This document shows positions 1-64,000 of a DNA stretch of 64,000 bases, one piece after another. Position 1 is the first letter of the stretch, and the number at the start of each line of letters is the position of its first letter. Source of the DNA: Aurelia coerulea (Eukaryota; Cnidaria; Scyphozoa; Semaeostomeae; Ulmaridae); assembly GCA_039566865.1 (NCBI GenBank), contig CM076961.1:4409501-4473500 (forward strand), written 5' to 3'. The position numbers were made by a program, and so were the translations under genes. The notes beneath the pieces were generated by a model. It searched no databases. It saw only the letters and a list, made by a program, of their open reading frames with translations, and was not told the origin of the DNA.

Positions 1-423
1 TGGGGAGCGAAAGACAATGGCTACCCCATGGCCAATATCTGAAAACACGAAACATTAAACTGTATACAGTCACACTACGAACATTTATAAATTAAAAGAT
101 ACTATACTAGATTCTGTTTCACACCAGATGCCAGGCACTCCACTCACCCCACCTAACAACAAACGAGCCGCGCCCGCAGCACCAACGTACCCATCGCAAC
201 TGCGAAGAATTTATTGATGCCACGAGCGCAACTCATCCGCCACCGGCCAAGGCAAGCAAAATGCCCGACCTCCGATGCGAAACAGAATTTACAAGGAAAA
301 GAAACACTGACGATAAGGAACTTAAAATTACGTCCCCCTTGCAGGTAGCAGCAGCTAATCATTAGTAGCATCTGTATTAGAATCAATAGAAAACCTTTAA
401 TTACAATAAAGCATCATTTCAAG

Positions 424-1086
424 CAGGGACCGCGCAGTGGTTTCAAAGTGGGGGGGCTGAGAGGCGAGCGAAGCGAGCTAAAATGGGGGACCGGGGGCTT
501 GCCCCCGGAAAATTTTTTGAGACCACGCCCTTGAGAACTTCGGAAAACGCCCCTGTCAAAAGGGACCCTTTCAAAAGAGACTTGCCTCTTTACGTCCATA
601 TTTATATACAGTTCGGTTCAGAAAAGATTTAATTACTATGAAAAGAGACATCCAGCGAAATTAACAACACAGCGTTTCTTCTGAAAAAACTATTACTACT
701 TAAAATCTGTCAGAGCAAACTTTCCGAAGTTGGCGATGCTTAGTTATTTTTAACGAAATCTTTAGCAATTTTCAAGAGGGACATCGTGTCTATTTGTTGT
801 TTATGACAGTTCCATATCGCTAGCTCGGTTGAATCTTGATTGCTTCATGTTTGAACGAAACCATATTTTGAGGCGTCTAGCCATTGAGAAAGATCTCTCA
901 GCAGATGCAGCACATCACGCTTTACGTTATACTAAAGATACCACGGTTGCCCGGTTGACACATAAATTTGTGTATGAGTAGTTTTTCTTCGTTATCATTG
1001 ATTTATTTGAATGAAAAAATTGAAATCTTTGAAAAAAGTGGGAGGCTATAGCCCTCCCCCCTAGCCCAATGGCTGCGCGGTCCCTG
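424..1086. mobile_element. hAT-type MITE with 8-bp target duplication
   Basis: Terminal inverted repeats CAGGGACCGCGCAGTGG and the complement of CCAATGGCTGCGCGGTCCCTG; target duplication ATTTCAAG at 416-423 and 1087-1094. It is 663 bp and encodes no transposase. Confidence 0.85.
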
Positions 1087-1214
1087 ATTTCAAGTAATAG
1101 CGCGTTTGAATGATTTGACAAACCGTACGGTTGCAACGTTGCGTTTACACTTCATAACAAGAAAATCAGCAGTGAACATAAAAGCAGTATAAAGTTCAAG
1201 AAACACTAGCACTA

Positions 1215-1593
1215 CACGTATTTTTTTTGAAAAGAAACTGCCCATAAGAAACTCAACTCTCAGATCGCCAAAAAATTAAGAAACTCCAGTACTGGGAAAA
1301 TATACGTTAAGAAACTATTTATTTTGATAAAGGAAATCCTAGACATAGTTTTACTTTACTTTCACTTGCTTCCTGTATCATATTAATCGTAAGGTACTGG
1401 AGTAATGTCTAAACATTGGAAAGGCTGAAAAAACCTCGTTTTGAAATGTTCACGAGGGCACAGGTAGTGAAAATGAAGATTATCATGGAGCCTTTAAAGA
1501 GACTCGTAAGAAACTCTGAGTACTCAAAGTCTGATTATTTTAAGAAACTTTCAGTATTGACCGAAATTCTTAATCTCTTATAAAAAATACATG
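1215..1593. mobile_element. TA-target MITE, family K1 (CACGTATTTTT)
   Basis: Ends CACGTATTTTTTTT and AAAAAATACATG with flanking TA; about 380 bp. Internally the words AAGAAACT and AGTACT recur. Other copies are listed at 3846, 9150, 48876 and 51926. Confidence 0.75.
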
Positions 1594-1597
1594 TATA

Positions 1598-2204
1598 CAG
1601 GGTGTCCCAAAAATTGTGCCCCGTTTGTCTGAATATTGCAACAAAACGGCAAAAAGATTTTCGCAAAATTTAGCATAATGGTGCTCTTCAGATGTTCAAT
1701 TAAAGTTTGCAACCATCCCCATGAAAATCCGTTGAAAAATGATGGAGCTATCACCTTCAGGATACCAAATTTGCCCGATCACTGAAACTAGCGGTCGGCC
1801 ATTTTGTCTCACTATTTTGCAGCGATAAACAGCTTCATGGATTGAAAATGAAACAGCGGCCTCCAATTTCATAGCTCTCGTGAAAATTCCGATGATCCTC
1901 GGAGAGTTCCACTATTTCTGACCTCACAGCAATTATTTCTTACTTCACGTGAGGATCTTTATCACTGCAAAATAGTAAGACAAAATGGCCAACCGCTGGC
2001 ACATTTGGCACATTTGTCACATCAGGCACATTTGGTCTTCTGAAGGTCATAGCTCCATCCTTTCTCAACGGATTTGTACGGAGATGGTTGCAAACTTTAA
2101 TTGAATATCGAAAGGGTAGCATCACGCAAAAGATATTCGAGAATCTTTTGCCGTCTTGTCGCAATCTTTAGGCAAACGGGGCACAATTTTTTTGGGACAC
2201 CCTG
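1598..2204. mobile_element. TA-target inverted-repeat element (CAGGGTGTCCC)
   Basis: Ends CAGGGTGTCCCAAAAATTGTGCC and its near complement, TA duplication outside, and long imperfect arms. GGGTGTCCC ends recur at 19342, 31015 and 32407 with different interiors. Confidence 0.75.
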
Positions 2205-2222
2205 TACTGTATACTGCTAATA

Positions 2223-2380
2223 TGAAGGTAAGGTTGCGGTTTTTAGCGCCAAGCGTCGCGTCGGGATCACAGACCGTCAGGATCGCAGATCGCAGGCAAC
2301 AACCCTTTGTCATGACGCTCAAGTGGTAGGGTTCTACCTGGGATCGAGCCCTGTCCATCTGAATGTTCTGGCACGTGCGC
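2223..2380 (-). repeat. tRNA-derived SINE A, copy 1
   Basis: Minus-strand tail (TTAGCGCCAAGCG on the plus strand) and a tRNA-like head with the B-box relic GGATCGAGCCC. It is decayed. Confidence 0.6.
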
Positions 2381-2478
2381 CGACAAGTTGATCACTGTCT
2401 TTGCAAGAGAAGATGATGCGGAGAGAAAGAACACAGGAATGACACTTCGGAATAAACATCTGTCATACCAAGATACCA

Positions 2479-3031
2479 AGGGCACCTACCTTGTAGGAAC
2501 TGCAGATATTCCCAGTACTAGGGTAATTGGTGTCCTGTGACCCAGTACACAGAGTATCCCGGTACTGTACCGAGTACTGTACCGTGACCATGACCCAGTA
2601 CACAGAGTCAGTCTTCTCAAGGTCAAGATGACGTATGAATAACTTTGTGGTGTCAAATTCCGGTGTTGATGTAATACGAGATCAAGTGTCATAAGAGTTG
2701 GCCACAGGGAACCAGACAGCGTGATTTTTGATTGGTCAACACTAAATTTGAAAATCCTGATGATATACACAGATTAACAGGCAGTGGCGGACACTTGGGG
2801 GGGCCAGGGGGTGCGATCGCCCCCCCAATGTTGGCTAGAACAAAGGTCTTTTGTTCGAAGACAATAGAAATAAACAATGCTTTTTAACTGAAACAATAGC
2901 TTCGCCCCCCCAATATTTAGCAAAGTGTCCGCCACTGTTAACAGGACTGGGTCACAGGACACCTGTTACTCTGTGTACTGGGTCACGGGTACAGTACTGG
3001 GAATAAACACACTTCTGACAAGGTAGGCGCC
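2479..3031. mobile_element. Inverted-repeat element H, copy 1, with a hAT MITE inside
   Basis: Ends AAGGGCACCTACCTTGTAGG and the complement of AAGGTAGGCGCC. The interior repeats CCCAGTACACAGAGT words. A second copy lies at 55946-56327. Confidence 0.7.
2782..2937. mobile_element. hAT-type MITE nested in element H
   Basis: Inverted ends CAGTGGCGGACACTTGGGGG and its complement; 8-bp target duplication TTAACAGG at 2774-2781 and 2938-2945; 156 bp, G-run rich. Confidence 0.85.
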
Positions 3032-3845
3032 ATTGGTCATACACATGATTTTCCATCACCTTTCTGGGTCATTTGACAATAGTTCAGATTGTATATAGTT
3101 CACACCTCCAAGATGTAATCATCCTAGTATTGAAAGGTTTGACCTCAGTTGACTTACCTTTGGTTTAACTATAGTTTAACTACTGCATTGCAGCTCTAGC
3201 TCTCCATATTTTCAGCTAAGACCAAATTTGACTTCAGTTTATCAAATCAGTATGGTGACGTCATCAAATGAACGATGTTAGCAGTTTTATCACCACTAAA
3301 AAATTTAAGCCAGAAGCATTTGCAATAAAAATCTTAATAAATAAAGCCTATTAGAGAATTCGATTTTGCTTCAGTCTCAAAATATGCTTAAGCTTCAAAA
3401 GAATGTTGTTATAAACACTAAGATTTGACTTATCCCCAGCAATGAATAAACACTTAGTCACAAATTGGATGCAAGGCGTGCTAACGTTTTTGTTAATTTC
3501 CGGCCATCTGTGTACTGATTGGATTTTCAAAACAATAATTTTGCATAGCAAGCTTTTATTAGCGATGTTTGGAGTCTTTGACGCTTGGTTTTGAGTCAAT
3601 CATATGGTTTCGAATCGAAGTTAGATTCGTCATGATTTGTCATCAGACTTGTAGACTTGCCCCAAGTCTGTTTTGTCAACTGTAATAAGTCTACCGGAAA
3701 GTCTCTTTTCCTTTCAATTTTGTTGACGAAATTTCTTTTTGATGAAATAGACTTGGGGCAAGTCTATCAGACCAGACTTGCGACGGGAGCTCCAACTAAA
3801 CTGACCAAAAACGGGGTGTTTCAGGAAAAATGCAACCCAACTTTA

Positions 3846-4220
3846 CACGTATTTTTTTTATAAGAAACTGCTTAACTACTCAACTCTCAGATCGCCAAAA
3901 AATTAAGAAACTCCAGTACTGGGAAAATATAAGCTAAGAAACTATTTATTTTGATAAAGGAAATCCTCGAAATGTTTTTACTTTACTTTCACTTGTTTCC
4001 TGTATCATATTTCTCGTAAGGTACTTGAGTAATGTCTAAACATTGGAAAGGCTTAAAAAACCTTGTTTTGAAATGTTGACGAGGACACAGGTAGTGAACA
4101 TGAATTTTGTTATGGAACCTCTAAGAAACTCGTAAGAAACTTTGAGTACTCAAAATCTGATAATTTTAAGAAACTTCCAGTACTGGCCCAAATTCTTAGT
4201 TTCTTATGAAAAAATACGTG
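3846..4220. mobile_element. K1 MITE, uninterrupted copy
   Basis: TA|CACGTATTTTTTTTATAAG...AAAAAATACGTG|TA; 375 bp, the cleanest reference copy of the family. Subterminal and internal AAGAAACT words next to AGTACT recur on both arms. Confidence 0.85.
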
Positions 4221-4474
4221 TATTCGAGATTCTTGATGAAATAATTAAATTGACGCATACCATCTGCAAGTACATTCTGTCTGCTTTCCAATGATATCCC
4301 GGTTAGGCGTATTAATTGAATTATTGCAGCGACGTTGGCGCGAAGCGCCTGCGAAGCGGCCATGTAGACGCGACAAATTGCCCATCGTGGATTATTTATG
4401 TATGTGGCTCGGCTCTACTACCTTACCCTACGTGTCAATTCAATTCAATCAAAATGTTTGCTTCACTGCTGCAC

Positions 4475-4989
4475 CAGGGTTGCCAACTTGGCTTTTTTTA
4501 AGCCAAATTTCTTGATTTTGGCTTTTTTAAACAATGTTTGGCTTTGGAAAAACCGGTTGGCTTTTTGGCATAATTTTGGCTTTTTTAGCTTGCAGTCAAA
4601 TATTTTTATATTAAGCTTTGAATTCTATTATCTCCAGAGAAAGTTCTTCAGACAGCTCATAGAAGGCCTGAATATATGTGCTTGGTCACCTCATCTTCTA
4701 ATATTTTGGAAATGGTCATTTCATATATCATATGGTGCCCTATGGCGCACTAAAGAGGACAACTGTTTTCTGTCATCTCTGCATCTTCAAAGAATCGTGT
4801 GTTGAGAGAAACAGGCCTCAACAATGAGAGTTTTAATAGAAAATAATTGTAAATAGTTGGCTTTTCTGAATTTTCATTGGCTTTTTTGGCTTTTTATTGG
4901 CACTTTTCAGCAGGAAATAATTTGGCTTATTTTGGCTTTTTTCTGTCCTCCGTTTGGCTTAAAACTTACTCATGCACCTGGCAACCCTG
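4475..4989. mobile_element. hAT-type MITE with a TTGGCTTTTTT word array
   Basis: Ends CAGGGTTGCCA and its complement, 8-bp duplication TGCTGCAC (4467-4474, 4990-4997). GGCTTTTTT recurs about a dozen times along the interior. The open frames across it are by-products. Confidence 0.85.
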
Positions 4990-5462
4990 TGCTGCACTGC
5001 AAACTTCCTGGCTGCAGTTCACGAAGAAGGAAGAAGGGGATTCTTCACGATCTGGTGCGTATCACATCATGTGTTTATTACAAATATGCGAGGATTTCGC
5101 TTTATCCTCTGTCTTGCTTCTACCATTCACAGAATGGATTCTACAGCTTATCTTGTTCAAGACAGGAACATGACGAGGGAGCCTATGATTCCAGGGCGGG
5201 GCCTAGCCAGCTGGAGGTAACCGACTTGCACAAACAAATATATGCTGGTTAGGGATTGATGAAGAAGGAATGCTCAAAACTGACACCGGAGGTTTGCAAC
5301 AAATCATAGGTTTAACGTGTCCAACATCTTAGTATTAAAATATAGTAAAAAGGCACGGTGTGGTTTCATAAAGTTTGAGAATAATATCTCTTCATATTCC
5401 TTTCGAGATCACAACAAACTTCTCAACAACTAAGAAACTAAGATAATTCGACACTTCCGCGT

Positions 5463-5545
5463 CTACGTTCTCGGGGGTAATGTCTTTGCTGGCAGGGGGT
5501 AATGTCTTTGCTGGCAGGGGGTAATGTCTTTACTGACACCGGTTA
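5463..5545 (+). repeat. Three-unit tandem repeat (23 bp)
   Basis: GGGGTAATGTCTTTGCTGGCA is repeated three times, the last unit diverging to TTTACTGACA. The rest of 4998-7150 shows no gene or element that I can support. Confidence 0.75.
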
Positions 5546-7149
5546 TTATTCATACAACAAAAGAATTATTGTCATTTTATTATGAGGGCTACATAGGGTC
5601 AGGCCAAATAACATCTACTTCTAGTGTTTCAAGATTTAGTGCAATGCTATTGTGATACTGATTTGTGCAATTGTTATACTTAATTCAGCAAATAAAATTT
5701 ATTCACATTTGAAATGTAAAGAAAAATGATATCTTCGTCACACCATATGTCGTACAGAATAAAACCTTTACATTTTAGTTTACATTAAATAAAACCTTAT
5801 TCAGTTTTTGTTTTTGTTGCAGGACCAAAGAATTGCCTGTTCTAATTCCTGTAATGAATGCATTCAGGTCTGATTTGCATTCATGCAAAGTAAAACACAG
5901 TGGGCTGGACCATTACAGTTATCCAGACTAAACACTGCACTGCACATTATGAACTTTTTCCATCAAGATTGTTTTTCACTCATGCAAAACCTGTTTTTCT
6001 CCATTTTTGGAATTAGTCATTGAACAATTTGTTGTGATGATACAGCCATTTCATTGTTCATGCTGATGCTCTATGACCGTTTCATTGATGCTCTACTGCC
6101 GTTTCATTATTCCTGCAATGCAGTTGGATGGAGCAAACAATGAACGACAAGGAAAGCTAATTACAAAGAAAGGATCAAAGCCAGTGACTGTGAAGTGCCA
6201 TACATGGCAGTTTAAAAGAATAAAGTTCACAGGAACTTTTGAACTTATGAACATTAACTACAGTACCTGTACCTGATAATTTGCAATTTAGTAATTGAGA
6301 CCAGTATTACTTTTGGCTATAATGGATTTTGTAATTGTGGTAACCTGTCTTGAAATGAGGAAACCGTTGTCATTTTTGGAATGTTTCGATCTCAGAACAT
6401 TGGAGACAGCTCCCTGAGAGGGCATTACAATGTAAAATTTCATTTTTGGCACATAGACATTTTAGCTATTCTAAAAAGTATCTGAATCAAAAGATATTTT
6501 GATACATTTTCTGGAATTTACGAATGTGCACTATAGTGATAGTAGCTCTAACACCATTCAAATCGAGCCTCTTGTATAAAAATGCTTAAAAATGTTCCTC
6601 GATCCCGATCCTTTTGAAGGTCTATTTGCAAGAATTCATTTTTCTCAAAAAATAGGCTATTGTTTCACATAGATTGCGCGCAAGGCAGATCTTTCAATCT
6701 TGCTTGAAGCTGCAGTCACTTAAGGATACTTACAGCTAGTTTAATCACTTCATTGACGTTTTCGTAGGTATAGCTTATTTCAGATGCCGGACAGTGATAG
6801 GACATTTACATAGACGAAAATCTATCTTTATATGATAGTGATAGTATATTTTGTCATTCTTAATAGATGCATCTTGTGCGGGATCTTGTGGCCCTTTTCG
6901 TACCTTAGTGCATCACCTCAAGTGCTTCCATGCGTGTTTGTAGACATGCATAAAATATAGTTTTCTTCGAAATTATTTCATGTTTCGTCAAACAGTGTAG
7001 GAAGTACGAAAATAACTGATTACTCATCAAAAATAATACTTCTATCGCCATAGAAAAATGAAACTAGAAATTACGACGGTTTTAAGATCTTCTCCACATT
7101 TGTCTTGAATTCTTGGCAAAGAAGAAACGCAATCTAATTCTGAAAATAT
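5546..7149. other. No gene seen
   Basis: Only short, compositionally random open frames. No splice-linked coding segment, RNA gene or clear terminal repeats recognised. Confidence 0.5.
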
Positions 7150-7232
7150 TGAACTTATTTTAAAGTCCAACGGTATCCTAGAGTAGAATTATAGCGAAAT
7201 AGATCAAGTTTCTTCGGAGCCGTTCTGTTTAA

Positions 7233-7962
7233 CCCTATCTGGACCGGGCTTTTTTGAGCATCCTCAGGCCGAAGGGGGGCTCCTCAGAACTCTGAATTGA
7301 CAAGGGTTAGAAAGATGAAAATTGGTCATAGTGTGTAACTTAATGTGAAACTTATGAATATCTAATTCATTTTACTCTAATTGTTGTATTTTCGATGACA
7401 TCATCAATTTTCTTTGTTTTAGGCCCAAAACAGTACTCTTGCATATTTAAATGTAAAAGCTTCCTTGAGAGATGTATTATGCTTCTTATAACTTTAATTG
7501 ACAGATAACAAATCAAGGTTTCTGAAAAGCATAATGGTTTGAAAAAATTATGAAATTTATAAACTTATATTTATTACCTAAATTCATTAGATATATGACG
7601 TAATGAATGATGTAATAGAAAAGTAAAACAAAAAATACGATTTTTTCCATATTGTCTTATTAATTTATGGCTGCTCTGAAAATTTCATCCATTTATCTCA
7701 CTTCTGTCAAGAATTATCTTAATTTGAAGTTATAAAGGGTTTGACCGTAAACAAACAAGATATCAAAACTACTCTCTGAAAAAATTGTTATATTTCCAAA
7801 AATACATGACATATCTTGTAGAAATTTTGGTGAAAGATGTGAAAAGGATAGTTAGGGAAAGTCACAAAAAATAATTAGCCTAGAAATTGTCACAAAAAAG
7901 ACACCCAGACAAAACTGGTATGGGGGCTATTTTAGTCCCCCCCCCCCGCGGTCCAGATAGAG
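7233..7962. mobile_element. piggyBac-type MITE (TTAA target)
   Basis: Inverted ends CCCTATCTGGACCG and its near complement with TTAA at 7229-7232 and 7963-7966; 730 bp, no transposase. It is inserted into a foldback of the GTGTAAAATT family (about 7150-8030). Confidence 0.8.
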
Positions 7963-9149
7963 TTAAAGAAATAGGTCATGTCATAGAATTTTACACCAAC
8001 CCTTTAAAGATTGGAAACCTATGCTGATAAGACCGTTATTAAATTTTCATGCTCGTTAGAAACATAAAAGATATACGGAAAGGCATGACATACAGCTGCT
8101 TGAATAATTGAAAATTTGATTACTAAGAAAGTATGGGAACATGACGCCTTTACACGAGTCATTTCAAGTGATTTCATCAGTTAGTCACAATTTTCTTCTA
8201 ATTTCTCAAATCTTTTTAATTGAGTTGTTAACGTGTCTCGAGCTCTACAATTAGTTAACGGATATGGTGTCAAGCAAGTGCGTAAATCTTTAATTGCTTT
8301 TCAAGTCTGTGATACAAGATAAGAAAGGACTAGAAACTACAGGTGTTATGAGATGTGATAGAAGAAGTTATAATACAAATCGCGAGTTAGGCGAAAACGG
8401 TTACGGCGTGTGCCAAATTTTAGAGCCTTAAACCTTTTCCCGCCGGTTAGAGAGGCTCCCGAAGGGTCTTGTTTCTATACATTCATTTGTTCTTATAAGA
8501 AACTAAGGTCCGGGGCTGGTAGGCAGTTTCTTAAAATATTGGGCCATTTTGCTACCAAAAGTTTCTTACATTTTTCTTATATTTTTTATGCCAAAAGTGT
8601 AAAGTTAATTTTGTTTTCTCTAAAGGGCTCCGAAATTACTTAGTTAGATCTCAAAACGAGTAAATAACATGATTTGCACTCAAAATAAAGTCCAAACAGT
8701 TACGTCAAAACAATTTTGACTGCGATAGGAAAATCAAAACTGTAAATTACAAAAGTTCCTTAGCTTTTTAAATCCAGGTAGGGTTGTTTCTTCACTTTTG
8801 AAAATTTGAGCCTACCGTTTCTTATAAGCGGTTTCTTATAAAAAAAATGAGTGTAATCCAAGCTAACCTAAGATTCAATTTTTGCACCTCCAAGACCCTG
8901 TGAATTTTACAAATATTAAATTGTGAATTTTACAAATAGCCGTCCCGAATTTTTAAGCCATTTTCAGAAACAGTTATAACTAAAATTGCCCTTAACGCTG
9001 GAACTGTTTGAGCGATTGTGGTGAAATTAATTTGCATTTCTTAATCGGCTTTTCCACTTCAAAACAGCTTATTCTCCATTAAAAATGTTGGATAATTCAT
9101 GATTGCACAGTTTGGAAAAAGGCAAAATATCCCTTTGATCTTCCCGGTA

Positions 9150-9849
9150 CACGTATTTTATTTATAAGAAACTGCCCATAAGAAACTCAACTCTCAGATC
9201 GCCAAAAAAATAAATAAAACTCCAGCACTGGGAATATTTAAGTTAAAGGGGCTCCGTCGTCAAACAGTAAACAAATCCGTAAACTCGCACGTGTCGGGGA
9301 TTATCCATTGTTCATCCATTGTTCTCTGCAGTTTGTTTGGTGGCTTCACCCAAGCCACCAAAAAGTGACCGTTAAAAATCCACTTATATCCGAGCAATCG
9401 TAGAAGATATGAATGTTTGGTTTGTTCCTTAGTGAAGTACAAGGATTAATGCCCAAACAGCAACTTTCATTTTGAAAAAAATACGAAAATCCTGTGTGAT
9501 ATCACCTTTCAAAAAACTGCAAAAATCATCGTTTTGTTTACATTTTGACGACGGAGCCCCTTTAAGAAACTATTCATTTTGATAATGGAAATCCTTCACA
9601 TATTTCTACTTTACTTTCACTTGTTTCCTGAATCATATTACTCGTAAGGTACTTGAGTAATGTCTAAACATTGGAAAAGCTTAAAAAACATTGTTATGAA
9701 ATTTTCACGAGGGCACAGGTAGTGAACATGAAGATTGTTATGGAACGTCTAAGAAACTCGTAAGAAACTCTGAGTACTCAAAATCTGATAGTTTTAAGAA
9801 ACTTTCAGTACCGGCCCAAATTCTTAGTTTCTTATAAAATAAATACGTG
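9150..9849. mobile_element. K1 MITE interrupted by a TTAA MITE
   Basis: TA|CACGTATTTTATTTATAAG...AAATACGTG|TA. The interior is split by the element at 9247-9561. Confidence 0.8.
9247..9561. mobile_element. TTAA-target MITE, AGGGGCTCC family, copy 1
   Basis: Ends AGGGGCTCCGTCGTCAAA and its complement, TTAA on both sides; 315 bp. A second copy is at 14004-14303. Confidence 0.85.
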
Positions 9850-9925
9850 TAGTTTATAAGAAATTAGGGTAGTTCCACCATGGCTTAAGTACAATGATGT
9901 GGTATTCAGGAACTTTAACGTACTA

Positions 9926-10168
9926 TCATGAGCGATAGCACACCAAGAGTGTGTATCACTGAAAGTCTTATCAGTAGCGAGCCATTTTAACCAACTGTTT
10001 TTGCGCGGATTGAAAATTTCAAAATCATGAAACAGGAATAAGATGGTTCACTACCAAGTAAAAGTAAGGTAAAAGCACTCAAAAACAATTTGTTAAGGTG
10101 GCTTAAGGTGGCTCGTTACAGACAAAACTTTCACAGTAATACACGCTCTTGGTGTCCTATCGCCCATG
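9926..10168. repeat. Inverted-repeat element J
   Basis: Arms CATGAGCGATAGCACACCAAG and its complement at about 10168. Related pieces occur at 47870-48380 and 63815-64000, all with GTAGCGAGCCA/TGGTGGTGAGCC words. Confidence 0.6.
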
Positions 10169-11239
10169 GTACTATATGCCATTTCACAGAGAAAACTCAA
10201 ATTTAGATGCTTTGATTAAAATCAGTGATATCGTTTTTGAGTTACCGGACAATTTTGTTTGAAAGCTATTCTTGAAATACTTGGTGTAATTTTGTTTAAT
10301 TTCAACTTAAAAATAATGACGTAAGTACCCAACCTCGTCCCCAGTGCCTTTTGTCACATTGGGGCCCTGGGGACGAGGTTGATAAGTATAGTCTATGGAG
10401 GCAAACAAATGTCAAATATGTATCACATGCCTCTATAATGTGTGCGTTGTTTCTGGTAAGATTCATGATGTATTTATCATCAGGGCCGTTGATAGTCTGA
10501 CTGCAGACTTTACCTGTCTACTGCGAAGGAGAGCCGATCCTCATAAGCACTCCTTCGCAGTGGAAAGTAAAGTCTGGACGCAGGCTAGGCCGTTGGAAAT
10601 ATCTGAACATGGGGGAGGGGGGGGGGCGCGACACTTCAAGGGCACTTTTCATGACTACGATTAAGCGAAAGGGGCACTTCTTGAAACAAAAAGGACACCT
10701 TCCTGTCATAATTGCATGATCTCGGGGGGCACGCGTCCCAAGTGCCCTTGGTTCCTACGTCTCTGTTTGCCATCCCTTTGTGGCTAATAGTGGACTTGCC
10801 CAAATCGCAACTTGGGCAAGTCCAAGCTAATAGTGGTAAAACGTTATCTAGTTTCTAGCAATGTCCAATGTCTTCAGAATCAGCTTTCAAAAGGGTCATC
10901 AAGAACTCTAGAACGGTACCATCGATGTTCGTAAAGACCATGAAATAAAAACCATTGTTGACCAACAATTCTGCCCGACTACGGGCGGATTTTTGCCAGA
11001 AAAAGGCTGATTTTTTTTTATATCGTTCCAACGTTGGGTGGGGGGCTGCCGCATTCCTAGCCCCCTCCCTCGTACGCTTATGTACGCCTTGACAACAGCC
11101 ATCAGAAGCAACCACCCCCGAAATTCACAGAAGACGAACAACTGTCAGACGACTCATTCACTATCCAGACGATATTCGCTTTCTTGTGTGAAACGGGTAT
11201 ACATGTTACGACACTTATTTACAGCGATCGTCAAGCCTG

Positions 11240-11465
11240 ATTATGCGAGGCGAGCTGGCTCGGTAAACGGGCTGGCTCAGCAAACGAGCCAGCTAACTTC
11301 CATGGTCTATTTCACATAAAATGTCAGTTGCTATTACATGGAAGTGAGCCAGCCCGGTAAGCAAGCGGGCCTGCTTTGATGCAAGCGGGCTGGCTCGTTA
11401 AATGGGCTGGCACGTCTCTTTGTAATCGCATCAAACCGAGCCAGCCCGGAAAGCTGGCTGAAATG
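11240..11465. repeat. Cluster of GAGCCAGC/GCTGGCTC words
   Basis: About ten copies of the 8-mer in both orientations within 230 bp (GCTGGCTCGGTAAACGGGC, GAGCCAGCCCGG and others), able to form several alternative hairpins. Confidence 0.7.
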
Positions 11466-12837
11466 TACAATGGAGCATGCGCAGCTTCCCTTCATCAATG
11501 TGTCACATTTCTTTTCATATATAATACCAATCTAAATTCCATCCAGGCAAAAGATCCAACCCACCTGCCGCGCTAGCCTGCTTCCATATAATCAGACCCT
11601 TTGGAACCACCGACCCATCTTTGCTCCTAAAAACTGAGAAACGAATTGATATACCACTGGTGCTGATGAATATGAAAATTTTCCAGAAAGATTAAAGTCA
11701 ATTTAGTGTGATCTTCTTCTACCGGGCGAATTACAACAATGATAGCAGTGACGTTTTAATTATTAGCAAATTTGAACGAAAATTTGAAATCAGTTTTGAA
11801 AGACTTGAGATGAGAGATTTTTATAAAATCACTAACAATTTCAGAATTTTCAGTTGGTTTTGATAAAACTAAATCCCTGTCTAAGTTGATATGTTACCTG
11901 CAGATAAAACTGAAATTTGAGAAATTCAGAAGAATGGTTTGAAATCTACGGGCAAACAAATGTCAAAACACCCACAGAAAAAAGTACAAACCTTCCTCCG
12001 AACTCGTTTGTTAAACTTTCTTCAGAGTCTGACTCACCCACAGAGTCCAGAAAAAAGTTCAAACCTTCCTCCGAACTCGTTTGTTAAACTTTCTTCATTT
12101 CATCTGGTCATGAAACTCATGAAGCTCATGAAGCTGGCCATGAGTTCATCTGGTCTGGTTATCTCTTCTCGGGAGATTCTAAATTTGAGAAATTCTGAGA
12201 CTGACTTGCTCCTCTACGAATGAAAACGGGCAACGTCCAAAAAGCATTTTCGTTCCATGGATCGATCAACAGTTTGCAACAAATTAGAACATGAGGTCAA
12301 GCAAACTCCCTCTCTGTTTACTTTTAAATGTGGACTACGCTGCACATAGCTTCTAATTTTTCAATTCATTCCAATTTAATATTGTAAATATTCCTTTTTT
12401 ATTTCTTGTAACATTGTAATTAGGTTTGTACCACGGCCCCCTGAACGGCAGCCATTCTTGGTTGATGGTGCCACCGTGTATAAAAAATTCCAAATGAAAT
12501 GAAAAAATTTTAAATTTAAAAATGAATGAAAGTCAAAATATTAAGATTTTTCGTACTCATTGCGTTGTATATTAATAACCCTAAAATGTACAACATTATT
12601 GCTGTTGCCAAAATAACCCAACATTTTCATAGTTTTCTTGCAAAAATTACCAAACCGTCCTCAAACATGTAATCAACAAGCAACGCTTTCCTCTGGCTCA
12701 CATCCGTGGAGCCTTGACTTTGTCTGAACTCTGTATTTAGCCACAGATCAAACCGAAAGTTTGAGCATTTCTGAAGAATGGTTTGAAAGCTACAAGCTAA
12801 CAAAATGTCCAAACATTTCTTATGAAGTCTTTGCTCT

Positions 12838-13155
12838 ATCACAAATAAAAACAACTAAGCTACAACTAAATATAAGTATTCTGTGGCTGCCATAGCTGGA
12901 AAGGACATGATGTCATCGAGTTCCAACTACGGCAGCCACTTACATCAATGGAAAAATAAACGTTAAATTTAAGAAAAGAACAACACAGGCGTCTCAGAAA
13001 GAAGAACTCCCTCCAACTTACAGCAGTTGATTGACTCTAAAACAAGCACAAATAGATAAAACACCTAAGGATACCACGAGGATTATGTAGTATAGCAGAT
13101 CTGCTATTCTTGATACAAATGGGAGTACTTCTTTACAAGACACCCACTACAAATA
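12838..13155 (-). other. 3'UTR exon of the small peptide gene
   Basis: Its extent is defined by homology to the poly-A-tailed retrocopy at 31774-32102, which ends where a transcript would end. Within it 12884-12938 forms an 18-bp stem (TGGCTGCCATAGCTGGAA against its near-complement) with a loop that is itself palindromic (GACATGATGTC). I see no canonical AATAAA close to the end. Confidence 0.5.
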
Positions 13156-13445
13156 CTACAAATTAAACGAAAATGTTGCTGATGTTTTATGCTTAAATTT
13201 AATTTGAAAACCTTTTCGCATTTTTGATAAAAGAAATTTTTGCTTCAAGGATTATTCGATATGAACTATGCACACCCGGTATGAAAAAGAAACTGACAAC
13301 GACTTACCCTTTTACGAGCGCATGTTTGCCAACCGCTGAAAGAATTGCACTCTCTAGCATCATCCTCAGAAACTACTGCTTTCGAAGACACCAGGTAACA
13401 TGCTATCAAACATAGGAGAAATACTAGAAGATATTTCGTAGACAT
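13147..13445 (-). CDS. Small secreted peptide with a CX8C ring
   Basis: Exon 1 is 13445-13308 (46 codons, donor AGG|GTAAGT); exon 2 begins at 13155 after CGTTTAATTTGTAG and adds two codons and a TAG. The product is 48 residues: a clear signal peptide (STKYLLVFLLCLIACYLVSS), an acidic spacer VVSEDDARE, then CNSFSGWQTC and a basic tail ARKR plus two residues. One disulfide ring with a basic end suggests a hormone- or neuropeptide-like product, but I recognise no family. An upstream in-frame ATG (13484) would lengthen the N-terminus; I prefer the second because it gives a standard signal peptide. The exon 2 start is supported by the retrocopy at 31774-32102, whose homology ends at that junction. 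A later acceptor (TTTGTAG at 13147) would instead extend the frame by about 40 residues. Confidence 0.5.
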
Positions 13446-14003
13446 GTTGGTGTTCTGCAAGGATCTTTCCTCGGCTCTTGTCACAAATTACTTTCACTTC
13501 AATGCCAATTTCTTTGACTTGATTTCTGCTCTTGCTATGTGTCGTCGTACTCCGATTTGTTCAATGCGTATGTGCTTCGTTCGCATATATGAGCAATTGT
13601 TGTAGCGGAATCGCTTTGTTTACATTGCAAACTCTTGTCGAGTGATAGTCGAAGGATCTTATGCGTTTGCGCAGTTGAGAAACAAAACTGAATGAAAAGA
13701 TCTGTTTCCTCAAATCAAATCCGCCTCCTCAAATCACGTGATAAGATAAACACTTCTGGTGAATTTACTGGGCAGGCTCTGAAAGCACTTCAACATCTGC
13801 TCAAGACTTCTGTATGAGGCTACTTGCCAGTCAAGAAACATACACTAATTATCGCTTATCGAAGGACTGGATTTCTAGGGGGTCAAAGGCAACATGGAGT
13901 CTCGTTAAAAATTGATTTCTTTAAATCCTAATGTTCCTAAAGACTATTTTTGCACAGTTTCTAACCCAAATTAGAGCTATCAATAAATTGTATGCATGTT
14001 TAA

Positions 14004-14303
14004 AGGGGCTCCATTTTCAAACTGTAAAAAAATCTGTAAACGCCATAGCTTCAGGTCCGTGTCCATTGTCTTCTGCAGTTCGTTTGGTGGCTTCACTCAA
14101 GCCATCAAAAAGTGATCGTTTAAAATCCACTTATATCCGAGCAATCATAAAAGATAGGAATGTTTGGCTTGTTCCTCTGTAGACTTAATCTTCAAAATAA
14201 CGCTTTCATTAAAAAAAACAGATAAAAGTCTGTGAAAATGTTATATTGCCCATCAAAAAACTGAAAAATCACCGTTTCAATCAAAATTTGGAGCGGAGCC
14301 CCT
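14004..14303. mobile_element. TTAA-target MITE, AGGGGCTCC family, copy 2
   Basis: Ends AGGGGCTCC and GGAGCCCCT; left TTAA, right TGAA (one change). The interior matches copy 1 (GTTTGGTGGCTTCACYCAAGCCA). Confidence 0.75.
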
Positions 14304-14844
14304 TGAAACGACAGTTGTTTTGAAGACTGCATTAAAAATACAATAAAGTAAAAACAAAATTTGAGCTTCGTAAGAAATACCAAGAGTCCCCCGGGAAATA
14401 ACGACGAAAATAAAGACTGTGAGAAATTTGAAATATATGGCTGTGAGGAATAATGAGATGGACATATGCTCAAAAACATTTCAGGCAGCGGGAGAATTTG
14501 CAGCAGCTTTTTCATCTGAAAACAATGGAATGGGCAACATATGTTATGCGGAGAAAAAGCATGAATGCACAAACTCATTCATCATTCCATAATTTTCAAA
14601 ATATTTTCTCGAAATTTCTTTATTCCTTTTCAATCTATAAGCAGATCTATCTACAGCTCAAATAATCTTTCCGTCATAAGGTTCCATTGATTTGATTGGA
14701 AACGATTACCGTAGAATTCATTAAAGTTCTCTATGATTAACGATAATACATCGAATGGAATCTCTTCTGAGCCAACGTGTCGAACCAAGGATGATCAGAG
14801 ACAGAGGCTGAATTCATACTGGACACCATCTTTCTAGAGAGCAG

Positions 14845-15440
14845 GCATTAACAATTTGCAACGCGGTTATCTTATCGAATTTCAATTATTGCCCTTTGAT
14901 ATGGCTATTCTGCAACAAAGGTGCATACAAAGAGATTGACCGCACACACAAACGTGCTCTTCGGATCCTCTATAAAGAATACGAATGTCCCTTTGAAACA
15001 TTGCTCACTCGAAGTGGCAGCTTTTGTATACATGTTAGAAACTTGCAGAAGTTGATGACAGAAATCTACAAGTCCATGAATCATCTTAACCCATCGCTTG
15101 TATGGGAGTTTCATGAAAAGAAGCATGTAACTTATGATCTAAGGATACAAAATCTTTGCAAACTGCCACAAATAAAGACACAGGGCTATGGGCAAGAATC
15201 ACTGTCCTTTAGAGGGAGTTTCCTCTGGAACACCCTTGATGATAGTGTTAAAAATGAGCCAACACTTTCTGCTTTTAAAAAGAGGATCAAAGACTGGGCT
15301 GGCGATAAATGCACCTGCAAAATATGCCGCTAATTTTTTGTATAAAGTATATTTTTTGTAAATAGTTGGTTTGAATTAGTATGTTCTTAGTTACTATTGT
15401 AAATACCAACTTTAAATATGGATTAAATGCAAACTTTAGA
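14845..15440 (+). mobile_element. LINE fragment: reverse-transcriptase C-terminus and 3'UTR
   Basis: The open frame from about 14845 (NFNYCPLIWLFCN) to 15333 ends in the LINE-typical block SFRGSFLWNTLDDSVKNE, then FKKRIKDW and CTCKICR. It is followed by an AT-rich 3'UTR. The polymerase motifs upstream are absent, so the copy is 5' truncated and dead. Confidence 0.8.
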
Positions 15441-15449
15441 AATGAAAAA

Positions 15450-15740
15450 CCCCCAGTGTACGACCCCGCTGAAACATTGCCCCGCCAAGGTAGAAGGATG
15501 ACCCGCCAAGAAAATTTGTTTCCCCGCTAAGTTTGAGTTTAAACACTTTCCCCGCCGTGTTTCTGTTGGTTCCCCGTTGAAACTTTTGTTTCCCCGTCAA
15601 AAATTATACAAGTTTCATCATAGACAATAGCTGAAAATTTTCTTTCCCCGCCATGATATTTCTATTCCCCGTTGAAAATGTTTAATATCATAATTTCCCC
15701 GCTGTATTTTTAATGTCCGGCGGGGTCGTTACTGGGGGGT
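15450..15740. mobile_element. Inverted-repeat element filled with TTCCCCGC motifs
   Basis: Ends CCCCCAGTGTACGACCCCGC and the near complement of GCGGGGTCGTTACTGGGGG. The interior has about ten TTCCCCGY/GCCCCGCC words at irregular 20-40-bp steps. Confidence 0.65.
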
Positions 15741-16194
15741 GTTACTGGGAGCATGAGTGTTGTCAAGGGTGTGTCGGAGCCAAGGGAACAGTTGGTGCAG
15801 CTGCCCCCCGTTGCCCAGGAGCAGATCCAGCAGAACTTGAAGGAGGGGAAACTTGCTGTGAGGGAGTCAAAGATGGACCGAATGAGAGGCGCGCTGAAGG
15901 CGCGCCACTTCCTTGGACTACATTTTACGAATATAGTTTTGTTTTTACTGAATAATGTCGGTATTACTGCATGTTTTCAGGCACACACAGTCTGAAGGAG
16001 ACTAAAAAAATTGGATTGGTGTCATGAATAGAGGTGCATTTCTTGGCAGAAAGGGGGCACCAGGCAGAGTTTTCTACTCGTCAGAGTTTTCTCTTGCCCC
16101 CACTTAAATCCGCAACCGCCATTGCCTGTATAGTAAGGGGGCATCACAAAAATTTTTGTGATTGACGTGTAACTCACACTTAAATTATAAGCCT

Positions 16195-16460
16195 TCAAAT
16201 GGTTGCCTGACATCCAATGTGAAACTGACTCAAGTGTTTATCAGTAGAGATTGTTTGCGCCGCGTAATTATAGTAGTAAATGTATTTAATTGTATGTAGG
16301 TTTAATTTAGCTGCTCGTCTTTATGTCAAAGCCATGGGGTAGTCATGGTATTTTGCTCCCCATGGTATCTCGTCTTGGTAGTGTAGTAAAGTAGCTCGTA
16401 AGTGTTGTTATAAGTAATCCCGTTTTTGTAAATTTTTATACTCAATATGAAAAAAGGGCA
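16195..16460 (+). mobile_element. LINE-like 3' tail, copy 1
   Basis: Non-coding tail with the words CATGGGGTAGTCATGGT, CTTGGTAGTGTAGTAAAGTAG and TTTTATACTCAATATGAAAAAA. Related tails occur at 30225-32405 (interrupted) and 36318-36586. It serves as the empty-site reference for the element at 30296-32243. Confidence 0.5.
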
Positions 16461-16585
16461 TCACAGGGGCAGCTGGACGGGACAGGGCCCGAGTACCCCT
16501 GTCTAAAAATAGCATTTGGGGGCATTTTTCAGTTGGGGTCATCTCGATGACCATGTGTCCATTTTCACTGTGAGTGGCACACTCT

Positions 16586-16667
16586 ATCTTATGTTTAGTT
16601 TATCTGTTAAATGTAGTTGATTTTAAGGAGTATATATAAAAAAAAAAAAAAAAAAAATCTTATGTTT
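16586..16667 (+). mobile_element. Minimal retroposon: 60-bp insert with poly-A
   Basis: The duplication ATCTTATGTTT at 16586-16596 and 16657-16667 brackets about 40 bp of sequence and a run of about 20 A. This marks an extremely 5'-truncated retroposition. Confidence 0.6.
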
Positions 16668-16886
16668 TCAGCGTATCAAAATGGGTAGGTATGCCAATTT
16701 TCATGCTTGCTTCATGAAATGCACAATTCCCATCGATTTTACATCGAAGCCATCGCACTATTTCGAACAGTTGTCCTACTGTCTCTAAACCACTACATTT
16801 TCCTGTCCTTCAGGAGGTTTTAAGTGCTTCCTTTACAGGCTTTACTCCATATCGAAGCATATCCAATCAATTCCAAGGTAAACCAA

Positions 16887-17352
16887 GGCTGCCTTTCCAC
16901 TAGCCCAGGTTAAAATAAAAACGTGTTAAAATCTTTTTTCAAAGTGAGTCAGTGGAAAACGCTAGCTTTACCGTCACCCGCTTTTATTCATTTTTCGTCG
17001 TTTCTACTGGTCGTTTTTAGTCGTTTTATTCCCCTTTTCGTCGTTTCAACTTTAATTTGAAGTTAATTTGAAATTTGAAGAAGTGCCAAAAGTATAGCAT
17101 GTTGTTGCTGCTGCAACTGGGTTGAAAGTTGTCCGTTTAATGCGTTTCTACCAACCCAAGGTGGGTTTAAAGATACCCGGCTTAAAACCGATTCACTCGG
17201 GGACCCATTTCAAAAATTATCAGTTTATTAACTGGGTTATGGGAATGCAACACAAAAACGGATAACTTTTGACCCGTTTTTGCTTTAACCCTAGCCTGCG
17301 CGCAGTTTTTCTGTTGCTTTGGAAATTAACCCAGGCTAGTTGAAAGGCAGCC
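16887..17352. mobile_element. Inverted-repeat element (GGCTGCCTTTC)
   Basis: GGCTGCCTTTCCACTAGCCC at the left is mirrored by GGGTTAATTTCC...CTAGTTGAAAGGCAGCC at the right. Non-coding; I see no clear target duplication. Confidence 0.55.
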
Positions 17353-17660
17353 GAAGTGTGTTAGTAAGGATCCCGCTAAAACGTTCACTCTGTAATGGCA
17401 AGAATTCCTTCATCCACCTACTCTGCTGTGCTTCTCTCTTTGGCTGATCCACCGATTAGCTCTTCTTCCGGCGCCTCTCAGCGTTTTCTTGTCGCCATTG
17501 AAGTAAAGTTCGCGTCTGCTCCTGAAAGGCTCAGGCTGTGCAGAGACCCAGGGGGGGGCGTACACGATTTGTGGATGAAGGGGGGTCTGCCACCCGGTTT
17601 TCAGAAAGGTAACTTCTTCTAATTACCGAAATTTGCTTTGGTAACCACTTTTATGAAGCA

Positions 17661-18064
17661 TAGGTTCCAAATCTTTAAAAAGGCTGGTGTAAAACTGAGT
17701 GACCTATTTCTTTGAACTGAATGATTTAACTTTAGCTATTTCTTTATAATTCTACCGTTGACTTTTCTGAACTTTTAGATATTTTCAGAATTAGAGTGTT
17801 TTTCTTCTTTTTCAAGAATTCAAGAACAAATTTCATAAAAACTTAAAACCATCCTAACTTCTAAACTGTTTGATGCAACATGAAGTAATTTCCCATAGTT
17901 TATGAACTACAGTTTGGTGTCAAGCAAAAGTCTGTCACTCGTCTGGTTTATGATTTAGAAATTTGATGAAACCTCACCCATGTTTCGAAATTTCTGGAGA
18001 GTCCAACGGTAGAATTATAGATATATATCTAAAGTTTCTTTCAAGCCATTCAATCAGAAGAAAA
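17661..18064. repeat. Half copy of the GTGTAAAATT foldback family
   Basis: Matches 30487-31012 (GCTGGTGTAAAACTGAGTGACCTATTTC, GTCCAACGGTAGAATTATAG). Other relatives: 7150-8030 and 33371-33600. Confidence 0.55.
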
Positions 18065-18263
18065 GGACCCTTGTTTAGAGAATTTTGGGCCCAAAAACCC
18101 ACCCATATGGACGGCACACACCCGTACCCTGAACATGTTATGTACCTCCCCCGGGTGCATAGGTAACTCTGTTTTTAACTTATACTCTCTTCAAGCAGCC
18201 CTCCTCTCAAAAAGATCTGTAATCCAAAGATGTATATATCAAAGATGTAAAATGGATACTATA

Positions 18264-18351
18264 AGTGCGGATGAAGAACGAACGAGAAATAGACAAAAAT
18301 TTGATGTTTTTCAAATTTTTGTCTATTTCTCGTTCGTTCTTCATTCGCACT
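18264..18351. repeat. Near-perfect 41-bp stem hairpin
   Basis: Arms 18264-18304 and 18311-18351 pair with one wobble; the loop is six bases. It is flanked by the direct repeat TATCAAAGATGTA (about 18237 and 18353). Confidence 0.9.
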
Positions 18352-18626
18352 TTATCAAAGATGTATATGTATATCAGAGGCCATCCAAGGGGTTTTAGGG
18401 AGCTGGGGATAACTGGGGAATTTTTAAGCTAGGAACAACGGAACATTGGTAGAAATAGTCTGGGAACAAGGGAAAACATTTATGAAAAATCATATTTTTG
18501 CGGAACAAATTAATGAATTCTCTGATTTGTCTCACAGGGAACCAAACTTACGACGTGATTCCTTGTCTTCATTCAATATCTTTAATCTGATCTTCTATTT
18601 TCTCTCATATAAGCGATAACCATCCA

Positions 18627-18859
18627 ATCACAGGGAGCCCACATAAAAAGTAGTAAGAAAGCAAACGAAATGCGGCTTCTGCGAGTGAGATACGGCAAAA
18701 GCAGCATCTGTGGAGGAGCAATGTGCGCTTGGTGGCTTTGCGGAGGAGAGACACCAAGCGCACATTGCTCCTCCACAGATGCTGCTTTTGCCGTATCTCA
18801 CTCGCAGAAGCCGCATTTCGTTTGCTTTCTTACTACTTTTTATGTGGGCTCCCTGTGAT
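18627..18859. repeat. Perfect 108-bp inverted repeat with 17-nt loop
   Basis: The arms 18627-18734 and 18752-18859 are identical complements without a mismatch. The 15-bp direct repeat CGATAACCATCCAAT lies on both sides (18614 and 18880). Perfect arms imply a recent origin or active homogenisation. Confidence 0.95.
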
Positions 18860-19341
18860 CCAATCAGCATGAACGATAACCATCCAATTCAATGAGTGAT
18901 GCTGAGACTTATGCAATGAGTCTAACAGGGAACAAGGGAACATACAGAAAAATAGCCGAGGAACACGGGAACTTTGACCCCCCCCCCGCCCCAGAAGGGC
19001 CTCATCGCAATATTACTCTAGCTTTATCTTAACTGTAGCTCTGTAGCACAGCAACTTTTGTTTCAAATTTTCGATGATTCATGGAAAGTTTCCTTTGTTT
19101 GAAATGTCATAACAGCGAATGCATTTTCTATATTTTTCTTGATAAAAAAGACTCTTTAAAAGACCGAAATATTTTAGTAATGTTTGCGTTATTCTTAAAA
19201 AAAGATTTCTCTCGGTTGTTTCGCATTTCACAAATTTTCTGTTCAGCAGAACTGCTGGGGAATACTGTGATCAAAGGAAACTTTAGGAAAGAGAAACCAA
19301 ATTAGTTGATTTTTTATTTGATGATTTGGTATGTTGCAACA

Positions 19342-19916
19342 CCAGGTGTCCCAAAAAACAGCACACAGACCTTGTTGGGTCCAGCGATGCAAATTTAGCG
19401 ACAAACAATGGCTAATCACGCTCAAAATGTTCCTCGATGAAAACAGGTACCTTGTTTGTTGGCATTGGTGATTTGAGAGCAGAAATATTGATCTTGAGAG
19501 TTCAAATTTGCCTCCATCTCCAAAACAAAGCTTTGGTCTTTTGGCCTTAGCAAATTCTTCGAATTAATCAACGATAGCCTTGATGAAATTTGCACAATAT
19601 TAGATCATATCATAGCTTGTTTGCTAGAAGTCACCCATTGTCTAGTTTTTTAATTTTGCGTACATTTCAGCTTTTAATGTCGATGTGCTTCAGCAATTTG
19701 CTTAGGCCAAGTGCCAAAAGCTCTGGATTTGTAGCGGACGCCATTTTGAACTTTCGAGATTAATATTTCTGCTCTCAGAGCACCAACACCAGTAAAGTAG
19801 GTATCTATATTAAAGTTAACTATCGAGCAACATTTTGAGCGTGATTAGCCATCGATTAGTGCTAAATTCACATCGCTGGACCCAGCCAAACCTGTTTACC
19901 TTTTTGGGACACCTGG
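19342..19916. mobile_element. GGTGTCCC inverted-repeat element
   Basis: CCAGGTGTCCCAAAAAACAG and its complement TTTTTGGGACACCTGG. The interior is shared with 31015-31616 (ATGTTCCTCGAT, CCAGCGATG) and the half copy at 57070-57325. Confidence 0.7.
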
Positions 19917-20239
19917 CATAATCTGACTTCGTTAATTTAAATCCCGGCAGCTTCCTTGTTAATATCTGTGCGTTGGATGCAGATATATCTATCTCTAACG
20001 TTCAAATTTGCTATTAATTGCAAATTAGAGCTTCAGGAAGATTACTACATAGAGCAGTGTAACCATGGCTGAAAAATTCGCGACTGGACCATGTGGGATT
20101 GCAGTAACGGTTAGCAAATGCTTACAGATTAAAATGATTAAAAATAGCCAGTTAAATTTGAAAATCTTCCCATTGCTTCCAGTTTTTCCGTTGTTTCATG
20201 AAGCCATTTATCATTATGGGTGATCACAGATTTAGATTG

Positions 20240-20840
20240 TCCCCTACCGTCCCGCAAAATTGGGTTGTTTACAAAAATCCTGCTTTTTTCCATGTCATCA
20301 CATCCTTCAAATACCTCAACTCGATTGATACAATTAGGACGCAAGGTATTATTGAAAAATTATTTATGTTCAAATATGAAATTTACACCAGTTTTGAAGT
20401 TATGGACTTCTTTACTTCCAGCGAATTTACACACTCTAAAGCGCCAATCTGCACGGGTGCTAAAACAGCCGAGAGGTTACTTCCAACTCGGCAGATACAT
20501 TTAGCAAGGTTTTATTAACAAAAATAATTCAAATGAAAATTAGAAAATATTTACTAAAATCTGTCGAAGTCTAGAACTTCTCCAAGTCTTCACTTCCTAT
20601 GAATAACACACTCAAAAATATAAATCAGCATGGCTTCTAAGACACTGCAGTGTTACTTCAAATTCGACCAGATGTTATTGACAACAATATTTGGATGAAA
20701 AAATAGAAAATTTATACCATCTTTGAAAACTTCTCAAGTCTTCATTTTCGGAGAATCACACAATCAAAAGTGCAAATCTGCATGGGTCCAAGGACAACAG
20801 CAAGGTTACTCCCAACTCGGTTGATGCATTTAGGAGGCTG
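20240..20840 (-). repeat. Tandem array of the end of mannosidase exon 5
   Basis: The block holding the last codons and 3' flank of exon 5 (about 20680-20840) recurs at about 20520-20690, 20345-20512 and, weaker, 20240-20345. Anchors are the words CAAGTCTTCA..., AATCTGCAYGGGT and CCAACTCGGYWGATRCATTTAG, and the AT-rich GAAAATTTA spacer. The period is about 150-177 bp. The copy at 20512-20400 still reads in frame as a C-terminus variant (KCICRVGSNL, then VQIGALECV); the others carry stops. Three extra copies of a coding end lie immediately downstream of the real stop. Confidence 0.75.
20511..20516 (-). terminator. Candidate polyadenylation signal of the mannosidase gene
   Basis: AATAAA on the minus strand, about 226 nt after the stop codon. 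It lies within the tandem copies of the last exon, so the array may form the 3'UTR. Confidence 0.4.
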
Positions 20841-21165
20841 CTTACGACCACTGTCATCCGACGTTGTGTGCCAATCAAGTGGCCTCTTTTCAGACGCAAA
20901 CTGATTCGCACCCAAATTCAGTTCCACAAAATCGCTAATTTCAAACTCAGTGAACAATCCATTGAGATTTACAGTGGCAGGTTTCGACAATGTCGCATCT
21001 TCGCTTTTGGCGTAAAAGTGTTCAAATCTCATGAGGACTCTGTTACGATCGACAGCTTCGAACGTCAAAAGGTGCACATTGTCTGGAAGGGGTCTCTGCA
21101 GTGCCGTATATGTTGGCTGGTGTTCTTTTAACCAATCAGCGATTGATTGCTTTCTTGCAGCAAAG
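20742..21165 (-). CDS. MAN2B1: Mannosidase exon 5 (terminal coding exon)
   Basis: This exon has 424 nt after acceptor TTTTCACAG. The first base completes a serine codon with exon 4. It encodes the family's C-terminal block ([11 protein letters not shown], then [39 protein letters not shown]) and stops at 20744-20742. It lies 15.4 kb from exon 4 but fits it exactly in phase and content. The last about 35 codons are repeated as decayed copies just downstream. Confidence 0.92.
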
Positions 21166-22635
21166 CTGTGAAAATTAAAACAAAGGATTACATATTCATC
21201 TTAACCAAGTTGTGAGATATACACCAGGTGAGATGGAAAATATATACACTCTTTGAAACATCGTATTACAAAAATGTATACACTCTTTGAAACATCGAAA
21301 TACAAAAACTGTAACACCGATTTGAAATAACAACTCCGTTGTCTACCTTAGGGCTGAACTTAATTTTGGGAATGTATTGATGATCTAAAATGAATTAGCT
21401 TTATTACAACGAGGAATTCCAAAAACTAGCTTCTATTGGCTTTTGCCATAACTACAAGTGATCGGCTCAATTTGATCCATTTTTCAACAATCAAAATGGC
21501 AAAATGATGTATTTCCTAGCTCATGGATTGCTTTCTAATCATATGGATCATGAAATAGGTCTTCGGCTAATTCCTAGTTTCAGGGGGAAATAATGCACCT
21601 AAGATTATGAGAAAAATCTCGAAAATTAAGTTGAAGCCTAATTAAGAAGATAAAATTTAAATTTTACAAATTACTTGCATAGGTAATCCTGCATGAATTT
21701 TCAAACAGTTAATATATTTTCTGATTCATCCGGTACAAAGTGGAAGATTTACGGTTTAATTTAGTGGTAGCCTGCGTGTAGCCTCAACAAAGGATTGTTG
21801 AGGCTGCACGCAGGCTATTTAGTGGTTATTCGTGGTGTATCACAGCTCTGAGTTCTAAGCTGTTCCTTAATAGCGAATAGCATTAACATATAAAACTACT
21901 ACATATAAACTATAGAATCAAGAGGAACTTTAGAGGTCTTGCAAACGGCCTATAATTTTCATTTTTTTCATTTCATTTCATTTATTTATAGGAGGGTAAC
22001 CCCTCAGCAAAGGCTGATTTACAAGGCGCCCTCCGTCAAAAATCTTACAATTTATGGAATTGCTATTAAACTGCTACTACTATTAAAATAATTACAATAT
22101 ATGATTTCAAAATGAAAATGTAAAATACAAAATTGTTCTAATTTACAGAAGAAAAAAAAAGCGCAAAAAAGAAGCATATCCTAAATTGTTGTTTTAAAAC
22201 TGTTAAGTTTTACGGCTTGCTTCGACTCAGCTGAGAGGCTGTTCCAATATTTTACTCCTCTGAATGAAAAACATCTTTGACCATTTCCACTTTTCATTTA
22301 GAGCTGTGATACGATAAAAAACGAATATGACAAACACAAAGTGACGAGAAAGTAGAGATTGTCTTACTTGAGTTGTGAACGACAGAGCAGAAACAGTGCG
22401 CGCATGTGTCCTATAGCTCCCTCCAACCGGTAGTCAAACTCAGTCAGTCAGTAGGAACGGTGCGGTGGCGGTCGGTCGGTCGGTCGGTCGGTCGGTCAGA
22501 AGTCAGAACCAGTCGGTCTGTAGGAAAGGTCGGTCGGCCAGAACAATCGGTCAGAAACAATAGGTCGAGACAGTCGATCGGTCGGTCGGTCGGTCCGTCT
22601 GCCTGTCGGTCGGTCTGTCTGTCGATTGACCAATT

Positions 22636-22668
<33 letters not shown>

Positions 22669-25600
22669 ATCGATCGATCAATCAATAATTGACTCAATGA
22701 TTCATTCATTCATTCAGGTAAACTTTAATAGTTCTAAAAAAGAATCTAAATCGAACGATATTGACGAAGTTTCGAATGTGGCAATAGTGATAGAAGCTCT
22801 AACGCCACTCAATCGAGCCTCTCACAGCATATGAGTCAAATCTTTCAATAGGGCACAGGGAAACCCGCAAATCTTCCAATTTCACGCTTATAAGCCAATG
22901 ATATCGTCGTATTCCGATCACATGACTGAAAATATGGCTTTCGAGATCAATTTTCGAGTACCTTCACGAAAATAAAAATGGATATTCGAGTAATAAAGAT
23001 AAAGAGCTGGTTTTACCACGAATCGATTCGAGAGGCCTCACTCCACATTTGTTTTTCTGCATTTGGTTAAAATCTCGTCAGGGATCGGCGTTACATCGAA
23101 TTTCATTCCTTCGAAAATTGGCCTATGTTCAAGAATTCTTCAGGAACGCTACAAATAAGATATAGCTTTCAAAACTTCACATGTTACGTGAATTATGTCC
23201 AGGAATAACATGAAAATATTTGTTTGTGTGACTTTCGAAAATCCTAGACGAATTAAAGCTATTTGCTGCGAAGAAAGCTAATGGGCCTACCTTCACCCGC
23301 AGCAAAATCCCAGTAATCGGCATTAAATCACTCTTTTTCGCAATAATAACCAGCGGATACATTAACGAATAACTTCACCACAAATCCAATTTCTTTCCGC
23401 CATTTCATCATCGATAATTTCGATAAAATGTGACAAGACTTTACAGCCTCTGCAGCAAACCGTCCAACTACTGTCGATTCAAAGTTTTCTTGTTGCAAAC
23501 ACCAGGAAAGCTTGCATAAAACAAAAGGTTGTGCAAGGCTCGGGTCTCCCATATGACACAGCAAATTGTTACCTTTGATAATAGATTGTACACCTTCGAG
23601 AATAGATTGCAGGGGAAATTTCTTTACACAAATTATGTACTTTTCCGATGTGACAAAGAAATTCGCAATCTTTGAGAAATGTTTTATTTTCTCTTTATTT
23701 TGCAACGATAGAATGCCTCCAGGAGTGTGCAATCTATTCTCAAATGTGTCATTTTGCTGTGTCATATGGGAGACCTAAGTCTTGCAAAACCTTTTGTTTT
23801 ATGCAAGTCTTGCAAGACTTCCAACGTGTTTGCAACAAGAAAACTTTGAATCGACGGTAGTTGGACGGTTTGCTGCAGAGGCTGTAAAGTCTTGTCACAT
23901 TTTATCGAAATTATCGATGATAAAATGGTGGAAAGAAATTGGATTTGTGGTGAAGTTATTCGTTAATGTATCCGCTGGTTATTATTGCGAAAAAGAGTGA
24001 TTTAATGCCGATTACTGGGATTTTGCTGCGGGTGAAGGTAGGCCCATTAGCGTTCTTCGTAGCAAATAGCTTTAATTCGTCTAGGATTTTCGAAAGTCAC
24101 ACAAACAAATATTTCATGTTATTCCTGGACATAATTCACGTAACATGTAAAATTTTGAAAGCTATATCTTATTTGTAGCGTTCCTGAAGAATTCTTGAAC
24201 ATAGGCCAATTTTCGAAGGAATGAAATTCGATGTAACGCCGATCCCTGACGAGATTTTAACCAAATGCAGAAAAACAAATGTGGAATGAGGCCTCTCGAA
24301 TCGATTCGTAGTAAAACCAGCTCTGTATCTTTATTACTCGAATATCCATTTTTATTTTCGTGAAGGTACTCGAAAATTGATCTCGAAAGCCATATTTTCA
24401 GTCATGTGATCGGAATACGACGATATCATTGGCTTATAAGCGTGAAATTGGAAGATTTGCGGGTTTCCCTGTGCCCTATTGAAAGATTTGACTCATATGC
24501 TGCCAATCTATCTGGAACTGTTCAATCTATCACAAGAAGATTCATTTCTCTTGAGCAAAATACGCCTTTTTATCTCGAATTTATTTATATTTCTTTGGAA
24601 AATAGGCCTGGACGTGGGCAGCTGGAACGAAAAGATGTCTGGGTCAAGTAAATATTTCATCCAGTCATTACTCCTCTCATTAGTCCTCATTTAAAAGTGG
24701 AAGACTAGGCCTGCTCGGCGCGGCTCCGCCTCGCCTTCGCATTCTGTTTGGATCCCGTTTGTTCGTCACATGTTGACCCAATTTTAGGCATCTGATCAAT
24801 ATGTTTCAACTTCGTGTCTTGAAAGTTCTGATTAGCTGGCGGCCATGCCATTCTATATTGCGCTTGCGATGACTTCCACGTGACATATTGTATCAAATAA
24901 CGGAAACTTTTCTTCGCACACACAGGACCTTTCAATCTTATGTTGTCATCAGAGTGACTGACTAAAATGCTAAAGAAACTATATCTATATATAAATTATT
25001 GTATGACTATTTGATATTGGTATATTTGGTAAAGGTGGTACGATAAAATATGGTATTAAAATGGCAGATGCAACGAACGAAACGAGTCTAAATAATTGGC
25101 ACACTGAGGCCTTTCAAACTTATGTTATCATATGTGTTCAAAGAATAAATTTGATATCCTGTGGCGAAATACAGTAAATCCCTGCATAGAAGAACCTACT
25201 TTTTTGAGAGCTAGGCTGAAATAGGTTCTTATTTCAAAGATACTAAAACTAATTTCAAGCCATAAAGGTTCTTATTTGAAGAGTGCCTTGCGTAGGTCAT
25301 TTTAGAACATTCACCAAAGATGTTCAGCCCTATTATTTGATTTGGCAAAGTCCGTAATCTGTAGAAAGAAGACAGTTGCTACTGATTGCGGTGTTTTGTT
25401 GCATTTATAGAGTTTAATACGATGAGCCCGTTATTTAAGGCTATTTTCAAATTTTGTACCACAAATCATTTGTCAAAATATTTTTCATCTAACTGAAACA
25501 GGTTCTTAATTACAAGGTGCATAATTTAGGAAAAACAGCCTCTGGGTTCTTATTTTTGTAGGTTCTTGTATGCGGGGATTTACTGTAAAAAATGTTATGA

Positions 25601-28600
25601 GTTTAGAGAGGCATGTCCAGCTTTGAATAGCTTGCTTTCGTAGTGCAATGAAAGTTCAGGGTCTGTAGGGTCTGTAGGGCCTTTAGTCATAAAAACCGCA
25701 TTAAAAAACGTGCTTTGGAAAACTGCATGACGATTTGCCAGTATGTGATTGTACGTTCTGTTTCGTAAATTTGTGATTTGACCGACTGTTGGTAGCTCCT
25801 TCACACAACAAGGACAGATTTCGTAAGGCAATAGCATGAGTTGCTTTTGATTGACACCTGAATTCAAAGCGATTAGCGATTCTCTCAACCAGCAATTCAA
25901 AACAAGCAAAGCCGCAAAAGTTTCTCTGAAATCCAGGTAGCTAGCTCGCTCTTTCTGCATTGCAGAAATTGTTTTTAAGAGCAAATATGAGCATAGATCA
26001 AAAGAAGAAGGATATATCTGCACATCTACCTCGGGCATTTTATTTCTTTGGTTCAAAAGCTGATTGGGAGGCGATTCAATTCTCTTATTTTTTTGGGTGT
26101 TATTGATATATTTACTGCTCAGCTTCTGAAGCAAAGAAATAAAATGCCCGAGGTAGATGTGTAAATATATCCTTCTTCTTTCGAAATATGCTCGTGTTTG
26201 CTCTTAAAAACAATTTCTGGAATGCATAACGAGCGCGATAGCTACCTGGGTTTCAGAGAAACTTTTGCGGCTTTGTTTGTTTTGAATTTATGGTTGAGAG
26301 AACTTCCTTTGTCTCCGATCGCAAATCACTTTGAATTCAGGTGTCAACAAAAGCAACTCATGCTATTGTCTTACAAAATCTGTCCTTGTTCCTTCGCATG
26401 AATTGCATGATAAGAAATAAACGATGTTGATGCTATTGCATGGAATTTTCGCGTTTTATTTGCCATGTCGTTCCATTTGCTAAAGTTGGTAAAGTTTGCA
26501 ATTCTTTCTTTTGCATAAAGTCATTCCTGGTGTTGGTACGTCTACAGGGTAGTAGAGATGAATTTTGCTTTGCTAAGAAGTGATGTAAGGTTTGGCGGTT
26601 GTTTCAAAGCTAAAATTGGTTTGGTGTCCTGGAATATTTCTTTTTTCGATGGATGTTGATGACACGTGTGATATGCGTGTTACATGGATGGGCGCTGTGA
26701 AAAATGAGGTAGTCATAGAATCGTTAAATTTCTTGAACATAGAAGTCATTTTACGCGATGGCAAATTCGTTACCACTGATATATATTATAAAGAAACGAA
26801 TCCACATGACAACCTCAATTTTCACAGCACCCATCCATCCCACATTAAACAAACCATCCCGTTTAATTAAGCAAGCAGAATTGTAGTATTCGTTTCTGAC
26901 CCTGAACGCATGAAATTCCACCTTGAAGAACTCGAGAAGGTGAAGTTGCGGGTTTTAGCGCCAAGCGCTGGAATCACAGAAGCAGTAGCTAAGCGCTAAG
27001 CGAGTCCGCGACCCCTTGACATGACGCTCAAATGGTGGGGCCCTACCGGGTATCGAACCCTGTCCGCCTGACTGTTCTGGCTGCAAAGTCAGAGGATTAC
27101 ACCACTACGCCACAGATTATCCAACATATTTGATGAAACGGGCATTCCATAAAGCAAAAATTTAAGGACCCGTTCCCTGCAAAGACAAAAACGCCAGACA
27201 AAAACGTCATCCCCCTCTTCACCGCTTATTATCCAAACTTAAGTTACACACTCGTCATCAAAACAATATCCACATTGATCAACGGCATTACAGACCATCG
27301 ACTATAGAAAAATTCCAGAATACCAAACCAATTATAGCGTTGAAACAGCCGCCAAACCTTGCAGCATTCCTTACCAAAGTTGTTGGGGAGACGAGATACG
27401 GTTTGTCCGATGAAACGAATTTGTCCACCTGCGCAATAGGTTAATGCTCATGCGCAGCTGCGTTTTGGGTTTGAATTCTGCCGGGTGCACGAGCATTAAA
27501 GGGTCTGTTTCATCCAGCATGCCTTGCACGTGCCGTCTCTTGGTTGTCCTTTGTTGTCGCCATTTTCATGACCCTTGATTATGGCGCCGACAAAGGCCAA
27601 CTAAGAGACGGCATGTGCAAGGCATGCTGGATGAAACAGACCCTTTAACCTATTGCACGGGGAGACACATAGGTTTCCTCGGACAAACTGTATCTCATCT
27701 CCCCAACAAAAAGCAAAATTCATCTCTGAACGCTACCCCGTAGACGTACCAACACCAGATATAACTTTATCAAAAGAAAGAACTGCAAACTTGGCCAAAT
27801 GTATCTCCAACCAGTTCTTTCTTTTCAAACAGCAAATGGAACGACTTTGCAAATCAAACGCCAAATCTCATACCATAGCATAAACATTGTTTATGATTTA
27901 TCATGCAATTCATGCGAAAGAGCTACCAACAGTAGAAAAGAAATCTAATTACAATATCTATAAATTTAAAATAATTACAGGCAAAGCTACATATCTAATT
28001 TAATAATCTAATTTAAAAACACCCCAAGGTTAAAAATGGCAGGGATAGCATTAAAAGGTCAATGCGACCTTGTTTCCATAATGGTCCCTCAAGGAGTGCT
28101 ATTCACAAGGAAAAAGAAAGAAAAGTTTTCGAGAAAAGAAATAAAAAGTTTTCATGGAAAATAGAATTTTGTCTGGACCGGAATCTGGAAACTGGTAACT
28201 GGAATCTAGATTCCAGATTCCAGTTTCCAGATTCCAGTTTCCAGATTCCACCTTCCATGTTTTAAAGATAGCCCTACCAACAGTACCACATACATCAGTC
28301 AAACCACAAATTTACGGAACAGAATGAACAATCACATTTCCGAATGCAGAACTGGCAAATCGTCATGCAATTTTCCAAAGCACGTTTTTGAATGCGGAAA
28401 GGCAAATGATCTTTTCACGAAGTCTTTGTTTTTATGACTCCTATAACAGACCCTAAAATTTTGTTGCACTACGAAGGCAAGATATTCAAAGCTGGACATG
28501 CCACTCTAAACTCATGACTCATTTCAATGTGATTTCATATTTCGCCACAGAGGAGCGGCACCCTACAAGCCCCAACCCGGTCCAAAACATATCAAATCAA

Positions 28601-31600
28601 AATCTACAGAGCACGACCCTCCAACAAAACACTGCGAGGTTACAGGGACCAAAATGCACCCACCCACCTTAGCTCCTTAGGAGTTGCTTGGCTTATTTTT
28701 TGAAGCAATTTAGAGAGGGACTCTGTACCGTTGCGGGATCTCGTTCCATGCCGAGGCTCTAAATTTGGAAACTCTGTTGGTAAATTCCAATCGAGGTTTA
28801 GATAGATGCAGATCTTGGCTTTTCATTGTCGAATAGCGTGAAACTGGTACCTCCGTGTAAATTCATTTTGCTAATCGTATGGACAGCTCCACGAAGGAGC
28901 GTGTGTGGCACAACCAACCTGCCCTATCTTATCGATTCATTTTTTAGACAACCAGTCACAGACCCATCTATCTTTGTATTTTGCATTTTCAGTCAGAAAG
29001 TTTGCTCTTGGCTGTAGTTTCTGGAGAATTCTTAGCGTGATATCTGAGATGCATCCCCATATTATGTTACCATACTTTGGGTGGCTCTCGATCAATGCTC
29101 GATAAACTGCAGCTTGATTTGACTGGGGATGACTATCCTTCAACTGCCTAATTGCAGAGAGACCACTTTCAACCTTGGTTTCATCCGTTTAATATTGATA
29201 TTCCATATCAAGTGTTCCTCTATTTACCCTGGGTACCAGACTCTCTAACATAAAAACAGAGATCTCTGTTTTTACGTTAGAGAGGCTGGTACCCAGGGTA
29301 TCCTCTATATTGAGACTTGGTAACCTTATCCATTTTCTTATAATTGACCTCTATTTCTCCTAGCTCATTCAAGATATTTTACTCCGTTGAATGGCCAATC
29401 ACCATAAATTCGCTATTTTCTGCGTTCAAAGGTACTTTAGCCGCATATTCTCCGCGATATTAGTCATCTCATCATTTATGATCCTGAGCAGAGAACGCCA
29501 TCAGCAGAAGAAAAGGTAATAATTGTATCATCAGCGTACATGTTGGCAGTTGCCCCTTGCAGACAACGTTTGGAACCAATGTATATGATAAATAGTAAGG
29601 GCCCCAAGCATGATCCCTGATGAATGCCACAATCTATGCTGTTTGCGGATGACTTTTGCCCAACAACACCGCAAAACTGGATGGGTACAGGCTCAGTTGG
29701 CGGAACAACATATTATCCTCTGAGTGACACAATGTTCCCATTATCCTCAAAGGCTGTTTCGGTAAGTATAGTGGAGTCCGTATTTACGTTCGGAACATGG
29801 TTTCGCAGTGCACGGCTTGACTAGGAACAGCACGCTTGTAAGTACAGTACAGTGACAGATGTTTCAACATAAAAATTCAACAATATTGATAGCATGGGCA
29901 GGAGAGTGCTCAAATCTTTCAAATCTTTACAGAGGTGGCGGTAAAATTATATCAAATGTTTTCTTTGGATTGCTTGAAAGGAACTTAGGGTACTTTACTG
30001 TAAATATGCCGTGGAAATTTTTCATATCTTGATTATTTTCAAAATTTAATTTAAAGAAAAATCTAATAGAGTTTTTACACCCACCGTTTTAAAAATTTGA
30101 TCTCAAGTTAGCATGGTGCGGTGTCTTGAACGACGGGGACTCTGGGCGGGTAGAACTGACGGCGGCAATTACTGTCGTTGTTGTTCTGTCGGTTTGGTCC
30201 TTCCTCATCATCACCTGTGCTCGCCTGGCATCCACTGTGAAACCGGCTCAAGTATTTATCAGTAAACATGCTTATGTGTAGTCTTTGTAATTGTACAGTA
30301 AGGCACCGCATTTAAGAAATCACTTTTTCACATTTTAGCCTGACATGTTTCTTATAGCTATGATACTTTTCCCTTTTTAGGCTAAAAGTTCCTCAAGTTT
30401 CTAATTTCTTTTCTGGAAAGTCCTGAAAGATAAGTTGCAACGAATGGAGTTAGTTATAGATATATTAGAAATATATGTACCAGGTGTCAGCATAGGTTTC
30501 AAATCTTTAAAAAGGCTGGTGTAAAATTGAGTGACCTATTTCTTTGAACTGAATGACTTCAAAGAAACTTTAGCTAATTCTCTATAATTCTACCGTTGGA
30601 ATTTTCTGAAATCCTCGATATTTTCAGAATTAGAGTGTTTTTCTTCTTTTTCAAGAATTCAAGAAAAATTTTCAAAAAAACTTAAAACCATCGTAATTTC
30701 TAAACTGTTTGACGTAACATGAAATAATTTCGAAGAAAACCATAGTTTATGAATGCCTACAATATGGCATCAAGCAAAAGTCTGTCACTCATCTGGTTTA
30801 TGATTTAGAAATTTGATGACGTCACATCCTCAAATGAGTTGAAATGTAAGATACACCTTAATTTCCAAAAATATTCAAAATTTTTGAAAAGTCCAACGGT
30901 AGAATTATAGATAAGTACCTAAAATTTCTTTCAAGCCATTCAATCAGAAGAAATAGGTCATTGAATTTTACACCCACCTTTTTTCGCTGAGTTAAAGATT
31001 TGGAACCTATGCTCCGGGTGTCCCAAAGAAACTATACAGATTTGGTCGATTCCAGCGATGTGAATTTAACTTTAATCAATGGATAATTGCTCTCAAAATG
31101 TTCCTCGATGGTTAACTTGAACATAGATACCTCGTTTGTTCATTGGTGCTTTGAAAGCAGAAATATCAATCTTGAAAGCTCAAATTTGCGTCAGCCTGCA
31201 AACCAGAGCATTAGCCTTTAGGCCTAAGCAAATTCTTAAGGCACAGCGTATAAATTAACGTTAGCCTTGATAAAATGTGAATATCTTGTGTTATTCTGCT
31301 TTTCAGAAGTCACCCCCCCCCCCCCCCGTCACGCATTGGACAGTTTCTTCATTTTTCATTAATTTCAGTTCTTGATTTTGATGTGCTTCAGGAACTTGCT
31401 TACGCCAAAAGGCCAAAGCTCTGGTTTGCAGGTGGATGCAAATTTCAGCTTTCAAGATTGATATTTCTGCCCTCAAAGCACCAATACCAACAGACGAGGT
31501 ATATGTGGTCAAGTTAACTATCGAGGAACAGTTTGAGAGTACATAGCCATTCATTAAAGCTAAATTCACTTCGCTGGAATCAATCAAATCTGTATACTTT

Positions 31601-34600
31601 TTTTTGGGACACCCGGTAGATATAATAGCCATATATGTATGTTATCAACAATTGTCAAGATCAACATTGATAAAATTTAGGTAAAAATCTGCTAAATCTA
31701 AGATATTTTGGTGGAAATTACTTATGAACCCAGCATGGATTGGAATAATCCCGGACCATCAGACAAGGACCTTTTTTTTATCACAAATAAAAACAACTAA
31801 ACTACAACTACATATAAATATTCTATGGCTGCCATAGCTGGAAAGGACATGATGTCATCGAGTTCCAACTACGGCAGCCACTTACATCAATGGAAAAATC
31901 TACATCAAATTGAAAAAAACAAGAACAGCACAGGTGTCTCAGAAAGAAGAACTCCCTCGACCTTACAGCAGTTGCTTGACTCTCAAACGAGCACAGACAG
32001 ATGAAACACATAAAGCTACCGCGAGGATTATGTAGTATACCAGATCTGCTATTCGTGATACAAATGGGAGTACTTCTTTACAAGACACCCGCTACAAATA
32101 CCACAAGGACCTTGTGTCAATTAAAATACAAGAAGCTTCATTTGGGGGGGGGGCCTCAAGAATTTCTTATAAGTAGGAGGGCTAATTATTTTTATTAGCC
32201 GAAAAGTTTCCTTAGGTGGTTTCTTAAATGCAGGGCCTTACTGAATATTTCGTTGCAATTTAGCTTTATATTCCTCATGTCATGGCCAGGGGGCAGTCAT
32301 GATCGATCTTTTGCTACCCTTGGTTTCGTCCTTGTAGTGTCGTAAAGTAGTCCGTGCCTACCGTCTCAAGTAGCTCTTTTACGTAAATGTTTCATATTGA
32401 ATATACCGGGTGTCCTAAAATGATGTATTATTGTCTGATTGCTTATATGGCCATAACCAATAAATCGATTTTCAACAATTTAATTTTGTCCGATTGCCGA
32501 AAGGCTAAATTGAATTTGAGGATGTTGGTTGTGGTTTAGGCCGATTTCTTCAAGTCGAAAAGAACATCGATAAACCTGCTCAAATTCAAGCCTTAGATGG
32601 CATGAAAAAGAAACGGCCTTCTTTCCCAGTCGATATTCTAGATGTGATGCAAAAGGCTGAACTTATATGTCGTTCAAAGAATATATGTTGTTTAGAGAAT
32701 ACGAATTCAGCTAATACTCCGTTCAGAGAATACGAAGACGACTTCAGCCTTTTGTATTACATCCGAAATGTTGACTGGAAATAGGCCGTTTCTTTCTCAT
32801 GCCATCTAAGGCTTGAATTTGAGCAGATTTATCGATGTTCTTTTCAACATGAAAACGCCGTGGTAAAATCGCAACCAACATCTTAAAATACAATTTAGTC
32901 TTTAGGCAATCAAATAAAACAAAGTTTTTGAAAATCGGTTCATTGGTTATGGACATATAAGCAATCAAACAATAATACATCATTATCGGACACCCGAAAT
33001 AGAAAAATTTGCAAATGGCCTGAATCAAGCCCATTTTTAGTGAGCTAAAACTATTTACTCTCTGCGCGGTACAACGTTTTCCATTCCTGAACCGTAAGCA
33101 AATCGGCGTCAATATTTGCTTCGGTGACAAGGTTTCAAAGTACACGACTGCATTAGTAACACAGCATGTTCTAAGTATAGTTCCGTGGCAGATGGCTTGA
33201 ATCTCACGATTTGGGAAGCAATAAGCTGGATGGTATTCTGGCTAAGGATGCATTGAACGAAGGATCAAACCAGTGCTAAGTTGTTTGAAAACGTGTGCAG
33301 GAATGAACACGGGCAGATCTCGTAACAAAACGGGGTGCGCCAAAAGGAAGTTCACGCGTTCAAAAATTCAAGCATGGGTTCCAAATTTTCAAGTCGGTAT
33401 ATAACAATGGGTGTAAAATTCTATGACCTATTTCTTCTGATTGAATGGCTTGAAAGAAACTTTAGCTACTTACTTATAATTCTACCGTTGGACTTTTCAG
33501 AAATATTCAATATTTTTCGAGATTACAGCGTATTTCATATTTCAATTCATTTGAGGATGTGACGTCATCAAATTTCTAAATCGTAAACTAGAAGAGTGAC
33601 AAACTTTTGCTTGATACCATGTTGCAGACGCCCATAAACTGTGAAAAAGGGCATATTTTGTGGTACAATACCAACAGTTGCGTTTGATTGACATCTCAAT
33701 TCAAAGCGATTAGCGACTGTAGACCAAGGAAATTCTCTCAACCAGTAATTCAAAACCAACAAAGTCGAAACTAGTAGGGCAAACTCTCGCCCTGTGCAAG
33801 CGAAAGGTGGTTGCTACGAGAAGTTACGTGCTTATAACGAAAGAAGAAGGGTAAATCTAAAGTTCTATCCGGTGGGTCTTATTTATTTGATTCAGAAGCA
33901 GAGCAGAAGGCATTGAAATTCTTGCGTATTCAGGGCTTAAATGAAACGATTACAAAACAGCTCCTGGATCAAATAAAAAAAATCCGCCAGACAGAACTTT
34001 AGTTCTGCCGTTCTTCTTTCATCATAACCACGTAACTTCTCTTAAAAACCACCTTTCGCTTGCACAAGGCGAGAGGTTGCCCTACTAGTTTCGGGGAAAC
34101 TTTTTTGCGGCTTTATTTGTTTTAAATTACTGGTTGAGAGAATTTCCTTTGTCTGCAGTCGCTAATCGCTTTGAATTGAGGTGTCAATCAAACGCAACTG
34201 TTGTCATTCTATTACAAAATCTGCCCTTTTCTCCTTGCGTATTATTCTGTGTGAGAGATTCCTTACGACTTGATCAATTGTCTGATGCCCTTTTTCAGCC
34301 ATTTCGCAACAAATTAATTTTTTGTGAACTTGAGTTTTTATCTATGTTTTCCTTGCTCATAAAAACTTGAGAAACATCAGAAAATTACTTCAGTATTTCT
34401 GTTATAAAGAGAGAAATTCGATTCATTCAAATCCACCCAGGTAAAGTAATTTTTCAAACACCTGACCTTTCAGAAAAATACGCATCGTAGTTCTGCAGTA
34501 GACTGATGACATTCGTCTAAGTTTTGCTCCACTGAATTGAATTGTTATCAAATGTTATAGTCATTTCGCTAAAACTCTTAATAAAAGTTGAATGAAGTTT

Positions 34601-37600
34601 AAATGCGGAATGGGTAGTGTGGGGGTTATCGTTGTGGGGGTTCGTTGAAGCGGAATGGGTATTGCGGCATATCATTGAGGGCAATGGAGTAAAAACAAGG
34701 ACTCATGTAATTAATCTAGATCTGCAGCTGGAGCAGGTCCAAATCAATCCCTTGCTTTTGATTACTTTCGACGAGTTTTCAATCTGCCTCTATTCACTAA
34801 ATCCTCATTATTGGCAGTTTGCAATGTCGGTAATGAGGATTTAGTGAGCCTCGTGTAGATTTAAAGCCACTCAAAAGCTATAAAAAACAGGGGATCAATT
34901 TGGACCAGCTGCGAAACAACGATACAATAAGCATACATTGCAAAAAATAATGAAGGCTAGTCAGTCGTTTTTACTGGTAAACAAGGTTTTAATCATTTAT
35001 TACGGCCACTCGATTCGTTTTCTGTGGCAGATTTTGAGATTAATTTTCTCTTTGTGAATCACGCGGTATTTATAATAACAGGCATGTTCATCCTGGGGGA
35101 TGGAACCTGACCTTGAAATAGATGGGTGTGTATGCCTCTGGGGTAAAGCGATCCTTATCCTGCGTTAAGGCCATTTCTTCATATCGATCTTCTTGCCTGG
35201 GAGCAAATTGGTTTTTGGGAGCATTTTTGGTGAAAGTGATACCCTGCTTGGAAGCAAAATCGCTAAAAAGATACCCTGTTCAGCGGCATATACCCGGTAA
35301 AAAAATACACGTTTTTTTTTTTTATAAGAAACTGGTTTATAAGAAACTAGTACTAGGATGACCAAAAATTTAAGAAACTCTAGTACTACGCTCAAGAACA
35401 GTTAAGAAACTCTAAAACTTTATTTCTGTATGTCTCTCTTATTCTATGTCTCTCTAACAAAGATACATTCGTCTTTTCTTAACTTTTAACTGCAAAATTG
35501 GTAAATTTTTGCCTTGATGTGCATGGCTTCTTCTTGATGACAATGTCAATGCAAAATGGAAGCCCTTTCTCGAGAAGAAGGCTCAACTTCGAACAATACC
35601 GCAATTTTAGGCCCAAAAAAATAAGAAACTAATTAAGAAACTTTTACTACTAAAACACCGAAATTTTCATGCGAAATTAAGAAACTTTTAGTACTAAGTG
35701 CTGATCCAAGTTTCTTATAAAAAAAAAAACGTGTATTGAAGAGCCCCCAGGCATGTTCCTCTCGATGACTCTATCTTTCAAGATCTTTGCAGAGCCTGTC
35801 ATGTTATTTCTAACGAAAAAAGTTTTTACAGAAAGTCTAGGTAAAGGTAGATTTCGTAAGAATAACATCAGTTTCTTTTATTGACATGCCATTTCAAAGC
35901 CATTAACAATTGCAGACAAAATAAATCCTCTCAACCATCAAATCAAAATAAATAAAGCCGCAAAACATTCCCTCAAATGAGTATGGCTAATTATCTCGTT
36001 GAGCATGCGAAAAGAGGTTGCTAAGTATACAGTACAGGCCTTGAGCACAGTATCATGACAAGGATTCTTTATATTAGGAAAAGAGTTCTTGAACCATATG
36101 AAAGACTGCAAATTTTTATAAACAAGAATTCTTAGGCAGAAATCTCACTAGAAGAATTCAGTAGAAGGAATACCCTCCATATCCCAACCTTTATCTGTTT
36201 AATGTCCCTTTTTTTTAGATTAAATGGTAGTTTGGGGTAGCTTGCAACCAGGTAAGAAATTTGCCAGCCACGATATCTGGGTCTAAATTTTAGACTATTC
36301 CTTTAATTTGCAATTATTTGGTTGCAAACTATCCTGACTTGTGGCTTAATTTAATTTTCGTATGCTGTTCGTTTTGTTCTTTGTCCCCTTGTTTGCTTTC
36401 TTTACACACTGTTCTAGTATTGTCCTCGTTTTTTGTTTCATGTTATGACCCTGGGGTAGTCGTGAAACTTCACTCCTCTTGGTATCATCTCGGTAGTGTC
36501 GTATAGTTGTAATAAGAGAGTACAGTAGGACGTAACATTGTGTTGTAAATTTTTATCTACTGAATATAAAAGAAAAATAAAAAAATCAACAAACCTAACG
36601 ATCGGGCCAATCAGCATCTTTTCTCCCAAGTCACGATGAAACTTCGGTCCTTCTTCTGGAGTTGTCAACAAAACTCTGTGTTTCCCTCTAACAATCAATC
36701 CCTTCCCATCAAGTCCGGGCTCATTAAGAGCTTGATTAACTCCCAAATAGTCATCGTGTAGGAGTCGGCGATGAAGCATTATCTCTATTGAACCATCATA
36801 GATACTTGAACCACCATGTGATCGGTCGGTCATGACACTTAGCTGCGCTTTGCTGTCCTTGATAAAAATTCTGCTATTAACCGGGTAATAATTACCGGAT
36901 ACCGGTTCAGTCACTTTGTAGTCCCATGTTGCTCGATAATCTCGTCTTCGTTCTTTAACCTCTCTTCCGTTTGCATCAGTATAAAATAACTTTTCGGACT
37001 TGACATTTGTCTGGAAGAACGAGATAATTTCTTTGCCAAAGCCATCTTTGATTGGAATAGGCCCAACTGTGTATTCAAATTCTGCTGAGCTCTCACCCGA
37101 ATATAACCGGATGACCTGGCTAACAAATGGTCCAAAGTTCTGCCTTATTTCTTGCACTAATTTCCCACTGATTACCGTAACTTTAGCGATGTTTCCATCG
37201 CATACAGGGCTTGGTTTTGTGCTGTTCGGTCGGAATATATACGCGCCTGAAGGCTGACGGCTAACATGGTCTCCAGTGCTTGCGGTATACCAAAGGAACT
37301 GCTGGTCAACGTCAATACTTAGGCCAATGTCCTTACGAGTGATTTTTGTTATCCTGCCAGTTGTCGGGGAATACTCGATCCTCAGTTTTTCGTTCTCAAT
37401 ATAATTGCCTGTATTGACCTCTTCAACAGGGGCAGCATTTTGCGCTAAGTAATCTTTCGCTGAATTTTTCTGCTCAACAAATGTTGTGTCAAATCCCAGA
37501 GGTTTCACATCGACTTTGTATACCAGCTCATATGGGGCGCTCCCCTGATTGCCCCTCACTGAAGCTGTCTCTTTTGAAACTGCAATAACCTGCGACTGGA

Positions 37601-40600
37601 GAGTCTTTCCGTTTGATCCAAATACGGCAATATTTGGGGTTGTGACAGGGAATCGAACGTAAGTGCTGACTGGCCTTCCAATTCCATTGTATACGTTGAC
37701 AGTCAGTGATAAGCTCTTTTCTGTTACTGGACATATACTCACATTAAGATAATTGCAGAATTCGAAATTTGGTCCAGCGGTTTTCGATTTGCTTCGTGAT
37801 GTCCGCTGACCAATGGCTTTTGCAAGGAGATCCTGAAAAAGAATAATTCAGCTGTCATGCGATCATTTGATATTTTCATCGATTTCATATTTGATTCATT
37901 TCAGGAGGGTTGACCTTAAAGGACAAGTCCGGGGTTGGAATAATTGTTCATAAAATGAAAGATCACAATGTTGTGAATGGTGTGTAGTACTTTTTTCCAA
38001 CCTTCTCTGTCTTTTCTCTGCGAAATTGTGTATTTAAATCTGTGAAATGAGCGAAATGACGTCATTATTCTTGACGTAATTTCACCCATTTCGCCTTCGA
38101 CCTGAACGAGGCTGTTTTCTTATGGAACTCTCCAGTAATTTCCGACGTCACAATGGAACCTCCAAACCGAGGCTAGCCATTTTATCGCGTTTTAAAAATG
38201 GCGACGACATTGGGCCTAACTTACGAAAAATGTCGTACGAATTTACAACAGAAAAAGACATCAAAACCCGGAAAAAAGCTGCAAGTGATGTTTGGCAGTT
38301 TGGTAAGGTTGCTTTTTGACATTAATTGTAGAAACCCCGGACTTGTCCTTTAAGCAAAAGCTGTTTATAAGCGTCGGAGGCAAGGGGCTGGGGGGAGCTA
38401 CAACCCCTTGTAATCGTGGAAAATTTATCGCATATCAGGCTCTATTTGGGAACTTTTTAACTCATTGAAGCCATGCCCCCTGAGCGTTGGGCATCCCCTA
38501 TGCCGATGCATACGATAGTTTGTCTATTTCTATCAATGGTAGTTTTAGGAGCACTGAGAGGCAAGGCATATTGAAGGAATACCCTGGTCCTCGCTCATGA
38601 TTTGACCACACCTCGGGATTTCTTTCACCTTGAATAACAGCGAGTTGGCAGTTCTCCTCACTCTAGGTACATTCACTCTAGTAACACAACACAAAACTGT
38701 CTCTCTTACCTAGGACCTAAACCCTGGAACAGTCTACACTCTGACCTAAAATCTGCTAAGAGTGTCAACAGCTTCAAGCATTAGATCAAAGACAAATTCT
38801 TTGAAGACAAAAGCTGCAACAGAACTGTCTATCAACAATCTTGTAAATGCAGCATTACTCTCGAATATTGAGACATAAATAATGTTTTCCTTTTCTTTTG
38901 TGAAAATGTTCCTTTCAATGACAACTCTGGAGGGACTATTATGGAAACAAAGTCTCACTGACATTTTAATGCTTACCTGCCATTTTAAACTGGGGATGTT
39001 TTTAGATTGAATTTTATATTTATATTTCAATGTACATTTGTAATTAGATTCCTTTTTCCTAAATTTATGTTACACTTAATTTCTAATTTTTTAATGGCAA
39101 AATAGTGCATACATATATATATACAGGTTGCGGTTGGCCCCTATAAAGGCACAATGCTCATGAATCAGGAAGAAGAGACCAATCAACTAAGGTTTGCCTC
39201 GCCCATTTCAAGTCATGTGACCATTGTCTTTGGAAGCTTAGTATCATACTACGTTTTGCATTCATAGCACAAGTTTTCATGGCATGAAATATGTCAGAGA
39301 AATCAAAAGGCATTTTATCGCCTATTGTGAATAAACAAACCAATAAGCTAGGAAAAATCTGAAAGCAAACCCAGCAATGAAGAGGGCACCCTAAAAATAG
39401 CACGTCTCTTAAGCCTGGTTCACATCAGATCGTTGAAGTTGCTGGAGATGTTTAAATAAACGACCATACTTGTTGGTCCAAATTGGTTCAAATACCCACC
39501 CCCCCCCCCAAAGACCCAAAAGGCCCAGAAGACTGGCTGTGAACCGCAAATGTAATCTCCTCTACAACCCTTACGACCCTTATGACCGACTTTTCACCGT
39601 TTACATTCAGTCTTTTGTGTCAGTGACCCCAGCTGCTCTAACGACTGCAACAACCCCAATGAGCCGCCAGGCTTCACGATGCCTCCTCATAATGTTTTCA
39701 CAGTCTCAGAAAAACCTGAGTCTTAGCTAGACTGATTACAATTTGTCGTAAATTTCGCTCGTTTTTATATTTTTGATCTGAACCTTTTCGCTCAACCTGT
39801 TTGAGCGAGCAATTCAATTCAATAAATAAATAAATAAATAAATAGGTAAAGCCATTCAGTTCAATAGATAAGTAAGTAATGAAGTTTTCGAAATTGCGAG
39901 CGAAAACTGGGACGAGTTGTAATAAGTCTAGGTCTTAGCTACGAAATCTTTTAACAAACCTGACATTCTTTTTCTCCAATAGCCAATCGCTGTGCATAAT
40001 CATAAGCCACGTGTTGTCTCTCAGTTCCCGTTATCGCGTCATGATGTTGGTTGACTCCCATTGCTTTTTTCAATGCTGTTGATGTTGGATAGCCGTCGTT
40101 TAGGCCATTAAGTGCCTCAAGTTGCTTGCATACCTGTTGAATAAGAATTTAAAGTATATGAAAGGAGATATAGAGATCTGGTGTAAACATAGCACAAAAA
40201 GGGACACGGGCCACTTTCTTCTATTATTTTCATCGATGTAGAACGTCAAATGCAATAGGTGATACTTATGCCTCGTTTACAGGAGACCGTTTTCATTTCA
40301 TATCGAATTGGGGTTCCGTTTACAAGGAAACGTTTTGTCTTGCGCTGCGGAGGATTCACCTTTGTCTTAACTCCCACTGCGCAGTGCTCCAAATGAATAA
40401 GAAGCTCGTAGAATTGATACAGAGGCTCTGTTTTAGTTGATACCGGATTTGACCGTTTGCACGATATCGGATTCGTTTCATGCCACTTTCAGAGGGTTTT
40501 CATTTGAAAACGCAAGGACGGTAGGAAGCCGCATTGGTGCCTTCTCGTGTAAACAGATAGCCAATCCGACATGAAATGAAAACAGTCTCGTGTAAATAGA

Positions 40601-43600
40601 AGGCCAATCCGATATAAAACTGATCCGGCATTAAAGTAAAACCGTATCGTGTAGGGATCTAGATTGGCCCATCCCCCAAGCAAATTTGCTTTTAACACCG
40701 TTTGATGTCGATTTGATTTTAAGATATTTATACAGGGCAGAACACTCAGTTTACGCTGTTTTGCAATGTACCCTATTTTAAAATTACCCTGTGTTATAAT
40801 GTAGCCGTTGATTTACTTTAATGAACGAGCAACACCGATGGAATGGAATCAGCAATGCAATCCGTTAGGGCCTAAATTTGAAAAGGCTTCACATTATTTG
40901 TATTCTAAAACATTGTGTCGCAAGTGAAAACCTGATGAAGAGGCATCGCATGGAAACATTGTGTCCCATACGTCTGGAATTGTTCTTTGTCTTAGAGGGC
41001 CGTAGAACCCTAATACCATCAGCATGGGCATGAATTTCTGCAAAAAGTTTGAAATTAGTCGTTATCCTATGTTCGCAAAGATAGCATATTGATGTCATCA
41101 TTAGTTTTAGAATTACAGCATTTTCACATTTCTGCTAGTTTTGATGTTGTGGCATCATCAAATTGCCAGATCGTAAACCAAAATCCCACAGACTCTTGCT
41201 TGCTACTACCTCACACCTTCAAAAATCGAGCAGGCGTGGCGCCAGAAATCTTCCGACGGTGGGCTGGAACTTCCGACAGAGGGGCTAAAACGACTAAAAA
41301 TGCTGTTTGCTGTTTTCACACGTTATTTTGCCAAATTTGTTCCGACAAGAACCCAAAATTTCCTCTGACGGGGGTGATAGATGCTTCCGACGGGGGCAGT
41401 AGCCCGTCCTAGCCCTCCCCTGGTGCCACCCCTGATTTATGGCGATTTTGATGTTTGTCAAAATGTCACAGCTTCACAGACCTCCTCTCGTCCATCCTTT
41501 CATAAAACTTAAGTACGCTGTAATTCCAAAATAATCATTGATATAAAAAATGCTCTAATCAATTCACTTGAAAGAAAGAAGCTATAGCATTTGTATATGA
41601 TAATTTCAAAGTTAGGTAAGGTAATTTACCCAGCTTCAATCGGCCATTCCTTCCCGTCGATATGAGAGATTTTCTACAGAAAGCCCCTTCCAAAAACCTG
41701 CGAAAACGAATGAAAACGACGAGCGAAATTTCCCTTTGTTTTCCTTCCTAGCAATAATGACACTTACGTGCATTCAAGTATTTTGTCCTCTTAAGAGAAT
41801 GGAATCCTCCTGAATACGTTATTCATACGAGTGGGAAGACTTTTTCATTCTCCCAGCAAGAGGATAGATAGGACGTGTTAAAGCGTGCTCAAGTCATTGC
41901 TGTAAGGTAAACATATTAGGGAAACTTGCTCGTGACTTTAGCACGTTTTTCAAGGTTCCACAAAAAGGGACTTTTTAGAAAAGCCTTGTTATTGTTAAGT
42001 CTGAACCGAGTGACCTATTTCAGCCAGGAAAAATTCTAAAAATAATTGAACATGTTAGCCATTCAATCAGATATTAGAAGATTTTGTGGCGCAGTGGTGT
42101 AATCCTCTGACTTTGCAGCCAGAACAGTCAGGTGGACAGGGCTCGATACCCGGTAGAGCCCCACCACTTGAGCGTCATGACAAGTAGCCTGATAACCAGA
42201 CCCGATTTCAAAGGAACTGGTAGAGCCCCCACCACTTGAGCGCTTGGTGCTAAAAAACGTCATGACAAGTACCGGGTGCCTGATAACCAGATTCCCGACT
42301 GTATTTGAGGATGTTGGTTGTGGTTTCAAAGGAATTTGGATGAAGTCGTTACTTTGCTTCGTGTTCTGCCATCTGGTTATCAGGCCATATGCCCACAATA
42401 CACGTGGAAGAAATAGGAGGTCGCAAAGACTCGATTAGGTCTTCTCTATTTCTGCGATCCCAGCGCTTGGCGCTAAAAAACGCAACTTCACTTTCATTTC
42501 AACTTCAGATATTACAAAACATCATTGCTTATATATTTAGGGAACAGTAGCCTTTCAAACGCCGCGCCTTTTTTGACTCACCCCGTAGAAACACAACATA
42601 AGGTGTCATAATTTGATACCTGCAAAAGATTATTGTTTTTTCTGATATATCCCTTGAGAGCAGGTCTGCTTGTGAAATATCCAGTCCAATAACAATGAGT
42701 ACAATGTGCATATGGGAAGAAATCATCTGTTTTTACACTCCAGACCTCTGCTGCATCATGCAAAGATTTGAGGTAAATAGAAGGAGTTGAATAGAATGCA
42801 TTCACTCTTCCATCCTGAAAAACGATGAAATAGACATGTAACACAACATGTTTTTGTTTTTCTTTCATAAGAAACTTACATCCAACATCAGCACAAGGCA
42901 AAAAAAGTTTCCTAATTCCACATGAAAATTTCCTGGGTGCTAATTTCTACCATGACTGCTACATTAGGTCTTTCTAGGCATACATACCCTTAGCAAAATA
43001 TTGAGTATATTTGCAGCATGCTTAAAGCCTGATCCTAACTTGTTTTGAGTACGATTTGAGTATGTTTGAGAGCTTGATTCAAGTAAGAATTTTGCACCGC
43101 TTGCACTAGCTTCTTCTTCTTTTTTTTTTATTCAATGAAAACAATTAAAAGTAACAAAGAACAAGATTGTAGATTGTAGCACTAGCTTCCATTTCCACCA
43201 TGCATCTTCTGAACTGAAGAAAAACTCAATCAAGCTTGATTGTAGTATGTTTGAGAATAATTCTAGCATCAGATTATTGTCAAGCTTGATCAAGTTCTAA
43301 TCATATGTGCAACTGGCAAAAATTGTGTCAACATACTCAATTCAAGCTCCTTCAAGCCAAAATCATGCTTTTGTGAAGCTTACGCAAGCTTGTCGCAACC
43401 TGAAAATTTTTAGAGTATTTTGCAGCTCATTGGTTAGCACAAAAGTAGTTCTACTGGGCTCAGAAACCTATCATTACAGTGAAGACTACTCAAGAATGAA
43501 TGTTCAACAAGAATCTTGCCATTGGTATTCTCAAATTTAGCTTTTAAAGTTTCTTTGTGCTTCCCAAACATAGTGCCAGAGTTGCTTGAATCTTTTGCCA

Positions 43601-45398
43601 TTGTCGTACTTAACTCTTAACCAGTTTCTTACATATATCAAGAAAGATGTGCAAACACTCCAAAAAGTACAATTTAGCACAATGATGTCCAGCAGACAAT
43701 TTAAACAATGGTAAGCATGAGGGGAATGTCAGACCGTGGGCCTTCCTTATCTCCAAAAGTTGGCTTTGAGTTCTCCAAAACTCATTGTTGGTCAAAGTCT
43801 GCTTAAGTTGGTCTCCAGTTGCTATTTCCATGTGGCAAAATAGTTGCAGCATAAAACTGATCCTAGGGGGATATCTTAGATGGGGGGGGGGGGCTGAAAA
43901 GAAATTTGCAATATCTCAAATCATGCAGCAAAATTATTTGGTAGAAAGCATACAAACTGCTCCATTTGTAGCTTCTACAAGGGAACTGTTAGTGTCCCTA
44001 AGATCACATCCTTAATTGGAGTGTGGGCTTATGTGTGGTTTGGTGTCTGGTGGGGCAGTTTGGGATAGTGATGGTGTGATGGGGGTGTTGTTCCTTGCAT
44101 GGTTACCACATGCGGGGCCTGCATTTCCTGTTGTTTTGCTCTTTTCCTGGGTGGTCCTGCTGGGTGGTGGATTGCTCCTGTAGCCCATGCTCATTAAGAT
44201 GTCTTGTACAGTACCATATGTCTCTTTCCATTTCTTTTGTGTTGGGTCTAAGTGTATTCTTGTTAGTTGTAGTGTATCCTTGTGAACTAATATATTGTCA
44301 TTTGTATATTGATTGTGTTATTTAATTTAGGTAAATTATGATTTATTTGTATTCTTTGATGTATTGATGTATTTAGATATATTTGTTAATAATGAAAACT
44401 GAAACTGAACTGAAACTGAGGAGGGAAATGGGCTGGAAAGCGAGAAAAAGAAAGAAAATAAAGGGTCATTGATATACCTTATTGACATAATGGATGAGCT
44501 TATCAATGTTCTTAAACCAAGCATTCGCATTCTCATATGTGAAATCAGACCCCATTGTGATTATAACGTTCTTGGTCTTGTAATACAATGCTTGCTTGCA
44601 GACATAACTGACAAAAGCATCAACTTTCTCCTTCACATTAACATCAAACAACCTGGGGTCATCCATGATAGGTTGGTCAGTGCAATACCATGCATAACAG
44701 AACCCAGGGGGTGGCATGTAAAGATAATAAAGGACCCCGGTGAAAATCTGGGATGATTTCTCGAAATTTCTGCTGCCACGCCAAACCATTTCCATGCGTT
44801 GTTCCTGGAGTCGCTTAGCCATATCTTGACGGTCAATTCTTCCAAAAAAGAACCCATCAAAAGACATCATTGAAAACAGCGAGGCTTGCTCTGCAGAATG
44901 CCCAAACGGGTCTATGTGCCAAGCAATTTTTGGCCTAGCTTCAGAGCCGAATGTATCATTTATAAACCGCAAACCGTAAGTCATTTGGTCGATGATTGCG
45001 TTGTAATGAGTTGCTGCTTCGTCGTTCATGGACCAACCGCCATTTATAAATTCAAGCTGCCCACTTTTAACTAGGCCTTTGACTGCTTGCTTCATCGAGT
45101 CGTCTTGCTCATTCCACCATCTTGTAAAAAACGCCATTTCAACGTAAATAAACTTTCTTGCTTTATTTTGCAACAGGGAAGCAATCACCGAATCCAAAAT
45201 GTACTGCACACCACCCCCAGTTAGGCTCTTTTTTGCACCATAATAATATTGATCAACTGTTTTCACCCATCCTACATCATCATGGCTGTGTGATACTATA
45301 TGTACTTGCAATTTCTCCACGCCTTTGCCGCATTTAAAACCAAAAGCCAGGTCGAAATATGCAGCAAGGAAGAGTAGGCCTAAATGTGCGACCGCCAT
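20742..45398 (-). CDS. MAN2B1: Lysosomal alpha-mannosidase, GH38 family, five exons
   Basis: Join, reading the minus strand: 45398-44478, 42814-42620, 40133-39960, 37832-36595, 21165-20742; 2952 nt, 983 residues plus stop, close to the ~1010 residues of human MAN2B1. The family hydrolyses alpha-mannose from N-glycans in the lysosome. Visible: an N-terminal hydrophobic signal peptide (about residues 1-20), the zinc-site motif HSHDD at 37-41, the nucleophile motif HIDPFGHS (Asp163), the zinc-site motif HHDAITGT at 402-409, then the beta-sandwich half with family words such as GNYYPVN and DRSHGGSS. Every junction has GT/AG sites and intron phases 0,0,0,2 keep the frame; the phase-2 join across the 15.4-kb intron makes a serine and continues into the family's C-terminal PDNVHLLTF block. 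The start ATG has a good context (AAACATGG). It is far less intron-split than the vertebrate gene. Function is inferred from family; the exon chain is read directly. Confidence 0.93.
21772..21822. repeat. Tiny hairpin element TAGCCTGCGTG, copy 1
   Basis: TAGCCTGCGTGTAGCCTCAA and its near complement with a few bases between. Related: 51812-51870 (full) and 54494-54530 (half). Confidence 0.6.
21965..22330 (-). mobile_element. LINE 3' end (RT tail)
   Basis: The minus-strand translation [19 protein letters not shown], then VKLNSFK is a LINE C-terminal tail. The 3' end runs into an A-rich TAAATGAAATG tail at about 21970. It is 5' truncated and lies in intron 4. Confidence 0.65.
22440..22720. repeat. 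Tetranucleotide satellite block
   Basis: Runs of GGTC, then AATC/ATCG, then ATTC units, imperfect and changing unit along the block. It produces a Ser/Arg/Gly- and Ile/Asn/Gln-repeat pseudo-frame that should not be taken as a protein. Confidence 0.9.
22828..24500. repeat. Giant foldback (about 780-bp arms)
   Basis: GCATATGAGTCAAATCTTTC at 22828 is mirrored by its complement ending at 24500. Pairing continues with few mismatches to about 23610 and 23720, leaving a centre of about 110 bp. It lies wholly in mannosidase intron 4. Mirrored open frames of up to 145 codons on both arms show no protein similarity I know. Confidence 0.85.
25172..25585. mobile_element. Mariner-type MITE (CAGTAAATCCC)
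   Basis: TA|CAGTAAATCCCTGCATA...ATGCGGGGATTTACTG|TA; 414 bp; the word GGTTCTTATTT is repeated inside. It lies in intron 4. Confidence 0.8.
25797..26400. repeat. Foldback element FB2, copy 1
   Basis: About 250-bp arms (starting GACAGATTTCGTAAGGCAATAGC) are inverted around about 26095. Related foldbacks lie at 33640-34235 and 47220-47770, with a half copy at 35850-36000. It is inserted in the inverted Penelope-like arm. The arms contain short open frames in mirrored pairs that are not genes. Confidence 0.65.
26936..27118 (-). repeat. tRNA-derived SINE A, copy 2
   Basis: Minus strand begins GTGGCGTAGTGGTGTAATCC (A-box-like) with B-box GGTTCGATACC, and ends in an AGCGCTTGGCGCTAAAACC tail. It is inserted in the Penelope-like ruin. 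It is not a functional tRNA because no complete cloverleaf forms. Confidence 0.75.
27380..27707. mobile_element. Inverted-repeat MITE (TTGGGGAGACGAGATACGG), interrupted copy
   Basis: Arms GTTGGGGAGACGAGATACGG and its near complement. It is split by the TTAA element at 27500-27644. An unbroken 184-bp copy sits at 61878-62061. Confidence 0.75.
27500..27644. mobile_element. TTAA-target hairpin MITE (AGGGTCTGTTTC)
   Basis: AGGGTCTGTTTCATCCAGC and its complement, TTAA on both sides (27496-27499, 27645-27648); 145 bp. Confidence 0.85.
27935..28271 (-). mobile_element. LINE 3' end, copy 2, inside the Penelope-like ruin
   Basis: Minus-strand match to 38890-39060 (GAGGGACCATTATGGAAAC and the AT-rich end). 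It is flanked by CTACCAACAGTA on both sides (about 27921 and 28273), a 12-bp target duplication that splits the Penelope-like frame. At 28170-28258 it carries a GGAATCTGGAAACT hairpin and minisatellite. Confidence 0.6.
28690..29640 (-). mobile_element. Decayed LINE reverse transcriptase
   Basis: Read on the minus strand from 29640: [15 protein letters not shown], then MYADDT (the polymerase YADD box), and further down the C-terminal block [19 protein letters not shown], then [11 protein letters not shown]. Frames are broken by stops and shifts. It sits in intron 4 in the same orientation as the mannosidase gene. Confidence 0.75.
29231..29302. repeat. Hairpin CCCTGGGTACCAG
   Basis: About 33-bp arms with at most two mismatches around GAGATCTC. 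The outer word recurs at 63685-63702. Confidence 0.75.
30296..32243. mobile_element. 1.95-kb inverted-repeat element with nested insertions
   Basis: Ends are CAGTAAGGCACCGCATTTAA and its near-perfect complement at 32221-32243. It splits a LINE-like tail whose undisturbed homologue is at 16195-16460, giving an empty-site comparison. Inside lie a GTGTAAAATT foldback (about 30487-31012), a GGGTGTCCC element (31015-31616) and the retroposed 3'UTR (31774-32102). The original element was therefore small and non-coding. Confidence 0.65.
31763..32113 (-). pseudogene. Retroposed copy of the peptide gene's 3'UTR exon
   Basis: About 320 bp nearly matching 12838-13155, with an A-tail (T run at 31772-31779 on the plus strand) and an 11-bp target duplication ACAAGGACCTT on both sides (31763-31773, 32103-32113). 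The 5' end stops about at the exon junction and carries GG there, as spliced exon 1 would, rather than the genomic AG. This marks LINE-type retroposition of a truncated mRNA. It lies inside mannosidase intron 4. Confidence 0.7.
32407..32996. mobile_element. Inverted-repeat element (CGGGTGTCC), third subtype
   Basis: CGGGTGTCCTAAAATGATG and its near complement at 32996. Long inner arms (AGAAACGGCC, GATTTATCGATGTTC) pair around about 32690. Confidence 0.65.
33640..34235. repeat. Foldback element FB2, copy 2
   Basis: Arms share AATTCAAAGCGATTAGCGA and ATTCAAAACCAACAAAG words with copy 1. The centre (about 33880-33990) is different. It lies in intron 4. Confidence 0.6.
35308..35733. mobile_element. 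TA-target MITE, family K2, copy 1
   Basis: TA|CACGTTTTTTT...AAAAACGTG|TA. The interior again has AAGAAACT beside AGTACT words but is otherwise unlike K1. It is nearly identical to 46323-46740. Confidence 0.8.
36318..36588 (+). mobile_element. LINE-like 3' tail, copy 3, abutting a splice donor
   Basis: Shares CCTGGGGTAGTCGTGAAAC, CTCGGTAGTGTCGTATAG and TTTTTATCTACTGAATATAA with copies 1 and 2. It ends in an A-rich tail that stops about 6-8 bp from the exon 4 donor of the mannosidase gene, inserted antisense to it. Confidence 0.55.
36595..37832 (-). CDS. MAN2B1: Mannosidase exon 4 (beta-sandwich domains)
   Basis: This exon has 1238 nt, enters in phase 0 after TTTTTCAG and leaves in phase 2 at GTTAG|GTTTGTTG. 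It covers the linker after the catalytic domain and most of the C-terminal beta-sandwich, with the motifs [31 protein letters not shown] and RRRDYRATW. The open frame runs on into the intron as LINE-derived sequence; those extra residues are not part of the protein. Confidence 0.94.
37920..38349. mobile_element. TTAA-target MITE (AGGACAAGTCCGGGG)
   Basis: Ends AGGACAAGTCCGGGGTTGG and its complement, TTAA at 37916-37919 and 38350-38353; 430 bp, less than 100 bp from the exon 4 acceptor of the mannosidase gene. Confidence 0.8.
38643..39065 (+). mobile_element. LINE 3' end (RT tail plus 3'UTR), copy 1
   Basis: The translation [18 protein letters not shown], then SVNSFKH with a stop, is a LINE C-terminal tail. 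The following sequence (GGAGGGACTATTATGGAAAC) is shared with 27935-28271. It lies in mannosidase intron 3, antisense to the gene. Confidence 0.65.
39790..39845. repeat. AAAT microsatellite
   Basis: About six AAAT units after CAATTCAATTC, at the end of a repeat of unclear type (39540-39845). It lies upstream of the intron 3 donor in plus coordinates. Confidence 0.8.
39960..40133 (-). CDS. MAN2B1: Mannosidase exon 3 (HHDAITGT zinc ligand)
   Basis: This exon has 174 nt and 58 codons, phase 0 at both ends, with acceptor TTCAACAG and donor GTCAG|GTTTGTT. It encodes [10 protein letters not shown] and then the invariant [15 protein letters not shown] segment that supplies the last zinc-binding histidine. 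It is too short and Met-poor to show as a long open frame, so it is easily missed. Confidence 0.94.
42083..42497 (+). repeat. tRNA-derived SINE A, copy 3, interrupted
   Basis: Head at 42083-42186 (GGCGCAGTGGTGTAATCC, GGCTCGATACC) and tail at 42440-42497 (AGCGCTTGGCGCTAAAAAAC), split by an insert whose ends are CCTGATAACCAGA and its complement (about 42190-42385). It lies in mannosidase intron 2. Confidence 0.65.
42620..42814 (-). CDS. MAN2B1: Mannosidase exon 2
   Basis: This exon has 195 nt and 65 codons, phase 0 at both ends, with acceptor TTTTTCAG and donor GCAG|GTATCA. It contains the family block DDFFPYA...[13 protein letters not shown], which follows the active-site region in lysosomal alpha-mannosidases. 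Confidence 0.95.
44013..44430. other. Probable retroelement tail in mannosidase intron 1
   Basis: GT-rich stretch ending in TGAAAACTGAAACTGAACTG. A 60-codon minus frame here ([20 protein letters not shown]) looks retroelement-like, but I cannot assign it. Confidence 0.35.
44478..45398 (-). CDS. MAN2B1: Mannosidase exon 1 (signal peptide and N-terminal catalytic half)
   Basis: This exon has 921 nt and 307 codons and ends in phase 0 at AATAAG|GTATAT. It carries the signal peptide, the HSHDD zinc motif and the IDPFGHS nucleophile motif. An N-D-T glycosylation sequon sits at residue 147. After the donor the frame reaches a stop within four codons, which supports splicing there. Confidence 0.95.
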
Positions 45399-45426
45399 GT
45401 TTGAAGAAATTCAAAGAACACAAATT

Positions 45427-45442
45427 TCACGTGATCACATGA
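45427..45442 (-). promoter_or_regulatory. CLEAR-type E-box (TFEB/MITF-like site)
   Basis: TCACGTGA at 45427-45434 is a perfect palindrome, directly followed by the half-match TCACATGA. It lies about 30 bp upstream of the mannosidase ATG. TCACGTGA is the core of the CLEAR element bound by TFEB/TFE3 upstream of vertebrate lysosomal genes. Its use here is inferred from motif and position. Confidence 0.55.
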
Positions 45443-46322
45443 TTTTAAAAACAAAACAATGTTTTTGTGTCATGCTATTCTAGGAGAAGATTTGATTGTA
45501 CTACGTTCTAAAAACATGCTTAGAAATGATGATATTTTGTTCAAAGATTAGAGAAATCAGCGTGATCCTCTCGTGAGTTTTTGTTTCGTTTCGCCATCTA
45601 TGGTTTGGCATCTGATAAAGATAGTTGAAGATAGCAGACTTCCATAAGAAACTTGGGTCTGGATTTTTTTGTGGCATGATGGGCAAAATCCACATGTCAC
45701 ATCTGTAGAGTTTGCACAAAACAGAATTTAACAATTTATCAAATGTAAGGATGAGGACCACCTTTTGAAGCAAGATTTACAGGAAGTCTGAACAAAAAGA
45801 AAACATTGTAGTAACAATTTGGGTTGGTAATACCCTTACATTTTCTGTTACACACATTGAGTCGTAAGAAACTGTGGTAGCCTCTTCTAGAAAATTAATT
45901 TGACTCTCATGTCGCTCCTAGGCTAATAGAAGTGTCTAAATCAATTTTCTTGAACAGGCTACTACAGTTTCTTACAAGAATAACAAGAACATGAAGTTGC
46001 AATATATTCCTCCAAAATGAGCTTTCAACTATATCTTTGCTACCATATTCTTGACTCATCCTTGAATTTAGACTACCAGTTCCTTAGCGCTTCTCAAACG
46101 TAGTACAGGAGTTTCTGGTTTCTTATAAAGATATAAACGATTTGATTGCAAAAATTGCAATATAACTCATAATGCTGTTTCTTGCAAGAAAAATATTAGC
46201 AGGGCTCGCATAAAAGAAACTTACACATTATAAAAAAGTAGTTTAAAAGAAACTAGTACTAGAACTCCAGCAGGTTCAAACTGTGCTAAAAAAAACTTTT
46301 AAATGCTAAATTCAAAGATATA

Positions 46323-46740
46323 CACGTTTTTTTTATAAGAAACTGGTTTATAAGAAACTAGTACTACGATGACCAAAAATTTAAGAAACTCTAGTACTAC
46401 GCTCAAGAACAGATAAGAAACTCTAAAACTTTATTTCTGTATGTCTCTCTTATTCTATGTCTCTCTAACACAGGTACCTTTATCTTTTCTTGACTTTTAA
46501 CTGCAAAATTGGTAAATTTTTGCCTTAATGTGCATGACTTCTTCTTGATGACAATGTAAATGCAAAATGGAAGCCCTTTGTCGAGAAGAAGGCTCAACTT
46601 CGAACAATATCGCAATTTTAGGCCCAAAAAATAAGAGACTAATTAAAAAACTTTACTACTAAAACACCGAAATTTTCATAGGAAATTAAGAAACTTTTAG
46701 TACTAAGTGCTGATCCAAGTTTCTTATAAAAAAAAACGTG
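46323..46740. mobile_element. TA-target MITE, family K2, copy 2
   Basis: Near-identical to 35308-35733, with flanking TA. It lies about 900 bp upstream of the mannosidase ATG. The high identity suggests recent activity. Confidence 0.8.
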
Positions 46741-47219
46741 TAGTGCCAATACGTCGTTGAAGTCTTCTTCTTCAGTAAAATTAACTACTTTTATTTCTTG
46801 AACGTAATGAAGCAATTTTTCTTCACACCTGATGTTTTATATGTCGAGAAAATAAGTGGTAGTCAAAGAATTTGCACTCAAATGCACTAGAAAAAATAAG
46901 AAACAAAATAAGAGACTTTTAGTACCTAAGAGGCAATTTTCAAATGAAATTAGTGAAATTAAGAAACTTTGAGTACAATGGGCTGCTCCAAGAGTCTGAT
47001 GAAAAGAAGTGTAGCTAGGCCTACATCATATAAATTTTGCATCCGAAAGGTAAGATATTTTTATATTTTTGTAGAAATAAATTGTCATCTATTCATAACT
47101 TTAAAGATATACGACAGTTGGTTTGGTTTGCCTACCAGATGCACCTCGTTCGTTGTGAAAATTTCGATCCATTTTCTTCGCCAGCTATAACTCAAAATAT
47201 CAAGCCATATTGGGCTTTG

Positions 47220-47770
47220 CATAACAAGGACATATTTTGCAAGACAATAGCATGAGTTGCTTTCGTTGACACCTGAATTCAAAGCAATTAGAGATTGCAA
47301 ATAAAGGAAATTCCCTCAACCAATAATTCAAAACAAACAAAGCCAGACAATTTTCTCTGAAACCCAGGTAGCTAGCGCGATCGTTGTACATTCCAAAAAC
47401 AGTTTTTAAGAGCAAACTTTAGCATATATCGAAAGAAGAAGGATATATCTACACATCTACCACGGGCATTTTATTTCTTTGGTTCAGGAGCTGAGCAGTA
47501 AGTGTTTTAATTACACCCATAAAAATAGGAGAATTGAATCGCCTCCCTATCAGCTTTTGAAGCAAACAAATCAAACAAATCAAATGCCCAAAAGGCAGAT
47601 GTGTAGATATATCCTTCTTCTTTTGACCGTTGCTCATGTTTGCTCTTAAAAACAATTTCTGGAATGCACAACGAGCGAGCTAGCAATGTTGGTTTCAGAG
47701 AAACTTTTTTTGCAGTATCAATCAAAAGCAACTCATGCTGTTGTCTTACAAAATCTGTCCTTGTTGCTTG
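47220..47770. repeat. Foldback element FB2, copy 3
   Basis: Same arm words as copies 1 and 2 (AGACAATAGCATGAGTTGC, AGAAGAAGGATATATCTACA), with the centre at about 47500. Confidence 0.6.
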
Positions 47771-48875
47771 GCAAGGGTCGTTTATAACTGATTGCCAAGG
47801 CCTGCTCGAACGATATCAGTATGAAATCAGCTGGATCAGCTGAAACAAAAAATTTCACATGATGAGATCATGGATCATGGATCATGAGCGATACGACACC
47901 AAATGTATGAATATTTTGTCAGTAGCGAGCCACCTTAACGAATTGTTTTTGTGGGTTTTTAACGTATTCCTACTTGGTGGTGAGCCACCTACCTTATCAC
48001 TGTTTCGTAGACTCAATCTACTCGTCCCAATGTTTTCACTCCATTCCACTTTACAGTACGATCACTGCAGCGGAAATACGTTATTGCGCCAACCTCGATT
48101 CCAGGGCTATCATTGTCTTCAGCCTCTCTTCTTCAGCACAAATGATACAACTAGCCGCCCATTGTTACCCTTGGGTTCGAGGTTGTTATTGCGCAGGAGT
48201 ATAAAATGTCGGTTCGTTCAATTATAAAAATGCTGTTGTTGCTGTAACTGGGACGTTGTATTGAGTAGTGAGTACCATCGAGTCTAACTGTTTCGTGGTT
48301 TTGAAATTTTCAGGCGGTTTACGCTTAAGGTGGATCTGCACTTAAGGTGGCTCACTACTGAAAATTTCAAAACTGAAACGTAAGCAACTGCGAATGTCAC
48401 ACAGTAGCAGTGTAGTCGTGTGTCACCCCTGTGTCACAGGGTCAGAGTCGCACATGTTCTGAAGGCGACACCTGCACTTTCAGAATGCCTCACGGGTTGA
48501 GTCTGTGCTATCAGAACGATCACTCATACAACAGTAGACACAAAATTGCTTGAGTGTCAATCAAGCTACAAGATAGTCACTGCCCAAGATCTTCATAAGA
48601 GACTACATCCTTTTGTAAAAAACTAGGATCAGCTCATAGTACTAAAAGTTTCTTAGTTTCACATAGAAATTTCCACCTTTGGGCAACAAAGGTTTGGTAA
48701 TTTGTTTCTTATTTTGTCGGTGGAAGAATTTTGATGTAATATCTACCACTGCGACAGATGTTTGCTGAAATTCAAAACAACATTCGTCAAGAAGAAATAT
48801 TCTACAGGTTCAAAACAAAAAATTTTAATGAAGATTACTCAAGAATGAAGGTTCAACGACAAATTTGTCATGATA

Positions 48876-50162
48876 CACGTATTTTTTTATAAGAAACTGC
48901 CAATAAGAAACTCAACTCTCAGATCGCCAAAAAATTAAGAAACTCCAGTACTGGGAATATTTAAGCTAGGAAACTATTTATTTTGATACAGGAAATCCTT
49001 GACCATATTTTTACTTTACTTTCACATATTACTCGTAAGGTACTTGAGTACAGGCGCGGATCCAGTGGGGGGGCCGGGGGGGCCATGGCCCCCCCCCAAA
49101 CTTTAAAAATTTCTCTTAAAAACCATTGTCTTAGAGAAAGAAACGAATAAGTTTCAAACCTTTACTTCCTAAAATAACCATGGCACAGCTACACGATAAC
49201 TCAGCTAACTACAAGCCAGTCAAACAAAACTCACAAACTAAAGTACAATTCATCAAAAAGTATGAAAGGATGCGATTCTGAATAAAAATTTCATTTAGTG
49301 GAAATCGAACTTGAAAATCATTTGTTTCATTCACTTTGTCAAATTGTCGCTGCGAGTTAGGATTCTCCAGTGAACTTAGCTGTTGACATTTATTTATGAT
49401 AGATTTCGCACAAAGACTCATATTTTCTGTTGCGAGAGTTATAAAGTGTCAATCAAGTCATTTCAATTTTAAGGTACACAGTTTAGAATACAAGTAAAGC
49501 TTGTAGAAACTTGGTGAGCTATGAGAATTTTTATAACTTACTAGTGACTCCGATTATGGAATTTACAATTGGACATTTCTTTCACCTAACATTGAAATGC
49601 CTCTGATTTGTGAATTTGAGATATACCTCGTTTTTATGCCAGTTTTATTTCCATTGAGGGAGCTTATTTCAACGATAAGCATTCTCAAACTGGTGCTTAT
49701 GATAAATATTTCATTGGTCCCTCACTTTCCAAATGATGGCGCTTTAGCTTTTGCACAAAATATAAATGCCAGTTTGTATTTGAGGAGAAGCATAATTAAG
49801 TGATGGGCTAAATGATCTAAGATGAAGCAAAAAGGGCATTTCCCACGTTTTCCGAGAGTCTGAAGGGCGTGGTCACGAAAAATTTTCCTGGGGGGCTACG
49901 CCCCCAGACCCCCATTTTCCTTCAAAATGGCCCTCCCCAAAGTCCAATGCTGGATCCGCCCCTGCTTGAGTAGTGTCTAAACATTGGAAAAGCTCAAAAA
50001 CCCTTGTTTTGAAATGTTCACAAGGGCACAGGTAGTGAACATGAAGATCGTTATGGAACCTCTAAGAAACTCGTAAGAAACTCTGAGTACTCAAAATCTG
50101 ATAATTTTAAGAAACTTTCAGTACTGGCCCAAATTCTTAGTTTCTTATAAAAAAAATACGTG
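48876..50162. mobile_element. K1 MITE split by a 914-bp hAT element
   Basis: TA|CACGTATTTTTTTATAAG...AAAAAATACGTG|TA. Removing 49051-49964 and one TSD copy restores a K1 copy of normal length. Confidence 0.85.
49051..49964. mobile_element. hAT-type non-autonomous element
   Basis: Ends CAGGCGCGGATCCAGTGGGG and the complement of GGATCCGCCCCTG; 8-bp duplication CTTGAGTA at 49043-49050 and 49965-49972. It has G-run rich ends and no transposase frame. Confidence 0.85.
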
Positions 50163-50504
50163 TATCCTTGAATTTAACTTTTCTCAAACATAGTACCAGA
50201 GTTTCTTAAGTTGTAAGCCATCCTATTACCAGTTTCTTACAAATGAGTTTCTTGTTAAAAATTTCTAGGAATACCATCTACAACAGAAAGTATAGGTTAA
50301 GTAAAATCATTGACTATGGTAAAATGTTTATATTTGAGTTTTTCTCCTGCTTACCTGCTTGGTAAAATCTTAGTGTAAGCAACGCAATGCAAACATTGTA
50401 CAACAAATAGAAACGGTAAAAGTGACCATGTTACTGAAATTCTCAAGTGCGCGTAATTTCTTGTTACGGGTGGGCTAGGTTCCTTGTTTAGAATTTCAAA
50501 TAAC

Positions 50505-51003
50505 AATTTGGGCCAGTACTGAAAGTATCTTGAAATTATCAGATTTCGAGTACTCAGAGTTTCTTACCAGTTTCTTAAAGGTTCCATGGCAATCTTCATA
50601 TTTACTTCCTGTTCCACTCTGGACATTTCAAAAAAAATTTTTTTGAAGCCTTTCCAATGTTTAAACATTACTCAAGTACCTTCTGAGTAATATGATTTCA
50701 TTGTGTAGAAGCAGTAGAAAAAACGATGGATTTGTGGGCGTTTCTTTAGCCTATTTACAGCGGCCAGGAGATATAGCTTAAAGGGAGTACAAAGACCATC
50801 ATGCTTTTCGCGAAGTCAGCGACTTGCTCTACGCAGCTTCCAGAATAACTGACTGTACGAAATTCACAAAAACAAAGACAAACGATGGCAAAGGCTGCTG
50901 GTCTTTGTGCTCCCTTTAAGTTATATTTTCCCAGTACTGGAGTTTTTTAATTTTTGGCAATCTGAGAGTTGAGTTTCTTATGGGCAGTTTCTTATAAAAG
51001 GAA
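50505..51003. mobile_element. K1 MITE, inverted and truncated, with nested TTAA MITE
   Basis: Reverse-oriented K1 interior (GGCCAGTACTGAAAGT to TTTCTTATAAAAGGAAATAC). It contains the 134-bp TTAA element at 50782-50915. Confidence 0.7.
50782..50915. mobile_element. TTAA-target MITE (AGGGAGTACAAAGACC), 134 bp
   Basis: AGGGAGTACAAAGACC and its near complement GGTCTTTGTGCTCCCT with TTAA on both sides. Confidence 0.85.
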
Positions 51004-51063
51004 ATACTTGTATCTATTCGTTTGTTTTGGAGATGGTTCGTATCATTATTGGGTGCCTTATGA

Positions 51064-51466
51064 TCGCGTTTACACTGTACCAATGCCACATTGAATCTGT
51101 AACTGAAGCCCCCCCCCCCCCCCCCCCCCAACTTAAGTATAACAGACTCCACAGATTAGCCTCACGTTTATCCTGTTCCAAGTAGCCTGTAACTCTTTTG
51201 TTCCTTCTGCGTATAGAATAGTAATCAAAATTATACCGGTGCAGAGTAAAATTAGACCCTGTTTGTACTGCTCTGGCACCAAGTTGGATCTGTAACAAAA
51301 GTGGAACGGATTAGCCTCACGTTTACCCTGTGCTCACTCTGATCCGTAACACGCTCGTTTATTTTGATTATGAACGAATTTTCTTCTGGAGCAGTGCAAA
51401 TGTTCTTTAAGTGTAACAACTTTGTAACGGATACATGGTACTGGTACAGTGTGTAAACGTCGTTTA
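51064..51466. mobile_element. Inverted-repeat element with a long C run
   Basis: CGTTTACACTGTACCAATGCC and the near complement ending at about 51466. The interior repeats GGATTAGCCTCACGTTTACCCTG. A run of about 21 C starts at 51109. Confidence 0.55.
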
Positions 51467-51925
51467 AGACTTTTTAGCTTCTCGGGTTCTCTATTGAAAA
51501 TATGTTGTTCCCCTAGTCCTTCAAAGAAATCAAATAATCAAATATTCCCTGGAGTTTATTTGAACATTTCCGTCATCCTTTGATACTAACAAATTTCCTC
51601 GTTACATTAATTGCTTTCTATCCGCATTCCGTTGGTACCCATGTAGCCTAAAGTACAACCAAAAACTATGTAGAGTAAAACTGTTTTTGGTCATGGAATC
51701 ATGATTATTTTCCAAAACAATGCAAACTAGATATCATTCGAAAGAATTTAGCGAGCAAAATTTGATCCTTGCAAGCACTGGCATATTTTTCCAGCCCCCT
51801 ATGTACACCACTAGCCTGCGTACAGCCTCAACAACGGAGGAGGATTGTCGAGGTTGCATGCAGGCTAATCACCACTCGAAAGTGCAGATCTTCGCCAACA
51901 GTGACGTAAAGTTAGATTTTATATA

Positions 51926-52302
51926 CACGTATTTTTTTTATATAAGAAACTGCCCATAATAAACTCAACTCTCAGATCGCCAAAAATTAAGAAACTCCAG
52001 TACTGGGAGATTATAAGTTAAGAGACTATTTACTTTGATAGAGGAAATCCTTGACATAGTTTTACTTTACTTTCACTTGTTTCCTGTATCATATTACTCG
52101 TAAGGTACTTGAGTAATTTCTAAACATTGGAAAGGCTTAAAACATTGTTTTGAAATGTTCACAAGGGCACAAGTCCATAACATGAAGATTTTTATGGACC
52201 CTCTAAGAAACTCGTAAGAAACTCTGAGTACTCAAAATCTGATAATTTTAAGAAACTTTCAGTACTGGCCCAAATTCTTAGTTTCTTATAAAAAAATACG
52301 TG
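51926..52302. mobile_element. K1 MITE, uninterrupted copy
   Basis: TA|CACGTATTTTTTTTATATAAG...AAAAAATACGTG|TA; 377 bp, closely matching 3846-4220. Confidence 0.85.
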
Positions 52303-52639
52303 TAGAGTGACTGGTTTGACCGTCACCAGTCATAGAATGCCCTGTGGTCAGTTTTTTGCTCCTAAAGAATTTGACAGAAATAACCTCGACCAGGGGCTAT
52401 TCCGGAGCTCACTGTTTCATAAGGAAATACTCTTTTCATATTCTGCTGGCATGTTTCTAATGAGAAGGCCTCACAGATTCATAAGACACTAAATTTGTTT
52501 TGCAATCTTGATATGCAAAAACTTCAAATAATTCCCAAATGACTGGACCCTTTACGTCATTAAAATGTCACAACGCTTGAAACATTTAAGTTCTGCTCTC
52601 GAATCTGTATTTTGTGATATTGTGTATTTGTTATAAAAA

Positions 52640-53469
52640 AATCAAGACTTTGGGCCAGTACTGACAGTTTCTTAAAATTATTAGATTTTGCGTACTCAGA
52701 GTTTCTTACGAGTTTCTTAGAGGTTCCATAACAATCTGCGTGTTCACTACTTGTGCCCTCGTGAACATTTCAAAACAATGTTTTTTATTAAGCCTTTCCC
52801 ATGTTTAAACATTAATTCGACGCAGAATTAAACGAAGAATATCATAAAAATATATTCAGTGGATTCAATAAAATCACAAATGATTTATTCTAGATTTAAG
52901 GCAAAATCGACCACCCTTGCGAAAAAATCTTTGTGTACCCCAATGATAATCGTTGGACCACGACTATCTATTTACCAAAGACTTAAGGCCCTGAACTGCA
53001 AAACCGTGTCACGAATTTTTGATAAAAGATTTTTTCTTGAAATGGTATCATTTTAAATAAAAGCAAATGTCTTAAATGTCTTTTTTAACTTTCAGACCCT
53101 TGTAAAAATCGGACCATTGGATCTATCACAAATCGCTGACATGGTTTCTTAGTTATATGCTTTGTGACCCTGTGTGCCAAGTTTCAAGCGATTCGATTGG
53201 CCTGTTGGGTACACAAAGATTTTTTATTACCCACCAGTACTCCGGAATCCTGTTTCGAGAAATCAGGCTTTTATCAAAATGAATCAAAAATTGCGGGAAA
53301 TACGATTATGCATGAAAACAAGTGAAAGAAGAGTAAAAATATGCCAAGGATTTCCTTTATAAAACTAAATAATTCCTTAACTTATATTTTCCCAGTACTG
53401 GAGTTTCTTAATTTTTTGGCGATCTGAGAGTTGAGTTTCTTATGGGCAGTTTCTTATAAAAAATACGTG
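52640..53469. mobile_element. K1 MITE, inverted, with an unrelated insert of about 500 bp
   Basis: K1 sequence at 52640-52811 and about 53300-53469 in reverse orientation. The insert (about 52812-53300) holds a 65-codon open frame without recognisable similarity. Confidence 0.6.
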
Positions 53470-53984
53470 TATAATGGTAGTTCTATGATCAAAAACCGTT
53501 TTATTCTGCATAGTTTTTGGTGGTACTTTTAGGGTATTAATGTTAATGATAATAACGAACAAAAAGGAAACAGAAATAATGAAAAATAGAATACACGTAT
53601 TTTTTAAAAGAAACTAAGAGTTTGAGTCATGCATTTTTAGAGTTCCACAACAATCTTCAGGTTTTCCTTCCATGTCCTGACCGGGCCCTGACCTCGTGAA
53701 CATTTCGAAAAGAAGTTGTTTGAAGCCTTTCCAATGTTTGCACATCACTTCACTCAAGTACCTTCCGCGTAATATGATACAGGAAATGAAATGAAATACA
53801 AAATATGCTAGGATCTCACTGAAATAAATAGTTGCTTGAATGATTTTTCCCAGTACTTTGAAAACAATGTTTTTATGCCTTTCCAATGTTTAGACATTAC
53901 TCAAGTACCTTAGGAGTAATATGATACAGGAAACAAGTGAAAGTAAAGTAAAAACATGCCAAGGATTTCCTTTATCAAAAAGTT

Positions 53985-54345
53985 TTCAACCCCGGGGTTG
54001 AGTTTCAGCCCACCTGGCCGAGTTGAAATTCCATCTCTCCTCTCCATTTATTCCTTTATTGATTTGAATTTTCAATTACATGGAAAAATCTCAACCCCGG
54101 GGATGAAATTATACCCGGGGCTGAAATCTCATCCCACCTTGACCTAGCCGAGGTGAAACTTTTGAGCCGTTAATCTCCATTGTTTTCAATACGTGAATGT
54201 CCATGTAATCGCAATCTTGTTTCAACCCCGGGGTCGAATTGCTATTGACGCATGCAAGTTGTATTGCGCATGGCGAGCTTTTTCATACCCGGGGATGAAA
54301 TTTTACGGCTCGCTTTTTCATACCCGGGAGTGAAAATACCCATGT
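53985..54345. mobile_element. Element rich in CCCCGGGG motifs
   Basis: About eight CCCGGGG/ACCCGGG palindromes within CAACCCCGGGGTTGA and TACCCGGGGATGAAA contexts, inserted in K1-derived sequence. The 5' and 3' halves are partly inverted copies. Confidence 0.55.
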
Positions 54346-55945
54346 AATAGCAAATTTACAGGAAATGAAATGAAATACAAAATATGCTAGGATCTCACTG
54401 AAATAAATAGTTGCTTGAATGATTTTTCCCAGTACTGGATTTTCTAGATTATTAGCGCTCTGGGAGTTTCTTATAAGCAACTTCTTATATATAGCCTGCG
54501 TGCAGCCTCAACAATCCGGAGGAGGAACACCACGTGAATAGCAGCTCAAAATACAGGATTGCAGCAACGGCGATCCCTAAATAAATAAATGGCCTAAACA
54601 TCTTCCACCCACTACAAGAACACTGCAGGAAAGATCTGAGTAATGCTGCTGACATTACAAAGCAAAAGTAATAAACTAATCCCGTCTATATTATCAATCG
54701 TGAGGCCTTCGTGGGGTGCCAATAGCGACGAAACTATTAAGGGCGTGCCCGCTACACAGCTTTGTATTTCTCAGAACTGGGTTCCGAGAACTCGGATGTG
54801 AACGAGGCTCAAACATGGCGTTTCTGCATGTTGCATCAGTACGTAAAGTGAAAGTAATTAATTTTAGGTCATTTTCATGTTTTTAGGAATATTTGCGTCA
54901 CCGTGGAGGAACTTTTCTCAGAAATGTTTCATTAGTTATTTCTTAGTATTTGTAACTTTGAAATGATGATACTAAAGCAACTAATGTCGAATTTATTGCA
55001 ACTTTACGCGACTGAGGAAGTAAATTATATTCATTTTCAATTTCTTATTTCTTTTCATATGCAATGCATGAAAAATGGCAAGGGGTTGTATAAACGAAGA
55101 AGAAATTCTCGAAATAGGGATTTTAGAGTTAGAAAACCGACATTTTTTAGGGAGTTTACTCATCAAGCTGTGTTTCAGTGAGTTGCTATTCTAGAAAGAG
55201 TGCCGCTTCACGGATCAGTTTTGATACGTAATTGGCATCTTCTGGGCTTTACATGCTTGTTACTGATAGCTTGAGCTCCGCATGTTCGAGGAACGAAGCC
55301 TCTCTTGAAAGGGTAATCCTCAGCAATTAGAGAGCTGCAATGGAGGCAACAGAACATATAAAACATGAACGCAGGCTCTCTGAAATCATTCAGTTCGAAA
55401 ACCATCCAAAGTGGCACTACTCAAGACTCCAAAAGATACATCAAAGACAACTTTGAAAGATTTTCATCCCAAAGCAGACTTAAGAAATTTTCATCAAAGA
55501 AAATTTGAAACAAAGAATCGTTAATCATTGGTCAAGATACTTACAGAATGGAGAACATGAAAGGTAACTACACGGTATTTCAGTATAAGAAATTGGTTTA
55601 TAAGGACCTTAACCCTCAGATCGCCACAAAAATTAAAAAATCCAGGTCACCCCTGCCTCATTCTCCGTCTGGTCTACAGTACTAGGAAAGTATCTGCTGC
55701 ATGCTTTAGCACGTGCTATCCTCTTGGGAGGATGAACATGCTTTCGCCTGGTATCAATAACCCATTAAGGCGGATTCCATTCTCCCAAGAGGACAAAATA
55801 CATGAATACATGGTAAGTGTCATTATTTATAGGAAGGAAAACCAAGAAAATTTTTCTCATCGTTTTCATTCGTTTTTGCAGATTTTTGGAAGGGGCTTTC
55901 TGCAGAAAATCTTCCATATCCACGGGAAGGAATGGCCGATTAAAG

Positions 55946-56327
55946 CAAGGGCGCCTACCTTGTAGGAAGTGTGTTTATTCCCAGTACTGTAGAGTAATTG
56001 GTGTCCTGTGACCCAGTACAGAGAGTGTCCTAGAACCGTACCGTGACCAAGCAGTACACAGCGTCAGTCCTCTCAAGGTCAAGATGACGTATGAATAACT
56101 TTGTGGTTTCAAATTCCGTTGTTTATGTAACACGATATCATTTGTTATACGATCTGGCCACAGGGAATCAGACAGCGTGATTTTTGATTGGTAACTCTAA
56201 CAGACGTTAGAATTTGAAAATCCCTGTAACTAGATATACACAGATTAACAGGACTGGGTCATAGGACACCAATTACTACTCGTACAGTACCGCGAATAAA
56301 CACACTGCCTACAAGGTAGGCGCCTTT
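55946..56327. mobile_element. Inverted-repeat element H, copy 2
   Basis: Same ends and interior as copy 1 without the nested insert. It is flanked by GATTAAAG on both sides (55938-55945, 56328-56335), which shows an 8-bp duplication. Confidence 0.75.
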
Positions 56328-57069
56328 GATTAAAGCCGGGTAAATTACTGAACCTAATTGAGCATATTGGCAATAGAACAAGACGGCGTTCAACAATATT
56401 GCTTTGATATTCAGAGAGAAGAGGTCTTTCAAACGAGGATTGTTTTTTTACTCACCCGGTATGTGTCCCAAAATAATGTATCGGCCTTTGACGAAACCTG
56501 CTATCAACAACTATGCACCGATTTGAGCGAAATGCCAATTATGTTGCGGCAAAATGCCTTATTTAGAAGTAGGAAAATGTTGATTTAAAATCGGTCATAC
56601 CATTATAGAGTTACGGGTCATTTTGGTGGAGAGTTATTTCTGAACATACCTCAAAGAGAACTGAAAATTTTGATAATGTTTTTCCAAAGTTTCAAATTTA
56701 AGACATTGAAAAATGGTATTGTCATCCTCCTAGGGACAATGTCTAATTATAAATATGTGTCTCTCATATGTAAATGTGTATGGGTTGCCGAAAGTTCGTA
56801 ACAAAGAAATTGATGAAACTGCCATGTTATCAAAGCTAAAGCCGAACACCGTATCAAGTTTTATCGTAACTCTTACTTCTTCACAAATCTTTTCAAAAAT
56901 ACCTTCCTACTAAAATTGTCCATAATTCTAGAAAAATGTGACCGATAATAGTGGGATGAATTTCCAAATCGAAATTAGCCTTTTTGCTTCAAAATGGCAG
57001 GCAGTTTGTTCACATAGGTTTATAATTCATCATTGTGCAGCTCGGCATGTATACAAATACACAAGGAGT

Positions 57070-57325
57070 ATACAGATTTGGTTGGATTTTGGTTGGGCCC
57101 AGCGATGGAGAATTTAGCTTTAATCAATGGCTAAACATTTTCAAAATGTTCCTCGATAGTCAGCTTGAACACAGATACCTCGTTTGATAGTATTAGTGCT
57201 TTGAGAGCTGAAATATTAATCCTAAAATTTCAAAATTGCCCCTTGGTCAAAACCAGAGCTAGGCCCTTTGGCCTAAGCAAATTCTTGCAGAACAGCGAAT
57301 AAATCAATAATATCCTTGCTAAAAT
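57070..57325 (+). repeat. Half copy of the GGTGTCCC element before the cytokine-like exon
   Basis: Contains GGGCCCAGCGATGGAGAATT, AAATGTTCCTCGATAG and CCTTTGGCCTAAGCAAATTC as in the full elements, and stops about 30 bp before the first recognised exon. Its other half is absent. Confidence 0.55.
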
Positions 57326-57357
57326 TGATGTAACCAAGAATACATCTCCTTCCATAG

Positions 57358-57575
57358 CAACAATCATCGCTGCCCTCAGCATATACGTTATCGCATGCAG
57401 TGCATTGCCACTTTCAAGTAACATCAACAACAACAACAGAACCAACTCAACAATCAGATCAGCAGCAATCCCAGAAAGCAATGCTGTTCATCAATCTATT
57501 GATCATCTATTGCAATCATGTGACGCGACAATTGGAAATATTATCAAAGATAGCCAAGGATTACAACAAATCCTG
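57358..57575 (+). CDS. Cytokine-like gene, exon with signal peptide and helix A
   Basis: Acceptor CCTTCCATAG and donor CTG|GTAAGT; 72 full codons after a split first codon. There is no in-frame ATG and a stop lies upstream in frame, so the start codon must be in an earlier short exon. The helix A candidate is SIDHLLQSCDATIGNIIKDS. The exon lies about 30 bp after half of a transposon of the GGGTGTCCC family. Confidence 0.7.
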
Positions 57576-60500
57576 GTAAGTTAAGTTTTTTTTACCTATT
57601 CACCCCCCTAGACACTACGCTAATCAGTTTTAAACGGGATGAAATGATATTTTATCAGGAGGTAAAGTCTTTCAGAATTCTCAGTCACTTTACACCAGTT
57701 TCTCTGCTCGCCTTGTTGTGCACATTCACCCCTGGAAAGACGATGCGACAGACATTAGACACTATGAAGTGACAAACCTTTCAGGAGGTAAATCCCGTCA
57801 GAATACTCATCTTATTCACATGAAAGTACTGATACTTGATACTATATTTTTTAAAAATCTTTTTATGCTTATGATAACCCCGGTAAAACCATGGGCAATA
57901 ATGCACCGTTGATGTGGCCTATGTTATGATCAAAATTGTATTCGTACTCACTGTGTCTTGTTTCTCTTCCACGGGAGTGCGAGAAAAGCTTGATAATGTT
58001 GCTATTCCTTCGTTCTTCTCTCGTCACAACAAGGAATCGAATGCCGCCATTATTCAATTCAGATACAATTGAAACTGTTGGAGCTCCTACGCAGCGATAC
58101 GTCTCATTTCAAAGTTTGAACTATATGTTTATTATAAGTTTCTTTTAGGGCATGCTGAAAGATAATAAATTACCATTCCCAATAGTTAACTTGACCTTTG
58201 ATGCATTGTATTCCAATGAATTAACTGTCAAGGGGTCAGAACCTAAAGCTCAAAGTTTGCTTGATGGTATAGGTTCGTAGAATGTCAAATTTTGTCACAC
58301 GTGCGTTCATATAAATTTTTAGTATCAATCGAGCAAGAAATAGTTTTCATTTACATCATATTTTGGATTTCAGGCGACAAATTTCCCAAGCAATGTCATT
58401 GCGACTAATCTTGGCATCTCCTACCCTGCGTTGGAAATAAATCAAGTGGCCTGCGAGCCATTTCAGGTATAAGTTTATCTAAAATATCTGTTTCTTCTTC
58501 AATCCTAATAAAGGCTTCTTCGAAATTAGTTGATACCAGAGACGTAGGGGGGGGGGGCACTGGGGGCACGTGCCCCCACCCCCAAGATTTTGCAATAAAC
58601 AAAGAACCCCTTTCTATTTTCAGGAAGTGCCCCTTCAGCTTAAAGAAAAAAGTGCCCTTGGAGTGTTGTGCCCCCCCAAGTTTGAGATGCTTCCTACGTC
58701 CCTGGTTGATACACCTGCATTCATCTCTATGAGACCTATTGATTGACTAATAAACTATTGACCCATTTTTTGTCATAGCAAATCTTTCTTAACTTTCGGC
58801 TTCGCTCAAATAAGGAACACCTTGTAGAGCTTCGATGTTAGAGAAAGAAACCTTGAAAATTACTTTGTCCTGAAAAGATCTTGTTGCATTGTGAAAAACA
58901 ATTGGCCAGTGTAAAATGGACATACGCATTTTTGGTGCAAGAAACTTATAAATTGAGCCATTAAAATTATCAGATTTTGAGTACCGAGAGTTTCTTAAGA
59001 GTTTCTTAAAGGCTTAATAGCAATCTTCTTGTTTACTACCCGTGCCCTCGTGAACATTTCAAAACAAAATTTTTAAGAGAGTTGAGTTTCTTGCAAGAAG
59101 TTTCGTATAAAAAATAAGTCTATTTAGCTACTGTCAAGCATGTTCTTTATTTACTAAATTCTTATCGCTCCTAGGTAATTGAAAGAATTCATAATTACTC
59201 AAAAGTGCTCGATCGATTCGTTGCACCGCTCACTGAAATTGCAAATGAGATTCAACAAGATTCCAGCAGACAAAGTGCAAGAAGTTTGATTATCAGAATT
59301 ACCAACGCTCTCACATCACTCAATATTCTCCAAGTCAAAATGGTAAGTAACGGGGCATCTGAAAGTATTTTTACTGGACGGGAATCAGTCAACAGGGCAC
59401 TCTAAAAATCCGGTACTCATGTTTATGGAAAATCTGCCGAAAAAGGACCCCTTGTTAGAGAATGTTAGGGCCGAAAACCCACCCATATGGGTGGCACATA
59501 TCTGGTTTGATCAAGCTATAATTTCAAGCTTCTTTACACGCCACGCAACCACCAAATGTGCTTCCTTTGCAATCATCTATCGCGTCTATCTCGATGATCA
59601 ATTTTTGCTATCTTTATCTTCGCAAACATTTGAGCCACATTTTGTTTTCATTTATAGCTGGAAAGTTTCCTTACATCGCACTCAATTGGGGCATCATCTC
59701 CAACAATTCAAGAACTAACTGTCAAAACAAGAACATACTTGGTAGGTTTTGTTCTATCTTCTGTACTTCTACATAGCACCCGAAAGCAGTTTCTAGAACA
59801 TTGTGAAGCTAAGATTATTGAAACGTGTCCTGGTCCCTCCTCGCGATGTGACCACACACGGGGGGGGGGGGGGGGTCTTGGCCAAATTTTGGGTAGGGGT
59901 CTGCCGCGAGCATCTTCAAAAGGGTACCGTTGGCTAGACTAATTTTTACGAAAATTGTACCCTTGGCTAGACCAATTTGACCATTGTCTGAACCAATTTT
60001 TACGAAAATGGTACCCTTGGCTAGACCAATTTTGACCATTTCCTCGACCAATATTGTCAAATTTGTGCCAAATATGATATCATGACCGTTCGCTAGACCA
60101 ATATTGTCAAAAATGATACCCTTGGCTAGACCGTTGTAGGTCAAAATTGCAAAAAAGTATACCCTTGGCTAGACTAAAAGTCCGAAAAAGTATACCCTTG
60201 CTCGCGGCACATCCCCAGGTACCTTTACTATGGAAGAACCCCCCCCCCCCCATGTGACCACACCTCGTGATTCCTTTTGCCTGGAATTACAGAGAGTTGG
60301 CGACTCTCCTAGCGGGTTCGACAGGGTGGAGACTCGAATAACCAACCTTCAGATTGGTAGTGAAGCGCTCTACTACTGAGCTATCCCCACACGTTGGTTC
60401 TGGTAGGTTTACAATGCAACGCTTTTTAAAGATTTGAAAGCTTTAAAATGCTTGTTCTATCCATCTTCATTGATTATTGACGTCAGTTGTTATTGTCTGA

Positions 60501-61297
60501 GGAATCGGCATAAAATTCTGCCGGCATCGTGTAGACGGGAGGCGAAAACGGCACATTTTTATGCCGTTTTAAAATTCTACAGGCGCCGTGTAGACGGGAG
60601 CACATTTTCCAAGGTAGCATAAACATTCTGCTGTTGTCAAATTCTACCAGCATTGGGTAAACGGGGCCTAAGACTATGCGCTCATATTACTATGCGCTCA
60701 TGTGAACCTGGTTTGTTAGCAGTTGCAGTTAAACCAATGAATTCCCGCGCAATGATATACTCTACACAACATATTGCGTAAAGATCTCTTTGACCAGCTC
60801 TCAAATATTGACGGATTCAATGTTGCTATATTAACCCGAAAGAACTATGTCCCCTATTTTTGTTTGGTGATCAAAATTTGGGCACAGTTGTAAAGAGAAT
60901 CATATTAGGTTCAATCAATGCTGAAATATAAACGGCAGCGCTCTCTATTTCTTTGTATTCAAGCATTTGTTTTATCATGTACCCCCATGTACCCTTCAGT
61001 AGAATGCAAGGTGTTCATTGTGAAGACTTGGTGACCTCACGTCCTTTCTCGCCATACATGTCTCAGTGTAGAGTAATTTAGCTTGCACTTTTAATTATAA
61101 CTGCTATTTTTAATTGATAAATAAAAATATAATCTCTCTTATCCTCACAGGCACACTCACACCCTGGCCAACATTTCAACAACCAGCAAGTGAAGAACAT
61201 CCGGGACTATAGCTTTCTCGAAGCTATTGTCCATGTTGTCCACATTATCAAATCAGAGATGAGACAAGGCTTTCCATTCTATCAAATTATCAACTGA
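57358..61297 (+). CDS. Secreted four-helix cytokine-like protein (IL-6/CLCF1-type candidate), exon 1 missing
   Basis: Join 57358-57575, 58374-58466, 59175-59342, 61151-61297; 207 residues plus an unlocated 5' exon. Exon order gives a hydrophobic signal segment (about IIAALSIYVIACSALP), an Asn-rich stretch with NRT and NST sequons, a long amphipathic helix with one Cys, a loop with one Cys, two further helices in a single exon, and a last exon with a fourth helix (KNIRDYSFLEAIVHVVHIIK) before the stop. Visible introns are phase 0 with strong sites (CTG|GTAAGT, ATG|GTAAGT, ATTTCAG, CTCACAG). The 5' acceptor at 57357 would make intron 1 phase 1. Size, secretion, helix order and phases fit class-I long-chain cytokines; residue spacing in helices B-D best recalls CLCF1/CNTF. 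Such proteins signal through gp130-type receptors in vertebrates. Exon structure is well supported; the family call rests on pattern only. Confidence 0.6.
58149..58272 (+). other. Open segment with strong acceptor inside the cytokine-like gene
   Basis: TTTCTTTTAG|GGC ATG... opens a 40-codon frame (GMLKDNKLPFPIVNLTFDAL and on) that would follow helix A in phase. Its good donors (GATG|GTATAG, ATAG|GTTCG) are phase 1 and would put a stop into the next exon; only weak phase-0 donors exist. It may be a decayed or alternative exon, an alternative ending, or chance. Confidence 0.3.
58374..58466 (+). CDS. Cytokine-like gene, AB-loop exon
   Basis: Acceptor TTGGATTTCAG and donor TTTCAG|GTATAAG; 31 codons, phase 0 at both ends. 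The sequence is loop-like, with prolines (NFPSN, SYPALEI) and a Cys near the end that could pair with the helix A Cys. Other frames of this piece hit stops at once, so the phase-0 reading is forced. Confidence 0.65.
58537..58704. mobile_element. hAT-type MITE in the cytokine-like gene
   Basis: Ends CAGAGACGTAGG and CCTACGTCCCTG; 8-bp duplication GTTGATAC at 58529-58536 and 58705-58712; 168 bp in the intron after the AB-loop exon. Confidence 0.85.
59175..59342 (+). CDS. Cytokine-like gene, helix B and C exon
   Basis: Acceptor CGCTCCTAG and donor AAAATG|GTAAGTA; 56 codons, phase 0. It encodes two amphipathic helices (IERIHNYSKVLDRF...EIANEI and RSLIIRITNALTSLNIL) split by a polar QQDSSRQS turn, with an NYS sequon. 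CLCF1 also encodes its helices B and C together. Confidence 0.7.
59862..60250. mobile_element. Inverted-repeat element containing a CCCTTGGCTAGACC minisatellite
   Basis: G-run, then CTGCCGCGAGCA at the left, and TGCTCGCGGCA, then C-run at the right. ATGTGACCACAC lies on both sides (about 59845 and 60252). The interior has about nine imperfect TACCCTTGGCTAGACCAAT units. Confidence 0.65.
60252..60395 (-). repeat. tRNA-derived SINE B
   Basis: Minus strand: GGGGATAGCTCAGTAGTAGAG, then TTATTCGAGTC is a tRNA head with an abnormal 9-base anticodon loop, followed by a body ending in a GAATCACGAGGTGTGGTCAC motif. A body fragment recurs at 38588-38640. It lies in the last intron of the cytokine-like gene. 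Confidence 0.65.
61151..61297 (+). CDS. Cytokine-like gene, terminal helix D exon
   Basis: Acceptor ATCCTCACAG; 48 codons and a TGA at 61295-61297. A His/Asn/Gln-rich linker precedes a single strong amphipathic helix and a short tail ending FPFYQIIN. A possible AATAAA lies at 61551. Confidence 0.68.
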   Translation, partial: AHSHPGQHFNNQQVKNIRDYSFLEAIVHVVHIIKSEMRQGFPFYQIIN

Positions 61298-61877
61298 AAA
61301 TTTGGCTTGCTGGATCAAGGAAAGTTGTAAGTTGATTTGAAAAGACGAACAATACCTTTTGTTTAATTATTGTTCACTTTATCCAATCAGAACTACCGTA
61401 AAAGCTCTCAGAAGGCTTCGTCTTTTTTAGGCCCCCCCACTTTAGGCCCATTTTCAAAGCCAGAACTATAAACGAGCTCATTCTCCTATTTAGCACCCAC
61501 CTACAGGGTACGCCAGAAAGAACATCAAATTTGCTCGATGGAGAAAACGCAATAAATTTGAATGAAGAAAACTTTGGTCGATACAGCAACTGAGAAATTC
61601 TTCATGTCATGCTCGAAAAAATAGAACAAAAATCACAAAAGAATACATCAGCCTTTCGGCTATCAACTAAAGTCTGATTCACTCCAATTTTCAAACGAAA
61701 GAAATTCTTTTTGGCGCAGCCAGTTTATGAATTAAATGCAACACCTTTATAGAACTTGTGGATTATTTCAACAAAGTACTTTCGCCTAGATGTACATGAG
61801 CTAGTGTGGTAATTTAAATGTATCTATCATGCAAGCTATATTGTTTATTAACTTTGGCAAATATGAAAGCACAACTT

Positions 61878-62061
61878 GTTGGGGAGACGAGATACGGTTT
61901 GTCCGAGGAAACGTATGTGTCCCCCCTCCCCCCGTGCAGTAGGTTAATGCTCATGTACAGTAGCGTTTTGGGTTCGAACTCTGACGGGCGCATGAGCATT
62001 AACCTACTGCACGGAGGGACACATGAGTTTCCTCGAACAAACCATATCTCATCTCCCCAAC
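61878..62061. mobile_element. Inverted-repeat MITE (TTGGGGAGACGAGATACGG), intact copy
   Basis: Same arms as 27380-27707, uninterrupted; about 600 bp downstream of the cytokine-like gene's stop. Confidence 0.75.
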
Positions 62062-62179
62062 CACAACTCTCTTTTGACTCCGTTGATTTACTTTTAAAAG
62101 GTTCCCAAAGGGCCTACGAGAGCTTTTACTGTACGAAATTCCATTTCATCAATCCATCCTTTAAGAGTACTGTATAGAT

Positions 62180-62700
62180 TATTCACGACAATTGTTTCGA
62201 ACACTTTTAATGCATATTAATGCTTGTAAAATTCTTTGTATACAGCAGATCAAAGATGTATACTATGTTTTTGAAAGACAACATTATTTGTAAATACGCA
62301 GTATACCAAATATTATACCATAACTAAATTATTTACTACAGAGAAGTACAATTTATTTGTTTACACACTAATATGTATATTTAAGGGGTTATATATTTTA
62401 TGTTTAAAATATCTAATATTGCATAAACAATCTTATGAATTTGCAATCGTTGCGGTTTTATTGTGTCTATATCTCAAAGATGAAATGTTATAAGAAAGGT
62501 CTCATAAGCGAGAGATACATCTCTTCCTTACATTTAAACCCCACAGAACCATCCTGGAACAATGTGCACCAAAGCACCAGGCTCGCTAAAGGCAGTCTTC
62601 CACCACAGTAGTTTTGGTCGGTGAACAACGCGCTCGTCTAGTGTGCATGCTCTCTAACAACAGAGCCTGCGCACTATCGGGAAATTCAAATAAAACTCTT
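62180..62700. other. No gene seen
   Basis: AT-rich sequence without a coding segment, hairpin or terminal repeat I can support. The same holds for most of 63250-63810. Confidence 0.5.
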
Positions 62701-62714
62701 CCCGTTGCAAGGCC

Positions 62715-63240
62715 TGAATATCAATATGATAATATTGGCAAATATATCATTTAATGGTGGACATGTTCATATCCATTTTAGAATTTACCTGACCGAAATC
62801 GACCACTCCGTTCTGAAAATATGAGAGATATGCTCGAGAGAGCCACGTCAAGAAACCTTCAAAACATGCCTAAATTCAAGAACAAATTTTCCAAAGATTT
62901 CTGCCCTACAGCAATGATTTCTAAAACATTTTAGCAAGTTTTAACCTTTTGGGACAATGAAATCTCTAATCACGATATTGTCATGCTCCCAGGGGGAATT
63001 ACAATCTTGTCCACCCAAAGGGATAACAACACGTAAAAGCATGTAAAAGTCATCGCTGCAAGGCACAATATTTGATCGTGATTTTAGGCCTGTTTTGAAC
63101 ATTCTTGAAGGGGCTTTCTTGAGAAAATCCCTCATAATTTCAGAACGGAGCAGCCGATTTCAGTCAGGTAAACTTCAAGAAAATATATTCAAACAAGTCC
63201 ACTATTGAATAATATATTTGCCAATATCATCGTTTTGACA
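62715..63240. repeat. Long inverted-repeat element
   Basis: GATAATATTGGCAAATATATCA and ACCTGACCGAAATCG are mirrored by CGATTTCAGTCAGGTAAAC and AATATATTTGCCAATATC. Its inner words relate to 41640-41900 and 55700-55945 (GGGGCTTTCTGCAGAAAATC). Confidence 0.6.
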
Positions 63241-64000
63241 TCAAGGGAGCAGTGGCCTTTCAAACGGGATTACCATCTTTGGACGCACCCGGGTAAAACG
63301 TGGGGTAAATGTACGGAGGCACTCATTACCAAGCTCTTTGCATGCCTCACTGAAATATAAATGAAAACTGAGCTAAAACAAAAGAAATAATTAAAATAAG
63401 AAAGGTAATACCAAGAATAATGCAAGTATTTGCGGATACGCCAAGCAGTGCTGACTATCAAATTAGCTTATAGACACAAAGCAGTTATATCTATATAACA
63501 AATATTGTCGATTAAATATAATAAAATTACCACATTTATGTTCAAAAGCTGTTAAAAATACGGAGATTTCCGAAGCTAAAAGGTTTATATCTATCGGTTT
63601 TTAGTTCTTAAAATTATTGACTCATAAAGGATATATTACATGAATTTTTCACTTTCGATTTATGCCCCCGCAAATATTGCCAGTCTGGTACCCAGGGTAG
63701 ACAAACAAAGGGGTTCCACCCAAAATGTTTGAAGGACTGGGGAACAATGTGGTATTTGCTTAGGAACGAACGTCTTCCATTGAATTTAAAGACCCTCAGC
63801 CATTTTGTTGAAAAAAGCATGAGCGATAGGACACCAAGTGTGTATCAATCTAAAATATTTATCAGTAATGAGCAACCTTAACCTACTGTGCATGTGTTTT
63901 GAACTCGTTTTTGGTCGACAGTGAGTCATTTTATCACTGTCCCACGAATGTAAAGTTGTTGGTAGTGAGCTAACTAAGTGCAAAGATTAAGATGGCTCTG

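Follow-up and report, generated by a model that had tools for sequence, protein, structure and literature searches.

We asked whether a small multi-exon locus on the forward strand of this DNA encodes a secreted helical cytokine, and, if so, of which kind and in what animal. The question matters since IL-6 family ligands are reported only from vertebrates in the sections of two surveys cited here, with insect Upd as an IL-6-like outsider (PMC13203501, PMC8226699), and one of them also mentions a sea-star report described as IL-6-like (PMC8226699). All coordinates below are positions in the window, that is, the whole 64-kb stretch analysed. The original prediction had raised the possibility of a non-bilaterian host, and a neighbouring gene supports it. 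A lysosomal alpha-mannosidase gene occupies 20745-45410 on the reverse strand, identified by Pfam GH38 domains at 44466-45410, 42581-42946 and 36438-37847, by PDB matches and by a tree; a GH38 C2 domain at 20745-21200 probably belongs to the same gene. In the alpha-mannosidase tree, the host falls among the cnidarians, beside Hydractinia, in a group of eight rows with support 99/99, which places it as a medusozoan cnidarian.

The original prediction joined four forward-strand exons into one coding sequence: E1 (57358-57575), E3 (58374-58466), E4 (59175-59342) and E5 (61151-61297). This join held at its coordinates, with AG/GT borders, a single shared open frame, three phase-0 introns, 207 residues and a terminal TGA in E5. 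The four exons contain no initiator ATG. Because the ATG is absent and the E1 acceptor is in phase 1, a further 5' exon is needed. A search for an ATG within 50.5-57.3 kb followed by a phase-1 donor scoring at least 1 gave three candidates, and the best of them is a proposed 16-nt coding part at 55548-55563 (exon 0, forward strand), consisting of an ATG, five codons and one base (MENMK-) before the donor AAG/gtaact, a donor that two of the three candidates use. The preferred model thus has five exons with intron phases 1-0-0-0 and 213 residues, and two of its members, exon 0 and E3 (the exon for the A-B loop), are putative. It begins with a hydrophobic leader, whose ATG exon is a proposal only. 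E1 enters in phase 1, leaves in phase 0 and carries the signal-peptide core and end (57360-57404, TIIAALSIYVIACSA), after which cleavage would occur before LPLSS, then an Asn-rich stretch with N-glycosylation sequons, and a predicted helix A (57477-57575, SNAVHQ...LQQIL). E3 and E4 are phase 0/0 exons. The model leaves out an open phase-0/0 segment between E4 and E5 on the same strand (E4b, 59658-59741, LESFLTSHS...RTYL), which may be a further exon. An AATAAA at 61551-61556 on the forward strand is a possible polyadenylation signal.

How far could such a chain arise by chance? Splice sites were scored with generic frequencies; on this scale, the acceptor/donor percentiles in the window were 0.960/0.999 for E1, 0.940/0.911 for E3 (whose donor scored 0.1 bits) and 0.996/0.996 for E4, and the E5 acceptor stood at 0.9996. 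Codon usage gave no discrimination for the proposed exons. Among 400 shuffled 6.5-kb regions, 1.5% contained an exon matching E1 in quality, 0.3% one matching E4 and 1.3% one matching E5, and the occurrence of all three in shared order by chance is very unlikely. Exon 0-like exons were found in 24% of 500 shuffles and E3-like exons in 15% of 500 shuffled introns (21% of 1000 under a looser count), so that neither is significant by itself; E4b-like exons occurred in 6.8% of 500 shuffles (19.5% of 1000 under a looser count). The best generic chain through E1, E4 and E5 scored 42.8, a value reached in none of 2000 shuffles (maximum 37.0). Across 48 tiles of the window, a chain with E1 and E4 but lacking E5 ranked highest (40.8), above mannosidase exons (36.3). 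We also searched with a layout template that was built after cytokine genes and whose size limits were fixed once the gene had been seen. It returned exactly 55548-55563, 57358-57575, 58374-58466, 59175-59342 and 61151-61297, at 34.9 bits; any such chain appeared in 4 of 1000 shuffles (best 12.5), and one with a signal-like leader in 0 of 1000. Among 40 tiles, none of which held the whole gene, one gave a chain (26.0) and none a leader.

Structure prediction points to long helices. AlphaFold2 was given single exons as single sequences, a mode that readily makes helices. Under these settings, E4 alone yielded helices at residues 2-28 and 32-55 (27 and 24 residues; mean pLDDT 72.6), assigned to B and C, and E5 alone yielded one at 11-39 (29 residues; mean pLDDT 71.8, about 90 at residues 21-30), assigned to D. 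Hairpins like that of E4 are common among unrelated proteins and match many unrelated folds. Helix A is predicted solely from the periodicity of a hand-picked segment, whose helical hydrophobic moment exceeded that of 99.8% of 5000 shuffles; the hand-picked helix B segment exceeded 99.5% of 5000, and those of helices C and D were ordinary (0.35 and 0.52). Whole-exon helical scans were not significant for the mature part of E1 (0.115), E4 (0.059) or E5 (0.116), and E4b showed no helical periodicity (p=0.86). Read in order, the exons carry the leader and helix A, the A-B loop, helices B and C, and the C-D loop with helix D. The secreted helical layout originally proposed is supported, as are long helices where the plan calls for them and internal introns in phase 0. 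The product would measure about 213 residues, or about 190 after signal cleavage, and would be secreted and packed as an up-up-down-down four-helix bundle.

This layout can be set against the familiar plan of vertebrate cytokine genes. In EPO, GH, IL-6 and G-CSF, intron phases run 1-0-0-0 and the helices map exon by exon. Human EPO has five coding exons of 13/146/87/180/156 nt in phases 1-0-0-0; helix A closes exon 2, the loop lies in exon 3, helices B and C share exon 4, and exon 5 carries the C-D loop and helix D. IL-6, with coding exons of 19/191/114/147/168 nt, has the same phases. Our model, at 16/218/93/168/147 nt against these familiar IL-6 sizes, agrees with the EPO, IL-6 and GH genes in phases and in helix-to-exon mapping. 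The match to class I long-chain gene layout, already seen in the original prediction, becomes closer when exon 0 is added, judged against these familiar gene plans. EPO differs from the model in cysteine pattern. Long-chain class I cytokines are typically made as precursors of some 190-230 residues that include a signal peptide, and their four helices of about 20-30 residues pack up-up-down-down, joined through two crossover loops. CLCF1, CNTF and LIF are long-chain four-helix cytokines of similar general size, and their genes have fewer coding exons than the five-exon plan. For G-CSF genes, five exons and four introns are reported (PMC6389648). Among invertebrate ligands, Unpaired (Upd1-3) of the insect Drosophila is termed IL-6-like (PMC13203501, PMC8226699).

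A protein database that does include cnidarian proteins (six are named among the 120 matches listed in one search) yielded no relative: none of the 121 candidates in one search, and none of the 34 in another, reached E<=10. A Pfam scan of the 207-, 235- and 243-residue models found no cytokine family at E<=10, the IL-6/G-CSF, LIF/OSM, CNTF and EPO/TPO profiles included, and returned only two unrelated sub-threshold matches; a PDB search found no matching chain. We then compared the model with eight vertebrate cytokines aligned by helix, using within-exon shuffles, in a test made with the IL-11 alignment already known; the shuffle counts carry no correction for making eight comparisons. IL-11, one of the eight, reached z 3.8 (3 of 400 shuffles, then 24 of 4000), aligning in register from the end of helix A through the A-B loop to B and C. 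G-CSF, another of the eight, reached z 2.6 (9/400, then 106/4000), a level on par with one of eight reversed controls (LIF, 8/400). CLCF1, CNTF, LIF, GH, EPO and IL-6 scored like shuffles (IL-6 in 293/400). Dropping E3, or replacing it by one or the other of two rival exons, lowered the IL-11 score from 57 to 42, 42 and 46, respectively, and the G-CSF score from 47 to 34, 24 and 39; E3 alone against the IL-11 A-B loop was ordinary (p 0.20). EPO gave z 0.0-0.1 without E4b and 2.1-2.8 with it, and CNTF in free alignment gave z of about 3, yet with the first helix of E4 on CNTF helix C. The likeness of the jellyfish model to IL-11 and G-CSF is suggestive only. The specific kinship with IL-6 or CLCF1 first put forward finds no backing in these comparisons, and the cytokine reading is not specific to CLCF1.

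The locus is probably a real gene for a secreted helical protein. That product could be a lineage-restricted medusozoan protein outside the cytokines (e.g., structural, lipid-binding or defensive) whose gene converged on a short first exon, with an intron interrupting the signal peptide and further introns, in phase 0, separating the helices. The lack of relatives in the Pfam, PDB and protein database searches, the common occurrence of E4-like hairpins and the shuffle-like register of six of the eight cytokines would all suit such a protein. Convergence would, however, have to account for an exon-to-helix mapping and four phases that together fit one group of familiar genes, for AlphaFold2 helices, 24-29 residues long, in just the exons where the plan puts them, and for the IL-11 and G-CSF scores, and we regard it as rather unlikely.

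Two further readings alter the gene model or the cytokine class. E1, E4 and E5 may be real while exon 0, E3 or the omission of E4b is mistaken, or some exons are chance, such that the true product differs. The generic chain search indeed favours other middle exons over E3, including 57685-57882, the E3 donor is weak, and exons like 0, E3 and E4b recur in 24%, 15% and 7% of 500 shuffles. The rival exon, however, is aperiodic (p 0.94), would impose a 66-residue loop and reduces the IL-11 and G-CSF scores; with the three core exons so unlikely to fall in order by chance, we consider an error of this kind improbable. With E4b, which is open and in phase, the gene would instead have six exons in phases 1-0-0-0-0, as in a class II-type helical cytokine of the interferon-lambda/IL-10 kind. 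In IFNL2 and IFNL3, coding likewise starts in a very short exon, the intron after it splits a codon behind its first base, and every other intron is in phase zero (PMC2654155), though these genes have one exon more and agree with the model only if E4b is used. Two helices of 24-27 residues in one exon with a separate loop exon appear to fit long-chain class I better, and E4b is not periodic. Class II cytokines follow a six-helix plan, and we think an assignment to them very improbable.

We therefore favour, with moderate confidence, a five-exon medusozoan gene for a secreted, long-chain class-I-type four-helix cytokine, with a plan nearest the IL-6/IL-11/G-CSF and EPO group. More tentatively, and with some doubt, it may be a true homologue of the vertebrate long-chain class I cytokines of this group. 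The ligand gene, with its five exons in phases 1-0-0-0, would then have arisen before cnidarians and bilaterians parted, and might supply the native ligand type still missing for class I receptors of cnidarians, CRLF3 among them. In the proposed mechanism, tissue cells would release the predicted cytokine. Speculatively, it would bind a receptor that displays fibronectin-III (WSXWS-type) domains at the cell surface, bring two receptor chains together and set off a JAK/STAT or related kinase signal. CRLF3 might be one such partner: this class I receptor relative is reported from cnidarians through mammals (PMC6797617), with a ligand described as not known in the sources cited (PMC6797617, PMC8063046).

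A cytokine-type gene so far from vertebrates would be very surprising, if true. Exon structure likewise served as support in the case of interferon-lambda (PMC2654155), and the present locus would indicate that exon layout can reveal such genes where sequence search fails. It would also trace the beginnings of this signalling family further back, to the base of Eumetazoa, and would provide a definite protein with which early cytokine signalling could be tested.

The original prediction had proposed four exons that splice into a secreted helical protein resembling an IL-6/CLCF1-type cytokine. The exons lie where they were placed, on the forward strand: E1 (57358-57575), E3 (58374-58466) and E4 (59175-59342) have AG/GT borders, E5 (61151-61297) follows an acceptor AG, and all join in phase 0 to give 207 residues ending at a TGA stop. 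The acceptor of E1 is in phase 1 and an initiator ATG is absent, so the four exons form an incomplete coding sequence. We therefore searched for a first exon (exon 0) among short open frames with an ATG within 50.5-57.3 kb and a phase-1 donor scoring at least 1. Three candidates passed, two with a common donor at 55563, and the better of these two (55548-55563) encodes MENMK. With this exon the protein reaches 213 aa, and its N-terminus, MENMKATIIAALSIYVIACSALPLSS, is plausible as a signal peptide. A further 41-codon open stretch on the forward strand (58149-58271; GMLKDNKLPFPIVNLTF...) follows a fair acceptor and lacks a phase-0 donor; it could be a relic or an alternative terminal exon.

We compared chains scored by a generic splice-site model with dinucleotide shuffles. 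The best chain including E1, E4 and E5 scored 42.8, which none of 2000 shuffles reached (mean 11.1, maximum 37.0); its middle exons differ from those originally predicted. The chain E1-E3-E4-E4b-E5, with a possible extra exon E4b at 59658-59741, scored 29.1 when summed by hand (matched by 13 of 2000 shuffles), E1-E4-E5 alone scored 28.7 (14 of 2000), and the originally predicted chain came to approximately 27.5, also hand-summed. Across 48 window tiles on both strands, the top chain (40.8) included E1 and E4, followed by known mannosidase exons (36.3). Equally good E1-, E4- and E5-like exons occurred in 1.5%, 0.3% and 1.3% of 400 shuffled 6.5-kb regions, and equally good exon 0-, E3- and E4b-like exons in 24%, 15% and 7% of 500 shuffles; a looser count gave 21% for E3 and 19.5% for E4b in 1000 shuffles. 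By these frequencies the three core exons are solid, while exon 0 and E3 depend on the fit of the whole model. A real gene at E1, E4 and E5 is likely.

The whole model was compared with a five-exon layout: an ATG with 7-60 nt and a phase-1 donor, followed by a 130-250-nt exon that passes from phase 1 to phase 0, two phase-0/0 exons of 70-140 and then 130-210 nt, and a terminal exon of 120-260 nt. These limits were set after the gene had been seen, around the exon sizes of EPO (coding exons of 13/146/87/180/156 nt), IL-6 (19/191/114/147/168 nt) and GH. Within 55.0-61.5 kb, the top chain was exon 0 plus the four predicted exons (34.9 bits), and it was returned again when a hydrophobic leader was required. 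Such chains arose in 4 of 1000 shuffles (best 12.5; 0 of 1000 with a leader) and in one of 40 window tiles, none of which spans the whole gene (26.0; 0 of 40 with a leader). Relative to its EPO, IL-6 and GH counterparts, E1 (218 nt) is longer, whereas E5 (147 nt) is shorter.

E1 encodes the leader and a stretch rich in Asn in which NRT and NST sequons occur. It also has a helically periodic segment, predicted as helix A (p 0.002 against 5000 shuffles for this hand-picked segment; p 0.115 for a scan of the whole mature E1 part). E3 looks like a loop. Folded alone with AlphaFold2, E4 gave helices at residues 2-28 and 32-55 (mean pLDDT 72.6), and E5 a helix at 11-39 (mean 71.8, about 90 over residues 21-30). 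Whole-exon helical scans yielded p 0.059 for E4 and 0.116 for E5, and hand-picked segments 0.005, 0.35 and 0.52 for helices B, C and D; control segments (E4b, E2, 57685 and 60407) ranged from 0.67 to 0.94. Past the leader there are two cysteines, the first in helix A and the second close to where the A-B loop ends; a disulphide may join them.

Free local alignment with eight human long-chain cytokines gave z of about 3 for CNTF and IL-11, 1.4 for G-CSF, and -0.7 to 0.8 for CLCF1, LIF, GH, EPO and IL-6. The CNTF alignment was rejected as support, since the first helix of E4 falls on CNTF helix C. The IL-11 alignment starts in the final stretch of helix A (NIIKDSQGLQQIL against SLLADTRQLAAQL) and continues in register to helices B and C, with an A-B loop, NFP..NL..S.P.L, partly common with IL-11 KFP..NLDSLPTL. 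In a register-bound test, devised after this alignment had been sighted and shuffling residues within each exon, shuffles did as well in 3 of 400 cases for IL-11, 9 for G-CSF, 78 for CNTF, 149 for CLCF1, 178 for EPO, 230 for GH, 293 for IL-6 and 344 for LIF; among eight reversed controls, LIF gave 8/400 and the remaining seven at least 62/400. With 4000 shuffles the counts were 24 for IL-11 (z 3.8) and 106 for G-CSF (z 2.6). As the sighting preceded the test and eight proteins were compared, affinity to the IL-11/G-CSF group is a lead and falls short of proof. The IL-11 score of 57 with E3 fell to 42 without it, and to 42 and 46 with the rival middle exons 57685-57882 and E2; for G-CSF, 47 fell to 34, 24 and 39. 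Adding E4b lowered IL-11 to 45 and left G-CSF at 47. E3 alone against the IL-11 loop was ordinary (p 0.20).

Protein-database searches yielded 121 and 34 word-sharing candidates, none at E<=10, and PDB chains gave no match. Cnidarian, sponge and placozoan proteins are in the database, which makes it unlikely that a close relative is annotated there, a result limited by the ceiling of 100 five-residue words per search and by the fast divergence of cytokines. The profile search proposed with the original prediction, run against Pfam, returned no cytokine match, and CLCF1 and IL-6 fail to align; the supposed IL-6/CLCF1-type kinship is therefore not upheld, and membership of a named cytokine family is not shown.

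A lysosomal alpha-mannosidase gene occupies 20745-45410 on the reverse strand; its introns are long, as is its N-terminal exon (~310 aa). At E<=1e-50, 2308 of 3454 candidates matched the first exon, with Hydractinia the best named cnidarian among the matches listed (69%). In a 38-row tree, the window's sequence and two database records form a group (98/97), which joins a five-row group holding Hydractinia (eight rows, 99/99) within 16 rows that include named anthozoans (97/93). We read this placement, from one gene and one named medusozoan, as Medusozoa, probably not hydrozoan. Heading the matches listed is a record named Anopheles melas (665 bits, 55% identity over the best local stretch), perhaps owing to repeated domains or a mixed assembly. 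Elsewhere in the window, a 173-aa forward open frame (14812-15333) looks by eye like the C-terminus of a LINE reverse-transcriptase protein; its sole Pfam hit was unrelated and below threshold. The last intron of the candidate gene holds degenerate forward-strand repeats of a unit like 'acccttggctagaccaatttttacgaaaatggt' (59890-60215), not listed by a tandem-repeat search of 55000-62000, and a stretch that is tRNA-like or SINE-like by eye (60280-60395); ARAGORN found no tRNA in the window.

We consider it a little better than even that the gene product is a long-chain class-I-type cytokine. PMC13203501 places IL6 in vertebrates only and reports that JAK co-occurs with STAT in sponges as well as cnidarians; PMC8226699 states that an IL6 superfamily member was not found in invertebrates, and the same source cites published IL-6-like cases in Drosophila and in a sea star. 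CRLF3 is described in PMC6797617 and PMC8063046 as present in cnidarians, with its native ligand unknown, and as responding to human EPO in insects. A recent review (PMC12026705) calls its mode of action controversial and describes localisation in the cytoplasm as well as at the membrane, so CRLF3 as the partner of the candidate is a lead, no more. If the product does belong to the class-I-type cytokines, it would act as a secreted protein that brings together fibronectin-III/WSXWS-type receptor chains.
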